A DNA stretch of 64,000 nucleotides from a filamentous cyanobacterium ESFC-1 (GTDB taxonomy: Bacteria > Cyanobacteriota > Cyanobacteriia > Cyanobacteriales > Spirulinaceae). A program made the position numbers and the translations under genes. Where the stretch lies: assembly GCA_000380225.1 (NCBI GenBank), contig KB904823.1, positions 1-64,000 on the forward strand, written 5' to 3'. Position 1 is the first letter of the stretch; the number at the start of each line of letters is the position of its first letter. The notes beneath the pieces are model-generated. The model was not told where the DNA came from. It was given only the letters and a program-made list of their open reading frames with translations, and did not search any database. This document shows positions 1 through 64,000 of this stretch, in pieces.

Positions 1-457
1 TAGGAGCGGCTCCATTGAAGCATTTAAGAGGAGGAAAAGACGGTGTAGTGGAAATTGTTGCACCGCTCCCTCTAGGAGCGGCTCCATTGAAGCCGTTGTT
101 TGGTGTTCTGTCTTGTTGCCTGGCAACAAGTTGCACCGCTCCCTCTAGGAGCGGCTCCATTGAAGCAGGTAAAAAGCCAGCAATTCTTTACGCGCTTCAA
201 GTTGCACCGCTCCCTCTAGGAGCGGCTCCATTGAAGCTCGCCAAAGAAGCAGAAGATAGCGAAAAAGCGATCGCGTCCGTTGCACCGCTCCCTCTAGGAG
301 CGGCTCCATTGAAGCTCATACTACTTCAATCTTGCTGAAAAACTAAGTGTTGCACCGCTCCCTCTAGGAGCGGCTCCATTGAAGCAGATGAAATAATAGA
401 GAGCCAGCGCACTCACCCCCGTTGCACCGCTCCCTCTAGGAGCGGCTCCATTGAAGC
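1..457 (+). CRISPR. CRISPR array 1 (distal end), 37-bp repeats
   Basis: Six complete identical repeats start at 57, 130, 201, 279, 349 and 421; positions 1-21 are the end of a seventh, so the array continues left of the window. Each begins GTTGCACCGCTCC and ends GGCTCCATTGAAGC, with a 7-bp stem CCGCTCC/GGAGCGG inside. Spacers are 33-41 bp. The ATTGAAGC end is the usual 3' end of a repeat read on the + strand, so leader and any linked cas genes should lie to the left and 457 is the old (trailer) end. Spacer 4 contains a HIP1 octamer. The repeat is a close relative of the array at 54951-56285, which points to a type I-G system here too. Confidence 0.97.
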
Positions 458-746
458 AACCCAGCAACAGCATTGGGTCAGTGCTACGTTTGATGTAGAG
501 AGGGTGACGGGGGCATCCTCGCTTCGTCAATCCTAGACACATTACCTCATGGTGTTGGCGTAGCTGCGGCAAGACCACGCGATCGCGTTCCCATAACCGC
601 CCCCAATTGCCCCACGCCACCACCACCCGCTCGACTTCGCCGCACATCTTAACAATATAGTCATCATTCTCTGCGCCAATCGGGTCGCGGACTCGGCGTA
701 ACACCTGGGGTGAAGTCGCTCGATACGCAAACAGTAATCGGGGCTT
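458..746 (-). pseudogene. DUF1643 family gene remnant, truncated at both ends
   Basis: Reading leftward from 746, directly after an in-frame TAG, the frame gives KPRLLFAYRATSPQ, then DPIGAENDDY, VVVAWGNWGR, CLGLTKRG and PRHPLYIKRSTDP. These are the ordered motifs of the C-terminal two thirds of DUF1643 proteins (family function unknown). The N-terminal third is missing and there is no proper start; at the other end the frame runs straight into the last repeat of CRISPR array 1 with no stop in between. It therefore looks like a broken gene whose 3' end was lost where the array trailer now begins. Recognition is from family motifs by eye. Confidence 0.75.
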
Positions 747-984
747 CTAAGTCAACACATATTCAGTTCATCGTCCAATAAAGACTGAGAAAGTAACTAC
801 TATGGTAATCACAGACGGAGCGAGGAATTCTACTCTGGCACTATGGATAGTCACCGAAGGGGACAGAGAAAACGGGGTGACAATCGCCCCTGTTCCAGGA
901 TATGAAACCTTTATGCAGAAGGCGATCGCGTTAAGTCAACAGCAAAGCTTTTGTCTAACGGCAATCATTCAAGATATAAGCGCA

Positions 985-1806
985 ATGAATTATCAATCTA
1001 AGCTCGAACAAATCGAGCGACTCAAAGCTTGGCTTGATGGCTTTAGACCGTTAGAGCGAGACATTCTGACGGAACTGAAGCAAAGATATGATGTGCGCTT
1101 TACCTACAACTCCAACGCGATCGAAGGCAATACCTTAACCCAAAGTGAAACGGAATTGGTGTTAAGCAAGGGCATTACCATCGGCGGTAAAACCCTAAAC
1201 GAACATTTGGAGGTAATCGGGCATAAAGAGGCGATCGATTACATTGAAGCCTTAGCCCAGGGCGATACGACAATTACAGCCTGGGAAATCAAACAAATTC
1301 ACAACTTAATTTTGCGGAAAATCAACCCGGATGAGGCGGGAAGTTATCGCAGTTTGGATGTAATGGCAGCAGGGACAAATTACCGTTATCCAGCCCATTA
1401 TTTAGTACCCCAATTGATGACGGATTTTGTCGATTGGCTCAATGGGGCGGTATCAGAGTTGCATCCAGTGAACTATGCAACTTTGGCTCACTATCGCTTT
1501 GTCTCGATTCATCCGTTTCGAGATGGTAATGGTCGTACGGGGCGATTGTTAATGAATTTGCTGCTGATTCGGGCAGGGTATCCCATTGTGGTGATTGATA
1601 ACCAAGTTCGCAACGAGTATATTAATGCGCTGGCTTATGGACAACAGAATGGGGACGATCTGAAGCCGTTGTTGGAATTGGTAGAGGATGCGGTGTTGAG
1701 AGCGCTGGTGGAGGTGTTGCAGTTGGTGGCGACGGCAGCGAGTAGTAGCGGTAAGGGAGAGGCGTTTTATGGGGAAATGGTGAAGTTTTTGGAGGAAAGA
1801 GAATAG
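985..1806 (+). CDS. Fic family protein (AMP-transferase type) with N-terminal inhibitory motif
   Basis: Fic enzymes transfer AMP (or a related group) from a nucleotide to a hydroxyl of a target protein. The catalytic loop HPFRDGNGRTGR is a perfect HPFx(D/E)GNGRxxR match. Near the start, SNAIEGN matches the (S/T)xxxE(G/N) helix that occupies the ATP site of self-inhibited Fic proteins, so this copy should be autoregulated in cis and needs no separate antitoxin. I chose the ATG at 985 because MNYQSKLEQIERLKAWLDG is where the family normally begins. The frame is open to an ATG at 802, adding 61 residues I do not recognise; neither start has a good ribosome binding site. The C-terminal 40 residues look like low-complexity linker. 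Neighbouring genes are also toxin/defence types. Confidence 0.9.
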   Translation: MNYQSKLEQIERLKAWLDGFRPLERDILTELKQRYDVRFTYNSNAIEGNTLTQSETELVLSKGITIGGKTLNEHLEVIGHKEAIDYIEALAQGDTTITAWEIKQIHNLILRKINPDEAGSYRSLDVMAAGTNYRYPAHYLVPQLMTDFVDWLNGAVSELHPVNYATLAHYRFVSIHPFRDGNGRTGRLLMNLLLIRAGYPIVVIDNQVRNEYINALAYGQQNGDDLKPLLELVEDAVLRALVEVLQLVATAASSSGKGEAFYGEMVKFLEERE

Positions 1807-1904
1807 GGAATAGGCGTAAAGAGAACGTCGGGTAACAAGGTCTACTTTTTTGTTGAAGAGGTCTTCGAGGAAAAATTTTAAGTTCATATACCCGTCTAAG
1901 TTGG

Positions 1905-2249
1905 TTAGCTAATATCGTTGAGAATTTGCTGTATTTCCCGCTTCAATTCTGGGAAGTCGTTTTGAATGGTGTTCCAAAGGATTTTGAGGTTAATACCAAA
2001 ATAATGATGAATCATTTTATCTCTCATGCCAGCAACTTCTTTCCAAGGAATAGTATTATAATTATCTCTCATATCTGGGGGAATTTGTTTTGATGCTTCT
2101 CCCACAATTTCGACAGCGCGAGTAACAGCAAAGATTGTTTTTTGGTCTTTAATAAAAGTTGTATATTCTAAGCCGATGACAAATTCTTCGGTGGCGTTAA
2201 TCGCGTCGATAATATCTTGTAGATAGTCTTCTACGTTTCTTTTGGTCAT
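1905..2249 (-). CDS. hepT: HepT-like ribonuclease toxin (DUF86)
   Basis: A 114-residue HEPN-domain protein of the HepT family, the toxin half of HepT-MntA modules. HepT is an RNase that dimerises and is silenced when its MntA partner adds AMP groups to a tyrosine near the active site. The diagnostic Rx4HxY motif is present as RDKMIHHY at about residues 77-84, with the usual lead-in IPWKEVAGM. Length is normal for the family. The start ATG overlaps the end of mntA by 4 bp, so the two are translationally coupled with the antitoxin gene first. Confidence 0.93.
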   Translation of the reverse strand: MTKRNVEDYLQDIIDAINATEEFVIGLEYTTFIKDQKTIFAVTRAVEIVGEASKQIPPDMRDNYNTIPWKEVAGMRDKMIHHYFGINLKILWNTIQNDFPELKREIQQILNDIS

Positions 2250-2605
2250 AGATATACAACTTCTTTGAGGATGTTTTCCCCAATGCGGGATTTGAGTCCA
2301 TCTTTGGTGACTAAATCGACTTTTTTGCCGAGTTTGTCACTGAGTTGATTTTCTAGTTTGCAAAAAGTAATCAGTCCAAAGCTAATATCTGGACTGAATT
2401 CAACCAAGATATCAATATCACTATTTCGGTGTTCTTCTCCTCGAACATAAGACCCAAAAACACCTATGTTTTGAATTTGATATTGTTCTTTGATTTGTGG
2501 AATATACTCACGAAGTTGTTGTAAAATGACTTGAAGTCTGGTTGATTTTTTTGACGTTATCGGGTTCATAGTTTCGGCTTTGAGATTAATTACTTTGTTA
2601 GACAT
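2246..2605 (-). CDS. mntA: MntA-like minimal nucleotidyltransferase antitoxin
   Basis: A 119-residue nucleotidyltransferase. The catalytic GSx10DxD motif is visible as GS-YVRGEEHRNS-DID at about residues 51-65, followed by the LVEF strand carrying the third acidic residue. In HepT-MntA pairs this enzyme AMPylates and neutralises the HepT RNase. The ATG at 2605 overlaps the original stop codon of the broken Uma2 gene upstream (ATGTCTAA), so the three genes were once one operon read leftward. The first 20 residues are unlike the family core and a downstream start (M13) is possible. Confidence 0.92.
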   Translation of the reverse strand: MSNKVINLKAETMNPITSKKSTRLQVILQQLREYIPQIKEQYQIQNIGVFGSYVRGEEHRNSDIDILVEFSPDISFGLITFCKLENQLSDKLGKKVDLVTKDGLKSRIGENILKEVVYL

Positions 2606-3227
2606 TCGACTGACCCACTTGAAAAATCTGTTCGGCTGTAAGGTTCAGCCCAGAAAAAGTAGGAGAAACAATTCCCTCATCCCCGCGAAATTGACTCACT
2701 TGATACTCCCCCTCAACCAGTTAATAAACCGATACCGTTGGTTGTTTCGGATTCCCTAAGAAATTCCGTCCCCCCAACGCCGCATAATCAACAATCCAAT
2801 ATTCAAAAATACCCATTTCCTCATAATCTGCTCTTTTCTTAAAGTAATCATCACGCCAGTTGGTGCTAACAACTTCAACAATAAGTTTGATAGATTGAGC
2901 CTTTTCAATAATAGATTCTTTTGCCCAACGAGGTTCGGTTTTGATTGCGTCTTGGTCTAAGACAATAATATCCGGCTCATATCCCGATTTTTCATTACTA
3001 GATTTAACAATAGATTCTCTAGGAATTGTCCAACTTCCTCGCTTTCCCATCTGGATAATCGTCAGAATTAACTCCTCGATCAAAAAGCCTGTTACATTAG
3101 AATGTGTGCCAGTGGGTTTAGGCATTTCGAGAATAATTCCATCATGGAGTTCGTAGCGTTTGCCCGTATCAGGATACCACGCCATAAACTCGGCAAAGGT
3201 GACAGGTTTAGTTAAAGCTTGAACCAT
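2598..3227 (-). pseudogene. Uma2 family (PD-(D/E)XK nuclease fold) gene interrupted by one nonsense codon
   Basis: Uma2 proteins are very abundant in cyanobacteria, have a restriction-endonuclease-like fold and unknown role. The first 168 codons contain YELHDGIILEMPKPTGTHS, GYEPDIIVLD and the core strand IKLIVEVVSTNWRDDY with the catalytic acidic residues. A TAA at 2721-2723 follows PTVSVY. Translation continued in the same frame gives LVEGEYQVSQFRGDEGIVSP and then FSGLNLTAEQIFQVG, the normal C-terminus of the family, ending at a TAA (2598-2600) overlapping the mntA start. One base change (CAA to TAA is the simplest) therefore split the gene. The nuclease core is intact, so the 168-residue product might still fold; its loss of about 40 C-terminal residues makes activity doubtful. 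Confidence 0.85.
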
Positions 3228-3365
3228 AGACTTTTTTTAGGAGAAAGGTTTTGCCCTGTTGGGCATTGAGGAGGCTTTGTTTAAGATCGGCAATGAGTAC
3301 TGTTTTACTGTAATTGATTTTTTGGGGGAGTAACCGCGAGGGAATGGTGTGGTCGCTCAAATCCC

Positions 3366-3914
3366 TCAAAAGCCAATGGATGAAATCGCCGCTCGTTTTT
3401 GTTCGGCGGACACTTCCAGGTATCGTTGCAATGTGCCGAGGTCGTTATGACCGGAGATTTCTTGGATGTGACGCAGGGGGATACCTGCGTTGTGCATCTG
3501 AGTGAGGGCAGTGCGTCGGAAGCTGTGGGTGCTGACTCCTTCAATACCAATTCTCTGACAAGCGGCTCGCAGTAAGCGGTCTGCCATGTAGCGGGTAAGC
3601 GTACCGCGATTGTGCATTCCAGGGAACAAGACCTCGGTTTGGGGCTGATAGGCATCGAGAAACTGGGCGAGGCGGGGGTGGATGTCCACGTTGCGGGTTT
3701 TGAGTTTGCCTTTGGTGGTAGACTTGCGGAAGGTGATGGTTCCGCCTTTGATGTCGTCTTGATGAAGGGCGAGGGCTTCACTAACCCGACAGCCGGTAAA
3801 GAGGCAAATGGCAAACAAAGCGCGATCGCGGGGTGAGATTAACCCCTCGTCAAATAATCTTTCTAATTCGCCACTATTGAGGACTTTGGCTTGCCCGTTG
3901 CCTTTGACTTTCAT
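3366..3914 (-). CDS. Tyrosine recombinase, catalytic-domain-only (182 aa)
   Basis: The full catalytic set of tyrosine recombinases is visible: Arg I in TGCRVSEALAL, Lys in KTRNVDIHP, HSFRR with His and Arg II, the GH of ISGHNDLGT, and the nucleophile Tyr in LQRYLEVS. At 182 residues it has the C-terminal catalytic domain but not the SAM-like core-binding domain found in XerC/D-like enzymes. Such short integrases act in phage-like or genomic-island recombination. It starts ATGAAAGTCAAAGG and stands alone, read leftward. Downstream of its start region are two near-identical 19-base words (about 3944 and 4134) that could be parts of an attachment site; this is speculative. Confidence 0.88.
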   Translation of the reverse strand: MKVKGNGQAKVLNSGELERLFDEGLISPRDRALFAICLFTGCRVSEALALHQDDIKGGTITFRKSTTKGKLKTRNVDIHPRLAQFLDAYQPQTEVLFPGMHNRGTLTRYMADRLLRAACQRIGIEGVSTHSFRRTALTQMHNAGIPLRHIQEISGHNDLGTLQRYLEVSAEQKRAAISSIGF

Positions 3915-4233
3915 GGCTTAATTCTACATTACCGCGTTTTCGTTGAATAGAGGCTATAGTGACGAGATTGCATGGGTTGCCAGGCGGGGTGGGCAAGGGT
4001 ATTAATTTTGCTTATCTTTGAGCGACGAGAGAATCGGGGATTGGGGCGATGGACATCAGGGCTGCTTATAGCAATACAATCGCACTCAAAAAAGACGGGT
4101 TTACAGGGGTAGGGTTTTGTGTATTGTTTGTGGAATAGAGGCTAAAGTTACGGGATGGTGTGGTGGGAAAGGTGGGGTCGTTAACATCCTCCCCGTCCTA
4201 AAAGGGACGGGGCTTGAAACCCATTATTTTTGG
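3915..4233. other. Intergenic region with a direct repeat and an IS200/IS605-like end
   Basis: No gene is seen. GAATAGAGGCTATAGTGAC near 3944 recurs as GAATAGAGGCTAAAGTTAC near 4134, each followed by G-rich sequence. The right part holds the hairpin described separately at 4191-4212. Confidence 0.5.
4191..4212. repeat. Solo IS200/IS605-type terminal hairpin
   Basis: CCCCGTCC, a short A/T loop, then GGACGGGG forms a strong stem, preceded by ACATCCT and followed by CTTG. This is the layout of the right or left end of IS200/IS605 (TnpA/TnpB) elements common in cyanobacteria. No TnpA or TnpB gene is present nearby, so it is a remnant, a very short non-autonomous copy, or an unrelated terminator for the glycosyltransferase gene that ends at 4234. 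Confidence 0.5.
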
Positions 4234-5190
4234 TCAGGAGAGCAAATTTGCCGCTTTGGGAGTCGTGAAAGAATGTTTTGATCCGGCTTCTAAGCCCACC
4301 TTGAAGCCGTACCAGGATTCCTGTAAATATTCCCACAACACCTGATTTGCTAAACCATGTGTCCATTTGAGCCGCAATACCCGCAACCCACAGCGATAAA
4401 TTAAGACTCGTCCTAAGCGCAACCAAAACCAGAAAGCGGGATAATTGGGTAAGCGGTGTTTCAGGGCAAAATAGGTGGTATTCTTCGCTAAACTATACCA
4501 ACAAGTCAAGTGGATGCGATCGCGTCGATTATGACTCGGTTGGACATAATGCTCTACTGCAACATCTAGGTAATGAATCGGATACCCGGCTTGGGCTAAC
4601 CGCAAAGCCACATCGGTTTCTTCGAGGAAATACTCAAAAAACTCGTCAAAGCCGCCAATTTCTCGCAAAATATCCCGCTTATAAGACGCATTTGCCCCCA
4701 TGATTCCGGCAAACCAATGGGAAGATTCCAGATAATTGCTCTGAGTACGAGCCGATAACACCGGACGATCTTCACTCCAGCGACTGCTGACTCCCCGCGC
4801 GAATTGTAGCGGTTTGTGGGCTTGGGTACAATCCCTCACGATTCCAGCAACTACTCCACAGTTTTCCTGTTGATGAGCTTGGACGTGCTGTTTTAGCCAA
4901 GTTTCAGAAGGGATTACATCATCGTCTAGATACAATATAATCGGTTCAGAGGCAGCGTATAAGCCCAAATTACGAGCAATACTCACATTTTTAAACTTTG
5001 TGTAAATAACGCGGTCTATAATATTTTGGTAAGCTGACAACACTAATTCTGTATTGTCTTGAACTGGCCCAACTACTACAATGAATTCTGAAATGAGCGA
5101 TCGCCATTTGGAAACTGACTGCATCACGCGCTTTAGAAAGTTGCCTCGGTTGACTGTACAAATAATGACAGAGAGTGGCAACTTAGACAT
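4234..5190 (-). CDS. Family 2 glycosyltransferase
   Basis: A 318-residue GT-A fold glycosyltransferase, the type that moves a sugar from a nucleotide-sugar to a growing surface glycan on the cytoplasmic face. It begins with the family start LSVIICTVNRGNFLKRVMQS; ARNLGLYAASEPIILYLDDD carries the nucleotide- and metal-binding DxD (LDDD), and GGFDEFFEYFLEETDVALR carries the catalytic-base region (EETD). The last 80 residues are rich in Trp/Arg/Leu and may be amphipathic, membrane-associated. It is the leftmost gene of the glycan locus and is read divergently from the large glycosyltransferase at 5525. Confidence 0.9.
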   Translation of the reverse strand: MSKLPLSVIICTVNRGNFLKRVMQSVSKWRSLISEFIVVVGPVQDNTELVLSAYQNIIDRVIYTKFKNVSIARNLGLYAASEPIILYLDDDVIPSETWLKQHVQAHQQENCGVVAGIVRDCTQAHKPLQFARGVSSRWSEDRPVLSARTQSNYLESSHWFAGIMGANASYKRDILREIGGFDEFFEYFLEETDVALRLAQAGYPIHYLDVAVEHYVQPSHNRRDRIHLTCWYSLAKNTTYFALKHRLPNYPAFWFWLRLGRVLIYRCGLRVLRLKWTHGLANQVLWEYLQESWYGFKVGLEAGSKHSFTTPKAANLLS

Positions 5191-5524
5191 GGTTCCAATT
5201 TAATCAATAAAGAGGCGGTCAATAGTTAATATTATAGACACTTGTTCGGCAAAAACAAAGTATAATTTAAAGTGCTTTACTCATAAAAGTTTGATTTTTT
5301 TGTTTCTTAAGCACCCGTATGGAAACGTTTACCTGTTCGTTTTTGTTTTTGCTGTATCCCTTGCTATATCAAAGTTTCGCGATTTAGCAATAAGTAAACT
5401 ATTCTAGATAAGGGCTTACTTAGCACACTCAGGAATTTAAAAAATTGACTCTTTCCTTATATATAGAATATAAAAAAGGAGCTGCTGTCTTGATGCTAAA
5501 ACTCTAGATTACAACTCATTCAAA
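5191..5524. other. Divergent AT-rich intergenic region
   Basis: Separates two divergent glycosyltransferase genes and should carry both promoters. TATAAT at 5261-5266 is a lone -10-like word. A better-spaced + strand promoter is listed at 5445-5474. No gene or RNA recognised. Confidence 0.5.
5445..5474 (+). promoter_or_regulatory. Candidate sigma70-type promoter
   Basis: TTGACT at 5445-5450, 18-bp spacer, TATAAA at 5469-5474, about 50 bases before the ATG of the large glycosyltransferase gene and followed by an AAAAAGGAG purine stretch. Seen by eye only. Confidence 0.4.
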
Positions 5525-8500
5525 ATGCCCTCTAATTACAAAAACCTTTTAGCCTCTAACTGTGAAATTCGCCTACAGACCCATTTACAGCCAACCCTCG
5601 ATTCCACTGCTCAAAAAGTAGCAGTTCTCGTTACTAATGAGTTTGCGGGTATTACTAAAAACGGCGGTATCGGTACTTATTACCGAGTTTTAAGTGAAAA
5701 ACTTAATACAGAAGGCTGGACAGTTATTTTACTGCTTTGCCAAACGCAGCAAATTTTCAAGGGAGAAACTCCTTTTGAGTCGATTCATCATATTTTTTCA
5801 ACGGCAGAAACGACTGATTCTCTGAGTTTACAGCCCTTTCAACAACAAATTTTACAGCAATGCAATCGCACTTTCAATTACGAAAGTTATGCCTGTTTCT
5901 TCTGGATTGCCGCTTTCTCTCATCACTTTGCGGATGCCGTTATTTATAGCGAGTTTCCTGAAATTTGGGGCTTGGGTTATCGTACTATTCAAGCTCAAAA
6001 AAGCGGCTATCTTCCCAATCGTTGCTTAGTTGGGGTAACAGCCCACGGTTCTTTTGAGTGGTTAAGAGAAGGCAATAGCCGATATTTTCTAGAAGAACCA
6101 CAATGGTTTTGGCAAGCTTATCACTACGAACAATTTTCTTTAGAAAATGCCGATCTTGCCTGTACGCCTTCTCGCTTTTTAGCACAGAAATATAAAAGTT
6201 ATGGCTACAAAACAGATAATTTAAAACATTTGCCTTATTTTATTCCTGTTTTACTAAATAGTCTTACTTCTGAGTCTCCTACTTCAACATCAGATTACAT
6301 TTCTCTGGTTTTCTTCGGACGTTTAGAAGAACGTAAAGGACTTTTAACCTTTGTACAAGCAGTCCAATCTTTACCGACAGAAATCACTTCCCAGTTACAA
6401 ATATATTTTCTCGGAAAAGTTGTACCGCTTCAATCTCCTAAACTTTCTCAGATGAACAGTCAAGAGTACATTGAAAAAGAATTAGGTTATCTCGATGTTC
6501 GCATTGAATCCCAATATTCCCGCGAGAATGCTTTTAAGTTTCTCCAAACTCTAGATCGTCCCATTATTTGCCTTACCAGCGAGCAAGAAAACTTCCCCCA
6601 TACGGCTTTGGAAATGGGACAATTACCCCTAACTTTAGTAGTAGCAAAAGCGGCAGGATGGCAAGAAGCATTTTTACTCGTACAACGCCAAGAACAAGTC
6701 TATTGGTTCGATCCGGGTTCAATTACTGCTTTAACCGATACTCTGATCCAGGTGATTCAGAATCGCCCATCATCTCCCAAAGTAGCAGAAATTGCTACTC
6801 TCGAACAAGTTAATACTTCCCTACTCAATCAACGTCTAGAACTGATGAGCCAAGCCTTTTTAGATAATACTCCCAAACCACCGCAAACGCCCAAAGTCGC
6901 GATCGCCCTCGTTCTTTGGCAAACTTCTCCCACATTAACAGAATGTCTCGAAAGTATTGCTCAACAAACCTACGATAACCTTGAAGTGGTGGTTTTATCC
7001 TCTGATGCAGAAGATATTACAGGGAGTTTGGCTCAAATTCAGACGCAGTTTCCCCAGTTTAAGTATTTAACCGCAGCAGCTTCCTTGAGTCTAGGAGAAG
7101 CGTATAATTACCTGATTGGGCAGATTGAGAGCGATTACATCTTACCACTGAGGGGCGATCGCACTCTCTCCGAGGACGCGATCTCCACTTTGGTAACTGC
7201 TCTTACTCATAGTAATAGCGCGATCGCCGTTTCACCCTCTTACCAAGCAGAATCCGGTCAAATTAACCTTATTGACGGCAATCTTCTCAATCTCCTCGAA
7301 CTACCCTTCTCGCACGACCTCACTGCCCTCTTTTCAGCCGAATTTCTGCGCCAATTTCCCTACAATACTGAGCGTAACCTCCAAGCCCTCCACTGGCAAA
7401 TTTTCGCGGCTGCCCTCATCGCAGATATCGCCATTACATATTATCCCTATCCCTTGTATTGCATCCATGCAAATAATCCCGCAATCACCGACAAAACCCG
7501 CCTCAAAGAACGCTATTATCTCCATCAATACCTCAGCCAAATCGAACCCCAACGCTGGCACAAACGCTCCCTCCACCTCCTCCTCACTGGCTTTGAACAG
7601 CTACGGCAAACTCCGGTTGTAGCTACATCCCCGCAAAACCAAGCCTGGCATCTCACCGCTCAACAACTTTACCAAGAACTCAGCCAAACCCAAACCCAAC
7701 TCACCCATCTACAAAGCTGGAATCAACAACTCCAAGCCAGCACAGAATGGCTCGAAAGTCAATGGCAAAGTTGGTTACTCCGCAGCCAAAAAGCCGAATG
7801 GGAATGGCAAAAATACGCGACGTTCTGGCAAGAAGTACAGTATAGTAAATTCTGGAAACTGCGCGATCGCTGGTTTAAACTTAAAAGTAAACTGGGTTTA
7901 TCCTCCAACGACTTCCTCTCCACAGTAACTCCTACCCCAACCGTCCCCGGTATCCAAACCTTCATCAGCCGTATCGCCGGGCAGAAAATCCGCTTCTTTA
8001 CACCCCAACCCCCCGACACCCCCATCGTCTCCCTCATCTCCACCTGCGACGACGACCTAGACGTTATCGAAACCACCTACCGCAGCATCATCAACCAAAC
8101 CCTCCAAAGCTTTGAATGGCTAATTGTCGCTGATAATTCAGCCCCAGAAGCCACCCAAGCCCTACTCGCTGCTTTGCCCCAAAGAACCCCCAAAATCCGC
8201 CTCATAACCCCATCCCAACCCCAAAACCAAGCTGCTAGTTACAACCAAGCCTTAACTCAAGCCCAAGGACAATATCTCTGCTTTCTCGACCTCGGTAGCA
8301 TCCTCGACCCCACTTATCTCGAAAAAAGCGTCCTTTTCCTCGAAACCCATCCCCAAATCTCCCTCGTCAACGCCCACTCTATCGTCTTTCAAGGTCAAGA
8401 ACATTGGTGGACAGCCTCCCTCGCACAACCCCAAAGCATTCTGACTCAAAAAGGCATCTGGAGTCACCCCTTGTACCGTCACCGCGACTTTAGCAACCTG

Positions 8501-9550
8501 GGTGGCTTTGACGAATCCCGACAATGGTTTGCGGACTGGGAACGGTGTTTAAAAGCCTTCTCCCAAGGACAAAAAGGGGCAACTCTCCCCGAATTTCTCG
8601 ATGGCTACCGTTCTACAAATCGCACAACACCGCTTATCGCTCCTCAACACCATACCGCAGCCCAAGCCGAAATCCAAACCATTCAATCTCGCTACTCCCA
8701 ATCTTTTACCCATTCCCATTCACCTCAGATTATTCCCGAAAACCCCTTACAACAACTACAATTTCGCTTCAATCTTTCACTCCAAAATTTAAACAGTACG
8801 CAAAAACATCTCCTACTATTCTGTCCCGATTTAGACAATAACGATTTAAGCCGTTGGCATTGCGAATTAGTGCAGCAGTTAGCACAACAAAACTACGAAA
8901 TTACAATTGCAACCACCACAAAATCTTCTCATACCCTACAAGAGTTTTTCTATCAATCTACTCCTAGCATCTTTCATCTACCCCATTTATTCACTCCTAC
9001 TTATTGGTTAGCCTTTACTCGTTACCTCATTCGTTCGCGTAATATTAACTTACTACTCATTTCTAATAGCGAAATTGCTTATTATTTTTTACCCCTTTTA
9101 CGAGCAGAGTTTCCGCAGTTATCCCTGGTAAGTTACCATTCAACAGCATTGAATATTCTGCCGCCTTCATTACTAAATCAATACAGCCGATTTTTAGATT
9201 ACCAACTGGCTGCTTCTCATGAGAAACTGCATCATATCGCAGCAAATACACAACAAAGTTTTGAGACTTCATCGGGTTTTCCCAAACAAATGATTTGTAC
9301 GCATCAAAACGAAGTAACTGATATTCTCGAAACAGCAATTTCTACTTCTCAACTCTATTCTGATAGCGAATCTACCCCTGAAGATCAACAGAAACATTTA
9401 CTCGCTTTATCTCAATATATCCAACAGAGACAAAGTAGTATCACCCCCCTAGAACCCACTACTAATCAACCTTCCTCTCCCCCAGAACCTTCTGTCAAAG
9501 AACTCCTCAAACTTCTACTCAAAACCGCAATCAAACGACTCTCTCCATGA
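5525..9550 (+). CDS. Four-module glycosyltransferase: GT4, two degenerate GT2 modules, truncated GT4
   Basis: Residues about 30-440 are a GT4 (GT-B fold) transferase with NGGIGTYYRVLSEKL near the start, FFGRLEERKG and the Ex7E motif ENFPHTALE; this module looks active. Residues about 455-690 and 815-1060 are GT2 domains whose metal-binding motifs are lost (LPLRGDR, and FLDLGS where an active relative has FIDLDD). Residues about 1090-1240 match only the N-terminal half of a GT4. The second half of the protein parallels, stretch by stretch, the 762-residue transferase at 27824, so it is an eroded duplicate. A Gln/Trp-rich coiled coil (about 695-790) ends in KFWKLRDRWFKLKSKL, a motif also closing the 27824 protein. 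Its stop overlaps the sulfotransferase start by 4 bp, so they are co-translated. Likely cytoplasmic or membrane-associated glycan assembly. Confidence 0.9.
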   Translation: MPSNYKNLLASNCEIRLQTHLQPTLDSTAQKVAVLVTNEFAGITKNGGIGTYYRVLSEKLNTEGWTVILLLCQTQQIFKGETPFESIHHIFSTAETTDSLSLQPFQQQILQQCNRTFNYESYACFFWIAAFSHHFADAVIYSEFPEIWGLGYRTIQAQKSGYLPNRCLVGVTAHGSFEWLREGNSRYFLEEPQWFWQAYHYEQFSLENADLACTPSRFLAQKYKSYGYKTDNLKHLPYFIPVLLNSLTSESPTSTSDYISLVFFGRLEERKGLLTFVQAVQSLPTEITSQLQIYFLGKVVPLQSPKLSQMNSQEYIEKELGYLDVRIESQYSRENAFKFLQTLDRPIICLTSEQENFPHTALEMGQLPLTLVVAKAAGWQEAFLLVQRQEQVYWFDPGSITALTDTLIQVIQNRPSSPKVAEIATLEQVNTSLLNQRLELMSQAFLDNTPKPPQTPKVAIALVLWQTSPTLTECLESIAQQTYDNLEVVVLSSDAEDITGSLAQIQTQFPQFKYLTAAASLSLGEAYNYLIGQIESDYILPLRGDRTLSEDAISTLVTALTHSNSAIAVSPSYQAESGQINLIDGNLLNLLELPFSHDLTALFSAEFLRQFPYNTERNLQALHWQIFAAALIADIAITYYPYPLYCIHANNPAITDKTRLKERYYLHQYLSQIEPQRWHKRSLHLLLTGFEQLRQTPVVATSPQNQAWHLTAQQLYQELSQTQTQLTHLQSWNQQLQASTEWLESQWQSWLLRSQKAEWEWQKYATFWQEVQYSKFWKLRDRWFKLKSKLGLSSNDFLSTVTPTPTVPGIQTFISRIAGQKIRFFTPQPPDTPIVSLISTCDDDLDVIETTYRSIINQTLQSFEWLIVADNSAPEATQALLAALPQRTPKIRLITPSQPQNQAASYNQALTQAQGQYLCFLDLGSILDPTYLEKSVLFLETHPQISLVNAHSIVFQGQEHWWTASLAQPQSILTQKGIWSHPLYRHRDFSNLGGFDESRQWFADWERCLKAFSQGQKGATLPEFLDGYRSTNRTTPLIAPQHHTAAQAEIQTIQSRYSQSFTHSHSPQIIPENPLQQLQFRFNLSLQNLNSTQKHLLLFCPDLDNNDLSRWHCELVQQLAQQNYEITIATTTKSSHTLQEFFYQSTPSIFHLPHLFTPTYWLAFTRYLIRSRNINLLLISNSEIAYYFLPLLRAEFPQLSLVSYHSTALNILPPSLLNQYSRFLDYQLAASHEKLHHIAANTQQSFETSSGFPKQMICTHQNEVTDILETAISTSQLYSDSESTPEDQQKHLLALSQYIQQRQSSITPLEPTTNQPSSPPEPSVKELLKLLLKTAIKRLSP

Positions 9551-10938
9551 ATCAAAACCCCAAACAAGTTTTAGTTTTAATTGATTATTATCGCCAAGCC
9601 CTCAAAATCAATCCTAATAATTATTCTCTGTATGACAAAGTTGCTCGCCTTTATTATGAAATCGGGGAATTCAATCTTGCCGGGCAAGTATGTAAAGCTG
9701 CTCTACAACAAAATTCTGACTGGGAATTAACAATTTTACCTTCGTTGTTAGAAAAAATGGGTTTAGCAGATAACAACAGCCAGTTTCTCCAGTATGTTTA
9801 TGGTACTACTAGCCTCAAAACCCAAATAGCTTCTAACTCCAGTATGTCTGTAATAGAAGTATTCAAACTATTTGAAGAAGACGACCCAGCAAAAGCCATT
9901 AATACTTGTTTTGACCTAATTCAAAATCATCCAATACTAGAATGGCCGCACTCACTATTAAATCGTCAACTCATAATGCGTCACAACACAGCCGATTTTT
10001 TAGACAAAATTATTGGCTTTTACGAATCTATTTTACAGCGACCTCCTATTTTACCAACTGCTTATATCGTATTCGGTAATGCCCTCACCCAAAAAGGTAA
10101 AATTGTTGAAGCTATTACGGCTTTTCAAGCGGGAATAAACCAAAAAATTTATTTCAATAAATATCATCCTCAATATTATTACAACATACCAAAACGCTCT
10201 CAAGTGGATTTCCTAATTATTGGGATTGGTAAGGGAGGAACAAGTGCAGTCTATCGCTATCTATCTCAACACCCCAAAATTTTAAGTGCTTCTCAAAAAG
10301 AATTACATTTTTTTAACCAAAAATTTGAACTCGGTATAGATTGGTACTTAGCCCAATTTCCTCAACTTCCACAAGGTAGCAAATATTTAACCGGAGAAGC
10401 CACTCCCTGGTACTTAGCCAGCCACGGAGTTGCAGAGAAAGTCTATCAAACCTTTCCCCATATTAAATTAATTGCTCTGCTCCGCAATCCTGTCACGAGA
10501 GCCGTTTCTCATTATTACATGGCTCGTAAATTAGGACGAGAAAAACGTTCCCTAGAAGTCGCCTTAAATTCCGAACTTGCTATCCTGTCCCAAACATCCA
10601 GTTTTGACGAAATTACTGCTCAATATTGGTCAACAGAGCGAGGCTACTTATTGTTGGGTCTGTACATTCATTTTATCCAGAAATGGCTCAAACTGTTTCC
10701 ATCAGAACAACTTTTAATCCTGCGTAGCGAAGACCTTTATCGCCATACAGACACCACCTTACAACAAATTTATCACTTCTTAGATATTCCCGAACATTCT
10801 TTAAAAAGCTATCCCAGATATAATGCCAATTCTTATCCTAAAATTAGCAGCGGACTTTATCAAAAACTGGCTACTTTTTTCCAACCTCATAACCAAAAAC
10901 TAGAGAGTTACTTAGGTCGGTCTTTTGACTGGGAGTGA
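9547..10938 (+). CDS. TPR-sulfotransferase (copy 1)
   Basis: Residues 1-200 are helical TPR-like repeats (first unit YRQALKINPNNYSLYDKVAR). Residues about 215-455 are a PAPS-dependent sulfotransferase domain of the heparan-sulfate/Sulfotransfer_1 type: 5'-phosphosulfate loop GIGKGGTSAVYRYLSQHP, acceptor-side FTGEATPWYL-like segment (LTGEATPWYL), and the 3'-phosphate-binding LLRNPVTRAVSHYY. The loop reads KGGTS instead of the KCGTT of the two paralogues at 19361 and 23521. All three end with YxxLxxFFQPxNQxLExYLGRxFDW. Expected role: O- or N-sulfation of a sugar in the glycan built by the neighbouring transferases. It overlaps the preceding gene by 4 bp. Confidence 0.92.
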   Translation: MNQNPKQVLVLIDYYRQALKINPNNYSLYDKVARLYYEIGEFNLAGQVCKAALQQNSDWELTILPSLLEKMGLADNNSQFLQYVYGTTSLKTQIASNSSMSVIEVFKLFEEDDPAKAINTCFDLIQNHPILEWPHSLLNRQLIMRHNTADFLDKIIGFYESILQRPPILPTAYIVFGNALTQKGKIVEAITAFQAGINQKIYFNKYHPQYYYNIPKRSQVDFLIIGIGKGGTSAVYRYLSQHPKILSASQKELHFFNQKFELGIDWYLAQFPQLPQGSKYLTGEATPWYLASHGVAEKVYQTFPHIKLIALLRNPVTRAVSHYYMARKLGREKRSLEVALNSELAILSQTSSFDEITAQYWSTERGYLLLGLYIHFIQKWLKLFPSEQLLILRSEDLYRHTDTTLQQIYHFLDIPEHSLKSYPRYNANSYPKISSGLYQKLATFFQPHNQKLESYLGRSFDWE

Positions 10939-11134
10939 AGATAAGTTCTACCCTTGAAACATCAAATTATACTCTTGTAATAAGCTGATGAACCCACTTA
11001 ATTTGTTGTATAGCGCTAAGGTAAAGTGTGGGTACACTTCGCTTCTCTCGTAAAATAAGCCCATCTCCCGTGGGAGAGGGGTTTGGGGTGAGGGCTTACG
11101 ATAAACTCAATATCCCAACTAGAAAACGTACTAT

Positions 11135-11256
11135 TGTAGTGACACGGTTAAAATGAGGCTTTCATGTAGGGTGGGTTAGGCGGCTAAAACTTCCGCTATG
11201 ACTGCAATCTAGCTATCCGCCGTAACCCACCATTTAAAGTGTGTCACGCCACTACA
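11135..11256. mobile_element. MITE-like inverted-repeat element, about 122 bp
   Basis: Left end TGTAGTGACACGGTTAAAATG and right end, read on the other strand, TGTAGTGGCGTGACAC then TTTAAATG; further in, both arms share GGTGGGTTA-GGCGG. The arms pair over most of their length around an unpaired centre, and there is no open frame. This is the form of a non-autonomous transposon. Just left of it (about 11060-11100) lies the cyanobacterial filler sequence CCCGTGGGAGAGGGGTTTGG. No gene occupies 10939-11291. Confidence 0.5.
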
Positions 11257-11291
11257 GCCCTTCTCCTACGAAAGATAGGTGTAAAGGACAA

Positions 11292-13586
11292 CTATGCCAA
11301 TAAATCTAGAGCATAATATTTTTTAGCACATTTTTGTATATCTACTAACTCCCGCCATTCGTTAGACCCTACTTGTGATACTGCTTTCTTAAATTCTAAA
11401 CTTGCCCGTTCCAATTGTGCAGTATGAATAAAATACATCACTTTAGCCGCCATAATATTAGCTTGCATTCGTTTGGGAGTAATTTCCAGAGAATAACTAA
11501 ACGCGGCTTCTACTTCGTCTTGCGAAAAATCTTTAATCGACCAATTAGTGATTAAAAGATAGTCAGGTATTTGTTTAACACAGCGAAAACCTCTTGAAGA
11601 ATACATGAAAGGATGTTCAGTTGGAACTAAATAATCTCGCAAACGATACATCATTAAATGAATCCAAGAAGTATAGAAATGAGCAAAATCTTGATGAATA
11701 ATGATAGAAACATTAGGAATTAATGCCGGAAAGAAATTCTGCTTAATGCTATTGGCTAATTCAAAAGATTTCATAGCGTCAATAAATAAAAACTCAATTT
11801 GATTTTGATTCCAACCTATTTGAGTCAAATCGCCAGGGTGAACTTGAATTAAGTGTTGCCAAAATTTAATACGGCTTAAATATTCCTCTAAAAAACTTTC
11901 TCCTTCCCTATACTTTCCTTCTACAGAAGTACCTATTACACTTTGATTCATATTAGCAGATTCACACCAAATAAAAAGATCGTAAGCATGAATACGCTTA
12001 TTTTTATTACTGACTTTATAACTCTTTTCTAATCCTTTTGCTAAAGAAATAGTTGACGACCCTAACCAGCATCCCAACTCAACAATTTCGCCTTGACCGG
12101 AGTAGTGATTTCGAGCATAGTCTTCGAGAAAAAGCTGTTCTTCCATTGAAGTCATACCTAATATCCATTCTCTGGCTTGACTTGAATTTGGTTGAGTCGC
12201 AGGTGATATTTCTAGTGAATTGAAAGTCTGCTTCATGTACTCCCATCTTTGATTCAGCAAGCGTTTATTAACATCATGCAAAAACTCCGGTTTTGGTGTA
12301 TCTATAACTTCTGGGGGTTTGGAAATAGCCTGGGTGATTGCTTTAGCTAAAGTATTGGCATTTTCAGGAGTAAACCAATATAAACCCGATTGACGCTTAA
12401 TCAAATTCAACGTTTCTTGAAATCCTCCTGTATCCGCAACAACCAAACGAATCGGGAGTTGTCCCATTTCTAAAGCTGTATTAGGGAAATTTTCTTGATG
12501 GCTGGTTAAACAAACAATCGGAGAGTTTAAATCACGAATAAAATTAATTGCATCTCGACTGAATAAGTTATCAATCGCGCTATATTTCCAGTTTTTTCCA
12601 ATTGTGTTTTCTATATATCGATGGCTGTCTATATATTTCAATCCTTGTCCTTGTAAGGTGACATTTTTTCCTAAAAAGATAACCTGAACTTTTTTAGCAA
12701 TATTCGGAGCGATTAGTTGTAGTGCTTTTATAAAAGTCAAAAAGCCTTTCCTTTCTTCCAAGCGACCGAAAAATACTAAAGGAATTCTGTCTGGGGGAAC
12801 AATTTGTTGTAACTCTTTTTGAGGTGTTGGTATTTTTGACATAGATTCAAGCACTGAAAAGCAGAAGGGAAGATGTAAACTATGTGTGGTTTTCCAACCA
12901 TACTGCTCTACTTTTTTCTTGAGGAAATACGATAAAAAGAACGCAAGGTCGGCATTTTCAAAGCAATATTGCTCGTAATGACGAGTTTGCCAAAACCAAT
13001 GAGGCACAGTAGAAACATACTGATTGTGGGCTTCGTTCATCCATTCTTGACTGCTATGTAATGTTACCGCCGTGATGCAGTTTTTCGATAAAATACCAGC
13101 TTGTTTGGCTTGGATAGTGCGATATCCTAAACCCAGCATTTCGGGAAATTCGATATAAATATAAGCATTACTAAAAAGTTGTGTAAATGCTTGAACAAAA
13201 AATAAAGTGCAGTAGTTTTGATACTCGATTTGTGATGTTTGCTGAAGCTGTAATAGCAGGCTTTCTTGTTGTGAAGATAAATCGAGAAATTCCGAACATT
13301 CACCTAAAGAAAAAGTATGCTCGATTGCTGTTCCAGTCGATTTACCGCCAAATTTCTGATGGGTTTGAGCTAGAAGTAAAATGGTATAAAATCCTGCTGC
13401 TGTTAACTTTTCGCTGAGAGTGCGATAGTATGTGCCAATCCCCCCATTACGGGTAATGCCTTCATATTCTGGGGTAACTAATAAGGCGACTTGCTGCGGT
13501 TTGGGTGATGGGTTAATTGTTTGTGGTACTCGAAACTTTAGCTCTGATTGATTGAGGGAAAAAGCAAAAGATTGAGTCTTATTCAT
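11292..13586 (-). CDS. GT4 glycosyltransferase fused to a class I SAM methyltransferase
   Basis: About 764 residues. Residues 30-440 are a GT4 transferase nearly collinear with the first module of the 5525 protein (NGGIGTYYRTLSEKL, FFGRLEERKGFLTF, ENFPNTALEMGQLP). Residues about 470-700 are a class I SAM-dependent methyltransferase with motif I EIVELGCWLGSS and the acidic strand EFLFIDAMKSFE, resembling CmcI/methyltransferase-24 enzymes that O-methylate sugars or small molecules. The last 60 residues look TPR-like. I chose ATG 13586 (MNKTQSFAF), preceded by AGAGAACC; the frame also opens at 13634. It probably adds a sugar and caps or decorates it by methylation. Confidence 0.88.
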   Translation of the reverse strand: MNKTQSFAFSLNQSELKFRVPQTINPSPKPQQVALLVTPEYEGITRNGGIGTYYRTLSEKLTAAGFYTILLLAQTHQKFGGKSTGTAIEHTFSLGECSEFLDLSSQQESLLLQLQQTSQIEYQNYCTLFFVQAFTQLFSNAYIYIEFPEMLGLGYRTIQAKQAGILSKNCITAVTLHSSQEWMNEAHNQYVSTVPHWFWQTRHYEQYCFENADLAFFLSYFLKKKVEQYGWKTTHSLHLPFCFSVLESMSKIPTPQKELQQIVPPDRIPLVFFGRLEERKGFLTFIKALQLIAPNIAKKVQVIFLGKNVTLQGQGLKYIDSHRYIENTIGKNWKYSAIDNLFSRDAINFIRDLNSPIVCLTSHQENFPNTALEMGQLPIRLVVADTGGFQETLNLIKRQSGLYWFTPENANTLAKAITQAISKPPEVIDTPKPEFLHDVNKRLLNQRWEYMKQTFNSLEISPATQPNSSQAREWILGMTSMEEQLFLEDYARNHYSGQGEIVELGCWLGSSTISLAKGLEKSYKVSNKNKRIHAYDLFIWCESANMNQSVIGTSVEGKYREGESFLEEYLSRIKFWQHLIQVHPGDLTQIGWNQNQIEFLFIDAMKSFELANSIKQNFFPALIPNVSIIIHQDFAHFYTSWIHLMMYRLRDYLVPTEHPFMYSSRGFRCVKQIPDYLLITNWSIKDFSQDEVEAAFSYSLEITPKRMQANIMAAKVMYFIHTAQLERASLEFKKAVSQVGSNEWRELVDIQKCAKKYYALDLLA

Positions 13587-13619
13587 AATTCTGGTTCTCT
13601 CTACCACTACGCTACACCA

Positions 13620-13645
13620 TAGTAGGGTGGGCATCGCCCACCATT
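13620..13645. repeat. Short palindromic intergenic repeat
   Basis: GGTGGGC-AT-CGCCCACC is a short perfect palindrome of a type scattered through cyanobacterial intergenic DNA; it sits just upstream of the GT4-methyltransferase gene. Confidence 0.45.
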
Positions 13646-13703
13646 TCTACTTTGAGTCCTAGTATGATGTCTCAAGCCACAAACGCAGTACTATAGAATT
13701 GAA

Positions 13704-13934
13704 TTACGCGACTTGAGAGTTACGATTTTGCGGGATAGGGATGGTTCGATTTTGCGCTCGATATTCGTCTTTGCACATCTCCCATGCCGTCTGCAATTCT
13801 TCGAGGGCTTCTTGGGGGGTGTCTCCAAAGGCAGAAATACTGGGAATTTCTTGAAAATAGGCTAACCAGTCTCCTTGTTCGTCAAGGTATAAACCGAGGA
13901 CAAATCCATCAAAATTATAGTTTTCAAGAGTCAT
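13704..13934 (-). CDS. HicB-like antitoxin domain protein
   Basis: A 76-residue protein with the partial-RNase-H-like HicB fold: strand FVLGLYLDEQGDWLAYFQEIP, then SAFGDTPQEALEELQTAW, a typical HicB core. HicB proteins inactivate HicA RNA-cleaving toxins. No HicA gene is present on either side, so this is an orphan. Its ATG is preceded by AAGGAGAACC and lies inside the 3' end of the XisI remnant (TAATG arrangement). Confidence 0.75.
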   Translation of the reverse strand: MTLENYNFDGFVLGLYLDEQGDWLAYFQEIPSISAFGDTPQEALEELQTAWEMCKDEYRAQNRTIPIPQNRNSQVA

Positions 13935-14028
13935 TATTCTGGTTCTCCTTGGTATTGAACAAACTGTTGAACTTGAAACGAGTGAGAAGGTTTTGAATTG
14001 CGGCTCGATATTGTTCTACTTTATCCAT
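13924..14028 (-). pseudogene. XisI N-terminal remnant
   Basis: ATG at 14028 starts MDKVEQYRAAIQNLLTRF, the typical first 18 residues of XisI (fdxN element excision controlling factor family, about 110 residues). It then departs from the family and stops after 34 residues. In the next frame the same DNA reads VQQFVQYQGEPE and stops at TAATG, the start of the HicB-like gene. The likely history is a deletion joining the 5' end of xisI to the 3' end of another small gene. Confidence 0.6.
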
Positions 14029-14067
14029 TTTGTAATTATCTCTTTAACCGGATCGTAAACAATTTAA

Positions 14068-17000
14068 TTAATTTGTTCCTTTTTGAAAAATTAGATTAAA
14101 AATTTGATTGGTGAAGGCTAGAGGTTGGTTAATGTTGGTTTCAATGAAATACGGCTTTAAAAGTTCTTCCTCTTTGGATACCGGATAGAGTTGCCGCATT
14201 TCTTCTGAGTCCCCATCAGCTACTAATATTTCCTCTAGATTAGAGCCTAATGTCAGTTCAAATTCATGATAGCTCACTGCATTACCCCAACGAATCAAGC
14301 TGTTTTTTGCGAGTTGTTTGGTTCGGCTTTTGAGACTCTTTTCAATTGCTAATTTAAACTGTTCTCTCGGAGAAAATTTGTAATATTCTACTGCTAAATC
14401 TAAAGGCAAGAAATGAAAGAAAGGCAACCTGGAAGTATGATAGTCGTAGTAGGTTAGACGATTGGGGGTTTCAGCTATAATCAGGATTCCCCCTGGCAGG
14501 AGAAGCTCCCAGCAGAGCTTTAATGTTTCTAGTCTCTCCTGTATGGTCGTATGTTCTAATACAGCAAACAGTAAAATAACAGAGACTCCCGAAGAATGGT
14601 TTGATTTTATGGTTTCGAGTAAGGATTCTGGCTGCTCTTGGATAACGGAAACGTTGTTGATTCCCATGATTTTCATTCTTTCTTTGGCTGCGAGAGCCGA
14701 AGTTTTATCCACTTCGTAGGCATAAATATATTTGGAAAAATGAGCAAAAGCAGCAGTGCTTGAACCTGTACCGCAACCAACTTCAATGATTTCTTGATCG
14801 CTCAAGTCTAAGACTTTTGTGACCCAAGGAAGATAATAAGTTAAAGTTTTTTGGTATCGTCGAAAAACATGATCCTGAACATCATTATTAATTTCTTCTT
14901 TTGGTGGTTTTTTATCCTTTATTTGATCGAGAAAATTATAGTAAGTTTGATATAGCATGGCTTCAACTTCAACTTGCCACTTTGTTTCAGAGAGGTACTT
15001 CTCTATATCGAGTTTCTTACTAGAAACGATGTAAGGCTTGTCACTATTGGTTTCTGGTCTTTTTTTTTTGCTAACTTCACCTTTTTCCCCTTCTGCTATC
15101 TGCCCTCTGCCTTCTGCCTTCGGAAGCTTCCTACCCTGTTGGAGTTCCAAAACGCGACGATAGTATTGACTGGCGGCGCTGAGTTGGTTTTGTTGGGCTA
15201 AAAGGTCGCCCAGGTGTTCGTAAATGGAGCTGTGGTGGGGGTTGAGTTCTAGGGCTTTTTCGTAAGCGATGACGGCTTCTGCGTCCCGTTTGACCTGTTC
15301 TAGGGTTTGACCCAAGGCGAGATAGAGTTGCCAGTGGGGATGGCTTTCTAGGGCGGTTTGATAGGTGGTAATGGCTTCTTCTGGGCGGTTTTGTCGGGTT
15401 AGGGTTTGACCGAGTTGGAGGCGGAGTTGGAGGTTATCGGGTTGCAGGGTGAGGGCTTGGCGGTAAAGGTCGAGGTTGTCGGGTTGGTGGTTGATGCGGT
15501 GGCGATAGTAGTTGAAGAGTCCTGCTTGGCCTTGGGTTTCTTGGAGGTAGAGTTTGAGGTGGTGGAGTTCGCTTTGGGTTTGGTGCAGTTGGCTTTGAAG
15601 TTGGTCAAAGTGTTGTTTGGCCTGGGTTTGGAAATGTTGCAGGGTTTGGCGATATTGTTCTATCGCTTCGGGTTGGGTTGATTTTTTGGGGTGCAGGGGG
15701 TCGAGTTTTTCGGCGATGAGTTCCGGGGTGAGGGGGTCGTAGGTGTAAGGTTCGGTTTTGATGAGGGTTACACCGTCACCACTGGGTTTTTCGCCGAGAA
15801 TATAGCGGTGATAAAAGTCATCTTCCACCGCATAGAGTTCGAGGGTTTCGGACTGTGCGGATTCTCGGTAGCCGAAGTGAGTTAGGGTGTTTTGCGGGGC
15901 AATTAAACAAGTAAATGCGACTCGTTCTTGGTGTTGGGTGTTGGAGGATGCACCATGAAAGAGCCGTTTGTCATAAAGGATGGCTTGTCCGGCTTTCAGG
16001 GGGATAGGGGTGAGATAGTTGTCTTCGATGAGGGAGGCAAGGGTTGAGTTATAAGGGAAGGGAGAAAAGGGGTAAAAGGGACGGGGTTTTGAGTTGAGGT
16101 GGTGGCTACCTTTAACCACAGAGAGACAGCCGTTTTCAGGGGTTACGTCGGTTAAAGGACACCAAATTCCATAGGATCGGGTGTCGGTTTCGTCGGTTAA
16201 GGAGGGGTCTTGGTGGAGTTGGGTGGCGTTGGTGGAGGAGTTCGGAGATTTGCGATACCAGGTGCAGAAGGCGGTTCGATAACCGGGGAGGGTTGTGGGT
16301 AATTTGGTAGAGACGATGGAGGTGAGTTTTTGATTGACTTGCTGGCGGTAAGATAAGTCAGATGTGTTAATGGTTGTGCCGTTGGCGATGTCTTCTGGTT
16401 GGGGGTGGGTAGAGTCGAATTCCCGTAAGTCTTGCAGTTCGGCTTCACTCAAGAAGTTATTGAGAATGACATAGCCGTTTTCTTCCAGTTCTTGCTGCAT
16501 TTGTGGGGTAAGAATGGTGGAAGTTTTGGGTTGAGTAGCAGGAAGATTGAGTAAGCGACAACGAGCTAAGGCTTCTACACAGAATCCGGTTGTGAGAGCT
16601 TCTGAACCGAAAAGTTTCCGATCGGCTTGACCGCCATACAGGGGAATTCTTTGCCAAGAACCATTAGCTTGTTGAGTATTAAGCAAGAACTGAATCGCTC
16701 GATCTAGACTAGGCACAATATGGTTAAAATTCAGTAACGTACAGATTGCTAAAGCTGTTAATAGTTCGTCGCCAAAAGACCCATCTGCTTTTTGCAGATT
16801 GGCAATTTTATTAAGAATCGGTGTTTTCGTGAGTTTTAGGGATGTCACCCCGTTAAAGTATGCCCTAGACACCATGTAATAAAGACTTAGAGGATGGTCA
16901 TAAAATGAAAGACTAGCCTCTTCTTTATTGTCCAGAATAATATCAACTAAATATTGAAGGGTTTTCTCGGTGCGTTTGTCTTCACCCAAGTATAGTAAAA

Positions 17001-18738
17001 CATTAGAATTGACAACAGAACAAATATCGTCTGGGTCTGTAAGCTGCCAAATTTCATCGGAATGGGGTAGGGCTTGACTAAAAGTGATTAGGTTTAGGAC
17101 TATGCTGGGAATTGAACGAGGCAATAACCAAGTATAGAAAATTCCTTGATGGTTTCTATTGCCGAGAATAATTCCTTGATTGTTCGGGACTAGGATATTA
17201 TTGATTTTCAAAAGATGGGAGATGCAGCAAATATCATCTAAGTCTGGGGGGATAATTTTTTGCTGCTCATTTTTAGCCGACCAGTATTTCCAAAGTCCAC
17301 CGAATATCATCTCATTCTTTAAGAAGACTAGCCCCTTTTGAGTCAGGTTTTGAACTTGGGGTTCGGTTTTTAAGAAATTTAACGAGTAAAGAATCAAGGA
17401 AGTGGCGAAATTACTACTATCAAAGTTCCAATCTTCCTGCTGTTGGTCATTTTTGTATTTGCGATCGAACTCTATTACAAATTCCCCATCCTCTAGCTGG
17501 TTGTTCGTCAAAAAATCAACAGCCCGAACTAGACTCCGTTCTAAGTCATTGGTAGGCTGTGATAGGAAAGTTGTGGGTTGAGGTTGAGTGTCAGTTATCT
17601 CAACAGTTTGGTGTGATTGAGAAACATTCATTTTGGCTAAGTTCAGTTTGATTTGGCGGATGGAGACCAGTACCCTCTGCCGAATGGCAGGGTAAAATAA
17701 GGCAGTATGCACCCCTAGTAGAATGAGAAAAGTCGGTTGGTGAAGCGATAGTAGGATTAATAAACTCAGAGGCAACCACACCTCATAAAAATCGTGCAGA
17801 ATGATATAAGACTTTTCCGGGGGAGACGGATTCAACTCATTCTGTCCCATAAGAAGCAGCATCAAACCGTAAGCAGCGCAAGGAACGAGAAAGAAGGGGG
17901 AAGATTGAGCAATAACTAGAACCAGTGCGGTTGATAAAATCGCTTCGAGGGGAAAGACAATGGAATTAATCCAAAATCGCAGCGTTCCCGCTCCTAACTT
18001 GGTAGCGAGGGTTTGAATACCTGATTTCAAATCGTTCTCTCGATCCCAAATTTGATGTAGTAAAATCCCTCGAATTCCCACCGCAAATGCCCAAGTTGTG
18101 GCGATGATTGCCCATAAATTATTACTAGGTGAAGACGGAACGGCTAAGTTAGCAAAAACCGTCGCTACCAGCAACGTCGGCACAGCATGAACCGTAGCAG
18201 CATCAGCAACTGCACCGAAAACAAATCGTTCTTTGAGTCGCAGAGGTGGGGCAGGATAAACGGTTAATAATAGATAGATGGCAGCCAGCAAAATGCCGGA
18301 AGTTGGGTTAAAGCCAATCCACCACCAAGGAATTAAACCGAGAACGGCTAAACTGAGACTTACTCCCGTCCGTTGTCCCCTGGAAAGGGATGCCATTCGA
18401 TTCGGTTTACCCGCTTTTTTATCGACCTCAATATCAAAAATGTCATTCACCACATGACCGTAAGCAGCAACACAGAACATGGAGACGGTGAGCGCGAGTA
18501 GGGTGGTGAAGGACGGGTGAGGGGGGATATCTTGGGTTAGGATTTCAGCATAAGCAATGGCGAGTAATGGGGGGATTTTATAGAACCACCAATCTTGACC
18601 GCGAAGTAAGTTGAAAAGCGATCTAATGTTTTTCTTAGTTCTAGGATTTTTCTTGATTTCTTCAGGTTGTTCCTCTTTCATGAATTTGATAAGCTCTGTC
18701 TCAGTTAATGTATATTTTTCATGCTCTAGAACCTTCAC
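14068..18738 (-). CDS. Five-domain fusion: UbiA prenyltransferase, terpene-cyclase-like toroid, PhyH dioxygenase, TPR, methyltransferase
   Basis: 1556 residues. Residues 40-365: UbiA membrane prenyltransferase with both Asp-rich motifs (NDIFDIEVD at 98-106, DREND at 232-236) and about eight membrane helices. Residues 400-730: alpha/alpha toroid of the prenyltransferase/squalene-cyclase class with QW-like units (QLEDGEF, QKADGSF, QQANGSW) and two DxDDIC motifs (499 and 568), DxDD being the catalytic acid of class II terpene cyclases. Residues 745-960: phytanoyl-CoA dioxygenase-like Fe(II)/2-oxoglutarate domain with HQD (842-844), distal FHGASS and ERVAF. Residues 1020-1060 coiled coil, 1080-1200 TPRs, 1300-1450 class I methyltransferase (EVGCGTGSS). 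A low-complexity stretch (1202-1226) comes from an intergenic-type tandem repeat. GTG at 18738 overlaps the preceding gene by 4 bp. Probable prenyl transfer, cyclisation, hydroxylation and methylation on one chain; product unknown. Confidence 0.88.
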   Translation of the reverse strand: MKVLEHEKYTLTETELIKFMKEEQPEEIKKNPRTKKNIRSLFNLLRGQDWWFYKIPPLLAIAYAEILTQDIPPHPSFTTLLALTVSMFCVAAYGHVVNDIFDIEVDKKAGKPNRMASLSRGQRTGVSLSLAVLGLIPWWWIGFNPTSGILLAAIYLLLTVYPAPPLRLKERFVFGAVADAATVHAVPTLLVATVFANLAVPSSPSNNLWAIIATTWAFAVGIRGILLHQIWDRENDLKSGIQTLATKLGAGTLRFWINSIVFPLEAILSTALVLVIAQSSPFFLVPCAAYGLMLLLMGQNELNPSPPEKSYIILHDFYEVWLPLSLLILLSLHQPTFLILLGVHTALFYPAIRQRVLVSIRQIKLNLAKMNVSQSHQTVEITDTQPQPTTFLSQPTNDLERSLVRAVDFLTNNQLEDGEFVIEFDRKYKNDQQQEDWNFDSSNFATSLILYSLNFLKTEPQVQNLTQKGLVFLKNEMIFGGLWKYWSAKNEQQKIIPPDLDDICCISHLLKINNILVPNNQGIILGNRNHQGIFYTWLLPRSIPSIVLNLITFSQALPHSDEIWQLTDPDDICSVVNSNVLLYLGEDKRTEKTLQYLVDIILDNKEEASLSFYDHPLSLYYMVSRAYFNGVTSLKLTKTPILNKIANLQKADGSFGDELLTALAICTLLNFNHIVPSLDRAIQFLLNTQQANGSWQRIPLYGGQADRKLFGSEALTTGFCVEALARCRLLNLPATQPKTSTILTPQMQQELEENGYVILNNFLSEAELQDLREFDSTHPQPEDIANGTTINTSDLSYRQQVNQKLTSIVSTKLPTTLPGYRTAFCTWYRKSPNSSTNATQLHQDPSLTDETDTRSYGIWCPLTDVTPENGCLSVVKGSHHLNSKPRPFYPFSPFPYNSTLASLIEDNYLTPIPLKAGQAILYDKRLFHGASSNTQHQERVAFTCLIAPQNTLTHFGYRESAQSETLELYAVEDDFYHRYILGEKPSGDGVTLIKTEPYTYDPLTPELIAEKLDPLHPKKSTQPEAIEQYRQTLQHFQTQAKQHFDQLQSQLHQTQSELHHLKLYLQETQGQAGLFNYYRHRINHQPDNLDLYRQALTLQPDNLQLRLQLGQTLTRQNRPEEAITTYQTALESHPHWQLYLALGQTLEQVKRDAEAVIAYEKALELNPHHSSIYEHLGDLLAQQNQLSAASQYYRRVLELQQGRKLPKAEGRGQIAEGEKGEVSKKKRPETNSDKPYIVSSKKLDIEKYLSETKWQVEVEAMLYQTYYNFLDQIKDKKPPKEEINNDVQDHVFRRYQKTLTYYLPWVTKVLDLSDQEIIEVGCGTGSSTAAFAHFSKYIYAYEVDKTSALAAKERMKIMGINNVSVIQEQPESLLETIKSNHSSGVSVILLFAVLEHTTIQERLETLKLCWELLLPGGILIIAETPNRLTYYDYHTSRLPFFHFLPLDLAVEYYKFSPREQFKLAIEKSLKSRTKQLAKNSLIRWGNAVSYHEFELTLGSNLEEILVADGDSEEMRQLYPVSKEEELLKPYFIETNINQPLAFTNQIFNLIFQKGTN
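15085..15123. repeat. Heptamer-like short tandem repeat inside a coding region
   Basis: TGCCCTCTGCCTTCTGCCTTC is the CTGCCTT-type short tandem repeat usually found between cyanobacterial genes. Here it lies in frame between the TPR and methyltransferase domains of the fusion gene and encodes a Lys/Glu/Gly-rich linker. Confidence 0.65.
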
Positions 18739-19280
18739 TGGTTTAAACTGGTCAAATAATGCTGCTGCATCAATGACACGGTTTGCGGGTCACAATTTGA
18801 GCCTGTATAAACAAAGTGAGGTCTTGGGCTTGAGGTAATTAGATGACTTTTTTCAACAACTTGAAGACAGCCTTGTTGTTCATCAACATCAATCAGGGGA
18901 CACCAAATCGTCAAAGATTGATGTCGCGTTTCATCTACTATAGAGGGGTCTTGATGTAGCGGTATGGGAGGAGAGTTTTGTGGTTTGTAGATAAAAATGC
19001 AATTAACGATTTTATAATCGGGAAAAAGAGTTTCTATTTTGGAATTCAAGCTACTTTTAAGTTTTTGAGTAACCTGTTCTCTATACTGCCTCTGCGAACT
19101 GGAATCACTGCGATACAGATAAGGACTATCTGTTACCGCATCTTCGGGAAAAGGGGTTTCTTGATAAAGTTTAAGTAGATGTTGTACCTCTTCTCGATTC
19201 AGGAAATTAGAGACTGTATATCCTTTTCGCTCAAGACCTGGTTTTAAACTCAGGTTATTAACGCTTTGACTATAAAACAT
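18735..19280 (-). CDS. C-terminally truncated phytanoyl-CoA dioxygenase-like protein
   Basis: 181 residues related to the dioxygenase domain of the downstream fusion: GYTVSNFLNREEVQHLLKLY near the start, HQDPSIVDETRHQS with the first His and Asp of the iron site, then IWCPLIDVDEQQGCLQVV. It stops at QQHYLTSLNQ, exactly where its relative continues with the strand carrying the distal iron His and the 2-oxoglutarate-binding Arg. No other frame restores that part. As it stands it cannot make a complete Fe(II) site, so it is either inactive, a partner subunit, or a decaying duplicate. The stop overlaps the GTG of the fusion gene by 4 bp. Confidence 0.8.
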   Translation of the reverse strand: MFYSQSVNNLSLKPGLERKGYTVSNFLNREEVQHLLKLYQETPFPEDAVTDSPYLYRSDSSSQRQYREQVTQKLKSSLNSKIETLFPDYKIVNCIFIYKPQNSPPIPLHQDPSIVDETRHQSLTIWCPLIDVDEQQGCLQVVEKSHLITSSPRPHFVYTGSNCDPQTVSLMQQHYLTSLNQ

Positions 19281-19360
19281 CCTGTCCCCTTTTCTTTACT
19301 CCTCCTGCTAGTATCAAATTACTCAAGATTTGTCAATCCTGACCAACAGCCAGATTGCCA

Positions 19361-20620
19361 ATGCCCACCCAGTCCCACACCCAAGCCGTCCTCAACCACT
19401 ACCAAAAAGCCTTAACCTTCTCCCCTCAACCCGCGAAAATCCAAGCAAGCATCGCGGCTCTTCACTGGACGCTCTGGGATATGCCCCAGGCAATGGAACA
19501 TTACCTCCAAGCTCACAGGCTCAATCCCCAGGCACAATGGCATCACTGGCGCTTATACTTCGGCCTGCAACACCTGGCTCGTCTCGAATCCCCCAGACTG
19601 CTGGAATTTTGCCAGCGCACCATCGATATCATCGAGCCAAACACGCCTCACTATCCCAATCGGGGTTTCACTGGCTTACTCCTCGCCACCGCCTATCGTT
19701 ACTCAGGAAAACCGGAACGCGCCCGAAATTTCCTCCATCACTCCTATCGTGCCATCCTAGCGCCCCATTATCCCGAACTCATCGAGAAGGCTTGGACAGA
19801 ACGACGACAGCACCCGCCCAACTTTCTCATCATTGGCGCGTGGAAATGCGGCACAACCTCGCTCTATCACTACCTGAGTCAACATCCCCAAATACTGCCC
19901 GCGATCGCCAAAGAACTGCGCTACTTCACAGGCGAAACCCATTGGCAGCAATCCGCAACTCACGCCGATTATCTCGATTATTTCCCACCCATCGACCATC
20001 CCGATTATCAAACCGGAGAAGCCACCCCCGGATACATCATTCAACCCCACCTCGCTCAGTATCTGCGCCAGCATTTTCCCCAGGTCAAAATCATTATCCT
20101 GTTACGCAATCCAGTCAAACGGGCGATCTCAGAGTTTTATCTGCGCCAAAGCCTCAATGACCCCACGTTTGCCCAAACCCTCGACGGCGTAACCCACATT
20201 GACTTAGCCAAAGTCGATGCCATAACCGACCAAACTTATACCGCCTTAAAAACAGAAGGTAACTGGCTGCAATCCTTGCTCAAACAGCAGGCAATTTATG
20301 AGACCGACATCAGCATAAATTTAGCCCGTAATTTAGCCTTTAGCCAGTATATTCGCTATCTTCCCCAGTGGTTTGAGCAGTTTCCTAGAGAACAGATTCT
20401 TCTTATTCGCAGCGAAGATTTATTTCAGAACCCTCCAGAGACCCTGCAACAGATTTACACCTTTTTAGGTCTGGAATATCACCCCTTACCGGAATATCGC
20501 AATGTGAATTGTCGGCAGTATAACGCGATTAGTCCAGAACTTTGTCAACAGCTTACGGCGTTTTTTCAGCCTGATAATGAACAACTCGAAGATTATTTAG
20601 GACGAAAATTTAACTGGTAG
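19361..20620 (+). CDS. TPR-sulfotransferase (copy 2)
   Basis: 419 residues: N-terminal TPR-like repeats (LNHYQKALTFSPQPAKIQAS), then a PAPS-dependent sulfotransferase domain from about residue 155 with the 5'-phosphosulfate loop IGAWKCGTTSLYHYLSQHP, TGEATPGYII, and the 3'-phosphate site LLRNPVKRAISEFYLRQS. C-terminus LEDYLGRKFNW as in the two paralogues. I chose ATG 19361 over the TTG at 19355. It is divergent from the dioxygenase/fusion operon and convergent with the FAAL gene. Role: sulfation of the exported glycan or lipid, by inference. Confidence 0.93.
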   Translation: MPTQSHTQAVLNHYQKALTFSPQPAKIQASIAALHWTLWDMPQAMEHYLQAHRLNPQAQWHHWRLYFGLQHLARLESPRLLEFCQRTIDIIEPNTPHYPNRGFTGLLLATAYRYSGKPERARNFLHHSYRAILAPHYPELIEKAWTERRQHPPNFLIIGAWKCGTTSLYHYLSQHPQILPAIAKELRYFTGETHWQQSATHADYLDYFPPIDHPDYQTGEATPGYIIQPHLAQYLRQHFPQVKIIILLRNPVKRAISEFYLRQSLNDPTFAQTLDGVTHIDLAKVDAITDQTYTALKTEGNWLQSLLKQQAIYETDISINLARNLAFSQYIRYLPQWFEQFPREQILLIRSEDLFQNPPETLQQIYTFLGLEYHPLPEYRNVNCRQYNAISPELCQQLTAFFQPDNEQLEDYLGRKFNW

Positions 20621-20644
20621 AACAAGCTATGCCTAGCTTACACT

Positions 20645-23407
20645 TTACGACCCACCCACCGATTCTAAACAAGCATTGAGCTTCCGGGCATACACCTCAA
20701 CATGAGGCGGATTGTGGTATGTGCCATGTCGTCCGGGAACCTTGACCACCTCAACCCCGCCCTCAACCCAATCATTCCAGCCTGACTGCTTCATCGGGTC
20801 GAACTGATACTCTCGCCCCTCCAAGTCATTGTCCATCTTAGAAAAGAAAACAACTCGCCCAAAATACATTTGCGGCGTTTGATGAATCCAAACCTGCTGG
20901 TTCGCCTCCATCACCTTGAGAATCGTCTCTACCTTCTGTGGACTTAACCCATACTCCGAAAATTGCTCCCGTTTCTTCTGTTTCCCCACCATTAGCCAGC
21001 GCTGCCAATGTCTTTCTCTCTGTTCCTCCGTCAAACAAGGATTCGGACTATCCATCATCACCACCAGCGATGCCAACTCCCCTTGACGCTGTAACTGCTG
21101 TGCCATTTCCAGGGCAACATTGCCACCTATACACATCCCCGCCAATAAATACGGGCCATGGGGCTGCACGGTTTGGATTTCGCGGATGTAGTGTGCTGCC
21201 ATATCTTCGATGCGAGTGAACGGGGCTTGTTGACCATCAAAACCGATCGCTCTCAAGCCATACAGCGGGCGATCGCAATCAAGTTGTTGCGCGAATAACG
21301 GACACAGGACATCGCCGCCAATGTGATGTACCAGAAACAACGGCGTTTTTGTCCCCTCTCGATGAATGGAAACAAGGGAACGAGATGAGGAAAAATCCCA
21401 GCGCGTTCGATAAATCAAACGGGTGAAGGCTTCTAGGGTGGGTGCTTCAGCAAAAGCACTGGGTTCTAGGGCAATGCCTAACTGTTCTAACTCAGCAATA
21501 ACGGTCATCGCCTTGAGGGAATTTCCACCCAACTCAAAAAAGTTATCCGTCTCCCGAACCGTAGGAACTTCCAACACCTGCCGCCAAATCTCTGTCATCC
21601 GCTCGCCAAAGAAATTGCCAGCAACCCTATCCACCGCCAAAGCCTCATCCTGTCCCCTCTCCCACCGGGCTAACTCCGCCAACTGCCCCGCTAAAAACCC
21701 CTGACGACAAGCCCGACGCTGAATCTTACCGCTCGAAGTCTTGAAAATGCTGCCCCGTTTGAGCAACACCACCGCCTGCATCGGCAACTCGAACTGTTCC
21801 GCCACTATCGATCGCACTGCCGCCAAAATCGCCTCCGGTTCGAGACTCCCAACCCTTTTCGCCTCACACTCCCACACCACCACCACGCGCTCCTCACCGT
21901 CCACTTCCACCGCAAACGCCGCCCCCGCATCAGGACGCAGTGCCGGATGACAACGCTCCACCGCCCACTCAATATCCTGGGGGTAATAATTTTCACCCCG
22001 AACAATAATCAAATCCTTCAACCGCCCAGTGACAAATAACTCACCCGCCCGTAAAAATCCCAAATCCCCCGTCCGTAAAAACCCGCCTGCTCCCGTATCC
22101 GCCAACACCGCCCCAAACGTCGCGTCCGTCTCCTCCTGACGCTGCCAATAGCCCCGCGCCACCCCCGCACTAGCCACCCAAATTTCCCCCACCTCATCCA
22201 CCCCACAGCGTCGCCCGGTCTCCGGGTTGACAATCTCCACCCGCGTCCCTGGCAATACTTGTCCGCAACTCATCCAGCGCCCCGATAACTCTGGTATTTC
22301 AACAGATACTGGCTCTTCTCCCTGGCGGCTCGTCGTCACCAACAACGTCGCCTCTGCCAACCCATAGGCGGGAGCAAACGTCTGTCGTTGAAACCCACAA
22401 CCCGCAAACGCTGCACAAAACTCATCTATCACGTCCGGGTTAATCGGTTCTGCGGCATTTCCCGCCGCTTGCCAACTGCTGAGGTCGAGGTCAGCACAAT
22501 CTTCTGGGGCAATGCGCCGCACGCAGTAGGCATAGGCAAAGTTCGGGGCTTGGCTGTGGGTGGCACGATAGCGAGAAATAGCGGCTAACCAGCGTAAGGG
22601 TCGTTTGATAAACGCGGTGGGGGACATGAAGTAACAGGGTGTGCCGTTATACAGGGGTAATAGCATCCCCTCGACTAAGCCGTAATCGTGGAAGTAGGGC
22701 ATCCAGGTGACGGTGATGCTCTCGGCGGTGTAGCCTCCGGCTTGCTGTAAGGCGACTAAATGCCCCATGAGGTTGTCGTGGTCGAGCATTACGCCTTTGG
22801 GGGTGGAAGTAGACCCGGAGGTGTATTGCAAGTAAGCCAGGGTGTCTCCGCGCAGAGTGGGGGTTTGCCATTGGTGGGCTAATTTGTCGGGAATTTTATC
22901 GGTGGCTATCCAGGGTAATGCTGCAAGCTGAGAATTTGGTTCGGTTACACTATTGGCGGTGAGACGATAATGTACGAATAAACAGGGTCTATGGTTGAGT
23001 TTTTGGACTCGGCTTTGGGCGGTAAATTGCCAGCCTTCTTGTTGCTGTAATACCCTTGTCGTCGTTAAGACTAATTTCGCTCCGGCATCGGCGGCAATGG
23101 CTTCTAATCGGGGCAATACTCGCTTGATTCGCGTGGTTTCGGGGGCTGGGGCAGGAATGGCGACGACTCCGGCGTAGAGACAGCCTAAGAGGGCGGTAAG
23201 GGCTTCGGTGCTTTGGGGGTAAAGGAGTAGGACTCGTTCTCCCATCGTACAATGGGCTTGGAGAAAGGACGCGATCGCCCTGGCTTTGGTATCAATTTCT
23301 CTGAGGGTGAGACTTTTGGACGGGGATTTGCCGTCTTTGAGAAAGGTGAAAATGGCAGTATCGGGGAATTGCAGGGCTTGTTGGCGTAAATGAGTAATAA
23401 GGGTCAT
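20645..23407 (-). CDS. Fatty acyl-AMP ligase fused to ACP and thioesterase (FAAL-ACP-TE)
   Basis: 920 residues. Residues 1-570: adenylate-forming enzyme of the FAAL type, with the ATP loop YTSGSTSTPKGVMLDH, the family motif PAYGLAEATLLVTT and TGDLGFL; FAALs load a fatty acid onto a carrier protein as an acyl-AMP intermediate. Residues about 600-670: acyl carrier protein, phosphopantetheine site FFELGGNSLKA. Residues about 690-915: type I thioesterase (alpha/beta hydrolase) with nucleophile elbow GMCIGG, Cys in place of the usual Ser, then MMDSPNP and the C-terminal HGTYHNPP His. A stand-alone FAAL-ACP-TE makes and releases (or transfers) an activated acyl chain, plausibly to acylate the glycan or terpenoid of this locus. 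Codon third positions are GC-rich compared with neighbours, suggesting separate acquisition. Confidence 0.93.
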   Translation of the reverse strand: MTLITHLRQQALQFPDTAIFTFLKDGKSPSKSLTLREIDTKARAIASFLQAHCTMGERVLLLYPQSTEALTALLGCLYAGVVAIPAPAPETTRIKRVLPRLEAIAADAGAKLVLTTTRVLQQQEGWQFTAQSRVQKLNHRPCLFVHYRLTANSVTEPNSQLAALPWIATDKIPDKLAHQWQTPTLRGDTLAYLQYTSGSTSTPKGVMLDHDNLMGHLVALQQAGGYTAESITVTWMPYFHDYGLVEGMLLPLYNGTPCYFMSPTAFIKRPLRWLAAISRYRATHSQAPNFAYAYCVRRIAPEDCADLDLSSWQAAGNAAEPINPDVIDEFCAAFAGCGFQRQTFAPAYGLAEATLLVTTSRQGEEPVSVEIPELSGRWMSCGQVLPGTRVEIVNPETGRRCGVDEVGEIWVASAGVARGYWQRQEETDATFGAVLADTGAGGFLRTGDLGFLRAGELFVTGRLKDLIIVRGENYYPQDIEWAVERCHPALRPDAGAAFAVEVDGEERVVVVWECEAKRVGSLEPEAILAAVRSIVAEQFELPMQAVVLLKRGSIFKTSSGKIQRRACRQGFLAGQLAELARWERGQDEALAVDRVAGNFFGERMTEIWRQVLEVPTVRETDNFFELGGNSLKAMTVIAELEQLGIALEPSAFAEAPTLEAFTRLIYRTRWDFSSSRSLVSIHREGTKTPLFLVHHIGGDVLCPLFAQQLDCDRPLYGLRAIGFDGQQAPFTRIEDMAAHYIREIQTVQPHGPYLLAGMCIGGNVALEMAQQLQRQGELASLVVMMDSPNPCLTEEQRERHWQRWLMVGKQKKREQFSEYGLSPQKVETILKVMEANQQVWIHQTPQMYFGRVVFFSKMDNDLEGREYQFDPMKQSGWNDWVEGGVEVVKVPGRHGTYHNPPHVEVYARKLNACLESVGGS

Positions 23408-23520
23408 GGTTTGCGGGTGGAGGAAGTGCGGTGATGCTAAGGTTTTATTTTTCGGGGTCTTAAAATTTTTGTATCAATAGCGCGATCGCTCTTTTTATTT
23501 TTGTCTAACTTACCTTAATT

Positions 23521-24792
23521 ATGAACCTATCTAGTTCTACTTCAGTTAGTAGTGAGGAACAAACCCAAGCTCTCATCAAACACTATCAAAAAGCCCTCGT
23601 TATCAAACCTGACTCTGCCACAATTCATCAAGATATTGGGAATCTCTATCAAAGTTTATTTGATTTTGAACAAGCTGTCGCTTACTATCTCAAAGCTATC
23701 GAACTGAAGTCCGATCTTTTCCCAGCTTATTATCGACTTAAATTTATCCTAGAAAATACTGTTTGGTCAAATGAATATCAAAAAGGCGAAATTATCGAAA
23801 ATGGTATTCGTGTTCTCGAAAAAAATATCATCAACCAACCTCATTTCTTCTTCGCTTATGTCATTTTAGGCGAACTTTATGCCCAACAAGGAAAAATTGA
23901 AAAAGCTAAAGATTGTTATCAAAAAGCCAGCTTTGCACAAATTCAGCGTTTCTATCCTCACCTCAGCCAACATTGGGATTTTACAACAAAGCGCCAACCC
24001 GATTTTCTCGTAATTGGTTTATTCAAGTGCGGTACAACTTCTTTTTATCGTTATCTCACCCAACATCCACAAGTTTTACCAGCCGTTGCGAAAGAAATTC
24101 GTTACCTTTCTGGGGATACAGCCAACGACTTAGATTATTATCTTTCCCATTTTCCAGCAGTTTCCCATCCAAACTATTTTACCGGGGAAGCAACTCCAAG
24201 GTATTTTATACTTCCCAATATAGCTCAACAGATTAAAGATTGGTTTCCTGGCATTAAGCTTATTCTTTTGCTAAGAAATCCTATCAAACGAGCAATTTCT
24301 GGCTTCTATCATGGTAATCAATTTAGTTATCGATACTTAAACAAATCTCTTAATGACATTCGACGCTTAGATATAAACTTTATTCGAGAGAAAATTTTTG
24401 AAATCAAAAAAATGCAAAAACTCTCGCACTTTCAATGGCTCAAATTTTTAGCCAAAAAAAGTAAACAAAACTTAAAGATTAACGATGAAATTGCGTTTCA
24501 TATCGCTTTTAGTCTTTATATCAATTATCTCCCCGAATGGTTTGAGCATTTTCCTAAAGAACAACTCTTAATCCTTAAAAGCGAAGACCTCTTTACTAAC
24601 CCAGCAAGCACCATGAAACAAGCCTATAACTTTCTCGGACTTCCTGACCATCCTCTTAACGAATATCGCAACGCTAACCGCAATTCCTACCCTGATATCT
24701 CTCTTAGCTTATATCAGCAACTTACCGAGTTCTTCCAACCTTATAATCAGCAATTAGAAGACTATTTGGGTAGGAAGTTCGATTGGGAGTAG
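23521..24792 (+). CDS. TPR-sulfotransferase (copy 3)
   Basis: 423 residues with TPR repeats (IKHYQKALVIKPDSATIHQD, then a second unit FEQAVAYYLKAIELKSD) and a sulfotransferase domain from about residue 160: 5'-phosphosulfate loop IGLFKCGTTSFYRYLTQHP, TGEATPRYFI, 3'-phosphate site LLRNPIKRAISGFYHG. Ends LEDYLGRKFDWE. Clearly paralogous to the genes at 9547 and 19361. AT-rich compared with the FAAL gene it diverges from. PAPS-dependent transfer to a glycan acceptor is expected; acceptor unknown. Confidence 0.93.
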   Translation: MNLSSSTSVSSEEQTQALIKHYQKALVIKPDSATIHQDIGNLYQSLFDFEQAVAYYLKAIELKSDLFPAYYRLKFILENTVWSNEYQKGEIIENGIRVLEKNIINQPHFFFAYVILGELYAQQGKIEKAKDCYQKASFAQIQRFYPHLSQHWDFTTKRQPDFLVIGLFKCGTTSFYRYLTQHPQVLPAVAKEIRYLSGDTANDLDYYLSHFPAVSHPNYFTGEATPRYFILPNIAQQIKDWFPGIKLILLLRNPIKRAISGFYHGNQFSYRYLNKSLNDIRRLDINFIREKIFEIKKMQKLSHFQWLKFLAKKSKQNLKINDEIAFHIAFSLYINYLPEWFEHFPKEQLLILKSEDLFTNPASTMKQAYNFLGLPDHPLNEYRNANRNSYPDISLSLYQQLTEFFQPYNQQLEDYLGRKFDWE

Positions 24793-24839
24793 GGGAGTGG
24801 CATGACACAGCTAAAATATTGAATGAACTATAATTTGTT

Positions 24840-26201
24840 TTAAAAATCGGAAACCTCAACCACTTGTACTTGACAATCTCCAGCTAAATTACAAATACCC
24901 CAATGAGAATTTTCCGTAATTCCATAGGGTATCGTTACAAAAAAAGTGCCTACTTTATTGTAAACATCTAAAATTCGGATATGACGCTGAATTTCTGGTT
25001 GAGGAAGTTCGTTTAGCATTTGATAAATGCTTTCATCCATCACCCCCAAACCAAACCCTAAAACATATTGTCCCATCGAAATACTTAACTTGACTTGACG
25101 GCTGAAACGCACCAAACTTCCCCCTTCAACCAAAGCTGGAACTTCTGCTTGATGTTGATAAGAAGATTTAGCATGAACCACCACATTAAACTTATTTGTA
25201 ATGTTTAAAGAAACTAACGGGACAGCAATCGTTTCTTTGAGTAAAAACTCGCAACAAAACCATACCCATTCTCCTTGTTGAAAGGTCGTAGAAATTTGAC
25301 CCGCTTCATTACACATTCCGTAGCGCAATAATTGAGCAGAATTAAAGGTAGAAGATTCAAAAGTCATTAAGTTTTCATCAGTCGGCCAGAAAAAATCTGG
25401 AGATGATTCTACTTCTGGCGTTTCAATAGGTTTCTTTTGAGTTGCGAGAGAAAAAGTAGAAGTAGAACGGCTTGTCCTTAATTGATGATACTTGACTAAA
25501 CCTTCTTTGGGAGCGTCTAAAAAAATTTGCTGACCTCGATGTAATAACAGCACTTCATCACAAAACTTCTGGACAGTCGCTAAGTTATGAGTAACTAAAA
25601 TAATAGTGACTTGCTGTTCAATTAACTTTTCTAAGCGAGCATAACATTTTTGTTGAAAGAAAATATCACCGACGGCCAAAACTTCATCGAGAATCAGCAC
25701 ATCGCACTCTAGGAAAGCAAATAAAGAAAATGCTAATCTCGCTTTCATTCCTGATGAATAAAGTTTAACTGGACGGTCAAAAAACTCACCCAGTTCGGAA
25801 AATTCGATAATTTCAGGTAAGCGACTTTGGATATATTCGGGAGGAAAACCCAAGAGTTTAGAGCGAGTTACGGCATTTTCTCGTCCCGTCAAAGCAAAGT
25901 TAAAATCTGCCCCTAATTCTAATAAAGATAAAACTTTACCGTTGAGTTGATATGTTCCTTCAGTCGCAGCTAATACTCCTGTAATTATTTTTAATAAGGT
26001 ACTTTTTCCCGCACCGTTTTGACCAATAATTCCAAAGAACTGACCGCGTTTAACTTCAAAACTAATATTCCGAAAAGACCAAAAGGGTTGATGGTAGCAA
26101 ACTTTATTGAACTGTAACCATTCTTTGGCTCGATGCCAAGGATTGGTATAAATCTTGAAACATTTTCCCAGATTATCAACTTTTAGAGATAAATCGCTCA
26201 T
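24840..26201 (-). CDS. wzt: ABC transporter ATP-binding protein, Wzt type with C-terminal carbohydrate-binding domain
   Basis: 453 residues. The first 240 are an ABC ATPase with Walker A GQNGAGKSTLLK, signature YSSGMKARLAFS and Walker B LILDEVLAVGD. Residues about 285-450 form a Wzt C-terminal beta-sandwich (QLLRYGMCNEAGQ, LVSLNITNKFNVVVH, GQYVLGFGLG), which in O-antigen exporters recognises the cap of the finished polysaccharide. With the Wzm permease at 27007 it makes an inner-membrane exporter of undecaprenyl-linked glycan. The two are read leftward but separated by a Uma2 gene, so the operon has an insertion. Confidence 0.94.
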   Translation of the reverse strand: MSDLSLKVDNLGKCFKIYTNPWHRAKEWLQFNKVCYHQPFWSFRNISFEVKRGQFFGIIGQNGAGKSTLLKIITGVLAATEGTYQLNGKVLSLLELGADFNFALTGRENAVTRSKLLGFPPEYIQSRLPEIIEFSELGEFFDRPVKLYSSGMKARLAFSLFAFLECDVLILDEVLAVGDIFFQQKCYARLEKLIEQQVTIILVTHNLATVQKFCDEVLLLHRGQQIFLDAPKEGLVKYHQLRTSRSTSTFSLATQKKPIETPEVESSPDFFWPTDENLMTFESSTFNSAQLLRYGMCNEAGQISTTFQQGEWVWFCCEFLLKETIAVPLVSLNITNKFNVVVHAKSSYQHQAEVPALVEGGSLVRFSRQVKLSISMGQYVLGFGLGVMDESIYQMLNELPQPEIQRHIRILDVYNKVGTFFVTIPYGITENSHWGICNLAGDCQVQVVEVSDF

Positions 26202-26219
26202 GGGCTGATATATTTTTAG

Positions 26220-26843
26220 TTAATCTTTCTGACCCCACACCCGACGCAAGTTCAAAATAAAACCGGGTAAGACATCTTCTCCTGACAATTCTGTGGGATT
26301 GGCTAATATTTCAGTGTCTGAATCAACTCGATAAACAGCTACGGTTTGATTTTTGGGGTCGATTAACCACCCCAATTTTGCGCCGTTATTCAGATACTCT
26401 TGCATTTTTGCTTGCAGCGGTTTCAGAGTATCTGACTCGGAACGCAATTCCACCACAAAATCTGGGCAAATTTGAGGAAATGTAGTTTTTTGTGCGTCGG
26501 TTAGTGCCTCCCAACGTTCTTGACTAATCCAACAAGCATCGGGAGAACGAATGGCACTATTGGGTAAAGTGAATCCAGCCGAAGAGTCAAAAGCCTTTCC
26601 AGGTTCACCTGAATTTCGCCACCAGATGTATAATTCTCCAGAAATACTCCAATTACGTTCCCCAGTTTCCCAACCTGTGGGTGGATTCACAATCAACTCT
26701 CCTTTGGCGGTTCTTTCTAATTGTAATTCTCGATTGCAGGTTGCTAGGGCGGTAAACTGTTCTGGGGTAACGTGGAGTTTGACAGTTTTAGGTAGATTCA
26801 GTAGCAGCGTTTCGGTTTCTGGCTTTGCAGGTGTTTGTACCAT
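26220..26843 (-). CDS. Uma2 family PD-(D/E)XK nuclease-fold protein
   Basis: 207 residues, full family length. Core motifs: IRSPDACWISQERW (first Asp), PDFVVELRSESDTL (Asp and Glu of the nuclease core), and MQEYLNNGAKLGWLIDP, the usual Uma2 final strand and helix. Function in cyanobacteria is unknown; the fold suggests a nuclease. It sits between wzt (18 bp away) and wzm, with no evident link to glycan export, and is the intact counterpart of the broken copy at 2598-3227. Confidence 0.9.
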   Translation of the reverse strand: MVQTPAKPETETLLLNLPKTVKLHVTPEQFTALATCNRELQLERTAKGELIVNPPTGWETGERNWSISGELYIWWRNSGEPGKAFDSSAGFTLPNSAIRSPDACWISQERWEALTDAQKTTFPQICPDFVVELRSESDTLKPLQAKMQEYLNNGAKLGWLIDPKNQTVAVYRVDSDTEILANPTELSGEDVLPGFILNLRRVWGQKD

Positions 26844-27006
26844 GACTATTGAAGACGATCGTTTTCTTAATTTGAGTTAATATTCGTCAATAATTAACTG
26901 CTATACTCAAACTGATGTATAAAACAGTGGGTTAACTCAATAATGGTCTTATTTGAAGATAAGCCGAATACATTATAACCTCAAAAAGTAAGTTTACGCG
27001 ATCGCG
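26844..27006. other. Short AT-rich gap between wzm and the Uma2 gene
   Basis: Contains a HIP1 site at about 26998-27006 and the promoter region of the Uma2 gene. Nothing else recognised. Confidence 0.4.
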
Positions 27007-27825
27007 CTAAATAACATCTCTAACTTCATCTTTTAGTTGATAATTTACCCAGCTACCAAAACTCAAAAACAACAGCGTCCATATTCCCATAACTATCCAT
27101 ACAAATATGGGGGGAAAACGGTTATATAAAATAATATTCCGAATCGACTCCAAGAAAGGATATGGAGGATTAAAATATAAAAAGGGCTTCAAATTAGAGG
27201 GAATAATTTGCTCTGGATAAATAATTGGCATTGTCCAACTCCACAGAGGCACAAGAAACTGGAGAATTTGGCGAATATCGGGAAAAAGAACTTGCAGATT
27301 TGCTAAAACTAGCTCTATTCCTAAAGCAAACCCATGTAAAAAAATTGCTAGAACGGGTAATAATATGATACTAAAACCTAACTGTCCTCCAAATACAAAA
27401 CTTAAGGGGATCATAAAAATTAAATAAAGCCCTAGCAAAAATAAAGAAGTCAATGCCACTTTTGCCACAAAAATTTCTGTCGGAATAGCCAAGCGTTTGA
27501 GATAAGTTGCATTTTGAGAAAAAGCATTACTGCCTTGAAAAATAGCATCAGCAAAAGTACGCCAAGGTAATAAACCACTGGTTAGATAAAGTGCATAAGA
27601 TTCTTCTCGCATTCCTCCACTGATCAGTAAAGAAAAAACTATGGTATAAATAATAATTTCTGCGAGAGGATGAACCAAATTCCAAAAGACACCAATTCCT
27701 GTACCTGCATAACGAAAACGCAATTCGTACCAAGCATTGTAGGCAATGTAATGTCGGTGAGTATAGAGTTTATGTAATAATGGCAGTTTAGTAATCCACT
27801 CTGCTCTTGCTGTTCTTTCTCGAAT
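27007..27825 (-). CDS. wzm: ABC transporter permease, Wzm type, probable ATT start
   Basis: About 272 residues, the normal length for Wzm/TagG polysaccharide permeases: N-terminal amphipathic segment LLHKLYTHRHYIAYNAWYEL, then GIGVFWNLVHPLAEIIIYTI, about six membrane helices, SWTMPIIYPEQIIP and a short cytoplasmic tail. The first ATG/GTG/TTG candidate inside the frame is a TTG at 27723, which would cut off the conserved pre-helix region. The frame continues back to an in-frame TGA; the only well-placed initiator is ATT at 27823-27825, six bases after GGAGGT. The start therefore overlaps the start of the divergent gene at 27824 by 2 bp. Confidence 0.85.
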   Translation of the reverse strand: MRERTARAEWITKLPLLHKLYTHRHYIAYNAWYELRFRYAGTGIGVFWNLVHPLAEIIIYTIVFSLLISGGMREESYALYLTSGLLPWRTFADAIFQGSNAFSQNATYLKRLAIPTEIFVAKVALTSLFLLGLYLIFMIPLSFVFGGQLGFSIILLPVLAIFLHGFALGIELVLANLQVLFPDIRQILQFLVPLWSWTMPIIYPEQIIPSNLKPFLYFNPPYPFLESIRNIILYNRFPPIFVWIVMGIWTLLFLSFGSWVNYQLKDEVRDVI

Positions 27826-30112
27826 GTCTACACCTCCTCAATTTACTTCTGTTCGCGAGTTTATCGATATTTTACGCCATCATTACCAAAAGGCTGCTGA
27901 AACACCCCATGAGGTTTCAGAAGATTACCCTGCACTAACAAAGCCTGTTGTTTCAATTATTTCTTCATTTTATAATGCTCACCACTATTTTGAAGAAACC
28001 TATCAAGCGGTGATGTATCAAACTTGGCAAAACTTTGAGTGGATTATTGTTGATGATTGCTCTACTGATAAAGACGCGATCGCGCTTTTTAATTCTCTAC
28101 CACAAAAGTCCGCTAAAATCAAGACTTTTCGCCATAGTCAGAATCGCGGTTTATCCGCAGGTAGAAATACAGCTATTCAGCAAGCGAGGGGTCAGTACTT
28201 ATTCTTTATCGACTTGGATGATATTATCGATCCGACTTACATTGAAAAGTGCGTTATTTTTCTAGAAACTCATCCTGATTTTTCTCTTGTCAATTCTTAT
28301 TCTGTGGGGTTTCAAGACTTGGAATATTGGTGGAATCAAGGGTTTAGTCAACCGTCTTTGTTCATTCAGCAAAATCAAGTCACCGGACGACTGCTATATC
28401 GCAAATCGGATTTTGATTGTTTGGGAGGATTTGATGAAGATATCAAAGTTTACGGCGATTGGGAACGCTGGCTGAAAGCAATCGTCAACCATCAAAAAGG
28501 ATGGACAATTCCCGAATATTTAGATTGTTATCGACGCTCTAAATCTGGGATGTTAAGTACATCTCTCAAAAATTCCCAGAAAAATAGTCAAGAAATCGAC
28601 AAAATCCAATCTCGTTATCGCGATATATTCAGTAAATATAATTTTGGAGATATTCAACGAAGTTATAACAGCTTTACTCCTATTCAAACTCAACTTAAAA
28701 TTCACAATTTCAACCCTATTCGTAATACTAAATTTCACCATATTCTCTGCTTTTTTCCATTCTTAGAAGTAGGTGGAGCAGACCGATTTAACTTGGATTT
28801 GCTTTCTTTTTTAAATTCCGATAATTATCATATTACGATTCTTACAACTGTTCAATCTCATCATCTTTGGCAACAACAGTTTTATAAAATTACGCCTGAA
28901 ATTTACCATTTACCTAACTTTTTAGCACTTCACCAGTGGTTAGCTTTTGTACAGTATTTAATCCAATCGCGGTCAATTGATATCGTTTTAATTTCTAATT
29001 GCTATATTGCTTATTACTTTTTGCCTTGGTTGAGACAAAACTTTCCCGATATTACATATATTGACTTAACTCATACTGCTGACCCAGGTTGGAGAGGTAA
29101 TGGGTATCCGAGAATTTCTTGTCAATTTAGCAGTTTTTTAGATACTCAAATTGTTACATCCCAAGCCCTTGCATATCAATACGAAAATAGATTAAAAACT
29201 AATACTCAAAAAATTAAGGTTTGCTATACTTGCATCGACGCAGATTACTGGATTCGTGACGACAAAAAGCGCCAAATCATACGCTCTCAGCTTAATATTA
29301 TTGACGATACTGTTGTTTTACTATTTCCTGCTAGATTAGTGCAACAAAAACGTCCTCTTTTTTTGGTCGATATTGTTCGTACTTTGACTCATTCCTGTGT
29401 TTCTTTTGTTGTAATTGTTTTAGGAGGAGGAGAAGCAAAGACAGCAATGCAAAGCAAAATTAAGGAAGGCAAAATGAGCGATTATTTTTGCCTTCTACCT
29501 CCCGCTTCACCGGAAACAATGAAAGACTTTTACGCAGCAGCAGATATACTATTATTACCATCAGCTTATGAAGGTATTTCTTTGGCAATTTATGAAGCAA
29601 TGGCAATGCAGCTTCCTGTGGTTGCGGCTGAGGTGGGGGGACAAGCAGAATTAGTGACAACAGATACCGGAATTTTGATTCCAAAGGGTGAAAGCGATAC
29701 AGCCGAAATTAACGCTTATGTCAAAGCTTTACTACTCCTCATCAATGATTTTCAATATCGTCAACAAATGGGGGGAAAAGCTCGCGATCGCGTGGTAGAA
29801 TTTTTTAGTCGCGATCGCTTCGTTCAACAAATCCGCGATATCCTAGATGCAGCCAATACATTACATCAAACTCAAACGCCACCTCCATTTAACCAAACCT
29901 TAGCAACCGAATTACTTGCCGTAGCTTTAGAGTATCATCATCAAGAAGAAGTTTTACAAGACTTATGGCAACAAAAATGCCAATTAGCTGCCGAAAGGCA
30001 TGAATTAGCTTGGCAAAAAGAAGCAATGGCATCGTCTAAGTTTTGGCAACTCAGACGACTGTGGTTTAAGCTCAAACGCCGTTTAAAGTTAACCGATGAA
30101 GTAGAAATTTAA
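27824..30112 (+). CDS. Bifunctional GT2-GT4 glycosyltransferase
   Basis: 762 residues. Residues 30-290 are a GT2 domain with intact IIVDDCSTD and FIDLDDIID (metal site) and FDEDIKVYGDWERWLKA. Residues about 305-690 are a GT4 domain: GGADRFNLDLL loop, ARLVQQKRPLFLVD, and the Ex7E motif EGISLAIYE. The C-terminal 60 residues are a coiled coil ending FWQLRRLWFKLKRRLKL. The two modules probably add successive sugars. Compare the 5525 protein, whose second half is a degraded copy of this architecture. No ribosome binding site precedes ATG 27824; its first codons overlap the wzm start region. Confidence 0.93.
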   Translation: MSTPPQFTSVREFIDILRHHYQKAAETPHEVSEDYPALTKPVVSIISSFYNAHHYFEETYQAVMYQTWQNFEWIIVDDCSTDKDAIALFNSLPQKSAKIKTFRHSQNRGLSAGRNTAIQQARGQYLFFIDLDDIIDPTYIEKCVIFLETHPDFSLVNSYSVGFQDLEYWWNQGFSQPSLFIQQNQVTGRLLYRKSDFDCLGGFDEDIKVYGDWERWLKAIVNHQKGWTIPEYLDCYRRSKSGMLSTSLKNSQKNSQEIDKIQSRYRDIFSKYNFGDIQRSYNSFTPIQTQLKIHNFNPIRNTKFHHILCFFPFLEVGGADRFNLDLLSFLNSDNYHITILTTVQSHHLWQQQFYKITPEIYHLPNFLALHQWLAFVQYLIQSRSIDIVLISNCYIAYYFLPWLRQNFPDITYIDLTHTADPGWRGNGYPRISCQFSSFLDTQIVTSQALAYQYENRLKTNTQKIKVCYTCIDADYWIRDDKKRQIIRSQLNIIDDTVVLLFPARLVQQKRPLFLVDIVRTLTHSCVSFVVIVLGGGEAKTAMQSKIKEGKMSDYFCLLPPASPETMKDFYAAADILLLPSAYEGISLAIYEAMAMQLPVVAAEVGGQAELVTTDTGILIPKGESDTAEINAYVKALLLLINDFQYRQQMGGKARDRVVEFFSRDRFVQQIRDILDAANTLHQTQTPPPFNQTLATELLAVALEYHHQEEVLQDLWQQKCQLAAERHELAWQKEAMASSKFWQLRRLWFKLKRRLKLTDEVEI

Positions 30113-30200
30113 CTCGTTGTACTTCGGCTAACTTTCCTTCGTTATTCAACTCAAAATAAATCCTCTAAAAAGAGCCAAAATTGCACCACTTTCTCAAAAC

Positions 30201-32447
30201 ATGAAACTCATCCTCATAGCCAGCGAAATCCCCCCAACTCCCGGAGGAATTGCCACTTATGTTGGTAACACTGCAACGATGTTTGCTGATGCTGGTCATG
30301 ATATTACAGTTTTTGCCCGTAGCGATCGCCCTGGGATTGAAAAAAGAGGGAAATACACCCTCATCAAAATTGTTCCCAAAGATATTCAGCTTCTCAACAT
30401 CACCTCAGCCCATCCCCTTTCTGAAAAGCATCCTAGTTTCCCTTATAATGTGATGGGTTATTGGGGAGCATTCAGTTACCAAATTGCCAGCGTTGTCCTC
30501 GATTATATCCGCCAAAAAGGTAAACCCGATGCCATAGAAAGTGAAGACTTTAGCGGTATTGCTTACTTTCTCTTGCAACAAAAGCTAATCGGCTGTCCCG
30601 AATTAGAAGATGTGCCGATTATCTTAACCCTGCATAGCTCTCAATATATGCTCTATGCTGCCGATTGTATGCCCAGCTACCGACTTTCGGATTATTGGGT
30701 GGGACGGATGGAAAAATTCTGTACCCTCGCGGCCGATGGCATTATCGCACCAACTCGCTATATTGCCCGAAGCGCGACCGCCACTTTAGGAGATACTCTA
30801 GACATAGAAAATATCCCTCTTCCTGCCCCTAAAATCAATGCAGACATCCTTCCTGTTTCTGTCCCTACCCCCGGAGATATTGTCTACTTTGGTCGCTTAG
30901 AAGTCCGTAAAGGCATTATACCCCTGGTTGCCGCTTGTAGCCGCTTGTGGGAAGCAGGCCTGCAATTTCAACTCACCCTCATTGGCAATGATACCTGGTA
31001 TCACTTGCAAGGCTGCTATGTCAGCGAGTATCTCAAACAACAATATCAGCCCTATCTAGAAGCAAAACAACTGATACTTGTGCCTGCTTTACCCCAAAAA
31101 CAACTTTATCAAAGAATTGCCCAAGCTTGGTGCATTGTTCTGCCCTCATTGTGGGAGAATTTTCCCAATAGTTGCATTGAATCAATGTTACTAGGGAAAA
31201 CTATACTTGCAAGTGCGAATGTCGGTCATGGAGAAATGCTCCACAGTAACGCGGGAAAAGCCGGAATTATTTTCGACTGGAATCAACCCGGAGATTTTGA
31301 AGCAAAACTTCAGCAGATTCTCAACTTTAGTGTCGCACAAATTCAAGAACAAGGCAATCTCGCCCGTCATTGTATTCAAACTCTCTGCGGACGCGAAACT
31401 ATCTTATCCCAACGCCTTGCTCACTTACAGAAAACCATCACCAAATCCCAACAGCAAAAACGCCAATATTTCCCTTCCCTCAACTATCCACCTAACGGTC
31501 ATATTCCTTACCCAAAAATTTCAATTGACCCAAAAAACAAATCCAATTTAATTTCAGTTTGTATCCCTTTTTATAATCACGGTCAATATCTCCCTGAAAC
31601 CTTAGAATCTGTCGCAAATTCTGATTATCCCGATCTCGAAATATTAGTTCTCAATGATGGGAGTAATTGCGCTCATAGTGTAGCTCAATTAAATCAATTA
31701 GAACAACAATACAATAACCTCAAAATTATTCATACTCCCCATCGCGGTGTAGCAACAGCCCGCAATCATTTAGCTCAAATTGCCAGAGGAGAATATTTAG
31801 CTTTTCTTGATGCAGACGATAAAGTATCGCCTACCTTTTATTCTCAAGCTCTATCAATTCTCAAACGATATAAAAACGTTGGTTTTGTCGCTTCTTGGCT
31901 CAAAGAATTTGGCGAATCTCAAAAAGTTTGGATTGCTTGGAATCCCGAATTTCCCTATTTACTCGGTCACAACACTTTGGGCGTTTGTACCGTATTGCGT
32001 AAAGCCGCTTATCTAGATATTGGTGGTATGAAACCCACTTTAGCCGAAAATTTAGAAGATTACGAATGTTGGATTAACTTATGCAAGCAAGGCTGGTTAG
32101 GAGTTGTTATTCCTGAATTTCATTACTTTTACCGTATCCGCTCTAATTCTCGTTTACAACAAAGCAATCGCGAACAACTTTTATATTTATACGAACAAAT
32201 CGCTCAGTGTCACCCCGATTTATATCAAAAATATAGTCTCGAACTTTATAACTTACTCAATCAAAATGGAGCATCTTGGTTATGGGATAACCCTTCTCGT
32301 AATTTTGCTGAAGCCCAAATTGACCTTACAGGAATGGAACTCATTAATTTAGTTTTACAAAAGTTTAAAAAAATGCGACATGATGGAGGTATGCGACTCA
32401 TTTTCAGAAAGCTATCTTCATTCATAAAAGCCCAAAAAAGTCAATAG
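30201..32447 (+). CDS. Bifunctional GT4-GT2 glycosyltransferase
   Basis: 748 residues with the two modules in the reverse order to the gene before it. Residues 1-420 are GT4: PPTPGGIATYVGNTATMF at the N-terminus, YFGRLEVRKGIIPLV and Ex7E motif ENFPNSCIE. Residues about 445-690 are GT2: VCIPFYNHGQYLPETLESV, LVLNDGSN, AFLDADDKVSP (intact DxD) and LEDYECWINL. Same direction as and 88 bp after the 27824 gene, so likely co-transcribed. Last gene of the glycan locus. Confidence 0.93.
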   Translation: MKLILIASEIPPTPGGIATYVGNTATMFADAGHDITVFARSDRPGIEKRGKYTLIKIVPKDIQLLNITSAHPLSEKHPSFPYNVMGYWGAFSYQIASVVLDYIRQKGKPDAIESEDFSGIAYFLLQQKLIGCPELEDVPIILTLHSSQYMLYAADCMPSYRLSDYWVGRMEKFCTLAADGIIAPTRYIARSATATLGDTLDIENIPLPAPKINADILPVSVPTPGDIVYFGRLEVRKGIIPLVAACSRLWEAGLQFQLTLIGNDTWYHLQGCYVSEYLKQQYQPYLEAKQLILVPALPQKQLYQRIAQAWCIVLPSLWENFPNSCIESMLLGKTILASANVGHGEMLHSNAGKAGIIFDWNQPGDFEAKLQQILNFSVAQIQEQGNLARHCIQTLCGRETILSQRLAHLQKTITKSQQQKRQYFPSLNYPPNGHIPYPKISIDPKNKSNLISVCIPFYNHGQYLPETLESVANSDYPDLEILVLNDGSNCAHSVAQLNQLEQQYNNLKIIHTPHRGVATARNHLAQIARGEYLAFLDADDKVSPTFYSQALSILKRYKNVGFVASWLKEFGESQKVWIAWNPEFPYLLGHNTLGVCTVLRKAAYLDIGGMKPTLAENLEDYECWINLCKQGWLGVVIPEFHYFYRIRSNSRLQQSNREQLLYLYEQIAQCHPDLYQKYSLELYNLLNQNGASWLWDNPSRNFAEAQIDLTGMELINLVLQKFKKMRHDGGMRLIFRKLSSFIKAQKSQ

Positions 32448-32792
32448 TTCTGATAAAAATTTTCTCCTCAGAGTTCGAGGCGATCTCGACTTTTTTTCCG
32501 AGTAGTAATTCGGCGTGAGAGCGAGATTAACCAAAATGCGTGCCGCTGCGCGGATCCCTGCGGGATCGCTTCCTCCCAGATCGTTGAGTATAGCTGGACT
32601 TGGAAAATTATATCAAATCCGTTTGATTGGCCATAGTGACGATGCTCAAAATACAAGAGCTTGAGCCGTTTCTTTGTATGGTTGTATTTCAGGATTTGAT
32701 ATTACTCATAGTAGGAAAAACCGGAGAGTGACAGAAGCAGGATAATATAGAGACACGCAAGGAACAAAGGATAATGACAGATCGGTTGGAAA
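32448..32792. other. Intergenic boundary between glycan locus and plasmid-like backbone
   Basis: Contains GCTGCGCGGATCCCTGCGGG-type cyanobacterial filler near 32550 and AT-rich sequence. A 62-codon frame on the minus strand looks accidental. No gene or RNA recognised. Confidence 0.5.
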
Positions 32793-33104
32793 CTAAGAAT
32801 CTTCGACCCAATCAGTCAACAACTGTTCTACCAAATCACTCAAAGTTTTCTTGGGTATTTGACCTTTGTTTTGCTTCCCCAACTTAAAACGAACCTCTAA
32901 GATCAAATCCTCATCAATCAAAAGATTAAGAGGGCTAACATTGGGGTTGCTACGCCGTCCTCGCGGACGACCGACTTTTTTTTGAGACGCTGAAGACGAA
33001 GTTTCTGGGGTAGACTCCACAGAAGATTCAGGGGTTTCAGATTGCTTGCGCTTGCGTCGTTCGCGCATCAAACTCGAAAGATCGGTCGGGTCGGGCTTAG
33101 ACAT
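32793..33104 (-). CDS. ParA-associated small protein, possible plasmid partition partner
   Basis: 103 residues from ATG 33104, which overlaps the parA stop by 8 bp (ATGTCTAA), a coupling usual for ParA-ParB type pairs. The N-terminal half is polar and disordered (SETPESSVESTPETSSSAS) with a basic patch KKVGRPRGRR; the C-terminal half VSPLNLLIDEDLILEVRFKL could be a ribbon-helix-helix-like DNA-binding unit. No known ParB/Spo0J motif is visible. Role as centromere-binding partner is inferred from position. Confidence 0.7.
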   Translation of the reverse strand: MSKPDPTDLSSLMRERRKRKQSETPESSVESTPETSSSASQKKVGRPRGRRSNPNVSPLNLLIDEDLILEVRFKLGKQNKGQIPKKTLSDLVEQLLTDWVEDS

Positions 33105-33723
33105 TGTGGAGAACCTCCTGGCTAACAGCACAGTAACAATCCCAAGCGGCTTGGGCATACTCATCGGGATAACGCTCAACCGTCACTCCCATCAAAGGAG
33201 CGCGTTCAAAAGCCGTATATAAGGTAATCGAAGACTCAAAGACCGGAATTTCGGCTTGGAGCAGCAATTCTCTGGCTTTGCGCTCTTTTAAGCTCATCTC
33301 GGTCACTTGCCTCCCAGGACGACGGCGACGGGGAGGCACCATAGTCAATAACACCTTGTACTTGGCTTTCAAGTCTTCTAAAAGGTCAGCCGTGCGAATC
33401 AAGGCATCTAGATCGAGAGCTTTAGGAGTCGTCGGTAGAATCAGTAAGTCACAACCTTGGGCAATACTTTCTAAGTCATGAGGACTCGGACGGGCTTGGG
33501 TATCGATTACCACATGAGTCGCTTTGCGAATATATTTGGTCGCTCCTTCGAGGGGACAAACTGGAAAAGGCAGTTGATTTTGTCTAGCCCAGGTGAGCGC
33601 AGATTCGTTTTTATCTGAATCAATTAAGACGGTGGGTGCATCTTGATGTAAGCAAGCAGCCAGATGAATCGCCGAGGTGGTTTTGCCCACACCGCCCTTG
33701 AGAGCTGCCATTGAGATATCCAT
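33097..33723 (-). CDS. parA: ParA family ATPase
   Basis: 208 residues, the short ParA form of plasmids and mobile elements. The deviant Walker A motif is ALKGGVGKTTSAIHLA; Walker A' and B equivalents TVLIDSDKNESAL and HVVIDTQARPSPHD follow. It segregates DNA by binding the nucleoid in its ATP form together with a centromere-binding partner, here probably the overlapping downstream gene. Upstream (33780-33815) is AT-rich with AATATATATT/AGCTATATATT words that could be the operator or centromere. Confidence 0.93.
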   Translation of the reverse strand: MDISMAALKGGVGKTTSAIHLAACLHQDAPTVLIDSDKNESALTWARQNQLPFPVCPLEGATKYIRKATHVVIDTQARPSPHDLESIAQGCDLLILPTTPKALDLDALIRTADLLEDLKAKYKVLLTMVPPRRRRPGRQVTEMSLKERKARELLLQAEIPVFESSITLYTAFERAPLMGVTVERYPDEYAQAAWDCYCAVSQEVLHNV

Positions 33724-33867
33724 ACCACTCGATCTAAAAGGGTCTTCTTTAGCATAAACTGAAACGCTGAAAAGTAGAAAGTCTAAAAATATATATTTAT
33801 AACCAGCTATATATTCAGAGTTGCATCAGGGTAAACATTCATAAATTTGTAATTATGCGCGTGCAAA

Positions 33868-33882
33868 ATGTCAAATTGACAT
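33868..33882. promoter_or_regulatory. Palindromic operator candidate
   Basis: ATGTCAA-A-TTGACAT is a perfect 7-bp-arm palindrome about 60 bases before the UPF0175 gene; antitoxin genes are commonly autoregulated through such sites. Confidence 0.45.
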
Positions 33883-33940
33883 CTGAAGCCAGATCGCGCA
33901 CTCTAAATTAAGACCCAACCGAAGCGAACCAAGAACCCCA

Positions 33941-34189
33941 ATGAGCTTAACCATTCCCGATGAATTTTTAGAAGCTTCTGAATTAACCCCCACAGAGTTT
34001 TTACAAGAAATTGCCTTGCATCTATTCCAATCGCGACGCTTAACCCTTGGCTATGCCGCGAAAATGGCGCAAATGGAGGTCAAAGCTTTCCAAGAGTTGT
34101 TACAAGCCCGTCATATCCCTTTGTATGAATATGATGTCGCAGACTTAGAAGTTGATTTACAAAACTTGCGAGAGTTAGGGCGTTTGTGA
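33941..34189 (+). CDS. UPF0175 family antitoxin-like protein
   Basis: 82 residues with the family order IPDEFLEASELTPTEFLQEI, ALHLFQSRRLTLGYAAKMAQ and FQELLQARHIPLYEYDVADL. UPF0175 proteins are predicted DNA-binding antitoxins usually paired with a PIN-domain (DUF3368) RNase. The partner here survives only as a 21-codon stub overlapping its stop codon. ATG 33941 follows CGAAGCGAACC with only a weak ribosome binding site. Confidence 0.88.
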   Translation: MSLTIPDEFLEASELTPTEFLQEIALHLFQSRRLTLGYAAKMAQMEVKAFQELLQARHIPLYEYDVADLEVDLQNLRELGRL

Positions 34190-34251
34190 TTATCAGCGAT
34201 ACTTCCGTTATTACCAATCTGATTCAGTTAGCGGGAGAAAAGGACGATTGA
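34186..34251 (+). pseudogene. PIN-domain (DUF3368) toxin remnant
   Basis: GTG at 34186 overlaps the UPF0175 stop and gives VIISDTSVITNLIQLAGEKD before a stop. ISDTSxITNL is the first strand of DUF3368 PIN toxins, which run to about 150 residues. The rest of the toxin is gone. Confidence 0.75.
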
Positions 34252-34260
34252 CTCCCCCAT

Positions 34261-34288
34261 AAAAAACCTGCCCCAGTCAGGACAGGTT
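34261..34288 (-). terminator. Rho-independent terminator for the unknown gene to its right
   Basis: On the minus strand AACCTGTCC-loop-GGGCAGGTT is followed by TTTTTT. It lies about 100 bases past the stop of the leftward gene at 34385. Between them, a HIP1-containing imperfect palindrome (about 34338-34372) is visible. Confidence 0.7.
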
Positions 34289-34384
34289 GGGTCTCATCTG
34301 CATTGATGGCAAAATCAGTTTAGGAAACAGGAAGGGCGATCAGGCGAAGCCTGCGACTTCGCGATCGCCAAAAAATAGGGGCAA

Positions 34385-35335
34385 CTATTTAGTTGAGTCA
34401 TATTCCTCATAACTTGTTGGAGAATCCTGCTTTTGCTGACAGCCCATTTTCTCTAGGAAGGCAGAAAGCAAATTGGGATCGACACTAGCAACACCTGACT
34501 GCTCCTCTACGGCTTCTGGGATCAAACCAAAAACCACTTTGTACAAAAAGATCATTAGATAGCCTTTGTGCTGCGGCAATTCCGAAAAGCGCTGATTGGG
34601 GTCGGCGTACCGTAACAGGGATTCCTCACACTGCTTATAGAAATTTAGAATTTGGTAAATGTCCATTTGAGAAAACTCTGTGAGCTTGTGGCTGTCTCCT
34701 TTACGGCGCTTTTCGACTTTAAACAAGTCCAAGATGGCTAACTCGCTGAGGCATTGATTAACGCGATCGCGGCTAACATAAACGCGACTGGATTGTTGCC
34801 GATAATCGGGATGATGTTGCGTCCGACGTTTAGCTCGTTGGAGCGATCGCGTTTTCTGGGTTTTAGTTTTCGATTTTCGACGCTGCTTCTTACGAGTCGG
34901 AGTAGAAGACAGCAACGCTGCTTTCAAACAGTCTTCGGTAACATCACCCCCCGCAGGCAACTCACCCAGTTGGACATCATCAGTCAATGATTCAATTTCG
35001 AGATCGCGAGTTGCTTTTGACCAATAGGATTTGAGATAAGCGCAGATATTACCTTTGGAAACGCTAACACTAACATTTCTATCAGGAGTTTGGGCAACCC
35101 ATTGCTGTAATTCAGGAATCGCGATCGCTTGCAGCAACCAATGAGGGTTGTTTTTTTGCTCTGGGCTATGAAGTAATTGCTCGGATTTTAAAAGGCCGTA
35201 CATCAGACGATTAAGAATGCCCATGTAAGTCAATATGTTTTTTGGCTTTTGATTTTCAAGGAAAGCTTTAAAGCTTCTACTTAACTCAAAGATGGAAGAA
35301 GCCTCTAAAGCTTCTGCGTGAGATGTGTTCATCAT
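34385..35335 (-). CDS. Protein of unknown function, possible plasmid replication or control protein
   Basis: About 316 residues from ATG 35335 (the frame also opens upstream at a TTG). I do not recognise a family. The middle is strongly basic (KKQRRKSKTKTQKTRSLQRA and RAKRRTQHHPDYRQ), followed by RVYVSRDRVNQCLSELAILD-LFKVEKRRKGDSHKLTEFS, which has the rhythm of a winged helix (recognition helix and beta wing). Together with the inverted repeat immediately upstream this is compatible with a DNA-binding initiator or regulator, but that is inference. It ends in the terminator at 34261-34288. Confidence 0.6.
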   Translation of the reverse strand: MMNTSHAEALEASSIFELSRSFKAFLENQKPKNILTYMGILNRLMYGLLKSEQLLHSPEQKNNPHWLLQAIAIPELQQWVAQTPDRNVSVSVSKGNICAYLKSYWSKATRDLEIESLTDDVQLGELPAGGDVTEDCLKAALLSSTPTRKKQRRKSKTKTQKTRSLQRAKRRTQHHPDYRQQSSRVYVSRDRVNQCLSELAILDLFKVEKRRKGDSHKLTEFSQMDIYQILNFYKQCEESLLRYADPNQRFSELPQHKGYLMIFLYKVVFGLIPEAVEEQSGVASVDPNLLSAFLEKMGCQQKQDSPTSYEEYDSTK

Positions 35336-35404
35336 GATTAAGGGGTAATGATTAAACATCAAATAATCTTTGCTTGCTCCGAACTTAGGACAAAATAAAA
35401 GCAA

Positions 35405-35648
35405 CAATCTCAACAATAAGCATTTTACTTTTAACTTTAATTAATAAAATTATGACAAAAATCTAGCAATCGCGTCCAAGGAAAATACGATTTTCTCTCA
35501 ACTTTTCTCAATTCATCATTTTGGCCGGCTACAGTAGCTTTCTAATTGAGTTTTAGCTAATTGTTCATTTTTGTTACTTGGTCGTTCGCAATCAAAATGA
35601 CACATTGAGTCAGCGTATTTTATCTCGAAATGCTTATTGTTAAGATTG
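35405..35648. repeat. Long inverted repeat, 21-bp arms, flanking AT-rich DNA (candidate origin or operator)
   Basis: CAATCTCAACAATAAGCATTT at 35405 and AAATGCTTATTGTTAAGATTG at 35628 are inverted copies with one mismatch, about 200 bp apart. Between them lie AATTGAGTTTTAGCTA and several CTCAA/TTGAG words. The region separates the divergent unknown gene (34385) and the small DNA-binding gene (35821). Confidence 0.65.
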
Positions 35649-35684
35649 CCATTTTTGCCGATTGAGTTTTTTTGGAGTTTATCG

Positions 35685-35714
35685 TTGTTGATTAGCTCAA
35701 AGAGTTGCTAGAAT
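35685..35714 (+). promoter_or_regulatory. Candidate promoter of a short leader or small RNA
   Basis: TTGTTG at 35685-35690, 18-bp spacer, TAGAAT at 35709-35714. Initiation near 35721 would give about 75 nt of RNA before the strong terminator at 35761-35799. Confidence 0.35.
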
Positions 35715-35760
35715 AGAGCGAGCAATTAAATATTCAGATTTTCATCGATCTCATCCTCAA

Positions 35761-35799
35761 GGTAGGGCGATCCGTAACGGATAGCCCTGCCTTTTTTTT
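35761..35799 (+). terminator. Strong terminator or attenuator just before the 35821 gene
   Basis: GGTAGGGCGATCCG-TAA-CGGATAGCCCTGCC forms a long stem (two mismatches) followed by eight T residues. It stands only about 20 bases before the ATG of the next gene, so it either ends a short RNA or attenuates that gene. Confidence 0.75.
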
Positions 35800-35820
35800 G
35801 TTGAATTCAATCAATTTTTC

Positions 35821-36075
35821 ATGAGCCAGAAACCATCTAAACGCCAAGCCAATCAACGCAAACAAGCCCAAAAAGGACTTAAATCCCTGCGCGGTCAACC
35901 TGAAATGTATGACGAAGTTAAGCAGCGCTATACTTTTGCGCTCACGCCAACGGCTAGGGCAGAAATTCAAAAAATGAGTCAACAGTTCAACTTGTCTAGT
36001 AGCGAACTAATTGAGCGAATTGGGCGAGGTTTGGTTCTTCTTGTCCATCCCCCATCCAGCTCTGAAGATGTGTAG
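35821..36075 (+). CDS. Small basic protein, probable ribbon-helix-helix-like DNA-binding protein
   Basis: 84 residues: very basic N-terminal tail (KPSKRQANQRKQAQKG), then YTFALTPTARAEIQKMSQQF and SSSELIERIGRGLVLL, which has the strand-helix-helix pattern of CopG/Arc-type repressors. No enzyme motif. The position after a terminator and beside an inverted repeat suggests a copy-number or partition regulator; this is inference. No ribosome binding site is evident before the ATG. Confidence 0.6.
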   Translation: MSQKPSKRQANQRKQAQKGLKSLRGQPEMYDEVKQRYTFALTPTARAEIQKMSQQFNLSSSELIERIGRGLVLLVHPPSSSEDV

Positions 36076-36486
36076 TTCAGTGCTATTGGGCTTTGAGCTT
36101 TTATGTAAATCCTCTGTAGTTTTCGGATCAAATCAAAAGAGGCAATCAAGCAACTAGGGTTTGAGTTTATTGATCGGTAATTTGGCGGACTTAGCTTTTA
36201 TTGAAGACCGGTTTTTATTAACTTTTTTGGAGGTTATTTATTGAAGTATTTTTCCTAACACTAGACAACAGTAGGGTCAGACTAAGGTTAGCTCTTATTG
36301 AATCAAAACCTTGTTTACTGTTGTAACCATGCCATTCAAAATAGAGCGTTTATTTCGTTCAATAAATAATGGAAGTTTCTATTTTTTCTACTTCTTTTTC
36401 TTTGCCATTATTCTAGAGTTTTTAGCTTTTATGCAAGAGCTAGATTCAACGAACTTTTTCTATTTTCAATCGGAGGATTATTTATT
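36076..36486. other. Intergenic region with TTTATTGA repeats and an inverted repeat
   Basis: TTTATTGA occurs at 36166, 36197 and 36237, with a TTATTGA near 36295. ACAACAGTA (36265-36273) and TACTGTTGT (36316-36324) are perfect inverted copies. GGAGGA at about 36471 is the ribosome binding site of the recombinase gene. Probable operator/promoter region of that gene. Confidence 0.5.
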
Positions 36487-38571
36487 ATGTCTACCAATTT
36501 TTCTGTGATTCAACTTTTCGCCAAGTATGAGGTGAAAATTCGCAATACCGAACCCAATGCCAAAGCCGAACGAATTATTAACGAACTTCAAACGGTGCTA
36601 TTTCGTTACTGGGGAGCAGGTATTGACCCAAAGTTAGTTTTTCCAGGCCGTAAGTTAACAAAGCAGCAAAAAGCAATGGCGCTGGAGCGATTAGAATCTG
36701 TTCCCGGTCGTCGTCTGCTGACTCACGGAGAGGAGTTACTCGAATTAGGCTTTGAGCGCTTACAAGCGACTCAAGCTAGTCGTTACACCTATAGCAGCCG
36801 TTTCAAGCAGTTTCAGCAGTTTGCTGCGGATTTCTTACCCAGTCCTAAGTCTTTAGAAATCCGCGAACAAATCAAAAGTCAATCTGCGCCCCCGATGGTT
36901 AATCCCCACGGGCCAGCGGGGAAAAAGCACTTAACCCAGCGACGAGAAAAGCGCCTTCAATACCGGCTCAAAGTTGAAAATATGCCTGGGGATTTGCGCT
37001 CGGAACTAGCCGAGTTAGAGCGCTTTCTAATTGAGCCAGAATACCCGGGTCGTGTTTTTCTGTCGTTAAGTCAAGCTACGGCTGAAAAATATCTTGATGT
37101 GATTCATTTGTTGTTGGGCTGGCTAACTCAATATTGCGACCCAAGCATCCCGGTAGAAGCTGTGCGGTTGTCTGATTTGGTGCCAATGGTGGACTTTGAT
37201 GAGTTGGAAGATTTATCGCCGCGACAGCAACAAAAATGCTGGCGGGAGGCGAAACATCGGCTTGATGGCTTGATTGGGGGTTATTTTACGTTTCTGTGCG
37301 AAAAGATGAATTCTCGCAGTCCCCGCAGTCGGGTCATTAAATTGTCGGCTTGGGAAATGCTCGCTAAATATCTTTATCAATCTGAGATAAGCGAAGCGGG
37401 GGACTATCAGCAAATTCCTCTATTTGAAGTTTTCCAACGCCGCAATCAGCAAGTTAATGAAGAAGCTACCCGCTGGACAAGGGAACGTAAGTATGTGAGC
37501 GACATCGATTTGAAGTGGCCTGAAGTTCCTCCTGGGTCTACGGCTTTAGAGGTTTTGAGGACGGATGTTTTAGAACCTTTGCGCTTGGAGTGCAATCCGC
37601 GATACAACAATCAGAAGATTCGTCCGGGGCATTTACTGGCAAGAAGCTATATGTATTTCCTGAAATGGGCGTTTATGTTGCTTTTACCGGCACGACGGCA
37701 GCAGGAGTATCGCAGTGTTCGTATTGCTTTGTCTTGTCCGGTGAAGCGTCCTGATACGGTTCCGGCAGGGGGGTTGTATCATCCGGCGGTGGCGTTGTCT
37801 GACCGAGAGCGCAATTATCAGGGTGACATGGATGACAATTACTTATACAAGACGTATCAGCATGATGGACGAGATTATCCCCAAGGGGTGTGGGTCTTGG
37901 AAATTAACCAATTTAAAACTCGCAAGTCTCACGGGGTTTATCAAACGGTTGTGCCGAATGTTGAATTCAGCGACGGGCGGTGTTTTTATGATTACATCGA
38001 GGAGTATTTGTATGGGCGTTGGTTGGCGTTTCCGACGCGCAGACACGAGCCTTATTCGGGGTGGGACAAAAGCTTGTATAACCGTTGTGGGCGTTGGGTA
38101 ACGGCGGGACGTGCGGCGATGAATCCGATTGACCCGGTGATTACCGAAGATGGGATAACGAGGGGGATTTGGGGGTATTTGTTTTTCGTGCCGAAAACTG
38201 GGAAACCGGCTAATGGCAGGAATTTTGGTCAGTCGTTTGAGACGACGGCGAATCGTTTGATTAATCGGCGTATTAATCCGCATTTATTGCGCTCGGTGTG
38301 GGCGACTTGGGCGTATCAGAAGCAGTTAAGCGATGCTGAGATTCACTCTTTGGCTTATGCGATGGGGCATACGGTGACAACGTTACGGGAGTTGTATGAA
38401 AAGGCGACAACGACGGATAAGTTGGAGCCGATTCAGGCGGCGATTCAACGGGATGAGGCAACTCCGCCGAGGACGGATGCGGATAGGGTTTCGCAGTTTG
38501 TCGAGCAGTTTCGTTCTTTACCGATGCACCTTCAGCAGCAGATTCGCGCTGAGATAGGTGACTATCAGTAA
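36487..38571 (+). CDS. Large tyrosine recombinase/integrase-like protein (694 aa)
   Basis: The C-terminal half carries the tyrosine-recombinase set: LLPARRQQEYRSVRI (Arg I), INQFKTRKSHGVY (Lys in the beta hairpin), NPHLLRSVWATWAY (His-x-x-Arg), AMGHTVTTLRELYEKA (His and nucleophile Tyr). The N-terminal 350 residues are unlike XerC/D and include a helical DNA-binding-like part with LSQATAEKYLDVIHLLLGWL and conserved basic blocks. It is far larger than ordinary integrases (300-400 residues), like the oversized recombinases of plasmids and integrative elements. Strong ribosome binding site GGAGGA ten bases before ATG 36487. Its final codons are supplied by a CAGTAATCAGT repeat. Role: integration or dimer resolution of the element. 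Confidence 0.85.
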   Translation: MSTNFSVIQLFAKYEVKIRNTEPNAKAERIINELQTVLFRYWGAGIDPKLVFPGRKLTKQQKAMALERLESVPGRRLLTHGEELLELGFERLQATQASRYTYSSRFKQFQQFAADFLPSPKSLEIREQIKSQSAPPMVNPHGPAGKKHLTQRREKRLQYRLKVENMPGDLRSELAELERFLIEPEYPGRVFLSLSQATAEKYLDVIHLLLGWLTQYCDPSIPVEAVRLSDLVPMVDFDELEDLSPRQQQKCWREAKHRLDGLIGGYFTFLCEKMNSRSPRSRVIKLSAWEMLAKYLYQSEISEAGDYQQIPLFEVFQRRNQQVNEEATRWTRERKYVSDIDLKWPEVPPGSTALEVLRTDVLEPLRLECNPRYNNQKIRPGHLLARSYMYFLKWAFMLLLPARRQQEYRSVRIALSCPVKRPDTVPAGGLYHPAVALSDRERNYQGDMDDNYLYKTYQHDGRDYPQGVWVLEINQFKTRKSHGVYQTVVPNVEFSDGRCFYDYIEEYLYGRWLAFPTRRHEPYSGWDKSLYNRCGRWVTAGRAAMNPIDPVITEDGITRGIWGYLFFVPKTGKPANGRNFGQSFETTANRLINRRINPHLLRSVWATWAYQKQLSDAEIHSLAYAMGHTVTTLRELYEKATTTDKLEPIQAAIQRDEATPPRTDADRVSQFVEQFRSLPMHLQQQIRAEIGDYQ

Positions 38572-38590
38572 TCAGTTAACAGTAATCAGT
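38566..38590. repeat. CAGTAATCAGTTAA short tandem repeat
   Basis: Two copies of CAGTAATCAGT separated by TAA at 38566-38590, with an inverted copy (AACTGATTACTG) at 39032-39043. The two bracket the four-helix-bundle gene. Confidence 0.7.
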
Positions 38591-38647
38591 TGTTTTTGCT
38601 CATCAGTTCGTAATTTTCTTTGAGGCGATAATGAAGGGTGGATTTGG

Positions 38648-39037
38648 GTGAAGAAGAACAGGAATATGGATGAAGGGGCATTATCCAGGAGAAGTGCGGC
38701 TTATGATAAGGCTTATAAGTTTGCAATTCGTATTGTCAGGGCTTACAAGTATTTAATTCACGACAAAAAAGAGTTTGTTTTGTCCAAGCAGTTGTTGAGA
38801 AGTGGGACAGCCATTGGTGCGAATCTCGCTGAAGCCAGTGGTGCAGTGTCTACGGCAGATTTTTCGGCTAAAGTCTTGATTGCGTATAAAGAATGCTTGG
38901 AAACGAAATATTGGCCTTCTTTGCTCAAAGATACCGATTATATTAGCCAAAGAGCCTTTGAAGATATTTATCGAGATGCCGACGAAATCGGTAGAATCTT
39001 GTTTGCTATCCTCAAAAAAGTCAGAATTGATAACTGA
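38648..39037 (+). CDS. S23-type four-helix bundle protein
   Basis: 129 residues of the S23/23S rRNA intervening-sequence protein family: AYKFAIRIVRAYKYL, LRSGTAIGANLAEASGAVS and YKECLETKYWPSLLKDTDYI. Structurally these are pentameric helical bundles; the DGR accessory protein Avd belongs to the same superfamily. It starts at GTG 38648 or ATG 38666 and is convergent with, and ends one base from, the vWA-FGE gene whose 3' end carries a DGR-like variable region. The GTxIGANxxEA motif fits the ordinary S23 group better than Avd, so a DGR role is only a possibility. Bracketed by inverted copies of CAGTAATCAGT, as if moved as a cassette. Confidence 0.88.
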   Translation: MKKNRNMDEGALSRRSAAYDKAYKFAIRIVRAYKYLIHDKKEFVLSKQLLRSGTAIGANLAEASGAVSTADFSAKVLIAYKECLETKYWPSLLKDTDYISQRAFEDIYRDADEIGRILFAILKKVRIDN

Positions 39038-42000
39038 TTACTGATTTCTCGTCCTCGGAGAAACACACACAACCCGAACACCGTCGTTGAAGTAGGTATC
39101 GTCGGGATTGAGGCTGCTGCGATCCGCACTGCGACAGTTCCACGGATAGTAGTCCCAAGAACCGCCGCGTAATATACGTTTTGACTTATTATTCAACATA
39201 ACTGATAGATAGTCAGCATAATTTTGATAACGATTATTATTACGAGATTCATCCCATACTTGGCCATCGATGGGCGCTTTTTCATAATTACTATGCGAAG
39301 GGTCGGCGCACCATTCCCAGACATTGCCGTGCATATCGTATAAGCCAAAGCTGTTGGGCGGAAAACTGCCTACTGGGATTGTTTCTTCTCGATACTCTCC
39401 TTTTGGTTCATCAGCATAAGTTCTGCTACCGTTATAGTTGGCGATTTCTGCTGTGATGGTTTCGCCAAAGTGAAACGGTGTTTTCGTGTTGGCTCGACAA
39501 GCATATTCCCATTGGGCTTCACTGGGTAAAACATACTGTCTACCTGTGGCTACCGATAACCGAGCGCAAAATTCTACCGCATCGTACCAATTTACATTTT
39601 CTACGGATCGATTATCCCCTTTGAATTCTGACGGGTCGGGGTCTAAGTCTCGTTGCAGTTTCGGTAATGCTGCCACGGCTCGCCATTGGGCTTGAGTAAT
39701 AGGGTATTTGCCCATGAAGAAGGATTGCAGGGTGACTCGGTGTTGCGGACGTTCGCTGTTAATACTTTCCTTTTCCTCTTCTGGTGCGCCCATATAGAAG
39801 CTTCCCCCTGGTATGTAGACCATATCCAAGCTGACCCCATTTCCCAAATCTTCCTGGTAGTAGCGGGCGGTTTGGGTTTGGCGTTCGATGATTTCGCCCT
39901 GTCGGTTGACGGTTACAGTTTCAAACTGAAATAGTTTCAGCAGCAAATTGTATGCCACCCGAAAACCCAAGTTGAAGCTTCTAATGACAGGATTGATAAG
40001 GTCGCGGTTTGCACTACGGCAGAGGTCAGGAACGTAACCCCAAGAACCACCGCGTAATACACGCATTGAAGTATTACTCAATAGATCAGTCAGACATTCA
40101 GCATAGCTTTCATAACAATTATCATTACGAGATTCATCCCATACCCTGCCATCTGTTGGGGCTTCTTCGTAATTATCATGCCAGGGGTCGGCACACCCTT
40201 CCCAGATATTGCCGTGCATATCGTATAGGCCAAAGCCATTAGGTGGGAAACTACCAACTGAGGTAGTTTTTCCTTGACGTTTTCCCGTTGGCTCGTTGGC
40301 GTAAGCGTAAGTGCCTCGATAGTTCGCTAAATCTGCTGTGATGGTTTCGCCAAAGTGAAACGGTGTTTTTGTGTTGGCGCGACAAGCATATTCCCATTGC
40401 GCTTCGCTGGGTAAAACATACTGTCTGCCTGTGGCGATTGATAACCGAGCGCAGAATTCTACCGCATCGTACCAATTTACTGTTTCTACGGGTCGATTAT
40501 CCCCTTTGAAATCTGACGGGTCGGGGTCTAAGTCTCGTTGCAGTTTCGGTAATCCTGCCACCACTCGCCATTGCGCCTGAGTGATGGCGTATTTGCCCAT
40601 AAAGAAGGGTTGCAGGGTGACTTGGTGTTGCGGGCGTTCGTCGTCATCGCTTCCCATCTCCCCTGCGGGTGCGCCCATCATAAAGCTTCCCCCCGGTATG
40701 TACACCATATCCAAGCTGACCCCATTCCCTAAGTCTTCTCGGAAGTAGCGGGCGGTTTGGCTTTGGCGATTGATGATTTCGCCCCTGCGGTTGACGGTTA
40801 CGGTTTCAAAGCTGAAAGGCTGTAAAGGTAATCTTGATAAATGATTACCCGGTTTTTCTAGGGAAACTCCTTCAATCTGAATGCAGTTTTCTTGGCCAAA
40901 TTCTTGGCTAATTTCCCGACGAGCTTGAGTCACTCCGCCACTATCTCCCCGTGCATAACTGCCATAACCACGGGCTATGACCAACAAAGGTTGGTAATCG
41001 GCTAAAGATTCGGCTAATGTCTCTGTGAGGGAAGCCAAACGCACGATTTCGGCTTTGTTATTTTCTTCATAAGCTTGTTTGAGTTGGGCGGCCAGTTTTT
41101 GGGTCGCTTGTCCGGGTTCAACATAAGCTAAAGCTGCCCATTGCTGAGTTTGAGCAATTTCTTTTTCTTGAGGATGGCTACTGTTCAGTTGCTGTTCTAC
41201 ATAAGACAAGACAAACTGGGATAATTCTTGCAAACGATTTCTGCCGTAGTCTAGCTCTAGAGTTTTGAGGAGTTCGTTGCGAATATCCCGCGTCATTTCG
41301 TAGAGTTCTTGGTCTACTTTTTGGCACAATCTCGACAGCAAAACATCAGCGACAGCATACCAAGGCACTGTGCCGTTTTCACTATCCTGTTTACGTCGTA
41401 GAAATTTATGCCACAGTCGATATAAAACATCTGGAGTCAGAGCCAAGGGGAAAGCAGCGTGTTGTGCCATTTGGTATTGAGGTTCGCCCCAAATGTCCCG
41501 AAATATCTGGATGGTTGCTTGCGCTTGGCTTAAATCTTCAGAGAGTTCAGTGTCATCGTTGACTTCAGACGCGACCGGAATTTCTGTGGTTTTGAGAGGG
41601 GTTTGTCCTAATAACCAAGATGGCATTTGCTCGAAGTCTCTTGGCTCTAATGCAAACATGGCAAAATCCGAATCGATGTCATGAATGGCGGCGATTTCGG
41701 CGGCGGTGGTTTGCGACCAAACTTCTTTGGGGTAGGGGTTGAGCCAAGCAACGCGCTCAACTTTAGCGGTCAGTTGCGCTAGAAATTCATCGGTTTGGTC
41801 GATGCGTTCAGAAATGTAGTTGCGTCGGGCTGCACCTGCATCACTGAAGATGATGACTAGCACGGATTCTCTCATCCAAGGTGCTAATAAATCATCGAGG
41901 GTTTCGCTTTGCCAACATTGCGGATCGTGGTATAAGCGTTGTTGGGGAGTATTACGAAAATAATAGGTTGTTACGCCAGTCCAAGTTTCCCGTATTTGCT

Positions 42001-42697
42001 GCCAGAGGGGATTGAAGGGAATCATCGAATCCGAACGGTCTACCAGTAAGATTATCTGGTGTTGTCGGGTTTTTTCTTCGAGGTAAACCGGTGCGACAAA
42101 AAAGCCTCGACGGGCAATATCGTTAACGGTGGCTTCGTTGTCCAGTTGGCGAGTTTGGGCTGAGGCTTGAGAGGGATGCAGTTGTCGCCAGGCTTCTTGC
42201 ATTTGCGAGCGACTGATGGGAAAGTAATCTTTCGTGGGGGATTTGATGGGTTTAGCCGGGGTTGGCAAGCGCATGGCTTTTCCCACATCAAAAGATTCCA
42301 TAAATTCAACAAATTCTGGAATATTGGCTTCAAGAGGTGTTACTTGAGCCGCAGTCTGACTGGAATCTGCTGGAAATTGCCCCGACGAAGGACGAGTTGA
42401 GGTTGATGACGTTTCTTGGGATGGAGAAGTCTGGCTTTCGGGTAAGTTTTGAGTAACTGTGTTTATGGTTTGGGAAATGAACTTTTCAAACTCCCGGTCA
42501 AAGATTTTTTGTTCTTTACGATTTTGAGTCCACAGGGCTTTGTACAATCGCGCAATTTGGCGATAGTCTGTAATGTCTAAGCCTTGGCTTAATCTTTGAT
42601 TTAAGGCTTCTGAGGCTAAGTTATACCGCTCAATGGTCAGAGGTAGTCCCGCATCTCGGAGTTGCCAGAATAGTTCAATTAAAGGCAGTTTGCTCAT
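39038..42697 (-). CDS. vWA-like (SAV_2336-type) protein with two C-terminal FGE/SUMF1 domains, DGR-type variable ends
   Basis: 1219 residues. N-terminal helical SAV_2336-like domain (ELFWQLRDAGLPLTIERYNL), Ser/Thr/Gln linker to about 190, then a vWA-like domain with metal site LLVDRSDSM (DxSxS) and VLVIIFSDAGAARR. A helical region (about 400-610) leads to two tandem formylglycine-generating-enzyme/C-type-lectin-fold domains, about 660-940 and 945-1215, each with DMVYIPGGSFMMGAP-like start, PVETVNWYDAVEFCARLS and LPSEAQWEYACRA. Each ends RxLRGGSW...CRSAxR...GxRV, where the codons between fixed ones are nearly all NNY. These enzymes lack evident catalytic Cys and most likely serve as ligand-binding sensors. 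SD AGGAGGGG precedes ATG 42697, 11 bp after moxR. Third gene of the conflict operon. Confidence 0.88.
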   Translation of the reverse strand: MSKLPLIELFWQLRDAGLPLTIERYNLASEALNQRLSQGLDITDYRQIARLYKALWTQNRKEQKIFDREFEKFISQTINTVTQNLPESQTSPSQETSSTSTRPSSGQFPADSSQTAAQVTPLEANIPEFVEFMESFDVGKAMRLPTPAKPIKSPTKDYFPISRSQMQEAWRQLHPSQASAQTRQLDNEATVNDIARRGFFVAPVYLEEKTRQHQIILLVDRSDSMIPFNPLWQQIRETWTGVTTYYFRNTPQQRLYHDPQCWQSETLDDLLAPWMRESVLVIIFSDAGAARRNYISERIDQTDEFLAQLTAKVERVAWLNPYPKEVWSQTTAAEIAAIHDIDSDFAMFALEPRDFEQMPSWLLGQTPLKTTEIPVASEVNDDTELSEDLSQAQATIQIFRDIWGEPQYQMAQHAAFPLALTPDVLYRLWHKFLRRKQDSENGTVPWYAVADVLLSRLCQKVDQELYEMTRDIRNELLKTLELDYGRNRLQELSQFVLSYVEQQLNSSHPQEKEIAQTQQWAALAYVEPGQATQKLAAQLKQAYEENNKAEIVRLASLTETLAESLADYQPLLVIARGYGSYARGDSGGVTQARREISQEFGQENCIQIEGVSLEKPGNHLSRLPLQPFSFETVTVNRRGEIINRQSQTARYFREDLGNGVSLDMVYIPGGSFMMGAPAGEMGSDDDERPQHQVTLQPFFMGKYAITQAQWRVVAGLPKLQRDLDPDPSDFKGDNRPVETVNWYDAVEFCARLSIATGRQYVLPSEAQWEYACRANTKTPFHFGETITADLANYRGTYAYANEPTGKRQGKTTSVGSFPPNGFGLYDMHGNIWEGCADPWHDNYEEAPTDGRVWDESRNDNCYESYAECLTDLLSNTSMRVLRGGSWGYVPDLCRSANRDLINPVIRSFNLGFRVAYNLLLKLFQFETVTVNRQGEIIERQTQTARYYQEDLGNGVSLDMVYIPGGSFYMGAPEEEKESINSERPQHRVTLQSFFMGKYPITQAQWRAVAALPKLQRDLDPDPSEFKGDNRSVENVNWYDAVEFCARLSVATGRQYVLPSEAQWEYACRANTKTPFHFGETITAEIANYNGSRTYADEPKGEYREETIPVGSFPPNSFGLYDMHGNVWEWCADPSHSNYEKAPIDGQVWDESRNNNRYQNYADYLSVMLNNKSKRILRGGSWDYYPWNCRSADRSSLNPDDTYFNDGVRVVCVSPRTRNQ
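39071..39178 (-). other. DGR-like variable region, distal FGE domain
   Basis: Codons after GGT TCT TGG read GAC TAC TAT CCG TGG AAC, later GAT, AGC AGC CTC and GAC GAT ACC TAC: variable positions almost always end in C or T, as expected if the template has AAC/AAT there and adenines were mutagenised. Confidence 0.65.
39957..40063 (-). other. DGR-like variable region, proximal FGE domain
   Basis: Aligned with the distal copy, codons differ as GGT/GAC, GTT/TAT, CTC/AAC, AAC/GAT, GAC/AGC, CTT/AGC, ATC/CTC, GTC/GAC, ATT/GAT, while CGG GT, CGT/CGC AGT GC and AAT CC are kept. Same NNY pattern. Confidence 0.6.
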
Positions 42698-42708
42698 ATT
42701 ATCCCCTC

Positions 42709-43653
42709 CTAAGCTCCATCGGTATAAGCGATTAAATCACTGCGAGTTTTGAGTAAGGCTTCAGGGTGAGGAAGTTGGTTTTGTTTGAGTTTTGCCAAGA
42801 TTTTTTCAGCCGGATAGCGATTGAGCGCTTGAAACCACACTAATAGCTCGCTGGTGCTAATCTTTTTCTCGTTTTCGCTTTTATCGGCTTCCATTTCATC
42901 TCGTAATTCTAAAAAGCGCTCAATGGCTCGATTAACGACTTCTGAAGGCGATTTGGGAAAATGCCCGCGAACAATGTCTATTAATTGTTCTGAAGTGGGA
43001 AATTCAATGTAATGATACAAGCAACGTCGCAGAAAAGCACTAGGTAAGGATTGTTCTTGGTTACTGGTAATTAGAATAATGGGTAAAGTTTCTTCGTCGG
43101 CTTCTATCCAAGTCTGGGTTTCTTTAATATAAAAACGGCGTTCTTCAATCGCTAATAATAAATCATTAGGAAAATCGCGGTCAGCTTTATCAATTTCATC
43201 AATTAAAACTACAGTGCGATACTGCTTTTCTTCAAAAGCTCGTTGTAATACCCCTTCAATGACAAAATTTTCAGGATTTGCGGGATTACGTTCAGGATCG
43301 ATAATGTCTTCTTTTTGAAGTTGAGCCGCTTGTAAGCGACCAATATAATCATAGGTATAAAATCCATCTTGGGCTTTGGTAGTAGATTGGATATTCCAAA
43401 ATTCGTAGCCCCATTCTCCCTTACCATAACGTTGAGAAAACTCGTAAATCAGGGCATGAGCCAAACGACTTTTACCACAGCCGGGTTCTCCTTCTAAAAG
43501 TAAGGGCATTTTGAGAGCAATGGCTAAATTAACCGCTTCTTTTAAAGCCTCACTAGGGTAATAAGGATAGATTTTCCGGCGAATGGGTTCGTACCATAAT
43601 CCCGGTTCGGGTTGAGTTTTACCTGTATATTCAAGCTCTTGATGCTTAACCAT
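42709..43653 (-). CDS. MoxR-family AAA+ ATPase
   Basis: About 314 residues from ATG 43653, which overlaps the stop of the upstream gene by 8 bp (ATGGTTAA); a TTG at 43680 is a less likely start. Walker A LLLEGEPGCGKSRLAHAL, Walker B TVVLIDEIDKADRDFP, sensor 1 PIILITSNQEQSLPSAFLRRC. MoxR ATPases act as chaperones that remodel vWA-domain partners, here the gene 11 bp downstream. Middle gene of the iSTAND-MoxR-vWA conflict operon. Confidence 0.93.
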   Translation of the reverse strand: MVKHQELEYTGKTQPEPGLWYEPIRRKIYPYYPSEALKEAVNLAIALKMPLLLEGEPGCGKSRLAHALIYEFSQRYGKGEWGYEFWNIQSTTKAQDGFYTYDYIGRLQAAQLQKEDIIDPERNPANPENFVIEGVLQRAFEEKQYRTVVLIDEIDKADRDFPNDLLLAIEERRFYIKETQTWIEADEETLPIILITSNQEQSLPSAFLRRCLYHYIEFPTSEQLIDIVRGHFPKSPSEVVNRAIERFLELRDEMEADKSENEKKISTSELLVWFQALNRYPAEKILAKLKQNQLPHPEALLKTRSDLIAYTDGA

Positions 43654-44845
43654 ATTGTTGCCACCGACTTTCTCTTTCAAAACGACAGTTAAACTTTTTA
43701 TAGATTGCTTTTAAGGTAACTTTTGGAATACCTTCTTGGCTGTTTTGCCAGATTTCATCAATATCTTTTTGCTCTAGACTTTGTTGAACTTTAGCCGCAA
43801 CTTTAGGTAATTCTTGGGCAAAATCATTGGAGTAAAACTTTTCGACGGCAGGAACTGTCAAAATATTAGAAAATAAACTAGGGTCATCTCGCCAATCATT
43901 TTGAGCGCCGCGATCTACCAAGTAGAGTAATAAAAAACCAGGACATTCTGTAGATGACAGCTCATTAACTAAGGGCTGCCAAAAGCTATTAAGAATTTGG
44001 AGTAAGCGGTGGCGATCGCAAACATCAATATCTTGCACAACAATAATAAGATTTTCTTGGGCTAAACATTGAGAAAGTGGCTGATTTTGGGTTTCTGAAG
44101 TGAAGCGACTCCAAAAACTAAATATATTAGGATTTACAGATTGACTATTTAAAGGAAATAACACTTTCCGGGCTTGTAATTGACTATATTCAATCACTTC
44201 TGATTCAATGCGTTTCATGAGCCAGGTTTGACTCTCTATCGAGGAATAGGGAATTAAAATCGCTCCAGTTCGACAAGACTTTTTAGCCAAATTTTGGATA
44301 ATTTCACATTGCGCTCGATGGTCAAAACTGAGTAAAGCACGATAAAGTCGTTCTGATGATTGAGATTTTTGGGGATAAGGAGCGGTTTGATTTGATAACT
44401 CGCTAATTTCATCACGATTAAACCCTAAAGCTTTCCAAAAAGCAATAAAAGCATCTTTATTAATGGGTGTCCCCTCTTTAAACTTACGAAATGTTCCTGA
44501 AGAAATCCCTTTAGCCCGGAGTTGACCTTCTTGAATTAAATCATCAATTTCTAAGGAAGAAATTTCTTCTTTTTTTTCTTGATAACAAGATTCTTCAAAT
44601 TTTGAAAAGTCAATCCTAGCACTTTTAGGAACGTACAACTTATCTTCATTGATTAAACGTTTAAGTTCAGATAAAGAAAGGCAATAAGTATTTAACTTAA
44701 GTATTGGATCGATTAAAACTCTACTTGCTTCAACTAAAGCCTGACTATTTTCTTCTCCCGTCCAACCCGGTAATTCCTCTAACCGCTTTTTAATCTTTTT
44801 GACTTCTGCTTTGGTTGCTTTGAGAGTATTACCGCGTCTTGACAT
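43646..44845 (-). CDS. Inactive-STAND-like regulator with helix-turn-helix region
   Basis: 399 residues. Residues about 105-150 (AKGISSGTFRKFKEGTPINK) look like the helix-turn-helix N-terminus common in cyanobacterial conflict proteins. Residues about 170-340 follow a STAND NTPase core but the Walker A loop is replaced (GAILIPYSSIESQTWLMKRI) while a Walker B-like strand LIIVVQDIDVCD remains; this matches the 'inactive STAND' domains described in MoxR-vWA ternary conflict systems. First gene of the operon, so probably the sensor or platform that recruits the MoxR and vWA proteins. Upstream, GATCAGTTATCCGATCAG is a repeated word that could be its operator. Confidence 0.75.
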   Translation of the reverse strand: MSRRGNTLKATKAEVKKIKKRLEELPGWTGEENSQALVEASRVLIDPILKLNTYCLSLSELKRLINEDKLYVPKSARIDFSKFEESCYQEKKEEISSLEIDDLIQEGQLRAKGISSGTFRKFKEGTPINKDAFIAFWKALGFNRDEISELSNQTAPYPQKSQSSERLYRALLSFDHRAQCEIIQNLAKKSCRTGAILIPYSSIESQTWLMKRIESEVIEYSQLQARKVLFPLNSQSVNPNIFSFWSRFTSETQNQPLSQCLAQENLIIVVQDIDVCDRHRLLQILNSFWQPLVNELSSTECPGFLLLYLVDRGAQNDWRDDPSLFSNILTVPAVEKFYSNDFAQELPKVAAKVQQSLEQKDIDEIWQNSQEGIPKVTLKAIYKKFNCRFERESRWQQYG

Positions 44846-45058
44846 ACCTTAAAAACAGTTTTTTGTCAACTTCTAACCCGATCAGTTATCCGATCAGTTT
44901 TTGACCGTACTTTTTAATGCCTTTACAAAAAGGGCAGAAAGCAAATTCCCGATTCGATTTCCACGCCGCTATTACTCAGATTATCACCAATAAGCTGACC
45001 CGCAGGCTGTGAGTTGACTCGGATTTGTGAATTGTCGTTTTGTGGAGATTTTCCCGTC
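44846..45058. other. Promoter region between the conflict operon and small + strand genes
   Basis: GATCAGTT occurs twice (about 44880-44904, CCGATCAGTTATCCGATCAGT), close to the conflict-operon start. No gene seen. Confidence 0.4.
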
Positions 45059-45214
45059 ATGTCTACTCCCCCCAAAAAGCGTTGTTTTTGGTTAACCGTT
45101 GTGCTTTTACTCGCTATCGAAATCCCCCAAGTTTTGTCCGCTTGGGTAACGCTCATGGACAAAATGCCTGCCGATTGGCGCTCTCGCATCGAACTTGTAG
45201 AGCGCCAGGACTAA
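45059..45214 (+). CDS. Small single-span membrane protein, unknown
   Basis: 51 residues from ATG 45059 (the frame is open to 45014). Basic start STPPKKRC, one hydrophobic helix FWLTVVLLLAIEIPQVLSAW, then a short polar tail. No family recognised. Same direction as the 45283 gene, 68 bp before it. Confidence 0.45.
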   Translation: MSTPPKKRCFWLTVVLLLAIEIPQVLSAWVTLMDKMPADWRSRIELVERQD

Positions 45215-45282
45215 ATAAGGCTGACAACTTAACTCTAGGGCGATACTAATCGCCCTCTCCCTCCCTTCACACTTCACGAACC

Positions 45283-45516
45283 ATGAAACACTTACCCGCT
45301 TGGAAACAACTGACTCAAGGGAAAACTTTATCACGGCGCGATCGCACTGCTTGGGTCGAAATCGCCATCTCTACCCATCGTAGCGGTCGGGTGCGCTGGC
45401 AAGGCACAACTTGGCCGGCTTATTGCGAACAAACCGAAGAAGTCTTAGCCCCAGGGACTTGTGTCCTCGTTGTAGGGATACACGACCTCACCTTACAGGT
45501 TCAACCCTTAGATTAA
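45283..45516 (+). CDS. Small NfeD-like OB-fold protein
   Basis: 77 residues. The C-terminal part SGRVRWQGTTWPAYCEQ, PGTCVLVVGIHDLTLQVQPL follows the soluble OB-fold domain of NfeD proteins (G-x-V-x-W-x-G-x-x-W, G-x-x-V-x-V-V-x-x-x-x-x-L-x-V-x-P). NfeD partners membrane proteins such as stomatins; here there is no membrane segment, so role is unknown. ATG 45283 is preceded by a weak purine stretch. Confidence 0.65.
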   Translation: MKHLPAWKQLTQGKTLSRRDRTAWVEIAISTHRSGRVRWQGTTWPAYCEQTEEVLAPGTCVLVVGIHDLTLQVQPLD

Positions 45517-46481
45517 TGCGGGACGTACACTCCCACCGAAAAGCTATCACCCATGCCCAAATTCCTAAAAGCTTGCCGTTACCACCACTCAAACCGTTAC
45601 GGTCACACAAAACAAAAGCTGAAAGCTCGTTGTTACGAGAGTTACAGTCAGATTGGGCAGAAAAAAAAGAGATTTAATTTTAGAAAAAACAAAAAACCAC
45701 ATTGTCAGCAACTGAAATTTTAGATTTTTTATTTTTATTGCCTGTAACCACTGTAACCTATGTAAATTAATACTTTCAGCGATTAAAGAACGTCGTAACG
45801 CTATTAAGTTATTAAAAGTGACCGTAACCCAGTAGGAGTATATCTTTCGGGCATTATTTTTCCTGGACAGTGACTGTAACTGAAGTAAAGATAAAAAACC
45901 ATAGGGGAAATAATTTCAGCTAGAGCGTTGAGCTTGATTTTGGAGTTAGTGGTAATAAGGGTTGTGAACGTAACCGGTCACCCCGTCAGCCCATCAATAA
46001 TCGAGCTATTTTGACGGCGGCTGTCAAATCGTCTAAATCTTCTCTTCTGTCGTTAGTCCGAAGCTGCAATATTCTTCCTTCTGAGAGCGCTTAAAAACTG
46101 AGTTCCGGAACCCTGACGAGGCAAAAAATTGTAATTTAATACCAAATCCTGTTTCCAGACACCACTTTTTTTTTCTTACCTCCACTTTTAGCTGGTAGGC
46201 TTTTGCAACGATTGACCCCTCTTCCTGATAAGTGGGTTTTCGCCGATTGGATTGGGTATAAATTGCCCTAGGGCATAGTTTCGCGGTGCAACCCCAACTC
46301 TTGAAGTTTGACTATTTTTTGTCATAAGAATCCCTCGACAAAAACTCATCGAAAAAAGTTCTTGTCCACTTACTCCCATTTTTGTCCAGCTTAAAGAATA
46401 GCCCTAATCCCTTCCTAAGATTATGCTGAATCGTCAAACTGGCTCTGACGTAGAATCAATCTAGTTTTCGCGTGATTTAGT
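45517..46481. other. Long non-coding region with iteron-like repeats
   Basis: About 960 bases between two convergent genes. The left two thirds carry the GTGACYGTAAC repeats listed separately; the right third (about 46180-46420) has TTGTCCA words and a weak 63-codon minus-strand frame I do not believe. AT-rich tracts at 45660-45735. Candidate replication origin by composition and repeats. Confidence 0.6.
45596..45974. repeat. Iteron-like repeats, consensus GTGACYGTAAC
   Basis: GTTACGGTCAC at 45596 (inverted), GTTACAGTCA at 45641 (inverted), TGTAAC at 45743 and 45752, GTGACCGTAAC at 45818, GTGACTGTAAC at 45870, GTGAACGTAAC at 45964, plus CGTAAC at 45794. The first and fifth are perfect inverted copies. 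Multiple 11-bp copies in both orientations beside an AT-rich tract resemble an initiator-binding region of a plasmid. Confidence 0.6.
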
Positions 46482-49400
46482 TTAAATCTTTTTCCATTCG
46501 TCTATTTCTTCGGGTTTTAGGGTGCGTAAGACTTGATTGATGGTAATTTCCCCGTATTGGAAAGACAACAAGCGTTTCGCTTCGGGTTGATGTTGTAATA
46601 CCGAGCGTATATCTGCCGCACATTGCTCGCGTTTTTGTTTTTCGGTTTTCTGGGTTTCCTCGTCTTGTTCGTCTAAGAGGGGTTGAATTTGCGCCATTGT
46701 TTTTTTAGCTTCCGAATAAGGCGGTAAAGGCGTGTTATCGAGTAATTCGCGCCATCGAGGAGATAGGGTCGTTTCTTCTTCTTCGGCAACATCCGTTTCG
46801 GGGGCGGAAGAATCAAAGAAAAGATCGCTAATTTTATGTTGATGGGCAAGATCGAGGGCTTCCCAGGCTGAATCGAAAATAGCCCGGTCGGTATGGTTGT
46901 AAATTTCAGTGTATTCTGCCGCCGTTGTGACCGTTTGCAATTGAGCGCGTGCCTGTTGGACTTTACCCTCAGCTTCAACTTCCGGGTTGGGTGTGGGTTT
47001 CGGGTCGGATTCGACAGCCGGAGGAGACGACGAGATTTCCTCAGAGACTTCAGACACCTCCGGTGGCGACGTAAACTCTTCAAAGGCTTGTAAGCCGCCT
47101 TCTGCTAGTTTTGCCGTATTACAAATCAGATTCGGTGACTTTTGCCCGCCAAAATTGCCCAACGAGTAATCGCTCATATCTTCCGAATCGCCCAATTGAA
47201 ACAGATCGGGGGTGGAAAAGCCGATATTACGCCAATGAGCGCCACAAAGCGTTACGGTTTTGCCATTCTGCTTACCCACCTTCCGCTTTTGGTAAAAATC
47301 GCCAAAGCCGTCGATTTTACGAGCATGACTAACAAATTTATTGAGGGCATTGGCCTTCAAGCCTGTCCCTTGGCAATACGCTTTGTAAGCAGCATGGAGT
47401 TCGCTAGATTTGACGGAAATCTGCGAATGGGAAGGAACTAAACAGGCATCGATAAAAGCTTTGACGCTATCACCATAAACCTCTGCCTCCCGTTTAATTC
47501 CTTGGAGTTGGGGAAAGAGATTAGTCGCATTATGAAGAATGTTCTCTCGTTCCTCTCGTGGCATTGACAACGCCCAGGAAATAATATCCGAACGATGTTC
47601 AGCTAATTTTTGTCCCAATTGTGGGTCAGGGTTGCCTGGACGTTTTTTTACCGGAATCTGAATAATACGACGGGCCCAACCATCGCCAGAATTTTCAATT
47701 TGCAAGTGATCGACACTAGCAAAGGCAAAACGAACGTTCCATTTTTTGCTGTATGCGTCGCTAGAGTGCAGTTTACGACCACCTAAGCTGCCATTATCGA
47801 CCAATTCATAAAATGACCTTAAGCCGCTTTGAAAGCCGCCAACATCCGGGAAATAAGCGAAGCGTTTACCCGTCAAACGTTGATGTCGCCCTTCGTCGGT
47901 GTTGATATCTTGAAAATTGGACAAACCCATAGTGGCATGATTTGGAAAAAGGGAAGCTATTAAGCGCAGCATCGTACCTTTCCCGCCTCCGGAGGGGCCG
48001 TAGAAATGAGTCGCATAGCCGTAGGGGGCGGTGGGGTCAAGATACATTGAAAGAATTGCTCGAATTAAGGGCAGCAATTCAGTCCCAATGCTTTGAATAA
48101 TAAACTTCTCAAAGACCGAAGGAATCTTCGCGCCAGGGCGATATTCATCAGTAATGCCCCAGGTGAGTAGATTGTCGGGATTATGAGGCTGGATTTGCCC
48201 GGTTCGGACATCAAGTGTCCCATTTAAAAAGGCGATTAAATGCTGATTCGAGGGGGGGTCAGAGCGAGTCAGCGAAGCGCGGATGGACTCAAAAGACGAC
48301 TTGATTTTCGCGGCGTTAAAAAATTTGTAGTCGGCATAGCCATCTTTGTCAATTTTATAAGCGACTTGGGCTTTTGTGCTGATAATCCGTTTAATCTCAG
48401 CATCTTCGATTTTGAGCCAGTAGCCCAAAGCTGATTGATATTGATAGAACGCATCATTAAGGACAACATAATTGCTGGCAAATATTGTCCGCAAGCAGTT
48501 ACGCTCATAGGTTTCCCCATCAATCAAGTTGGGGTCGTCGGCCCAATCATCATCGTCGTTATCATCGCCCCAGTCTTCGTGGCCATCGTAGAAGTCATCT
48601 CCTCCGCCGCCATCTTCTAACACCAGTTGGAGTGCTTCTTCGAGAGATTGACGTATCGCCTCAATTGATTGATCGCTCATTCGGTTTTTTACAAAATCAG
48701 CCAGGTCATACCCCTTAGCTTCGCGGATTTCATGGGGACTGGCAAGGAGTGCCAGATCGAGAAAAAGGATGGGTATTTGGGCCTCGGCGGCGGCGAGGGC
48801 AGCTTTTTGGGCTTTTTCAAGGCCTGCCTGATCGCAGTCTGGGATGAAAACGACACCGCCAGCACCAGCTTTTTTGAGTTGGTCAAAAGTGGCTCTCAGA
48901 TGGGTTTGTGTCCATTGACTGCCTTGTAAAGTGACAGCCGCTAAAGCCAGATAACGAGAGGCTTCTACGGTTTTTTCTCCCTCCAAAAAGAGGGGAAACT
49001 GACCTTCAAGATTGAGAGATTCTATTTCGTCAATGCGATAGGGCTGCCAATCTTTTTTTCCTAAGCCCTTGGCGATCGCGCCATCATCGGTAGTGTGTTT
49101 GGGATAGCAGACTTTCTCGATCCGCTCGTCGGGGTTTTTCCAGAACTCGATTCGCTCAACGAAACAGCCATCGGGATAGAGATATTGAAAAGTTCGGGTT
49201 TGAACTTGTCCCAGTCCTTGATACTGACGACTTCCTTTAAGGGGTTTGGGCCCGTCTTCGCGATTCTCTGGCAGTCGCGCGAGTTCGACCGTGGCGGGAA
49301 GGGGTTGGGGTTTGGGCTTAAGTTGGGGTTTGGACTTAGGTTTGGGTTTAAGTTTAGGCTGACGGCGGGGTGGGTAGGGTAGAGGGTCAGATAAGTTGAT

Positions 49401-49598
49401 AGGGGCGATCGCGTCCCGAATTTCCCGACTGCTGCATCCCCCTGACCAGCATTTGTAAGCGCCGTTTTTAGAGCTGATCGACAGGTTGTTATCGCCGCAA
49501 ACCGGACAAATATATTTACCCTTTTTCTGGGCGGGTTCTAGCTTGTCGATATGGTCAAGAATGTTGAATGTTTTTTGGGCAATTGCTCGATGTGTCAT
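46482..49598 (-). CDS. Plasmid/phage-type primase-helicase (DUF3854 TOPRIM plus SF3 helicase)
   Basis: 1038 residues. Residues 25-65: zinc ribbon KYICPVCGDNN...YKCWSGGC as in primases. Residues about 190-310: TOPRIM-like DUF3854 domain with LFLEGEKTVEA (Glu) and VFIPDCDQAGLEKA (DxD). An acidic linker (GGGDDFYDGHEDWGDDNDDD) precedes residues about 470-720, a D5/P4-like superfamily 3 helicase: HFYGPSGGGKGTMLRLI (Walker A), RFAYFPDVGG (Walker B), FAFASVDHLQIEN (motif C) and the Arg finger region GWARRIIQIP. C-terminal 300 residues are Pro/Glu-rich. Such proteins start replication of plasmids and integrative elements. Minus strand, 41 bp after a small gene at 49640. Confidence 0.92.
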   Translation of the reverse strand: MTHRAIAQKTFNILDHIDKLEPAQKKGKYICPVCGDNNLSISSKNGAYKCWSGGCSSREIRDAIAPINLSDPLPYPPRRQPKLKPKPKSKPQLKPKPQPLPATVELARLPENREDGPKPLKGSRQYQGLGQVQTRTFQYLYPDGCFVERIEFWKNPDERIEKVCYPKHTTDDGAIAKGLGKKDWQPYRIDEIESLNLEGQFPLFLEGEKTVEASRYLALAAVTLQGSQWTQTHLRATFDQLKKAGAGGVVFIPDCDQAGLEKAQKAALAAAEAQIPILFLDLALLASPHEIREAKGYDLADFVKNRMSDQSIEAIRQSLEEALQLVLEDGGGGDDFYDGHEDWGDDNDDDDWADDPNLIDGETYERNCLRTIFASNYVVLNDAFYQYQSALGYWLKIEDAEIKRIISTKAQVAYKIDKDGYADYKFFNAAKIKSSFESIRASLTRSDPPSNQHLIAFLNGTLDVRTGQIQPHNPDNLLTWGITDEYRPGAKIPSVFEKFIIQSIGTELLPLIRAILSMYLDPTAPYGYATHFYGPSGGGKGTMLRLIASLFPNHATMGLSNFQDINTDEGRHQRLTGKRFAYFPDVGGFQSGLRSFYELVDNGSLGGRKLHSSDAYSKKWNVRFAFASVDHLQIENSGDGWARRIIQIPVKKRPGNPDPQLGQKLAEHRSDIISWALSMPREERENILHNATNLFPQLQGIKREAEVYGDSVKAFIDACLVPSHSQISVKSSELHAAYKAYCQGTGLKANALNKFVSHARKIDGFGDFYQKRKVGKQNGKTVTLCGAHWRNIGFSTPDLFQLGDSEDMSDYSLGNFGGQKSPNLICNTAKLAEGGLQAFEEFTSPPEVSEVSEEISSSPPAVESDPKPTPNPEVEAEGKVQQARAQLQTVTTAAEYTEIYNHTDRAIFDSAWEALDLAHQHKISDLFFDSSAPETDVAEEEETTLSPRWRELLDNTPLPPYSEAKKTMAQIQPLLDEQDEETQKTEKQKREQCAADIRSVLQHQPEAKRLLSFQYGEITINQVLRTLKPEEIDEWKKI

Positions 49599-49639
49599 TT
49601 TTTCTCTCCAAGTAATGAAATATTGATGTAGCGGTGATT

Positions 49640-49942
49640 TCAGCCAGAGAGAGGAGGAGGTAGATCGCCTGTAAACTTGAGCCAGACTAGCCTCCAGTTA
49701 GGAGAGTCAATATTAACCGAGCCGTAGCGAATAACTGCCGTGGCGAGATTTTGTCGGCAATTTTGGGGTTGATTAGAACAAACGGGATAGTCACTGGGGC
49801 AGTGGTAATGCCATTGGCTCCGAAGCGCCCCCCCAACCGCCAGAAAAGTTGAAGAAATTAGTAAAGAGGGGAAATCGCTAGATAGAGCGGCTAGTGGGAG
49901 GTTGAGGTATTTTTTTGTGAGTAGTAATAAAATCACGATCAT
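49640..49942 (-). CDS. Small Cys-containing protein with hydrophobic N-terminus, unknown
   Basis: 100 residues. MIVILLLLTKKYLNLPLAAL and LLISSTFLAVGGAL give a hydrophobic N-terminal third (signal-peptide or anchor-like); then HYHCPSDYPVCSNQPQNC has three Cys within 15 residues. No family recognised. It would be co-transcribed with the primase. Its ATG lies in one arm of the palindrome at 49940-49970, suggesting tight regulation, if the gene is real. Confidence 0.4.
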   Translation of the reverse strand: MIVILLLLTKKYLNLPLAALSSDFPSLLISSTFLAVGGALRSQWHYHCPSDYPVCSNQPQNCRQNLATAVIRYGSVNIDSPNWRLVWLKFTGDLPPPLSG

Positions 49943-49970
49943 CCATTTCCAAAATTATTGGACATGGATG
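49940..49970. promoter_or_regulatory. Large palindrome at the start of the primase operon
   Basis: CATCCATTTCCAA-AATTA-TTGGACATGGATG: 13-bp arms with one mismatch, overlapping the ATG of the 49640 gene. The half-site word CCATCCAT recurs three times about 130-210 bp further right. Confidence 0.7.
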
Positions 49971-50077
49971 GAACTTGTCGGGTACAATATGAATTAAACG
50001 CTTACTGTGTTAATGGTGAATTGCAATTGATAAGCAGCCACTTATCCGCATTCACATCAGCAGTTCAGTTGTTTTTT

Positions 50078-50160
50078 GGAGTGATCAGCTCCATCCATGT
50101 CTAGGAGTGAAAAGCTCCATCCGTTCGTTCGATTTTTCGGAGTACCCTGCTCCATCCATT
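50078..50160. repeat. Three 22-bp repeats, GGAGTnnnnnGCTCCATCCAT
   Basis: Copies at 50078-50099, 50104-50125 and 50139-50160. Each has a mini-hairpin (GGAG...CTCC) followed by CCATCC(A/G)T, the word also in the palindrome at 49940. Only the loop between GGAGT and GCTCC varies. Likely binding sites for a regulator, initiator or DNA-transfer protein of the element. Confidence 0.7.
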
Positions 50161-50217
50161 TATCAAAATTGGCTGTTAGAACTTCCAAAATCTACAGCAG
50201 CCGAATTTTCAAGAAAT

Positions 50218-50263
50218 AAACCGCAAGGCCCTAGTAGTTGGAGCTACTGGGGTTTTGTGGTTT
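50218..50263 (+). ncRNA. Long G-U-rich hairpin, candidate structured RNA
   Basis: AAACCGCAAGGCCCTAGTAG pairs with CTACTGGGGTTTTGTGGTTT over about 20 contiguous pairs around a 6-base loop; four or five of the pairs are G-U and exist only in RNA copied as the + strand. Covariation toward wobble pairs suggests a functional RNA rather than a DNA palindrome. No T-run follows. Length of the transcript unknown. Confidence 0.4.
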
Positions 50264-50546
50264 AGGGCATTGCACAGATATATCCTCCTGGCTAAACATT
50301 ACATTGATTATTTTGTCAAAGTCCGAATTAGATTGAGCAAGTTGGAGACTTGGCTGTAAGCTATCAAGCTAATTATTCGGATTCATGAAGAATGCTCCCA
50401 TTGTCCTACGTTTTGTGCTGATGGCGCAAAAAAATTAATTAATTCATCATTAAGCCCAGTCTTCCGTATCCGTTTCATCATCATCGGCGTTAAGAGATGA
50501 ACCTTGATGTTTAGCGTTCAGGACTTAAGGCGAGAGGGTTACAGGG
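50264..50546. other. Remainder of the intergenic region before the 50547 gene
   Basis: AT-rich, with no repeat, gene or RNA that I can support. Confidence 0.4.
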
Positions 50547-50876
50547 TTAACTCGAAGGGCGATTGCGTAAAGCGCGATCGCAGATTTCCTGTAATTGCTG
50601 GGGTTCAAGATCGAGAGATTGAGCTAATTGCGCCAGTTCTTCCTCTTGAGGTTGTTCGCCTTGAGCGAGAGCAGTGAGAAAACTAAGGGCAAGTCGATCG
50701 GGTTGAGGTAGCCAACTTTCAACCTCATTTTTAATGATCGTTGAAACTAAATTACTCAAAGAACGATTTTCTTGTTTTGCTCTTTGCTCTAAAGCTTTCT
50801 TGATGGTTTCGGTCACAACGGCGGTGACTTTATATTCGGATGGCATTACCTCATTGGGTAGATAACATTTTTTCAT
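50547..50876 (-). CDS. Ribbon-helix-helix (CopG-like) DNA-binding protein
   Basis: 109 residues. YKVTAVVTETIKKALEQRAKQENRSLSNLVSTIIKNEVESWL has the strand, helix A, SLSNLV turn, helix B of ribbon-helix-helix repressors. The C-terminal half is helical and acidic. A shorter start (MPSEYKV, M11) is possible. Read leftward and divergent from the small-gene/FtsK operon; a candidate regulator for the CCATCCAT sites. Confidence 0.75.
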   Translation of the reverse strand: MKKCYLPNEVMPSEYKVTAVVTETIKKALEQRAKQENRSLSNLVSTIIKNEVESWLPQPDRLALSFLTALAQGEQPQEEELAQLAQSLDLEPQQLQEICDRALRNRPSS

Positions 50877-50993
50877 ATTGACTCACTTTGGGAAACCTGA
50901 CTAGAGTGTAGCGGCAAGTGTACTACTTTGCTAAACAGTGCATAACTGTTAATAACTTATGCTATATTATTGCCAAAGCGTTTAGCCCTAAAC

Positions 50994-51392
50994 ATGGAAA
51001 ATCGCAAGTTTACCCCTCCACGGAGTCGGGTAACAACAATTAATGCGGCGACTTCAGAGCGCCCGTTACTAATCCGCGAGGCTAGGGAGTTGTTGGGGAT
51101 TCATACTCGAAAAACCATAAACCTCCATCTCAAGACCTTGGGATTATTTGGAATGTCGTCATTAACGTGGGAGGACTTTAAGCGACTGTTGGCATTAAGA
51201 GAATGGTTGCGAATCCGTCCGGGAAATCGGATGTTTTCGCGGCGAAAGTTCGTGCAATGCGAACAGCGAGGCATAACACCAGAGCAATTACTGAATCACT
51301 TCGGCATCGATCTCAATCAAAAATTACAGGAGTGCCAAGAAGTAATGAGCAATGACCAATTACCAATGACCAATGGGGAGCGATCGCAATAG
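50994..51392 (+). CDS. Small element-encoded protein, possibly DNA-binding
   Basis: 132 residues from ATG 50994. RPLLIREARELLGIHTRKTINLHLKTLGL looks like a helix-turn-helix or MerR/excisionase-like start, followed by SLTWEDFKRLLALREWLRIR. No family named with certainty. The last 15 residues (MSNDQLPMTNGERSQ) are encoded by an ATGAGCAATGACCAATTACC-type tandem repeat. First gene of a six-gene rightward run ending with the FtsK-like pump and the 54394 gene. Confidence 0.6.
   Translation: MENRKFTPPRSRVTTINAATSERPLLIREARELLGIHTRKTINLHLKTLGLFGMSSLTWEDFKRLLALREWLRIRPGNRMFSRRKFVQCEQRGITPEQLLNHFGIDLNQKLQECQEVMSNDQLPMTNGERSQ
51346..51378. repeat. CAATGACCAATTACCAATGACC short tandem repeat
   Basis: Heptamer-type cyanobacterial repeat forming the 3' end of the 50994 gene. 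Confidence 0.65.
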
Positions 51393-51408
51393 TAGCGAGG
51401 AAAAAGCC

Positions 51409-51591
51409 ATGAAAGACACAGGAGGTTTTTTACTAATCGCCGCCTTAGTAACGGGTTTGGTGAGTTTGGGAATCGTGCCACTCAAAGAAGAAAACAAAGC
51501 CCTCAAACAGCAAGTCAGCGACCTAGAAACCGAACTGAATCAAACCCAGCAACGATTAATTGACCATTTACTTAAAAACCAGCGCCCATAA
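51409..51591 (+). CDS. Small membrane-anchored coiled-coil protein
   Basis: 60 residues from ATG 51409, with GAGG nine bases upstream. One hydrophobic helix (GGFLLIAALVTGLVSLGIV) then a coiled coil (EENKALKQQVSDLETELNQT). No family recognised. Resembles small membrane subunits of DNA-transfer or phage lysis gene sets; role unknown. Confidence 0.6.
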   Translation: MKDTGGFLLIAALVTGLVSLGIVPLKEENKALKQQVSDLETELNQTQQRLIDHLLKNQRP

Positions 51592-51609
51592 AACATAAGG
51601 AAGGCGACT

Positions 51610-51939
51610 ATGAATTGGATGAATTGGTTGTTTGGCGTTGAAACGAACGAATGGCGGGAACTCAAAGACGAGGACTTAACCATGGCCAAACAAGAAGCCG
51701 ATTACTGGAAAAAGCAGAAAGAACAAGCGTTCAAATATGTGCAGTTAAAAGGCCAATCCTTAGAAGACGAAGCCTTAGCCCGTGGTGCATTTAAGATGCT
51801 CCCTGTTGCCCAAGCCAGAGCCAGAGCCATTGACACGCAGATTAGCGAAATTGCCCGTTTAGAGACCAAAGACGCACCCAAACAAGCAAAACGGCAGATT
51901 GCTAAATACGCCAAGATGTTACGCGATCGCGCCAAGTAA
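51610..51939 (+). CDS. Small helical charged protein, unknown
   Basis: 109 residues, helical throughout, Lys/Gln/Ala-rich (MAKQEADYWKKQKEQAFKYV, ARARAIDTQISEIARLETKD). AAGGAAGG precedes the ATG. 18 bp after the preceding gene. No known family; a coiled-coil partner in the same operon is plausible. A HIP1 site overlaps its last codons. Confidence 0.6.
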   Translation: MNWMNWLFGVETNEWRELKDEDLTMAKQEADYWKKQKEQAFKYVQLKGQSLEDEALARGAFKMLPVAQARARAIDTQISEIARLETKDAPKQAKRQIAKYAKMLRDRAK

Positions 51940-51985
51940 TCTTAATCTCTGGGGAAACACCCCAAAAACCCCTAATTGGTAACTG

Positions 51986-52243
51986 ATGATGAGAATCTTC
52001 TTCGCGATCGCCTATTTCCTGAATGGCATCCTCCTGGGCGTTAACGGCGTAACCCTGATTGGCTTAATTTACCGCGCCCTACCCGTCGCCAGAGAAGTCA
52101 TTGCCGTCTTGGCCTCTTTACTCCTACTCACGATTTTGATGGGCGTATTTTTGACACCGGCGCAATATCGCCTTCCCGTTTCGATTCTCCTATTAGGAGT
52201 CCTCAGCTTATCCAGCATCGGCGTTTACCTCGCTTCTGTATAG
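51986..52243 (+). CDS. Small integral membrane protein
   Basis: 85 residues, about three membrane helices (IFFAIAYFLNGILLGVNGVT, VIAVLASLLLLTILMGVFL, VSILLLGVLSLSSIGVYLA) and few charges. No family recognised. 31 bp before the FtsK-like gene, so a possible membrane partner of that pump. Confidence 0.65.
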   Translation: MMRIFFAIAYFLNGILLGVNGVTLIGLIYRALPVAREVIAVLASLLLLTILMGVFLTPAQYRLPVSILLLGVLSLSSIGVYLASV

Positions 52244-52274
52244 CAATACCCAACTTTGATGGTCAGGTGAAACC

Positions 52275-54242
52275 ATGAGTTTAAAACCACTACTAAAACA
52301 CGACCTACTGGGCTTCAACTCCGACGGGGCCAAAGAATGGGGCAAAATTGCCGGACTGAGTATTGGCGGTATGACCCTAACCGCCGCCGTGAATTTGCAT
52401 AGCGGTTGGGATACTCCTGCTGCCGTTGCTGGACGACTTCTGGGGACGACAGCAGGAACTACTGCTGTCGCCTACGCCACCGCCAAAATCCGCCATCAGC
52501 AACTCCTGAGCGAACCGAGGGGTATTCGTCGTGAAGCTGCCCTTGATGCCTTCAGTGCCGCAACCGCCCATCAAGTGACTCCTTACCTCGAAGGAGAAAT
52601 CGTCGAACTTCCTGCCCTTCCTGGGGGCAACAGCGAAAGCGATATCCTTGCCCGGAAACTGCTCAAAGCCTGCTACCAAAAAGACATCCTGCCTTACTAC
52701 AACGGCGCACAGGAAACCCCCACCGCCATCCGTTTATTCCTTTCTCCCAGCAGTCCCGACGACGACCAACGCATAGCCCGACTGCCCCTCAAACGCCTTT
52801 GTGGAGTCAAGCAAGACCCCCGCATCGTTTCCGAGGGCGAATACCTCGTTATCGAAGTTCCCCGTCAGGAGCGTTATTTTCCCCACTACAGAGACTTCTT
52901 GAGTCAACTGACCCCAGACGAACCCGTACAACTTGCCATCGGTGTAGATTCCTACGGACGCTTAGTGCGTTCGGCTGTGGTTGACCTCGTTCACCTCCTG
53001 GGGGGTGGAACAACCGGAAGTGGTAAATCGGGAACCGCCCAAAGCCTTGCCTTTAGTTTGGCGTACACCTATTCTCCCGAAGCAGTCCGTTTAGTCATCA
53101 TTGACCCCAAGAAAGTCACCTTCCCCGGCAAAACCTGGGACGTTATCCCTCATCTAGCGCCCGTTTGTGAAGGATACGAGCATCGGGTCATTACCAGAGA
53201 GAAAGATGTCTTACCGACCCTAGAAAGCCTTTATGAAGTCGCAGAGAAACGCTACGACCTCTTAGAAAGTACGGGCTGTGAGAACGTTTATGAATACAAC
53301 CAAAAGCAACAAGATAAACTGCCCATCGTTTTTATTTTCATCGACGAACTCTCCAAATTCAAAGATGGGGAAGAACTGCAATCTGACTTAGCGTATCAAC
53401 TCGAAAAAACTGCCGCTTATGTCAGGGCTGCGGGTATCGTTCTCATTATCTTCACCCAGAAACCTGTAAGTAGTATTGTCCCCTCAATGGTCAAGGGTAA
53501 CTTGCCGAGTGGCTTGGGCTTAAAAACCAAAACCCATGTCGAAAGCCTGTTAATTATCAATGAAACCGGATGTGAAAAGTTAGCTGGGAAAGGGGATTGT
53601 TTATTCGCTGAGAATGGCAACGAACCCATACGATTGCAAGTGCCAGATGGCGCGAAAACTTTACTGCCCTTGGTAACACAGAAATGGGGAGTTAAACAAA
53701 TAATAGAAGCGACTAATTCAACAGATATAGAGTCAGCTAAAACGGACAATCAACCCCAGGATAAATCGGGAAAATCTGAAGCAGATCGCGCCACAACCAA
53801 TTCCCCCTCAGACGAGCCAGAAAATGACTCTCAACCCACCGATAATTTTGTTTCACTTTCACCTTTCACCACTGCCCCAGGGGTATCAGAAGCGGACAAA
53901 GCCGACGCAGAAGCCTTCTTGAAGGTGAAACAACTCCGGGGTGAAATAGATAGTCAGGGATTGCCCAGAAGCGAGATTATCAAACAAGTCTGGGGGGTGA
54001 AACCCGGCAAAGCCTACCAGAAGAAAGCGGTGAAACTCGATGAGTTATTGGTGAAATATGCCAAAGCCTGGGTGATGGAGTTATTAAACACAACCAAAGC
54101 CAATCATTATGAGATATTTTGTCATGTATTTTTATGTCGTCCCACTGACCGCGATCGCCTCAAAAAATACCAACCCGAATTTCTCAAACTGTTGTCCGAG
54201 ATTGGCATAGAACCCGACGACAGTTTAGACAGCATTGGGTAG
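52275..54242 (+). CDS. FtsK/TraB-like DNA translocase
   Basis: 655 residues. Weakly hydrophobic N-terminus (about 25-70), then a RecA-like motor with Walker A GGGTTGSGKSGTAQ (244-257) and Walker B PIVFIFIDELSKF (about 345), and IIFTQKPVSSIVPSMVKGNL as in FtsK/SpoIIIE and conjugative TraB ATPases. After a disordered linker (about 490-540) the C-terminus SRSEIIKQVWGVKPGKAYQK-type segment is a winged-helix-like DNA-binding domain, as in FtsK gamma or Streptomyces TraB. No relaxase is seen in the window. Role: DNA pumping for segregation or transfer of the element. Confidence 0.85.
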   Translation: MSLKPLLKHDLLGFNSDGAKEWGKIAGLSIGGMTLTAAVNLHSGWDTPAAVAGRLLGTTAGTTAVAYATAKIRHQQLLSEPRGIRREAALDAFSAATAHQVTPYLEGEIVELPALPGGNSESDILARKLLKACYQKDILPYYNGAQETPTAIRLFLSPSSPDDDQRIARLPLKRLCGVKQDPRIVSEGEYLVIEVPRQERYFPHYRDFLSQLTPDEPVQLAIGVDSYGRLVRSAVVDLVHLLGGGTTGSGKSGTAQSLAFSLAYTYSPEAVRLVIIDPKKVTFPGKTWDVIPHLAPVCEGYEHRVITREKDVLPTLESLYEVAEKRYDLLESTGCENVYEYNQKQQDKLPIVFIFIDELSKFKDGEELQSDLAYQLEKTAAYVRAAGIVLIIFTQKPVSSIVPSMVKGNLPSGLGLKTKTHVESLLIINETGCEKLAGKGDCLFAENGNEPIRLQVPDGAKTLLPLVTQKWGVKQIIEATNSTDIESAKTDNQPQDKSGKSEADRATTNSPSDEPENDSQPTDNFVSLSPFTTAPGVSEADKADAEAFLKVKQLRGEIDSQGLPRSEIIKQVWGVKPGKAYQKKAVKLDELLVKYAKAWVMELLNTTKANHYEIFCHVFLCRPTDRDRLKKYQPEFLKLLSEIGIEPDDSLDSIG

Positions 54243-54393
54243 CCATCTAACCGCCATTATTTCTACTCGCTAACTCTAGCAATCCCTAGAAATAAGAGCC
54301 GTGGGAAGGCCACCCGACAACCCAACAACAACGGTCGGCATTAGTACACCCTAATTGTTACCGTCGATCGATATTACCAAAGGAGAAAAAGTC

Positions 54394-54798
54394 ATGCCCA
54401 GAAACCAAAAAAACGCTGAAGATAACGGCAAACTTGCCAAAAACAATCCCGTCGATATCAGTGAAGTTCTCGATGCTGACCCTGACCCAGAAACCGAAGC
54501 AGTCGTGACCGAAACAATGCCTGCCGAGTTAACTTTACCCGATGAAGCTCAAACTATTATCCAACAAGCGAGTGCAGCTTTGGGGTTAAAACCAGATGCA
54601 ATTGCTTCAATGGTGATGAAAGATGCTTTGCTAGGTCAAGGTCATCGCATTCAATTGTTGAAGTCCATTGCGAATGAGCATAAGGAGAAGGAAAAGCGAG
54701 AGCAACTGAACCGAATTGAACGGGAAAAGAACCGCAAACTGCTGGAATTAAAGCAACTAGAAGTGGAAACCCAAGCTCGCGCTTTGGGAATGTTCTAA
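54394..54798 (+). CDS. Small helical element protein, unknown
   Basis: 134 residues from ATG 54394 (AGGAG nine bases upstream; the frame opens earlier at 54355). Polar N-terminus, then LPDEAQTIIQQASAALGLKP and a long charged helix (NEHKEKEKREQLNRIEREKN). Recalls small plasmid regulators with a coiled-coil tail but no family is recognised. Last gene of the run; a terminator follows. Confidence 0.55.
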   Translation: MPRNQKNAEDNGKLAKNNPVDISEVLDADPDPETEAVVTETMPAELTLPDEAQTIIQQASAALGLKPDAIASMVMKDALLGQGHRIQLLKSIANEHKEKEKREQLNRIEREKNRKLLELKQLEVETQARALGMF

Positions 54799-54891
54799 TG
54801 AATTAATGGGGTGAACTAATGCCACTGTGATTGTTGGGTAGAATGCCACTGCGGTACAAGGCGTTCTAGGATAAAGTTTCGATCGATAAAT

Positions 54892-54938
54892 ACTCGCTCC
54901 CTCCGAATTGTCGGGCATGACGGGGCGAGTTTTTTTTG
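54892..54938 (+). terminator. Rho-independent terminator of the small-gene/FtsK run
   Basis: ACTCGCTCC ... GGGGCGAGT stem with a 21-base interior loop, followed by eight T residues, about 95 bases after the 54394 gene and just before CRISPR array 2. Confidence 0.65.
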
Positions 54939-54950
54939 AATCTGAGTTGG

Positions 54951-56285
54951 GTGTCAATGGAGCCGTTCCCCAAGGGAACGGTATATGTGCCGATTGTGGC
55001 TACAGCCTCGTCAATCCCTTTCTGCTTCAATGGAGCCGCTCCTAAATAGAGCGGTGTAACTTGTCCGTTAGCGAGGGCAACGCTCCCATTCGGCGAAGCT
55101 TCAATGGAGCCGCTCCTAAATAGAGCGGTGTAACACTGCTTGCCTATGCTATTGCTAACGCGATCGCATAAAATATAAGCGCTTCAATGGAGCCGCTCCT
55201 AAATAGAGCGGTGTAACAATAAGCGGTTGCTTGGGCGTTGGCTATTTCAAGGCTTCAATGGAGCCGCTCCTAAATAGAGCGGTGTAACTGATAGCCAAGG
55301 ATGCGTTGTTGGATGGGTTCGGGCTTCAATGGAGCCGCTCCTAAATAGAGCGGTGTAACTTTTCAGTTGTTCTGCTGCATTAAGTTCTTCACGCTTCAAT
55401 GGAGCCGCTCCTAAATAGAGCGGTGTAACGTGATCAGATACGCGATCGCATTCTGATTCAGCTTCAATGGAGCCGCTCCTAAATAGAGCGGTGTAACCAG
55501 GGATTATTGTTTGTTCTGGGGCTTAGTTCCAGCTTCAATGGAGCCGCTCCTAAATAGAGCGGTGTAACTTGGCTGACACTCCCTTATTCCTTACGCTACG
55601 AGCTTCAATGGAGCCGCTCCTAAATAGAGCGGTGTAACACGAAATTCTCAAGATTGTATCTATCTTCAATGAGCTTCAATGGAGCCGCTCCTAAATAGAG
55701 CGGTGTAACAGTTCATTGTCTATCTCAATACCGCCGAATAACTGCTTCAATGGAGCCGCTCCTAAATAGAGCGGTGTAACCCCACTCACGGTAGCCAGTA
55801 CCGTTGTCCCAAGTGCTTCAATGGAGCCGCTCCTAAATAGAGCGGTGTAACATTCAAACAAACTCTAACCAACTCGAACTATGGGAGGCTTCAATGGAGC
55901 CGCTCCTAAATAGAGCGGTGTAACCGCTTAACCCGGCGATCGACCGGGAACGCTATGAGCTTCAATGGAGCCGCTCCTAAATAGAGCGGTGTAACGTTTT
56001 CCGTATTATCCGAAACTTGGGAAATTCGTGCTTCAATGGAGCCGCTCCTAAATAGAGCGGTGTAACCCCGATCCTCCCCCGCCCTCTTGACATAACTTAC
56101 GAATTTCGCTTCAATGGAGCCGCTCCTAAATAGAGCGGTGTAACTCCCCCGCCTGATCGGATTGGTGAAAAGTAATTGCTTCAATGGAGCCGCTCCTAAA
56201 TAGAGCGGTGTAACGGATCAAGTCGGAAAGGCGATCGCAAAAGCCCTTGCTTCAATGGAGCCGCTCCTAAATAGAGCGGTGTAAC
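54951..56285 (-). CRISPR. CRISPR array 2, type I-G, 18 identical repeats plus one degenerate terminal repeat
   Basis: 37-bp repeats start at 55024, 55098, 55181, 55252, 55323, 55393, 55461, 55532, 55602, 55673, 55744, 55815, 55888, 55959, 56030, 56108, 56178 and 56249; the unit reads GCTTCAATGGAGCCGCTCC... ...GAGCGGTGTAAC on the + strand. A mutated copy lies at 54951-54987. Spacers are 31-46 bp. Degeneracy at the left end and the canonical ATTGAAGC 3' end on the minus strand both say the leader is at the right and the array is read leftward, away from cas3. At least three spacers contain a complete HIP1 octamer. Confidence 0.98.
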
Positions 56286-56871
56286 TGCGGTAGTTTCAAA
56301 GCCTGACTCTATGCAGTTTTCAAGGTACGATTGCGCGAGCAACTTCAAAAAGTTCATTTCAGCCATTGTGCTTTAAAAATTATCATAACTCAAAAACCCG
56401 GAAAATCCCATTAACACTTGGTTTGAGCGTTTGCGCCCCACCCTCAAAAGGGGTAAAGCCTAGAAACCCGATGAGATGGGCAATTCAGCCATTTTTCTAA
56501 AATTTCTGTTTCAACACCTACTGGGTCGCGCAGTTGAGGGGATAGTCCATTGGTTGTTTTGTCGCTTATTATAAATAAAGCAAAGTCAAATTGCTTTGTT
56601 TTCCTTACACTACAGGGTAAGGCTTCATTGAAGCACGCAGGTAGTTTGCCTCTATAAACATCATGGAGGTCTGCTTTTCCCGCATCCTTCTGGGTGCGGC
56701 TCCATTTGTTCCTGTCACGCACGTTGTCTGATGTGGCTTACTGTCACGCACGTTGTCTTGCTTTTTTCTTTAATGGAAAACTTGACTTGACAACTTAAGA
56801 AGAGTTTGTGCTATAAAAAAAGACACTTGCCCTTGAGCTACCGGGTAAGTGCCAAAACTTTCTAAAAAAAA
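56286..56871. other. CRISPR leader region with an 18-bp direct repeat
   Basis: The leader of array 2 should start at 56286. AT-rich for the first 100 bases. GCGGCTCCATT near 56696 matches 11 bases of the repeat in the opposite orientation, and CTTCATTGAAGC lies near 56622. CTGTCACGCACGTTGTCT is repeated exactly at 56712 and 56741. A 92-codon minus-strand frame spans much of this region but shows no protein-like features. Confidence 0.6.
56816..56853 (-). terminator. Minus-strand terminator within the leader region
   Basis: On the minus strand GGCACTTACCC-loop-GGGCAAGTGTC is followed by TTTTTTT. It would stop leftward transcripts arising near the small gene at 56872 before they enter the CRISPR leader. 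Confidence 0.6.
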
Positions 56872-57234
56872 ATGTACAAACATAATAGCGTTTCTGATTC
56901 CGACATTCAAATCTGTCGCCAACGACTGGTTGATCTGCTGCGTCGTGCTTGCCACCGGGATGGACGCAAAGTCCCTGGTTTCAGCAAGATGTCAAAGGAG
57001 CAGTTGATCGAGTGGGTTCTAGACAATTACCCATTTTTATTAATCAGTGCCGTAGTACGCAGTGCTTCATTTTCCTGTATCCGAATCTGCTGCCCACGAC
57101 TCACCCATTTGCTGCTTCTTGACCGCGATTCGAGTGGGTACAGCGCACCTTATTTCAAGGAAATGATTCCCGAACATTTCCTTGCCTGGGTTTTGAGCAT
57201 ACGCCCATCGCTGTTGAACAGGGTAATAGTGTAG
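56872..57234 (+). CDS. Small protein with an internally duplicated SAP/Rho-N-like unit
   Basis: 120 residues. ICRQRLVDLLRRACHRDG...GFSKMSKEQLIEWVLDNYPFLL and ICCPRLTHLLLLDRDSSG...YFKEMIPEHFLAWVLSIRPSLL align over 44 positions without gaps, so an ancestral unit was duplicated. Unit 1 has the Gly-x-Ser-Lys-Met-x-Lys-x-x-Leu turn of SAP/Rho-N-type nucleic-acid-binding helices; unit 2 has diverged. No strong ribosome binding site. It sits between leader and cas3 in the cas direction. Possibly a leader- or crRNA-related protein, or a hitchhiker. Confidence 0.5.
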   Translation: MYKHNSVSDSDIQICRQRLVDLLRRACHRDGRKVPGFSKMSKEQLIEWVLDNYPFLLISAVVRSASFSCIRICCPRLTHLLLLDRDSSGYSAPYFKEMIPEHFLAWVLSIRPSLLNRVIV

Positions 57235-57324
57235 CAACGAAAGAATGCTTGTCCTCGCCTTGAAGATAAGTATTTTCTTGCAATCCACATCATTAACCAG
57301 AAAATCAAGCGATGATAAAGAATA

Positions 57325-59796
57325 ATGACAGAATTTTCAGCCTTCTTTGAGAAAGCTACGGGTAAACCGCCCTTCCCCTATCAAGAAAAACTTGCCCGTG
57401 GATTTCCCCCACTGTTGAATGCCGCCACAGGAGCCGGGAAAACCGCCGCCGTAGTCATCGCTTGGTTATGGCGACGGCATGGAGCTTCCCCAGAGATTCA
57501 AGCTCAAACTCCCCGGCGGCTCATTTATAGTTTGCCCATACGAGGCTTAGTCGAACAAAGCCACGACGAGATTCAGCAATGGCTGGATAACGCTCAGTTA
57601 AATCAACAAGTTACAGTCCATAAACTCATGGGGGGTGCAGTGAGCCAAAGTTGGGATGTGGACTTGGATAAAGATTTAATTGTAGTAGGGACTCAAGACC
57701 AACTGCTCAGTCGGGCTTTGAACCGGGGTTATGCCATGAGTCGCTATCGATGGCCGGTTCATTTTGCTTATTTGAATAACGATTGTCAGTGGGTTATCGA
57801 CGAAACCCAACTCATGGGAGCCGGATTGCGGACAACCGCGCAACTGCAATGGTTGCGAGAAAAGTTCGCCACTTATGGAATCACCAAAACATTGTGGATG
57901 TCTGCCACCTTGGACACCCAACTGCTGAAAACCGTAGATTACCCCTCCGACTCAAATGCACTCAATCAATCATTGGAATTGGGGGAAGCCGACAAAAATA
58001 ACGCCGTTTTAGCGCAACGGCTCAACGCCAAAAAGTCATTAAGATTAACAGAGACTGTAATTCCCAAAAAGCAAGCCGCTAAAGAGACTCGCTCTTATGC
58101 GCGTCAGCTTGCTGCTGAAATTGTGACCGCTTACCAATCAGGAACCTTAACCCTAGTAGTCTGCAATCGGGTCAACCGCGCTCAAGCCCTATATCGAGAA
58201 TTGCAGCAGCTTCGTGAAAAAGGGAAATTAGAAGCCGAGATTGGCTTAATTCATTCTCGGTTTCGCGCAGGCGATCGCCAACTCCTCAGTCAACAGTTTT
58301 TGAGTCAGCCCTTCTCAGGCATTTTAGTGGCGACTCAGATAGTAGAAGCAGGCGTTGATATTTCTGCCACCACATTATTTACCGAACTTTGCCCTTGGTC
58401 GTCTTATGTACAGCGCTTGGGACGCTGTAATCGTTATGGTAGCGATGAAAATGCCGTGGCTTACTGGATTAACATCGAATCGGCAGATACCGCCGCCATT
58501 CCCTATTCCCTAGAAGCTTTAGAAGAAGCGCGAAGCTTAATCGAGCAACTGCAAGAGCAGTTTGGTGATGTAGGGATTCAATCCCTCCAAGCCTTAAGAG
58601 AAAACTTACCCGAATCCCAGCGTCCTCGCCAACCCTTAGAAGGCATGGTCTTGCGCCAACACGACTTACTCCAACTCTTTGACACCGCCAGCGACTTAGC
58701 CGGCCATGACATTGATATCTCTCCCTTTGTGCGGGAAACAGAAGATAGCGATGTCGAAATCTTTTGGCGGGATTGGGGCAAAGACAAGAAAGACAAGCCC
58801 TCAACCGACCCCACGGCTCAAACTTATTGTGGCAAACCCCAGCGCGACGAACTCTGTCGAGTGAGTATAGGTCAAGCCAGGGACTTCGTAAAAACGCGAG
58901 ACACAATGCGAGGAGCGTGGACGTTTGACACCCTCAAAAAGCAATGGCGCAAAGTGCGAGCCAGCGATTTATTTCCGGGCATGATGTTATTAGTTCACAA
59001 AGAAGATGGCGGTTATTCGTCCCAGTTAGGTTTCACCGGAGATAAAGATAAAGACTTTCGACCTCTGGATTTGCCAGAATCAAGCCCGTTCAATGGAGAT
59101 GAAGACGACCCCCTCTCAGAAGTCGGGCAGTACATCACGCTTACTCAACACGCCCAAGATACCTTTAAAGAAGCGTGTGAATTGTGCGAAAACCTCAATC
59201 TTGCCGAACTTCCCAGCGCTCTTATTCAACGGGCTGCTCGCTATCACGATGCTGGGAAAGCGCATCCTGAATTCCAAAAAATGCTAACCCGGAATCGCGA
59301 AGACAAGAAAGGAGAAACCCTGTGGGCGAAATCTAACCACAATCCCGCAGACCGCCCCCCACGCAACTATAAACATCGCGGCTTCCGCTACCTCCGCCAT
59401 GAATGGGCGAGTGCCTTACTCGCATTACAAAATGGCGAGGACTTTCTCTTGGCTTATCTTGTCGCTTGTCACCACGGCAAAGTCCGTTTAGTGGTGCAAC
59501 CTTATCCCAATGAAATACCACCTTCTGATGGCAGAGCTTACGCTCGCGGCGTATGGCAAGATGACTTACTACCCTACATCAATCTGGGTGAGGGTGTCAG
59601 CATCCAACCCTGTATTTTATCCCTCGACTGCGTAGCGTTAGGAGACAGCGACCAAGGAGAAGAATCCTGGGTAGCGAGATCGTTGGATTTGTTAGAGCAG
59701 TACGGCCCGTTCCGTTTAGCTTACCTCGAAACCCTGGTTCGAGTTGCTGATTGGCGAGCTTCAAAGCAATATAACCCTTCAGCCCAGGAGCAATAA
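57325..59796 (+). CDS. cas3: Cas3 helicase-nuclease, type I-G (helicase then HD)
   Basis: 823 residues. Superfamily 2 helicase: NAATGAGKTAAVV (Walker A, 33-44), QWVIDETQLMG (DExx box), WMSATLD, ATQIVEAGVDIS, and QRLGRCNRYG (motif VI). The HD nuclease is at the C-terminus: YHDAGKAHPEF at about 638 and ACHHGK at about 714. C-terminal HD rather than N-terminal HD is the type I-G (I-U) arrangement. Cas3 unwinds and degrades DNA after Cascade binding. First gene of the cas operon, 3 bp before csx17. Confidence 0.95.
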   Translation: MTEFSAFFEKATGKPPFPYQEKLARGFPPLLNAATGAGKTAAVVIAWLWRRHGASPEIQAQTPRRLIYSLPIRGLVEQSHDEIQQWLDNAQLNQQVTVHKLMGGAVSQSWDVDLDKDLIVVGTQDQLLSRALNRGYAMSRYRWPVHFAYLNNDCQWVIDETQLMGAGLRTTAQLQWLREKFATYGITKTLWMSATLDTQLLKTVDYPSDSNALNQSLELGEADKNNAVLAQRLNAKKSLRLTETVIPKKQAAKETRSYARQLAAEIVTAYQSGTLTLVVCNRVNRAQALYRELQQLREKGKLEAEIGLIHSRFRAGDRQLLSQQFLSQPFSGILVATQIVEAGVDISATTLFTELCPWSSYVQRLGRCNRYGSDENAVAYWINIESADTAAIPYSLEALEEARSLIEQLQEQFGDVGIQSLQALRENLPESQRPRQPLEGMVLRQHDLLQLFDTASDLAGHDIDISPFVRETEDSDVEIFWRDWGKDKKDKPSTDPTAQTYCGKPQRDELCRVSIGQARDFVKTRDTMRGAWTFDTLKKQWRKVRASDLFPGMMLLVHKEDGGYSSQLGFTGDKDKDFRPLDLPESSPFNGDEDDPLSEVGQYITLTQHAQDTFKEACELCENLNLAELPSALIQRAARYHDAGKAHPEFQKMLTRNREDKKGETLWAKSNHNPADRPPRNYKHRGFRYLRHEWASALLALQNGEDFLLAYLVACHHGKVRLVVQPYPNEIPPSDGRAYARGVWQDDLLPYINLGEGVSIQPCILSLDCVALGDSDQGEESWVARSLDLLEQYGPFRLAYLETLVRVADWRASKQYNPSAQEQ

Positions 59797-59799
59797 TTC

Positions 59800-62052
59800 A
59801 TGCCACCCATTCAGTTAAAAGGATGTCATCCCGATTCGGTCGCCAGTTATCTTAAAGCCTTGGGAGTATTACGCCTCATCCACGAACAAACCGATTCTTA
59901 TCCTCCAGCCAAGGGATACTGGCAAAACGATGTTTTCATCTTGCAATCCGAGCAGACCCCAGAAAGCCTCATTCACTTTTTTCTGCGGAAATATAAACCC
60001 ACCCCCTTACTGGCTCCGTGGAATGGCAGCACCGGCTTTTATCCCAAAGACAATCGGAAAACCCTTGATGCTTTAGAGGACTCGAAAACAGTGCGATTGC
60101 AACCTTATCGAGAAGCGATTAAGATTGCCCAAAATATTGTCACCGAGATGGGATTGGACAAACAGCCGGGGGGCAATGACCCGAACAAACGCCTTTTGAT
60201 TCGCCATCTGCGCGACCAATTGCCCGACTTAGCGGTAAGGTGGATTGATACCTGTGCCTTAGTTTCGAGTGACAACGTTCAGTACCCGCCTTTATTGGGA
60301 ACTGGGGGCAACGATGGCAACTTTGAATTTAGTCGCACCTTTCAACAACAACTTCAGAATCTATTTGACTTTGACTTAGGCGAACCGACCCCCGCATCGG
60401 AAACCTTGCTCAGAGCATCACTTTTGGGCGAAGTTCTACCGGGATTAGCCTTTTCCGGCAAAATTGGTCAATTCGACCCGATGGCGGCAGGTGGGGCAAA
60501 TGCAGCACCTGGATTTGATGCGAAATCTCGCGTGAATCCTTGGGATTATGTGTTGATGTTAGAAGGAACCTTTGCCTTTCAAACCCGACTCACTCGGAAA
60601 TTTGAATCATCCGCCAAGGGTGCATTAACCTATCCCTTTGCGGTGCGACCCACTCCTGCCGGATATGGCAGTGCCGCCGAAGATGAAAACATCCGCGCTG
60701 AAACTTGGCTGCCTTTATGGTCAAGACCCGCTCGCTGGAACGAATTACAGGTGTTATTCGGTGAAGGTCGAGCCAAGCTAGGGGGGCGCGTTCCTAAAAC
60801 TGGGGTTGATTTCGCCCTGGCTATTACTAATTTGGGTAAATTGCGGGGCTTGGATGAGTTTGTGCGTTATTCTTTCCAAGAGCGGAATGGCCTGTCTTAT
60901 TTTGCGGTTCCCTTGGGGCGATTTTCCTGTTTAGGCAAAGCGCCAACAAACTTATTGGCTGAACTCGAAGATTGGTTATTGTCTTTTCGGCGGGTGGCTG
61001 AATCTAAAGACCCTCCAGCGACCGTCAAGCGCGTTCATCGTCTGCTAGAGAAGCGCATTGTCGAGTTATCTCGCGATGAAAAGCAAACGGGCGTAGGGGG
61101 TAATAACGCCCTAGAGGTTTTGATTGCCCTCGGAGAAGTCGAGAAGGTTCTTAATCGCTCGCTAAGTTGGATTAAGAAGATTGAGCAGGAAAGTTCCTTT
61201 TTAAGCCTTTCACCGATTCCTTGGTTGAATTTTCGCTGGATTAGAGCTTGTTACGATGATTCAGTCGAGTTTCGTTTAGCCCTAGCTTTAGCCGGACGGG
61301 GATTGTATCGTCAAGTTCAAATTGACCCAAAAACCCAAAATCCCCAATTGATTAATTATCCCGAAAGCGATCGCGGGTTGCGCCAACGATTAGTCCGAGT
61401 ACGGCAGAAAACACGACCCGATTGGAGCGAAGACGATGGTATCACGATTTGGGGTAACAGAACCCTGGTTGATAATTTGATTGCATTGCTGCAACGGGAA
61501 GAAATTGAAGCCCAACAGCGAGAAAAGCACGAAGAAACAACCCCAACGACCCCAGAAGCCTTAGAAATTCAGAAATCTAAGGTTTCCGTAACCGCTTGCT
61601 TAGAAGACATTGCCACTTGGATAAAAGGCAATGTCAACGAAGAACGCCTAGAACAAATTGCGCGGGGATTAGCCTTAATCGAAAATCATCGCCCAGTTGC
61701 CAGTATTCAGCAAACTCAAGTCATTCCCGCCGCCTTTTCGTTGATTGAACCCGTATTTCGGCGCGTCGTTTCCGACCCGATGACTGAATTTAAAGCGGAA
61801 AACAGCAAAATTGTCTTGCCGCGAGTTCCTAGCTTACTTAATCGTCTAGAAGCAGGGGATTGTCTCGCCGCAACTGATTTAGCCGTTCGTCGCTTGAAAG
61901 CCAGTCGATTTCGGTTGGCCATTGGGGAATTATATGAGCCGAGAGAGCGATCGCGCCGAATTGCTGCCGCTTTAGCCTTTCCCATTTCTGAGGCGGATTC
62001 GGAACAACTGCTCAAACAAGTTTGCTATGACGACCCCGATTTAACTTTGTAA
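59800..62052 (+). CDS. csx17: Csx17, large subunit of the type I-G effector (Cas8-like)
   Basis: 750 residues beginning IQLKGCHPDSVASYLKALGVLRLI, the diagnostic Csx17 N-terminus, followed by LAPWNGSTGFYPKDNRKTL and GTGGNDGNFEFSRTFQQQL. Csx17 replaces Cas8 as the PAM-reading subunit of I-G effector complexes. Full length for the family. Three bases after cas3. Confidence 0.95.
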   Translation: MPPIQLKGCHPDSVASYLKALGVLRLIHEQTDSYPPAKGYWQNDVFILQSEQTPESLIHFFLRKYKPTPLLAPWNGSTGFYPKDNRKTLDALEDSKTVRLQPYREAIKIAQNIVTEMGLDKQPGGNDPNKRLLIRHLRDQLPDLAVRWIDTCALVSSDNVQYPPLLGTGGNDGNFEFSRTFQQQLQNLFDFDLGEPTPASETLLRASLLGEVLPGLAFSGKIGQFDPMAAGGANAAPGFDAKSRVNPWDYVLMLEGTFAFQTRLTRKFESSAKGALTYPFAVRPTPAGYGSAAEDENIRAETWLPLWSRPARWNELQVLFGEGRAKLGGRVPKTGVDFALAITNLGKLRGLDEFVRYSFQERNGLSYFAVPLGRFSCLGKAPTNLLAELEDWLLSFRRVAESKDPPATVKRVHRLLEKRIVELSRDEKQTGVGGNNALEVLIALGEVEKVLNRSLSWIKKIEQESSFLSLSPIPWLNFRWIRACYDDSVEFRLALALAGRGLYRQVQIDPKTQNPQLINYPESDRGLRQRLVRVRQKTRPDWSEDDGITIWGNRTLVDNLIALLQREEIEAQQREKHEETTPTTPEALEIQKSKVSVTACLEDIATWIKGNVNEERLEQIARGLALIENHRPVASIQQTQVIPAAFSLIEPVFRRVVSDPMTEFKAENSKIVLPRVPSLLNRLEAGDCLAATDLAVRRLKASRFRLAIGELYEPRERSRRIAAALAFPISEADSEQLLKQVCYDDPDLTL

Positions 62053-64000
<1,948 letters not shown>

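Follow-up and report, generated by a model that had tools for sequence, protein, structure and literature searches.

The closest described systems are found in cyanobacterial merosterol making, where a UbiA-like prenyltransferase acts first and a cyclase resembling squalene-hopene cyclase (SHC) acts second, with oxidation by P450s (accessible part of PMC5618424). The tolypodiol cluster also has a ubiA gene (accessible part of PMC8073705). A second point of comparison is AsDMS (PDB 9m7d-9m7f, 9mhs), a bacterial HAD-type drimenol synthase, in which D333 is the proton donor, variants of D331, D333 and Y427 lose all activity, Y373 and Y426 are essential, R378 and R380 hold the pyrophosphate, and R380, R425 and R513 are dispensable (accessible part of PMC12365925). 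The SHC-like cyclase of the merosterol pathway, MstE (PDB 6sbb-6sbg), is a class II enzyme of a single domain that has been crystallised together with a prenylated dihydroxybenzoate.

The locus described here lies in the window, the whole stretch of 64,000 nucleotides analysed from the filamentous cyanobacterium ESFC-1 (contig KB904823.1). It has the same two kinds of enzyme as the merosterol pathway, with a PhyH-type dioxygenase where that pathway oxidises by P450s (accessible part of PMC5618424). In the window, prenyltransferase and cyclase-like domain stand in one open reading frame (ORF), set among genes for surface-glycan export. The two merosterol enzymes, by comparison, are presumably separate proteins, not fused, and we know of no glycan export genes in the merosterol pathway. 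A fusion of UbiA with a terpene cyclase was not found in the literature searched, which lay mostly outside subscription journals and was seen in part (including PMC12365925, PMC11127046, PMC8073705, PMC12271159 and PMC5618424). The statement in the original prediction that no described enzyme is known to have this domain order agrees with that search. What would be new is the fusion and its glycan setting, the separate UbiA-like and SHC-like pair being already known (accessible part of PMC5618424), and for the fusion the search is weak evidence of novelty.

Architecture of the fused ORF

The ORF starts with GTG, has an intact frame and contains every domain that had been predicted for it (Table 1). 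Relatives of the fused ORF reach 75% identity in Spirulina sp. CS-785/01 and 64% in Nostoc punctiforme NIES-2108 (best segment), and the architecture is therefore not a product of chance; the 1556-residue frame can be taken as real.

Table 1. Features of the fused ORF and of neighbouring genes, with positions in the window
Feature	Position	Strand	Basis
Whole ORF: UbiA, toroid, PhyH, coil, TPR, methyltransferase, 1556 aa	14068..18738	(-)	Pfam and ORF reading
UbiA prenyltransferase domain, residues 72-300	17839..18525	(-)	Pfam and alignment
Monodomain class II terpene-cyclase-like toroid, residues ~397-735	16534..17550	(-)	Profile and fold
First motif, D499-L-D501-D502	17233..17244	(-)	Aligned with AsDMS D331/D333
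Second motif, D568-P-D570-D571	17026..17037	(-)	AsDMS head-group loop (R378/R380), within ~2 residues
Y613	16900..16902	(-)	Aligned with AsDMS catalytic partner Y427
PhyH Fe/2-oxoglutarate dioxygenase, residues 752-939	15922..16485	(-)	Pfam
TPR units, residues ~1088-1200	15139..15477	(-)	Pfam
Linker, residues 1203-1235	15034..15132	(-)	Letters read by eye
Methyltransferase, residues 1240-1556	14071..15021	(-)	Pfam and relatives
Upstream ORF, 181 aa, C-terminally truncated PhyH	18735..19280	(-)	Pfam
Glycosyltransferase with Methyltransf_24, next gene downstream	11292..13634	(-)	Methyltransf_24 25.2 bits, just under cut-off 26.3
Fatty-acyl-AMP-ligase-like (FAAL), carrier and thioesterase gene	20645..23407	(-)	Domain search
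Wzt-type ABC ATPase with Wzt_C	24840..26201	(-)	Pfam
Wzm-type ABC-2 permease	27007..27723	(-)	Domain search
Sulfotransferase with N-terminal TPR	9547..10938	(+)	Pfam
Sulfotransferase	19355..20620	(+)	Pfam
Sulfotransferase with N-terminal TPRs	23521..24792	(+)	Pfam

The first domain can be assigned to the UbiA prenyltransferase superfamily by its PF01040 score (81.5 bits, 7.7e-23; cut-off 34.2) and by both predicted Asp-rich motifs, N98-D99-x-x-D102-x3-D106 and D232-x3-D236. N98, D102, D106, D232 and D236 are invariant in all ten aligned UbiA sequences, as is a YxxPPxRxK motif, and D99 is replaced by Asn in the UbiA of loci L035 and L043. Searched against the PDB at E up to 1, the UbiA profile matched only digeranylgeranylglyceryl phosphate synthase (6m31; 1.4e-8) and chlorophyll synthase (9sau, 9sas; 6.2e-6), both of them distant. 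NCBIfam prenyltransferase models score far below their cut-offs for this domain. The two solved relatives lack a fused cyclase, unlike the window's UbiA, and we take both to be O-prenylating enzymes.

Behind the toroid, the PhyH domain scores 73.5 bits against PF05721 (3.7e-20; cut-off 22) and has the triad H842/D844 (HxD) and H928, and also R939, in line with the complete Fe/2-oxoglutarate dioxygenase that had been proposed. The methyltransferase matches PF08242 at residues ~1313-1423 (37.9 bits, 3.1e-9; cut-off 30), with the glycine-rich motif I GCGTG at 1321. The toroid is fused here to UbiA, while the cyclase of AsDMS is fused to a HAD phosphatase; the ORF has 23 Pfam matches, none of them a HAD domain.

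A second PhyH reading frame lies directly upstream, its stop overlapping the GTG start of the fused ORF by 4 bases. It has the HxD and stops short of the distal His. As its position is that of an N-terminal PhyH fused to UbiA in L009, L010, L038 and L065, it looks like a truncated remnant.

The toroid as a class II terpene-cyclase-like domain

The toroid has the letters of the predicted QW-like units, one ending at W695 and weaker ones at 649 and 414, and of two DxDDIC motifs. Its score against PF13243 (SQHop_cyclase_C), 19.3 bits, is under the Pfam cut-off of 26.1, which is a library threshold and not a biochemical feature. In a phmmer search of the PDB the window toroid alone reached drimenol synthase with an E-value of only 0.002. 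A profile built from 11 toroids found drimenol synthase at 2.8e-14, AstC at 1.2e-6 and SHC at 5.6e-12, the last a value summed over QW repeats with no single stretch significant; MstE came at only 0.0015-0.0036. The stand-alone toroid of L040 matched drimenol synthase at 1.2e-6 and no other protein at E up to 1; with the Novosphingobium toroid as sole query, nothing in the PDB was matched at this threshold.

Structure models were built for the window toroid (from three sequences; mean pLDDT 63.7) and for a Nostoc toroid (mean pLDDT 61.6), with pLDDT below 50 around the second motif and low at the first motif too. Foldseek with both models ranks class II cyclases first, AsDMS being the best match. 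VIA-align, run for the window model, gives SHC at Z 22.2 (rmsd 3.8, 285 aligned), MstE at Z 22.1 (rmsd 3.3, 269 aligned) and drimenol synthase at Z 21.7 (rmsd 3.4, 267 aligned), the best non-cyclase being GH105 at Z 16.6. The models are poor in the middle, and sequence evidence is therefore weighted over them. With profile and low-confidence fold in agreement, each placing class II cyclases first as the original prediction would have it, the assignment to a monodomain class II terpene-cyclase-like domain is well supported.

Other toroid families fare less well. Protein prenyltransferase beta subunits bind zinc through Asp-x-Cys and His. The window toroid contains two D-x-C, and the Cys after DDI is Cys in only 8 of 14 aligned toroids; with that Cys not conserved and Rab GGTase beta reached by the profile at only 0.045, this family is not favoured. 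Lectin-like or TPR-like toroids are absent from the Pfam, Foldseek, VIA-align and profile-against-PDB lists. These are the two families that had been named as able to overturn the cyclase reading.

GH105 and epimerase toroids come next after the cyclases in VIA-align (Z 15-16.6). They raise the thought of a sugar-active (alpha/alpha)6 enzyme in the toroid, with the UbiA partner as a polyprenyl-phosphoribose synthase of the three-component pentofuranose type, UbiA-family enzymes of that kind being found in O-antigen clusters (accessible part of PMC11127046). The toroid, however, keeps the cyclase catalytic residues described below, its profile finds cyclases and not glycosidases, and the UbiA profile reaches just the two synthases named above. 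Of the NCBIfam models listed for five UbiA proteins, including that of the window, none is for a phosphoribosyltransferase, in a comparison made without a positive control. We regard this explanation as very improbable.

Catalytic residues and the two DxDDIC motifs

Conservation was read from 14 toroids of 10 genomes, leaving out G639, all fragments, weak ends and the distant L014. AsDMS numbering was matched from the printed alignment, in which the D333N chains show Asn at that place. D499, D501, Y613 and F444 are invariant in all 14 toroids, and Y485 is kept in 13, with Phe in the remaining one. The single-sequence, profile and L040 alignments all place the D499/D501 motif on DLDTT of drimenol synthase, the stretch that holds it scoring i-E 4.3e-6 in one piece with the L040 toroid as query, against 0.028 with the profile. 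In the L040 alignment, the PDLD of that toroid falls on DLDT of drimenol synthase and its RWY on RYY. The window toroid thus has a catalytic Asp pair and Tyr as in AsDMS, and its first motif can be read as the DxDD/DxDTT acid at the catalytic position, which by alignment would face the toroid cavity. SHC was considered as a second witness for this motif and set aside, its DVDD being aligned in only one of three printed sequences (-1.6 bits) and placed elsewhere by the other two in the profile alignment.

The second motif, D568-P-D570-D571-I-C, behaves differently. Against the 14 of 14 of D499 and D501, only 3 of the 14 toroids have Asp at the position of D568, 6 at that of D570 and 11 at that of D571, and a duplicate acid site is rejected on these counts. 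The motif falls in the R378/R380 loop of AsDMS, its exact partner there being uncertain because two alignments differ by two residues. The idea that the toroid carries two catalytic DxDD motifs is accordingly given up: the second degenerates in relatives and sits in the head-group loop of drimenol synthase. It probably lines the pocket for the substrate head group, and the duplicate DxDDIC so appears as a feature of few relatives, located in that loop.

The head-group contacts bear on the order of the steps. At AsDMS Y373, R380, R425, Y426 and R513 the window has Trp, Asp, Ser, Phe and Ala, R378 being not alignable; the diphosphate contacts of AsDMS, where alignable, are therefore not kept. 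Since R380, R425 and R513 are dispensable in AsDMS, little can be concluded on the head group from their loss. The counterpart of R425-Y426 is Ser/Ala/Pro-Phe in 8 of the 14 toroids, Lys-Trp, Lys-Arg or Thr-Arg in tandem paralogues, Arg-Trp in L040 and Arg-Tyr in Novosphingobium. This pattern suggests that head groups differ among the toroids, with transfer before cyclisation in the window's clade.

An alternative has the toroid cyclise a free prenyl diphosphate first, after which UbiA would transfer the cyclic terpenyl group. AsDMS, the closest solved toroid, uses farnesyl diphosphate; R-Y-Y of AsDMS 425-427 is kept in Novosphingobium and appears as R-W-Y in L040, and an acidic loop could still hold the diphosphate via Mg2+. 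Against it stand the five substitutions in the window, of which only those at Y373 and Y426 affect residues shown to be essential. We think this order unlikely. With the alignable diphosphate contacts lost, it appears likelier that cyclisation follows transfer, as in MstE, than that a free prenyl diphosphate is cyclised.

The methyltransferase and its linker

The C-terminal methyltransferase has a counterpart in L038 that is a separate gene (71% identity over 312 aa). In L065 its counterpart (68% identity over 315 aa) forms the N-terminus of a glycosyltransferase, a protein that matches the glycosyltransferase next downstream in the window. The L010 glycosyltransferase keeps just a short end of it. 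After the TPRs it is absent in all four fused relatives of the same order (L009, L010, L038 and L065); L037, whose end runs into masked letters, was left out of this count.

The linker has AAGGCAG units, which look repeat-like, and a run of A, and contains no in-frame ATG, GTG or TTG as read by eye. A DNA search found no copy elsewhere in the genome, and the term repeat-like therefore rests on reading its letters. With an A homopolymer at the joint, the fusion could in principle arise, or be lost, through a sequencing error; the ORF is kept as real because the homologous methyltransferase stretch begins without a nearby ATG, GTG or TTG.

Absence from the four relatives and a repeat-like joint imply that the fusion is probably recent, and a shared pathway does not follow from it. 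The methyltransferase is probably a recent addition from a neighbouring gene. Elsewhere a separate gene or part of a glycosyltransferase, it is not counted in the core, and methylation is withdrawn as a step of the proposed assembly line. This chemistry may still include some methylation, since a different methyltransferase, unmatched by the window's, is joined to UbiA in L039 and L066.

Gene surroundings

With ParA-like, FtsK-like and CRISPR type I genes on its 64,875 bases, the contig is probably a plasmid. Around the fused ORF lie glycosyltransferases, three sulfotransferases, the FAAL-carrier-thioesterase gene, Wzt and Wzm. Wzm/Wzt surface-glycan export clusters share with it the transporter pair, glycosyltransferases and sulfotransferases, and by gene content the surroundings can be identified as a cluster for an exported surface glycan. 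The literature searched (mostly outside subscription journals, seen in part) listed no terpene cyclase from a cluster for glycan export. No isoprenoid-precursor family was matched among the window ORFs scanned.

With window proteins as queries, 14 fetched loci (12 genomes or records, in stretches of limited length) gave Wzt-like genes in nine, Wzm-like in seven, PhyH in ten and sulfotransferases in nine; within those limited stretches none was seen in five loci for Wzt, four for PhyH and five for sulfotransferases. L068 has a sulfotransferase and two glycosyltransferases (Pfam), and L067 an annotated sulfotransferase. The FAAL-carrier-thioesterase gene is matched over its full length in L038 and L066, and in part in L009, L037 and L065.

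These neighbours weigh on another explanation, in which the product is an ordinary meroterpenoid: UbiA C-prenylates an aromatic acid, an MstE-like cyclisation and PhyH oxidation follow, and the glycan genes are accidental neighbours. A UbiA-like enzyme and an SHC-like cyclase do yield a cyclised meroterpenoid in merosterol making (accessible part of PMC5618424). The best fold matches of the toroid include the cyanobacterial MstE, known from crystals with geranylgeranyl dihydroxybenzoate, and the FAAL-carrier-thioesterase gene lies near the fused ORF. Against this explanation, Wzm/Wzt, glycosyltransferases and sulfotransferases recur around the unit, Novosphingobium included, and the closest solved UbiA relatives are the two synthases that we assume to be O-prenylating. 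This explanation seems to us rather doubtful.

Relatives, fusions and split genes

Relatives were sought across the phylum in three ways. A one-protein search returned 4 of 386 genomes and the toroid profile 26 of 386, most of the weak profile matches being C-terminal stretches in open frames of ~640-690 residues, which are probably SHCs and were not counted as members. A gene-order search returned 14 of 388 genomes, seven with full-length toroid matches; the others were G404 (intact ORF), G639 (broken), G145, G391 and G423 (fragments), and G439 and G070 (weak ends). An intact full-length toroid is present in 10 genomes: the window's, L009, L010, G532, G504, G464, G482, G404, Nostoc C052 and Novosphingobium. 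UbiA is fused or nearby in 9 of these 10, and G404 has a toroid without UbiA within a 17-kb stretch.

The arrangement varies widely. Split versions, for which a search in other cyanobacteria had been proposed, exist in L036 and L042, where UbiA, toroid and PhyH are separate genes (the stand-alone toroid of L036 has 349 aa). L035 and L043 have a tandem toroid-UbiA-toroid, L037 the reversed order toroid-UbiA, and L039 a broken toroid-UbiA plus an intact methyltransferase-UbiA-TPR. Matches occur in five plasmid records, Halocatena among them. A Nostoc sp. C052 plasmid has PhyH-UbiA-toroid-TPR, and in the alphaproteobacterium Novosphingobium sp. RL4 a plasmid carries toroid and UbiA separately. 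An Oscillatoria acuminata plasmid has methyltransferase-UbiA-PhyH without a toroid, and a Methylomagnum ishizawai plasmid a UbiA without a toroid match, together with a polyprenyl synthetase, methyltransferase, PhyH, sulfotransferase and Wzm/Wzt. UbiA stands without a toroid in L066 and L067, and cyclisation is therefore optional. The recurrent unit, as read from these loci, consists of UbiA and toroid, usually accompanied by PhyH, and occurs both split into genes and fused in either order; the grouping of prenyltransferase, cyclase and dioxygenase as one set is borne out by their recurrence together.

Proposed function

On balance, we consider it probable that prenyl transfer, proton-initiated cyclisation and Fe/2-oxoglutarate oxidation are joined in one protein that serves an exported glycan; the activities, their order, the acceptor and the glycan link are inferred. 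UbiA would move a prenyl group from its diphosphate onto an acceptor at the membrane. The toroid would then protonate the chain through D501, with D499 and Y613 assisting, and the chain would close into rings, after which the PhyH domain, using Fe(II) and 2-oxoglutarate, would hydroxylate the cyclised compound. Docking of partner enzymes is the probable role of the TPR part; TPRs are carried by two of the three sulfotransferases in the cluster too. The product would most likely serve the exported, possibly sulfated surface glycan of the surrounding cluster. Of the complete meroterpenoid assembly line in the original prediction, the recurring prenyltransferase, cyclase and dioxygenase remain; completeness was an overreach, for the surroundings are a surface-glycan export cluster.

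Significance

Closure of terpenes into rings would not be expected among genes for an exported surface sugar. A cyclase and a membrane prenyltransferase in one chain would couple prenyl transfer to ring closure, making a natural bifunctional catalyst. With split genes, fusions in both orders and a methyltransferase that has moved between neighbours, the family is also a clean case of domain shuffling. We put forward, as possible although somewhat unlikely, the broader idea that bacteria from two or more phyla equip an exported surface glycan, or the lipid that anchors it, with terpenoids that bear rings and are oxidised and sulfated, through a dedicated module of UbiA, monodomain class II cyclase and mostly PhyH, which in some cases is one polypeptide. 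If true, this would amount to a class of terpenoid-modified glycans not described in the literature searched, which was seen in part. As the pair recurs next to glycan exporters in cyanobacteria and also in an alphaproteobacterium, terpene cyclisation is tied to cell-surface glycans.

Relatives of the toroid and its partner domains

Relatives of the toroid, the monodomain class II terpene-cyclase-like domain of ORF 14068-18738, occur in other domain fusions and in a broken gene (loci L014 and L039; see table). In L039, the C-terminal part is nearly identical in the broken and intact genes. The neighbours of the L040 toroid are an ABC transporter, an amine oxidase, a YcaO cyclodehydratase and a protein resembling cyanobactin oxidase (ThcOx); no UbiA was found in the 17-kb stretch. 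This toroid possibly performs a terpene-cyclase-like step within a RiPP cluster. The L067 cluster, on a plasmid of the methanotroph Methylomagnum ishizawai, contains no match to the toroid.

Features of the window and of the related loci
Locus	Position	Strand	Feature
L014 (G032)	1-1875	+	Polyprenyl synthetase domain (PF00348, 1.1e-15), then distant toroid relative with DTDD motif, one fusion
L039 (G639)	7354-9785 and 13945-16164	-	Toroid-UbiA-TPR gene split into two frames; adjoining intact methyltransferase-UbiA-TPR gene
L040 (G404)	8071-9084	-	Stand-alone toroid of the same family, motif PPDLDVT
L067	7704-24673		Single cluster: UbiA, polyprenyl synthetase, radical SAM, asnB, Wzm, Wzt, methyltransferase, PhyH, sulfotransferase
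Window	9547-10938		Sulfotransferase
Window	19355-20620		Sulfotransferase
Window	23521-24792		Sulfotransferase

The window contig

The three window sulfotransferase genes have a 30-base conserved stretch in common, and N-terminal TPRs exceed the Pfam cut-offs in two of the three proteins. The contig (64,875 bases) resembles a plasmid. The glycan cluster lies in its first half, and the remainder contains ParA-like and FtsK-like genes, a D5-like primase gene and type I CRISPR genes (Cas3, Cas_GSU0053). In Oscillatoria acuminata a related cluster is carried by a 64,128-base plasmid.
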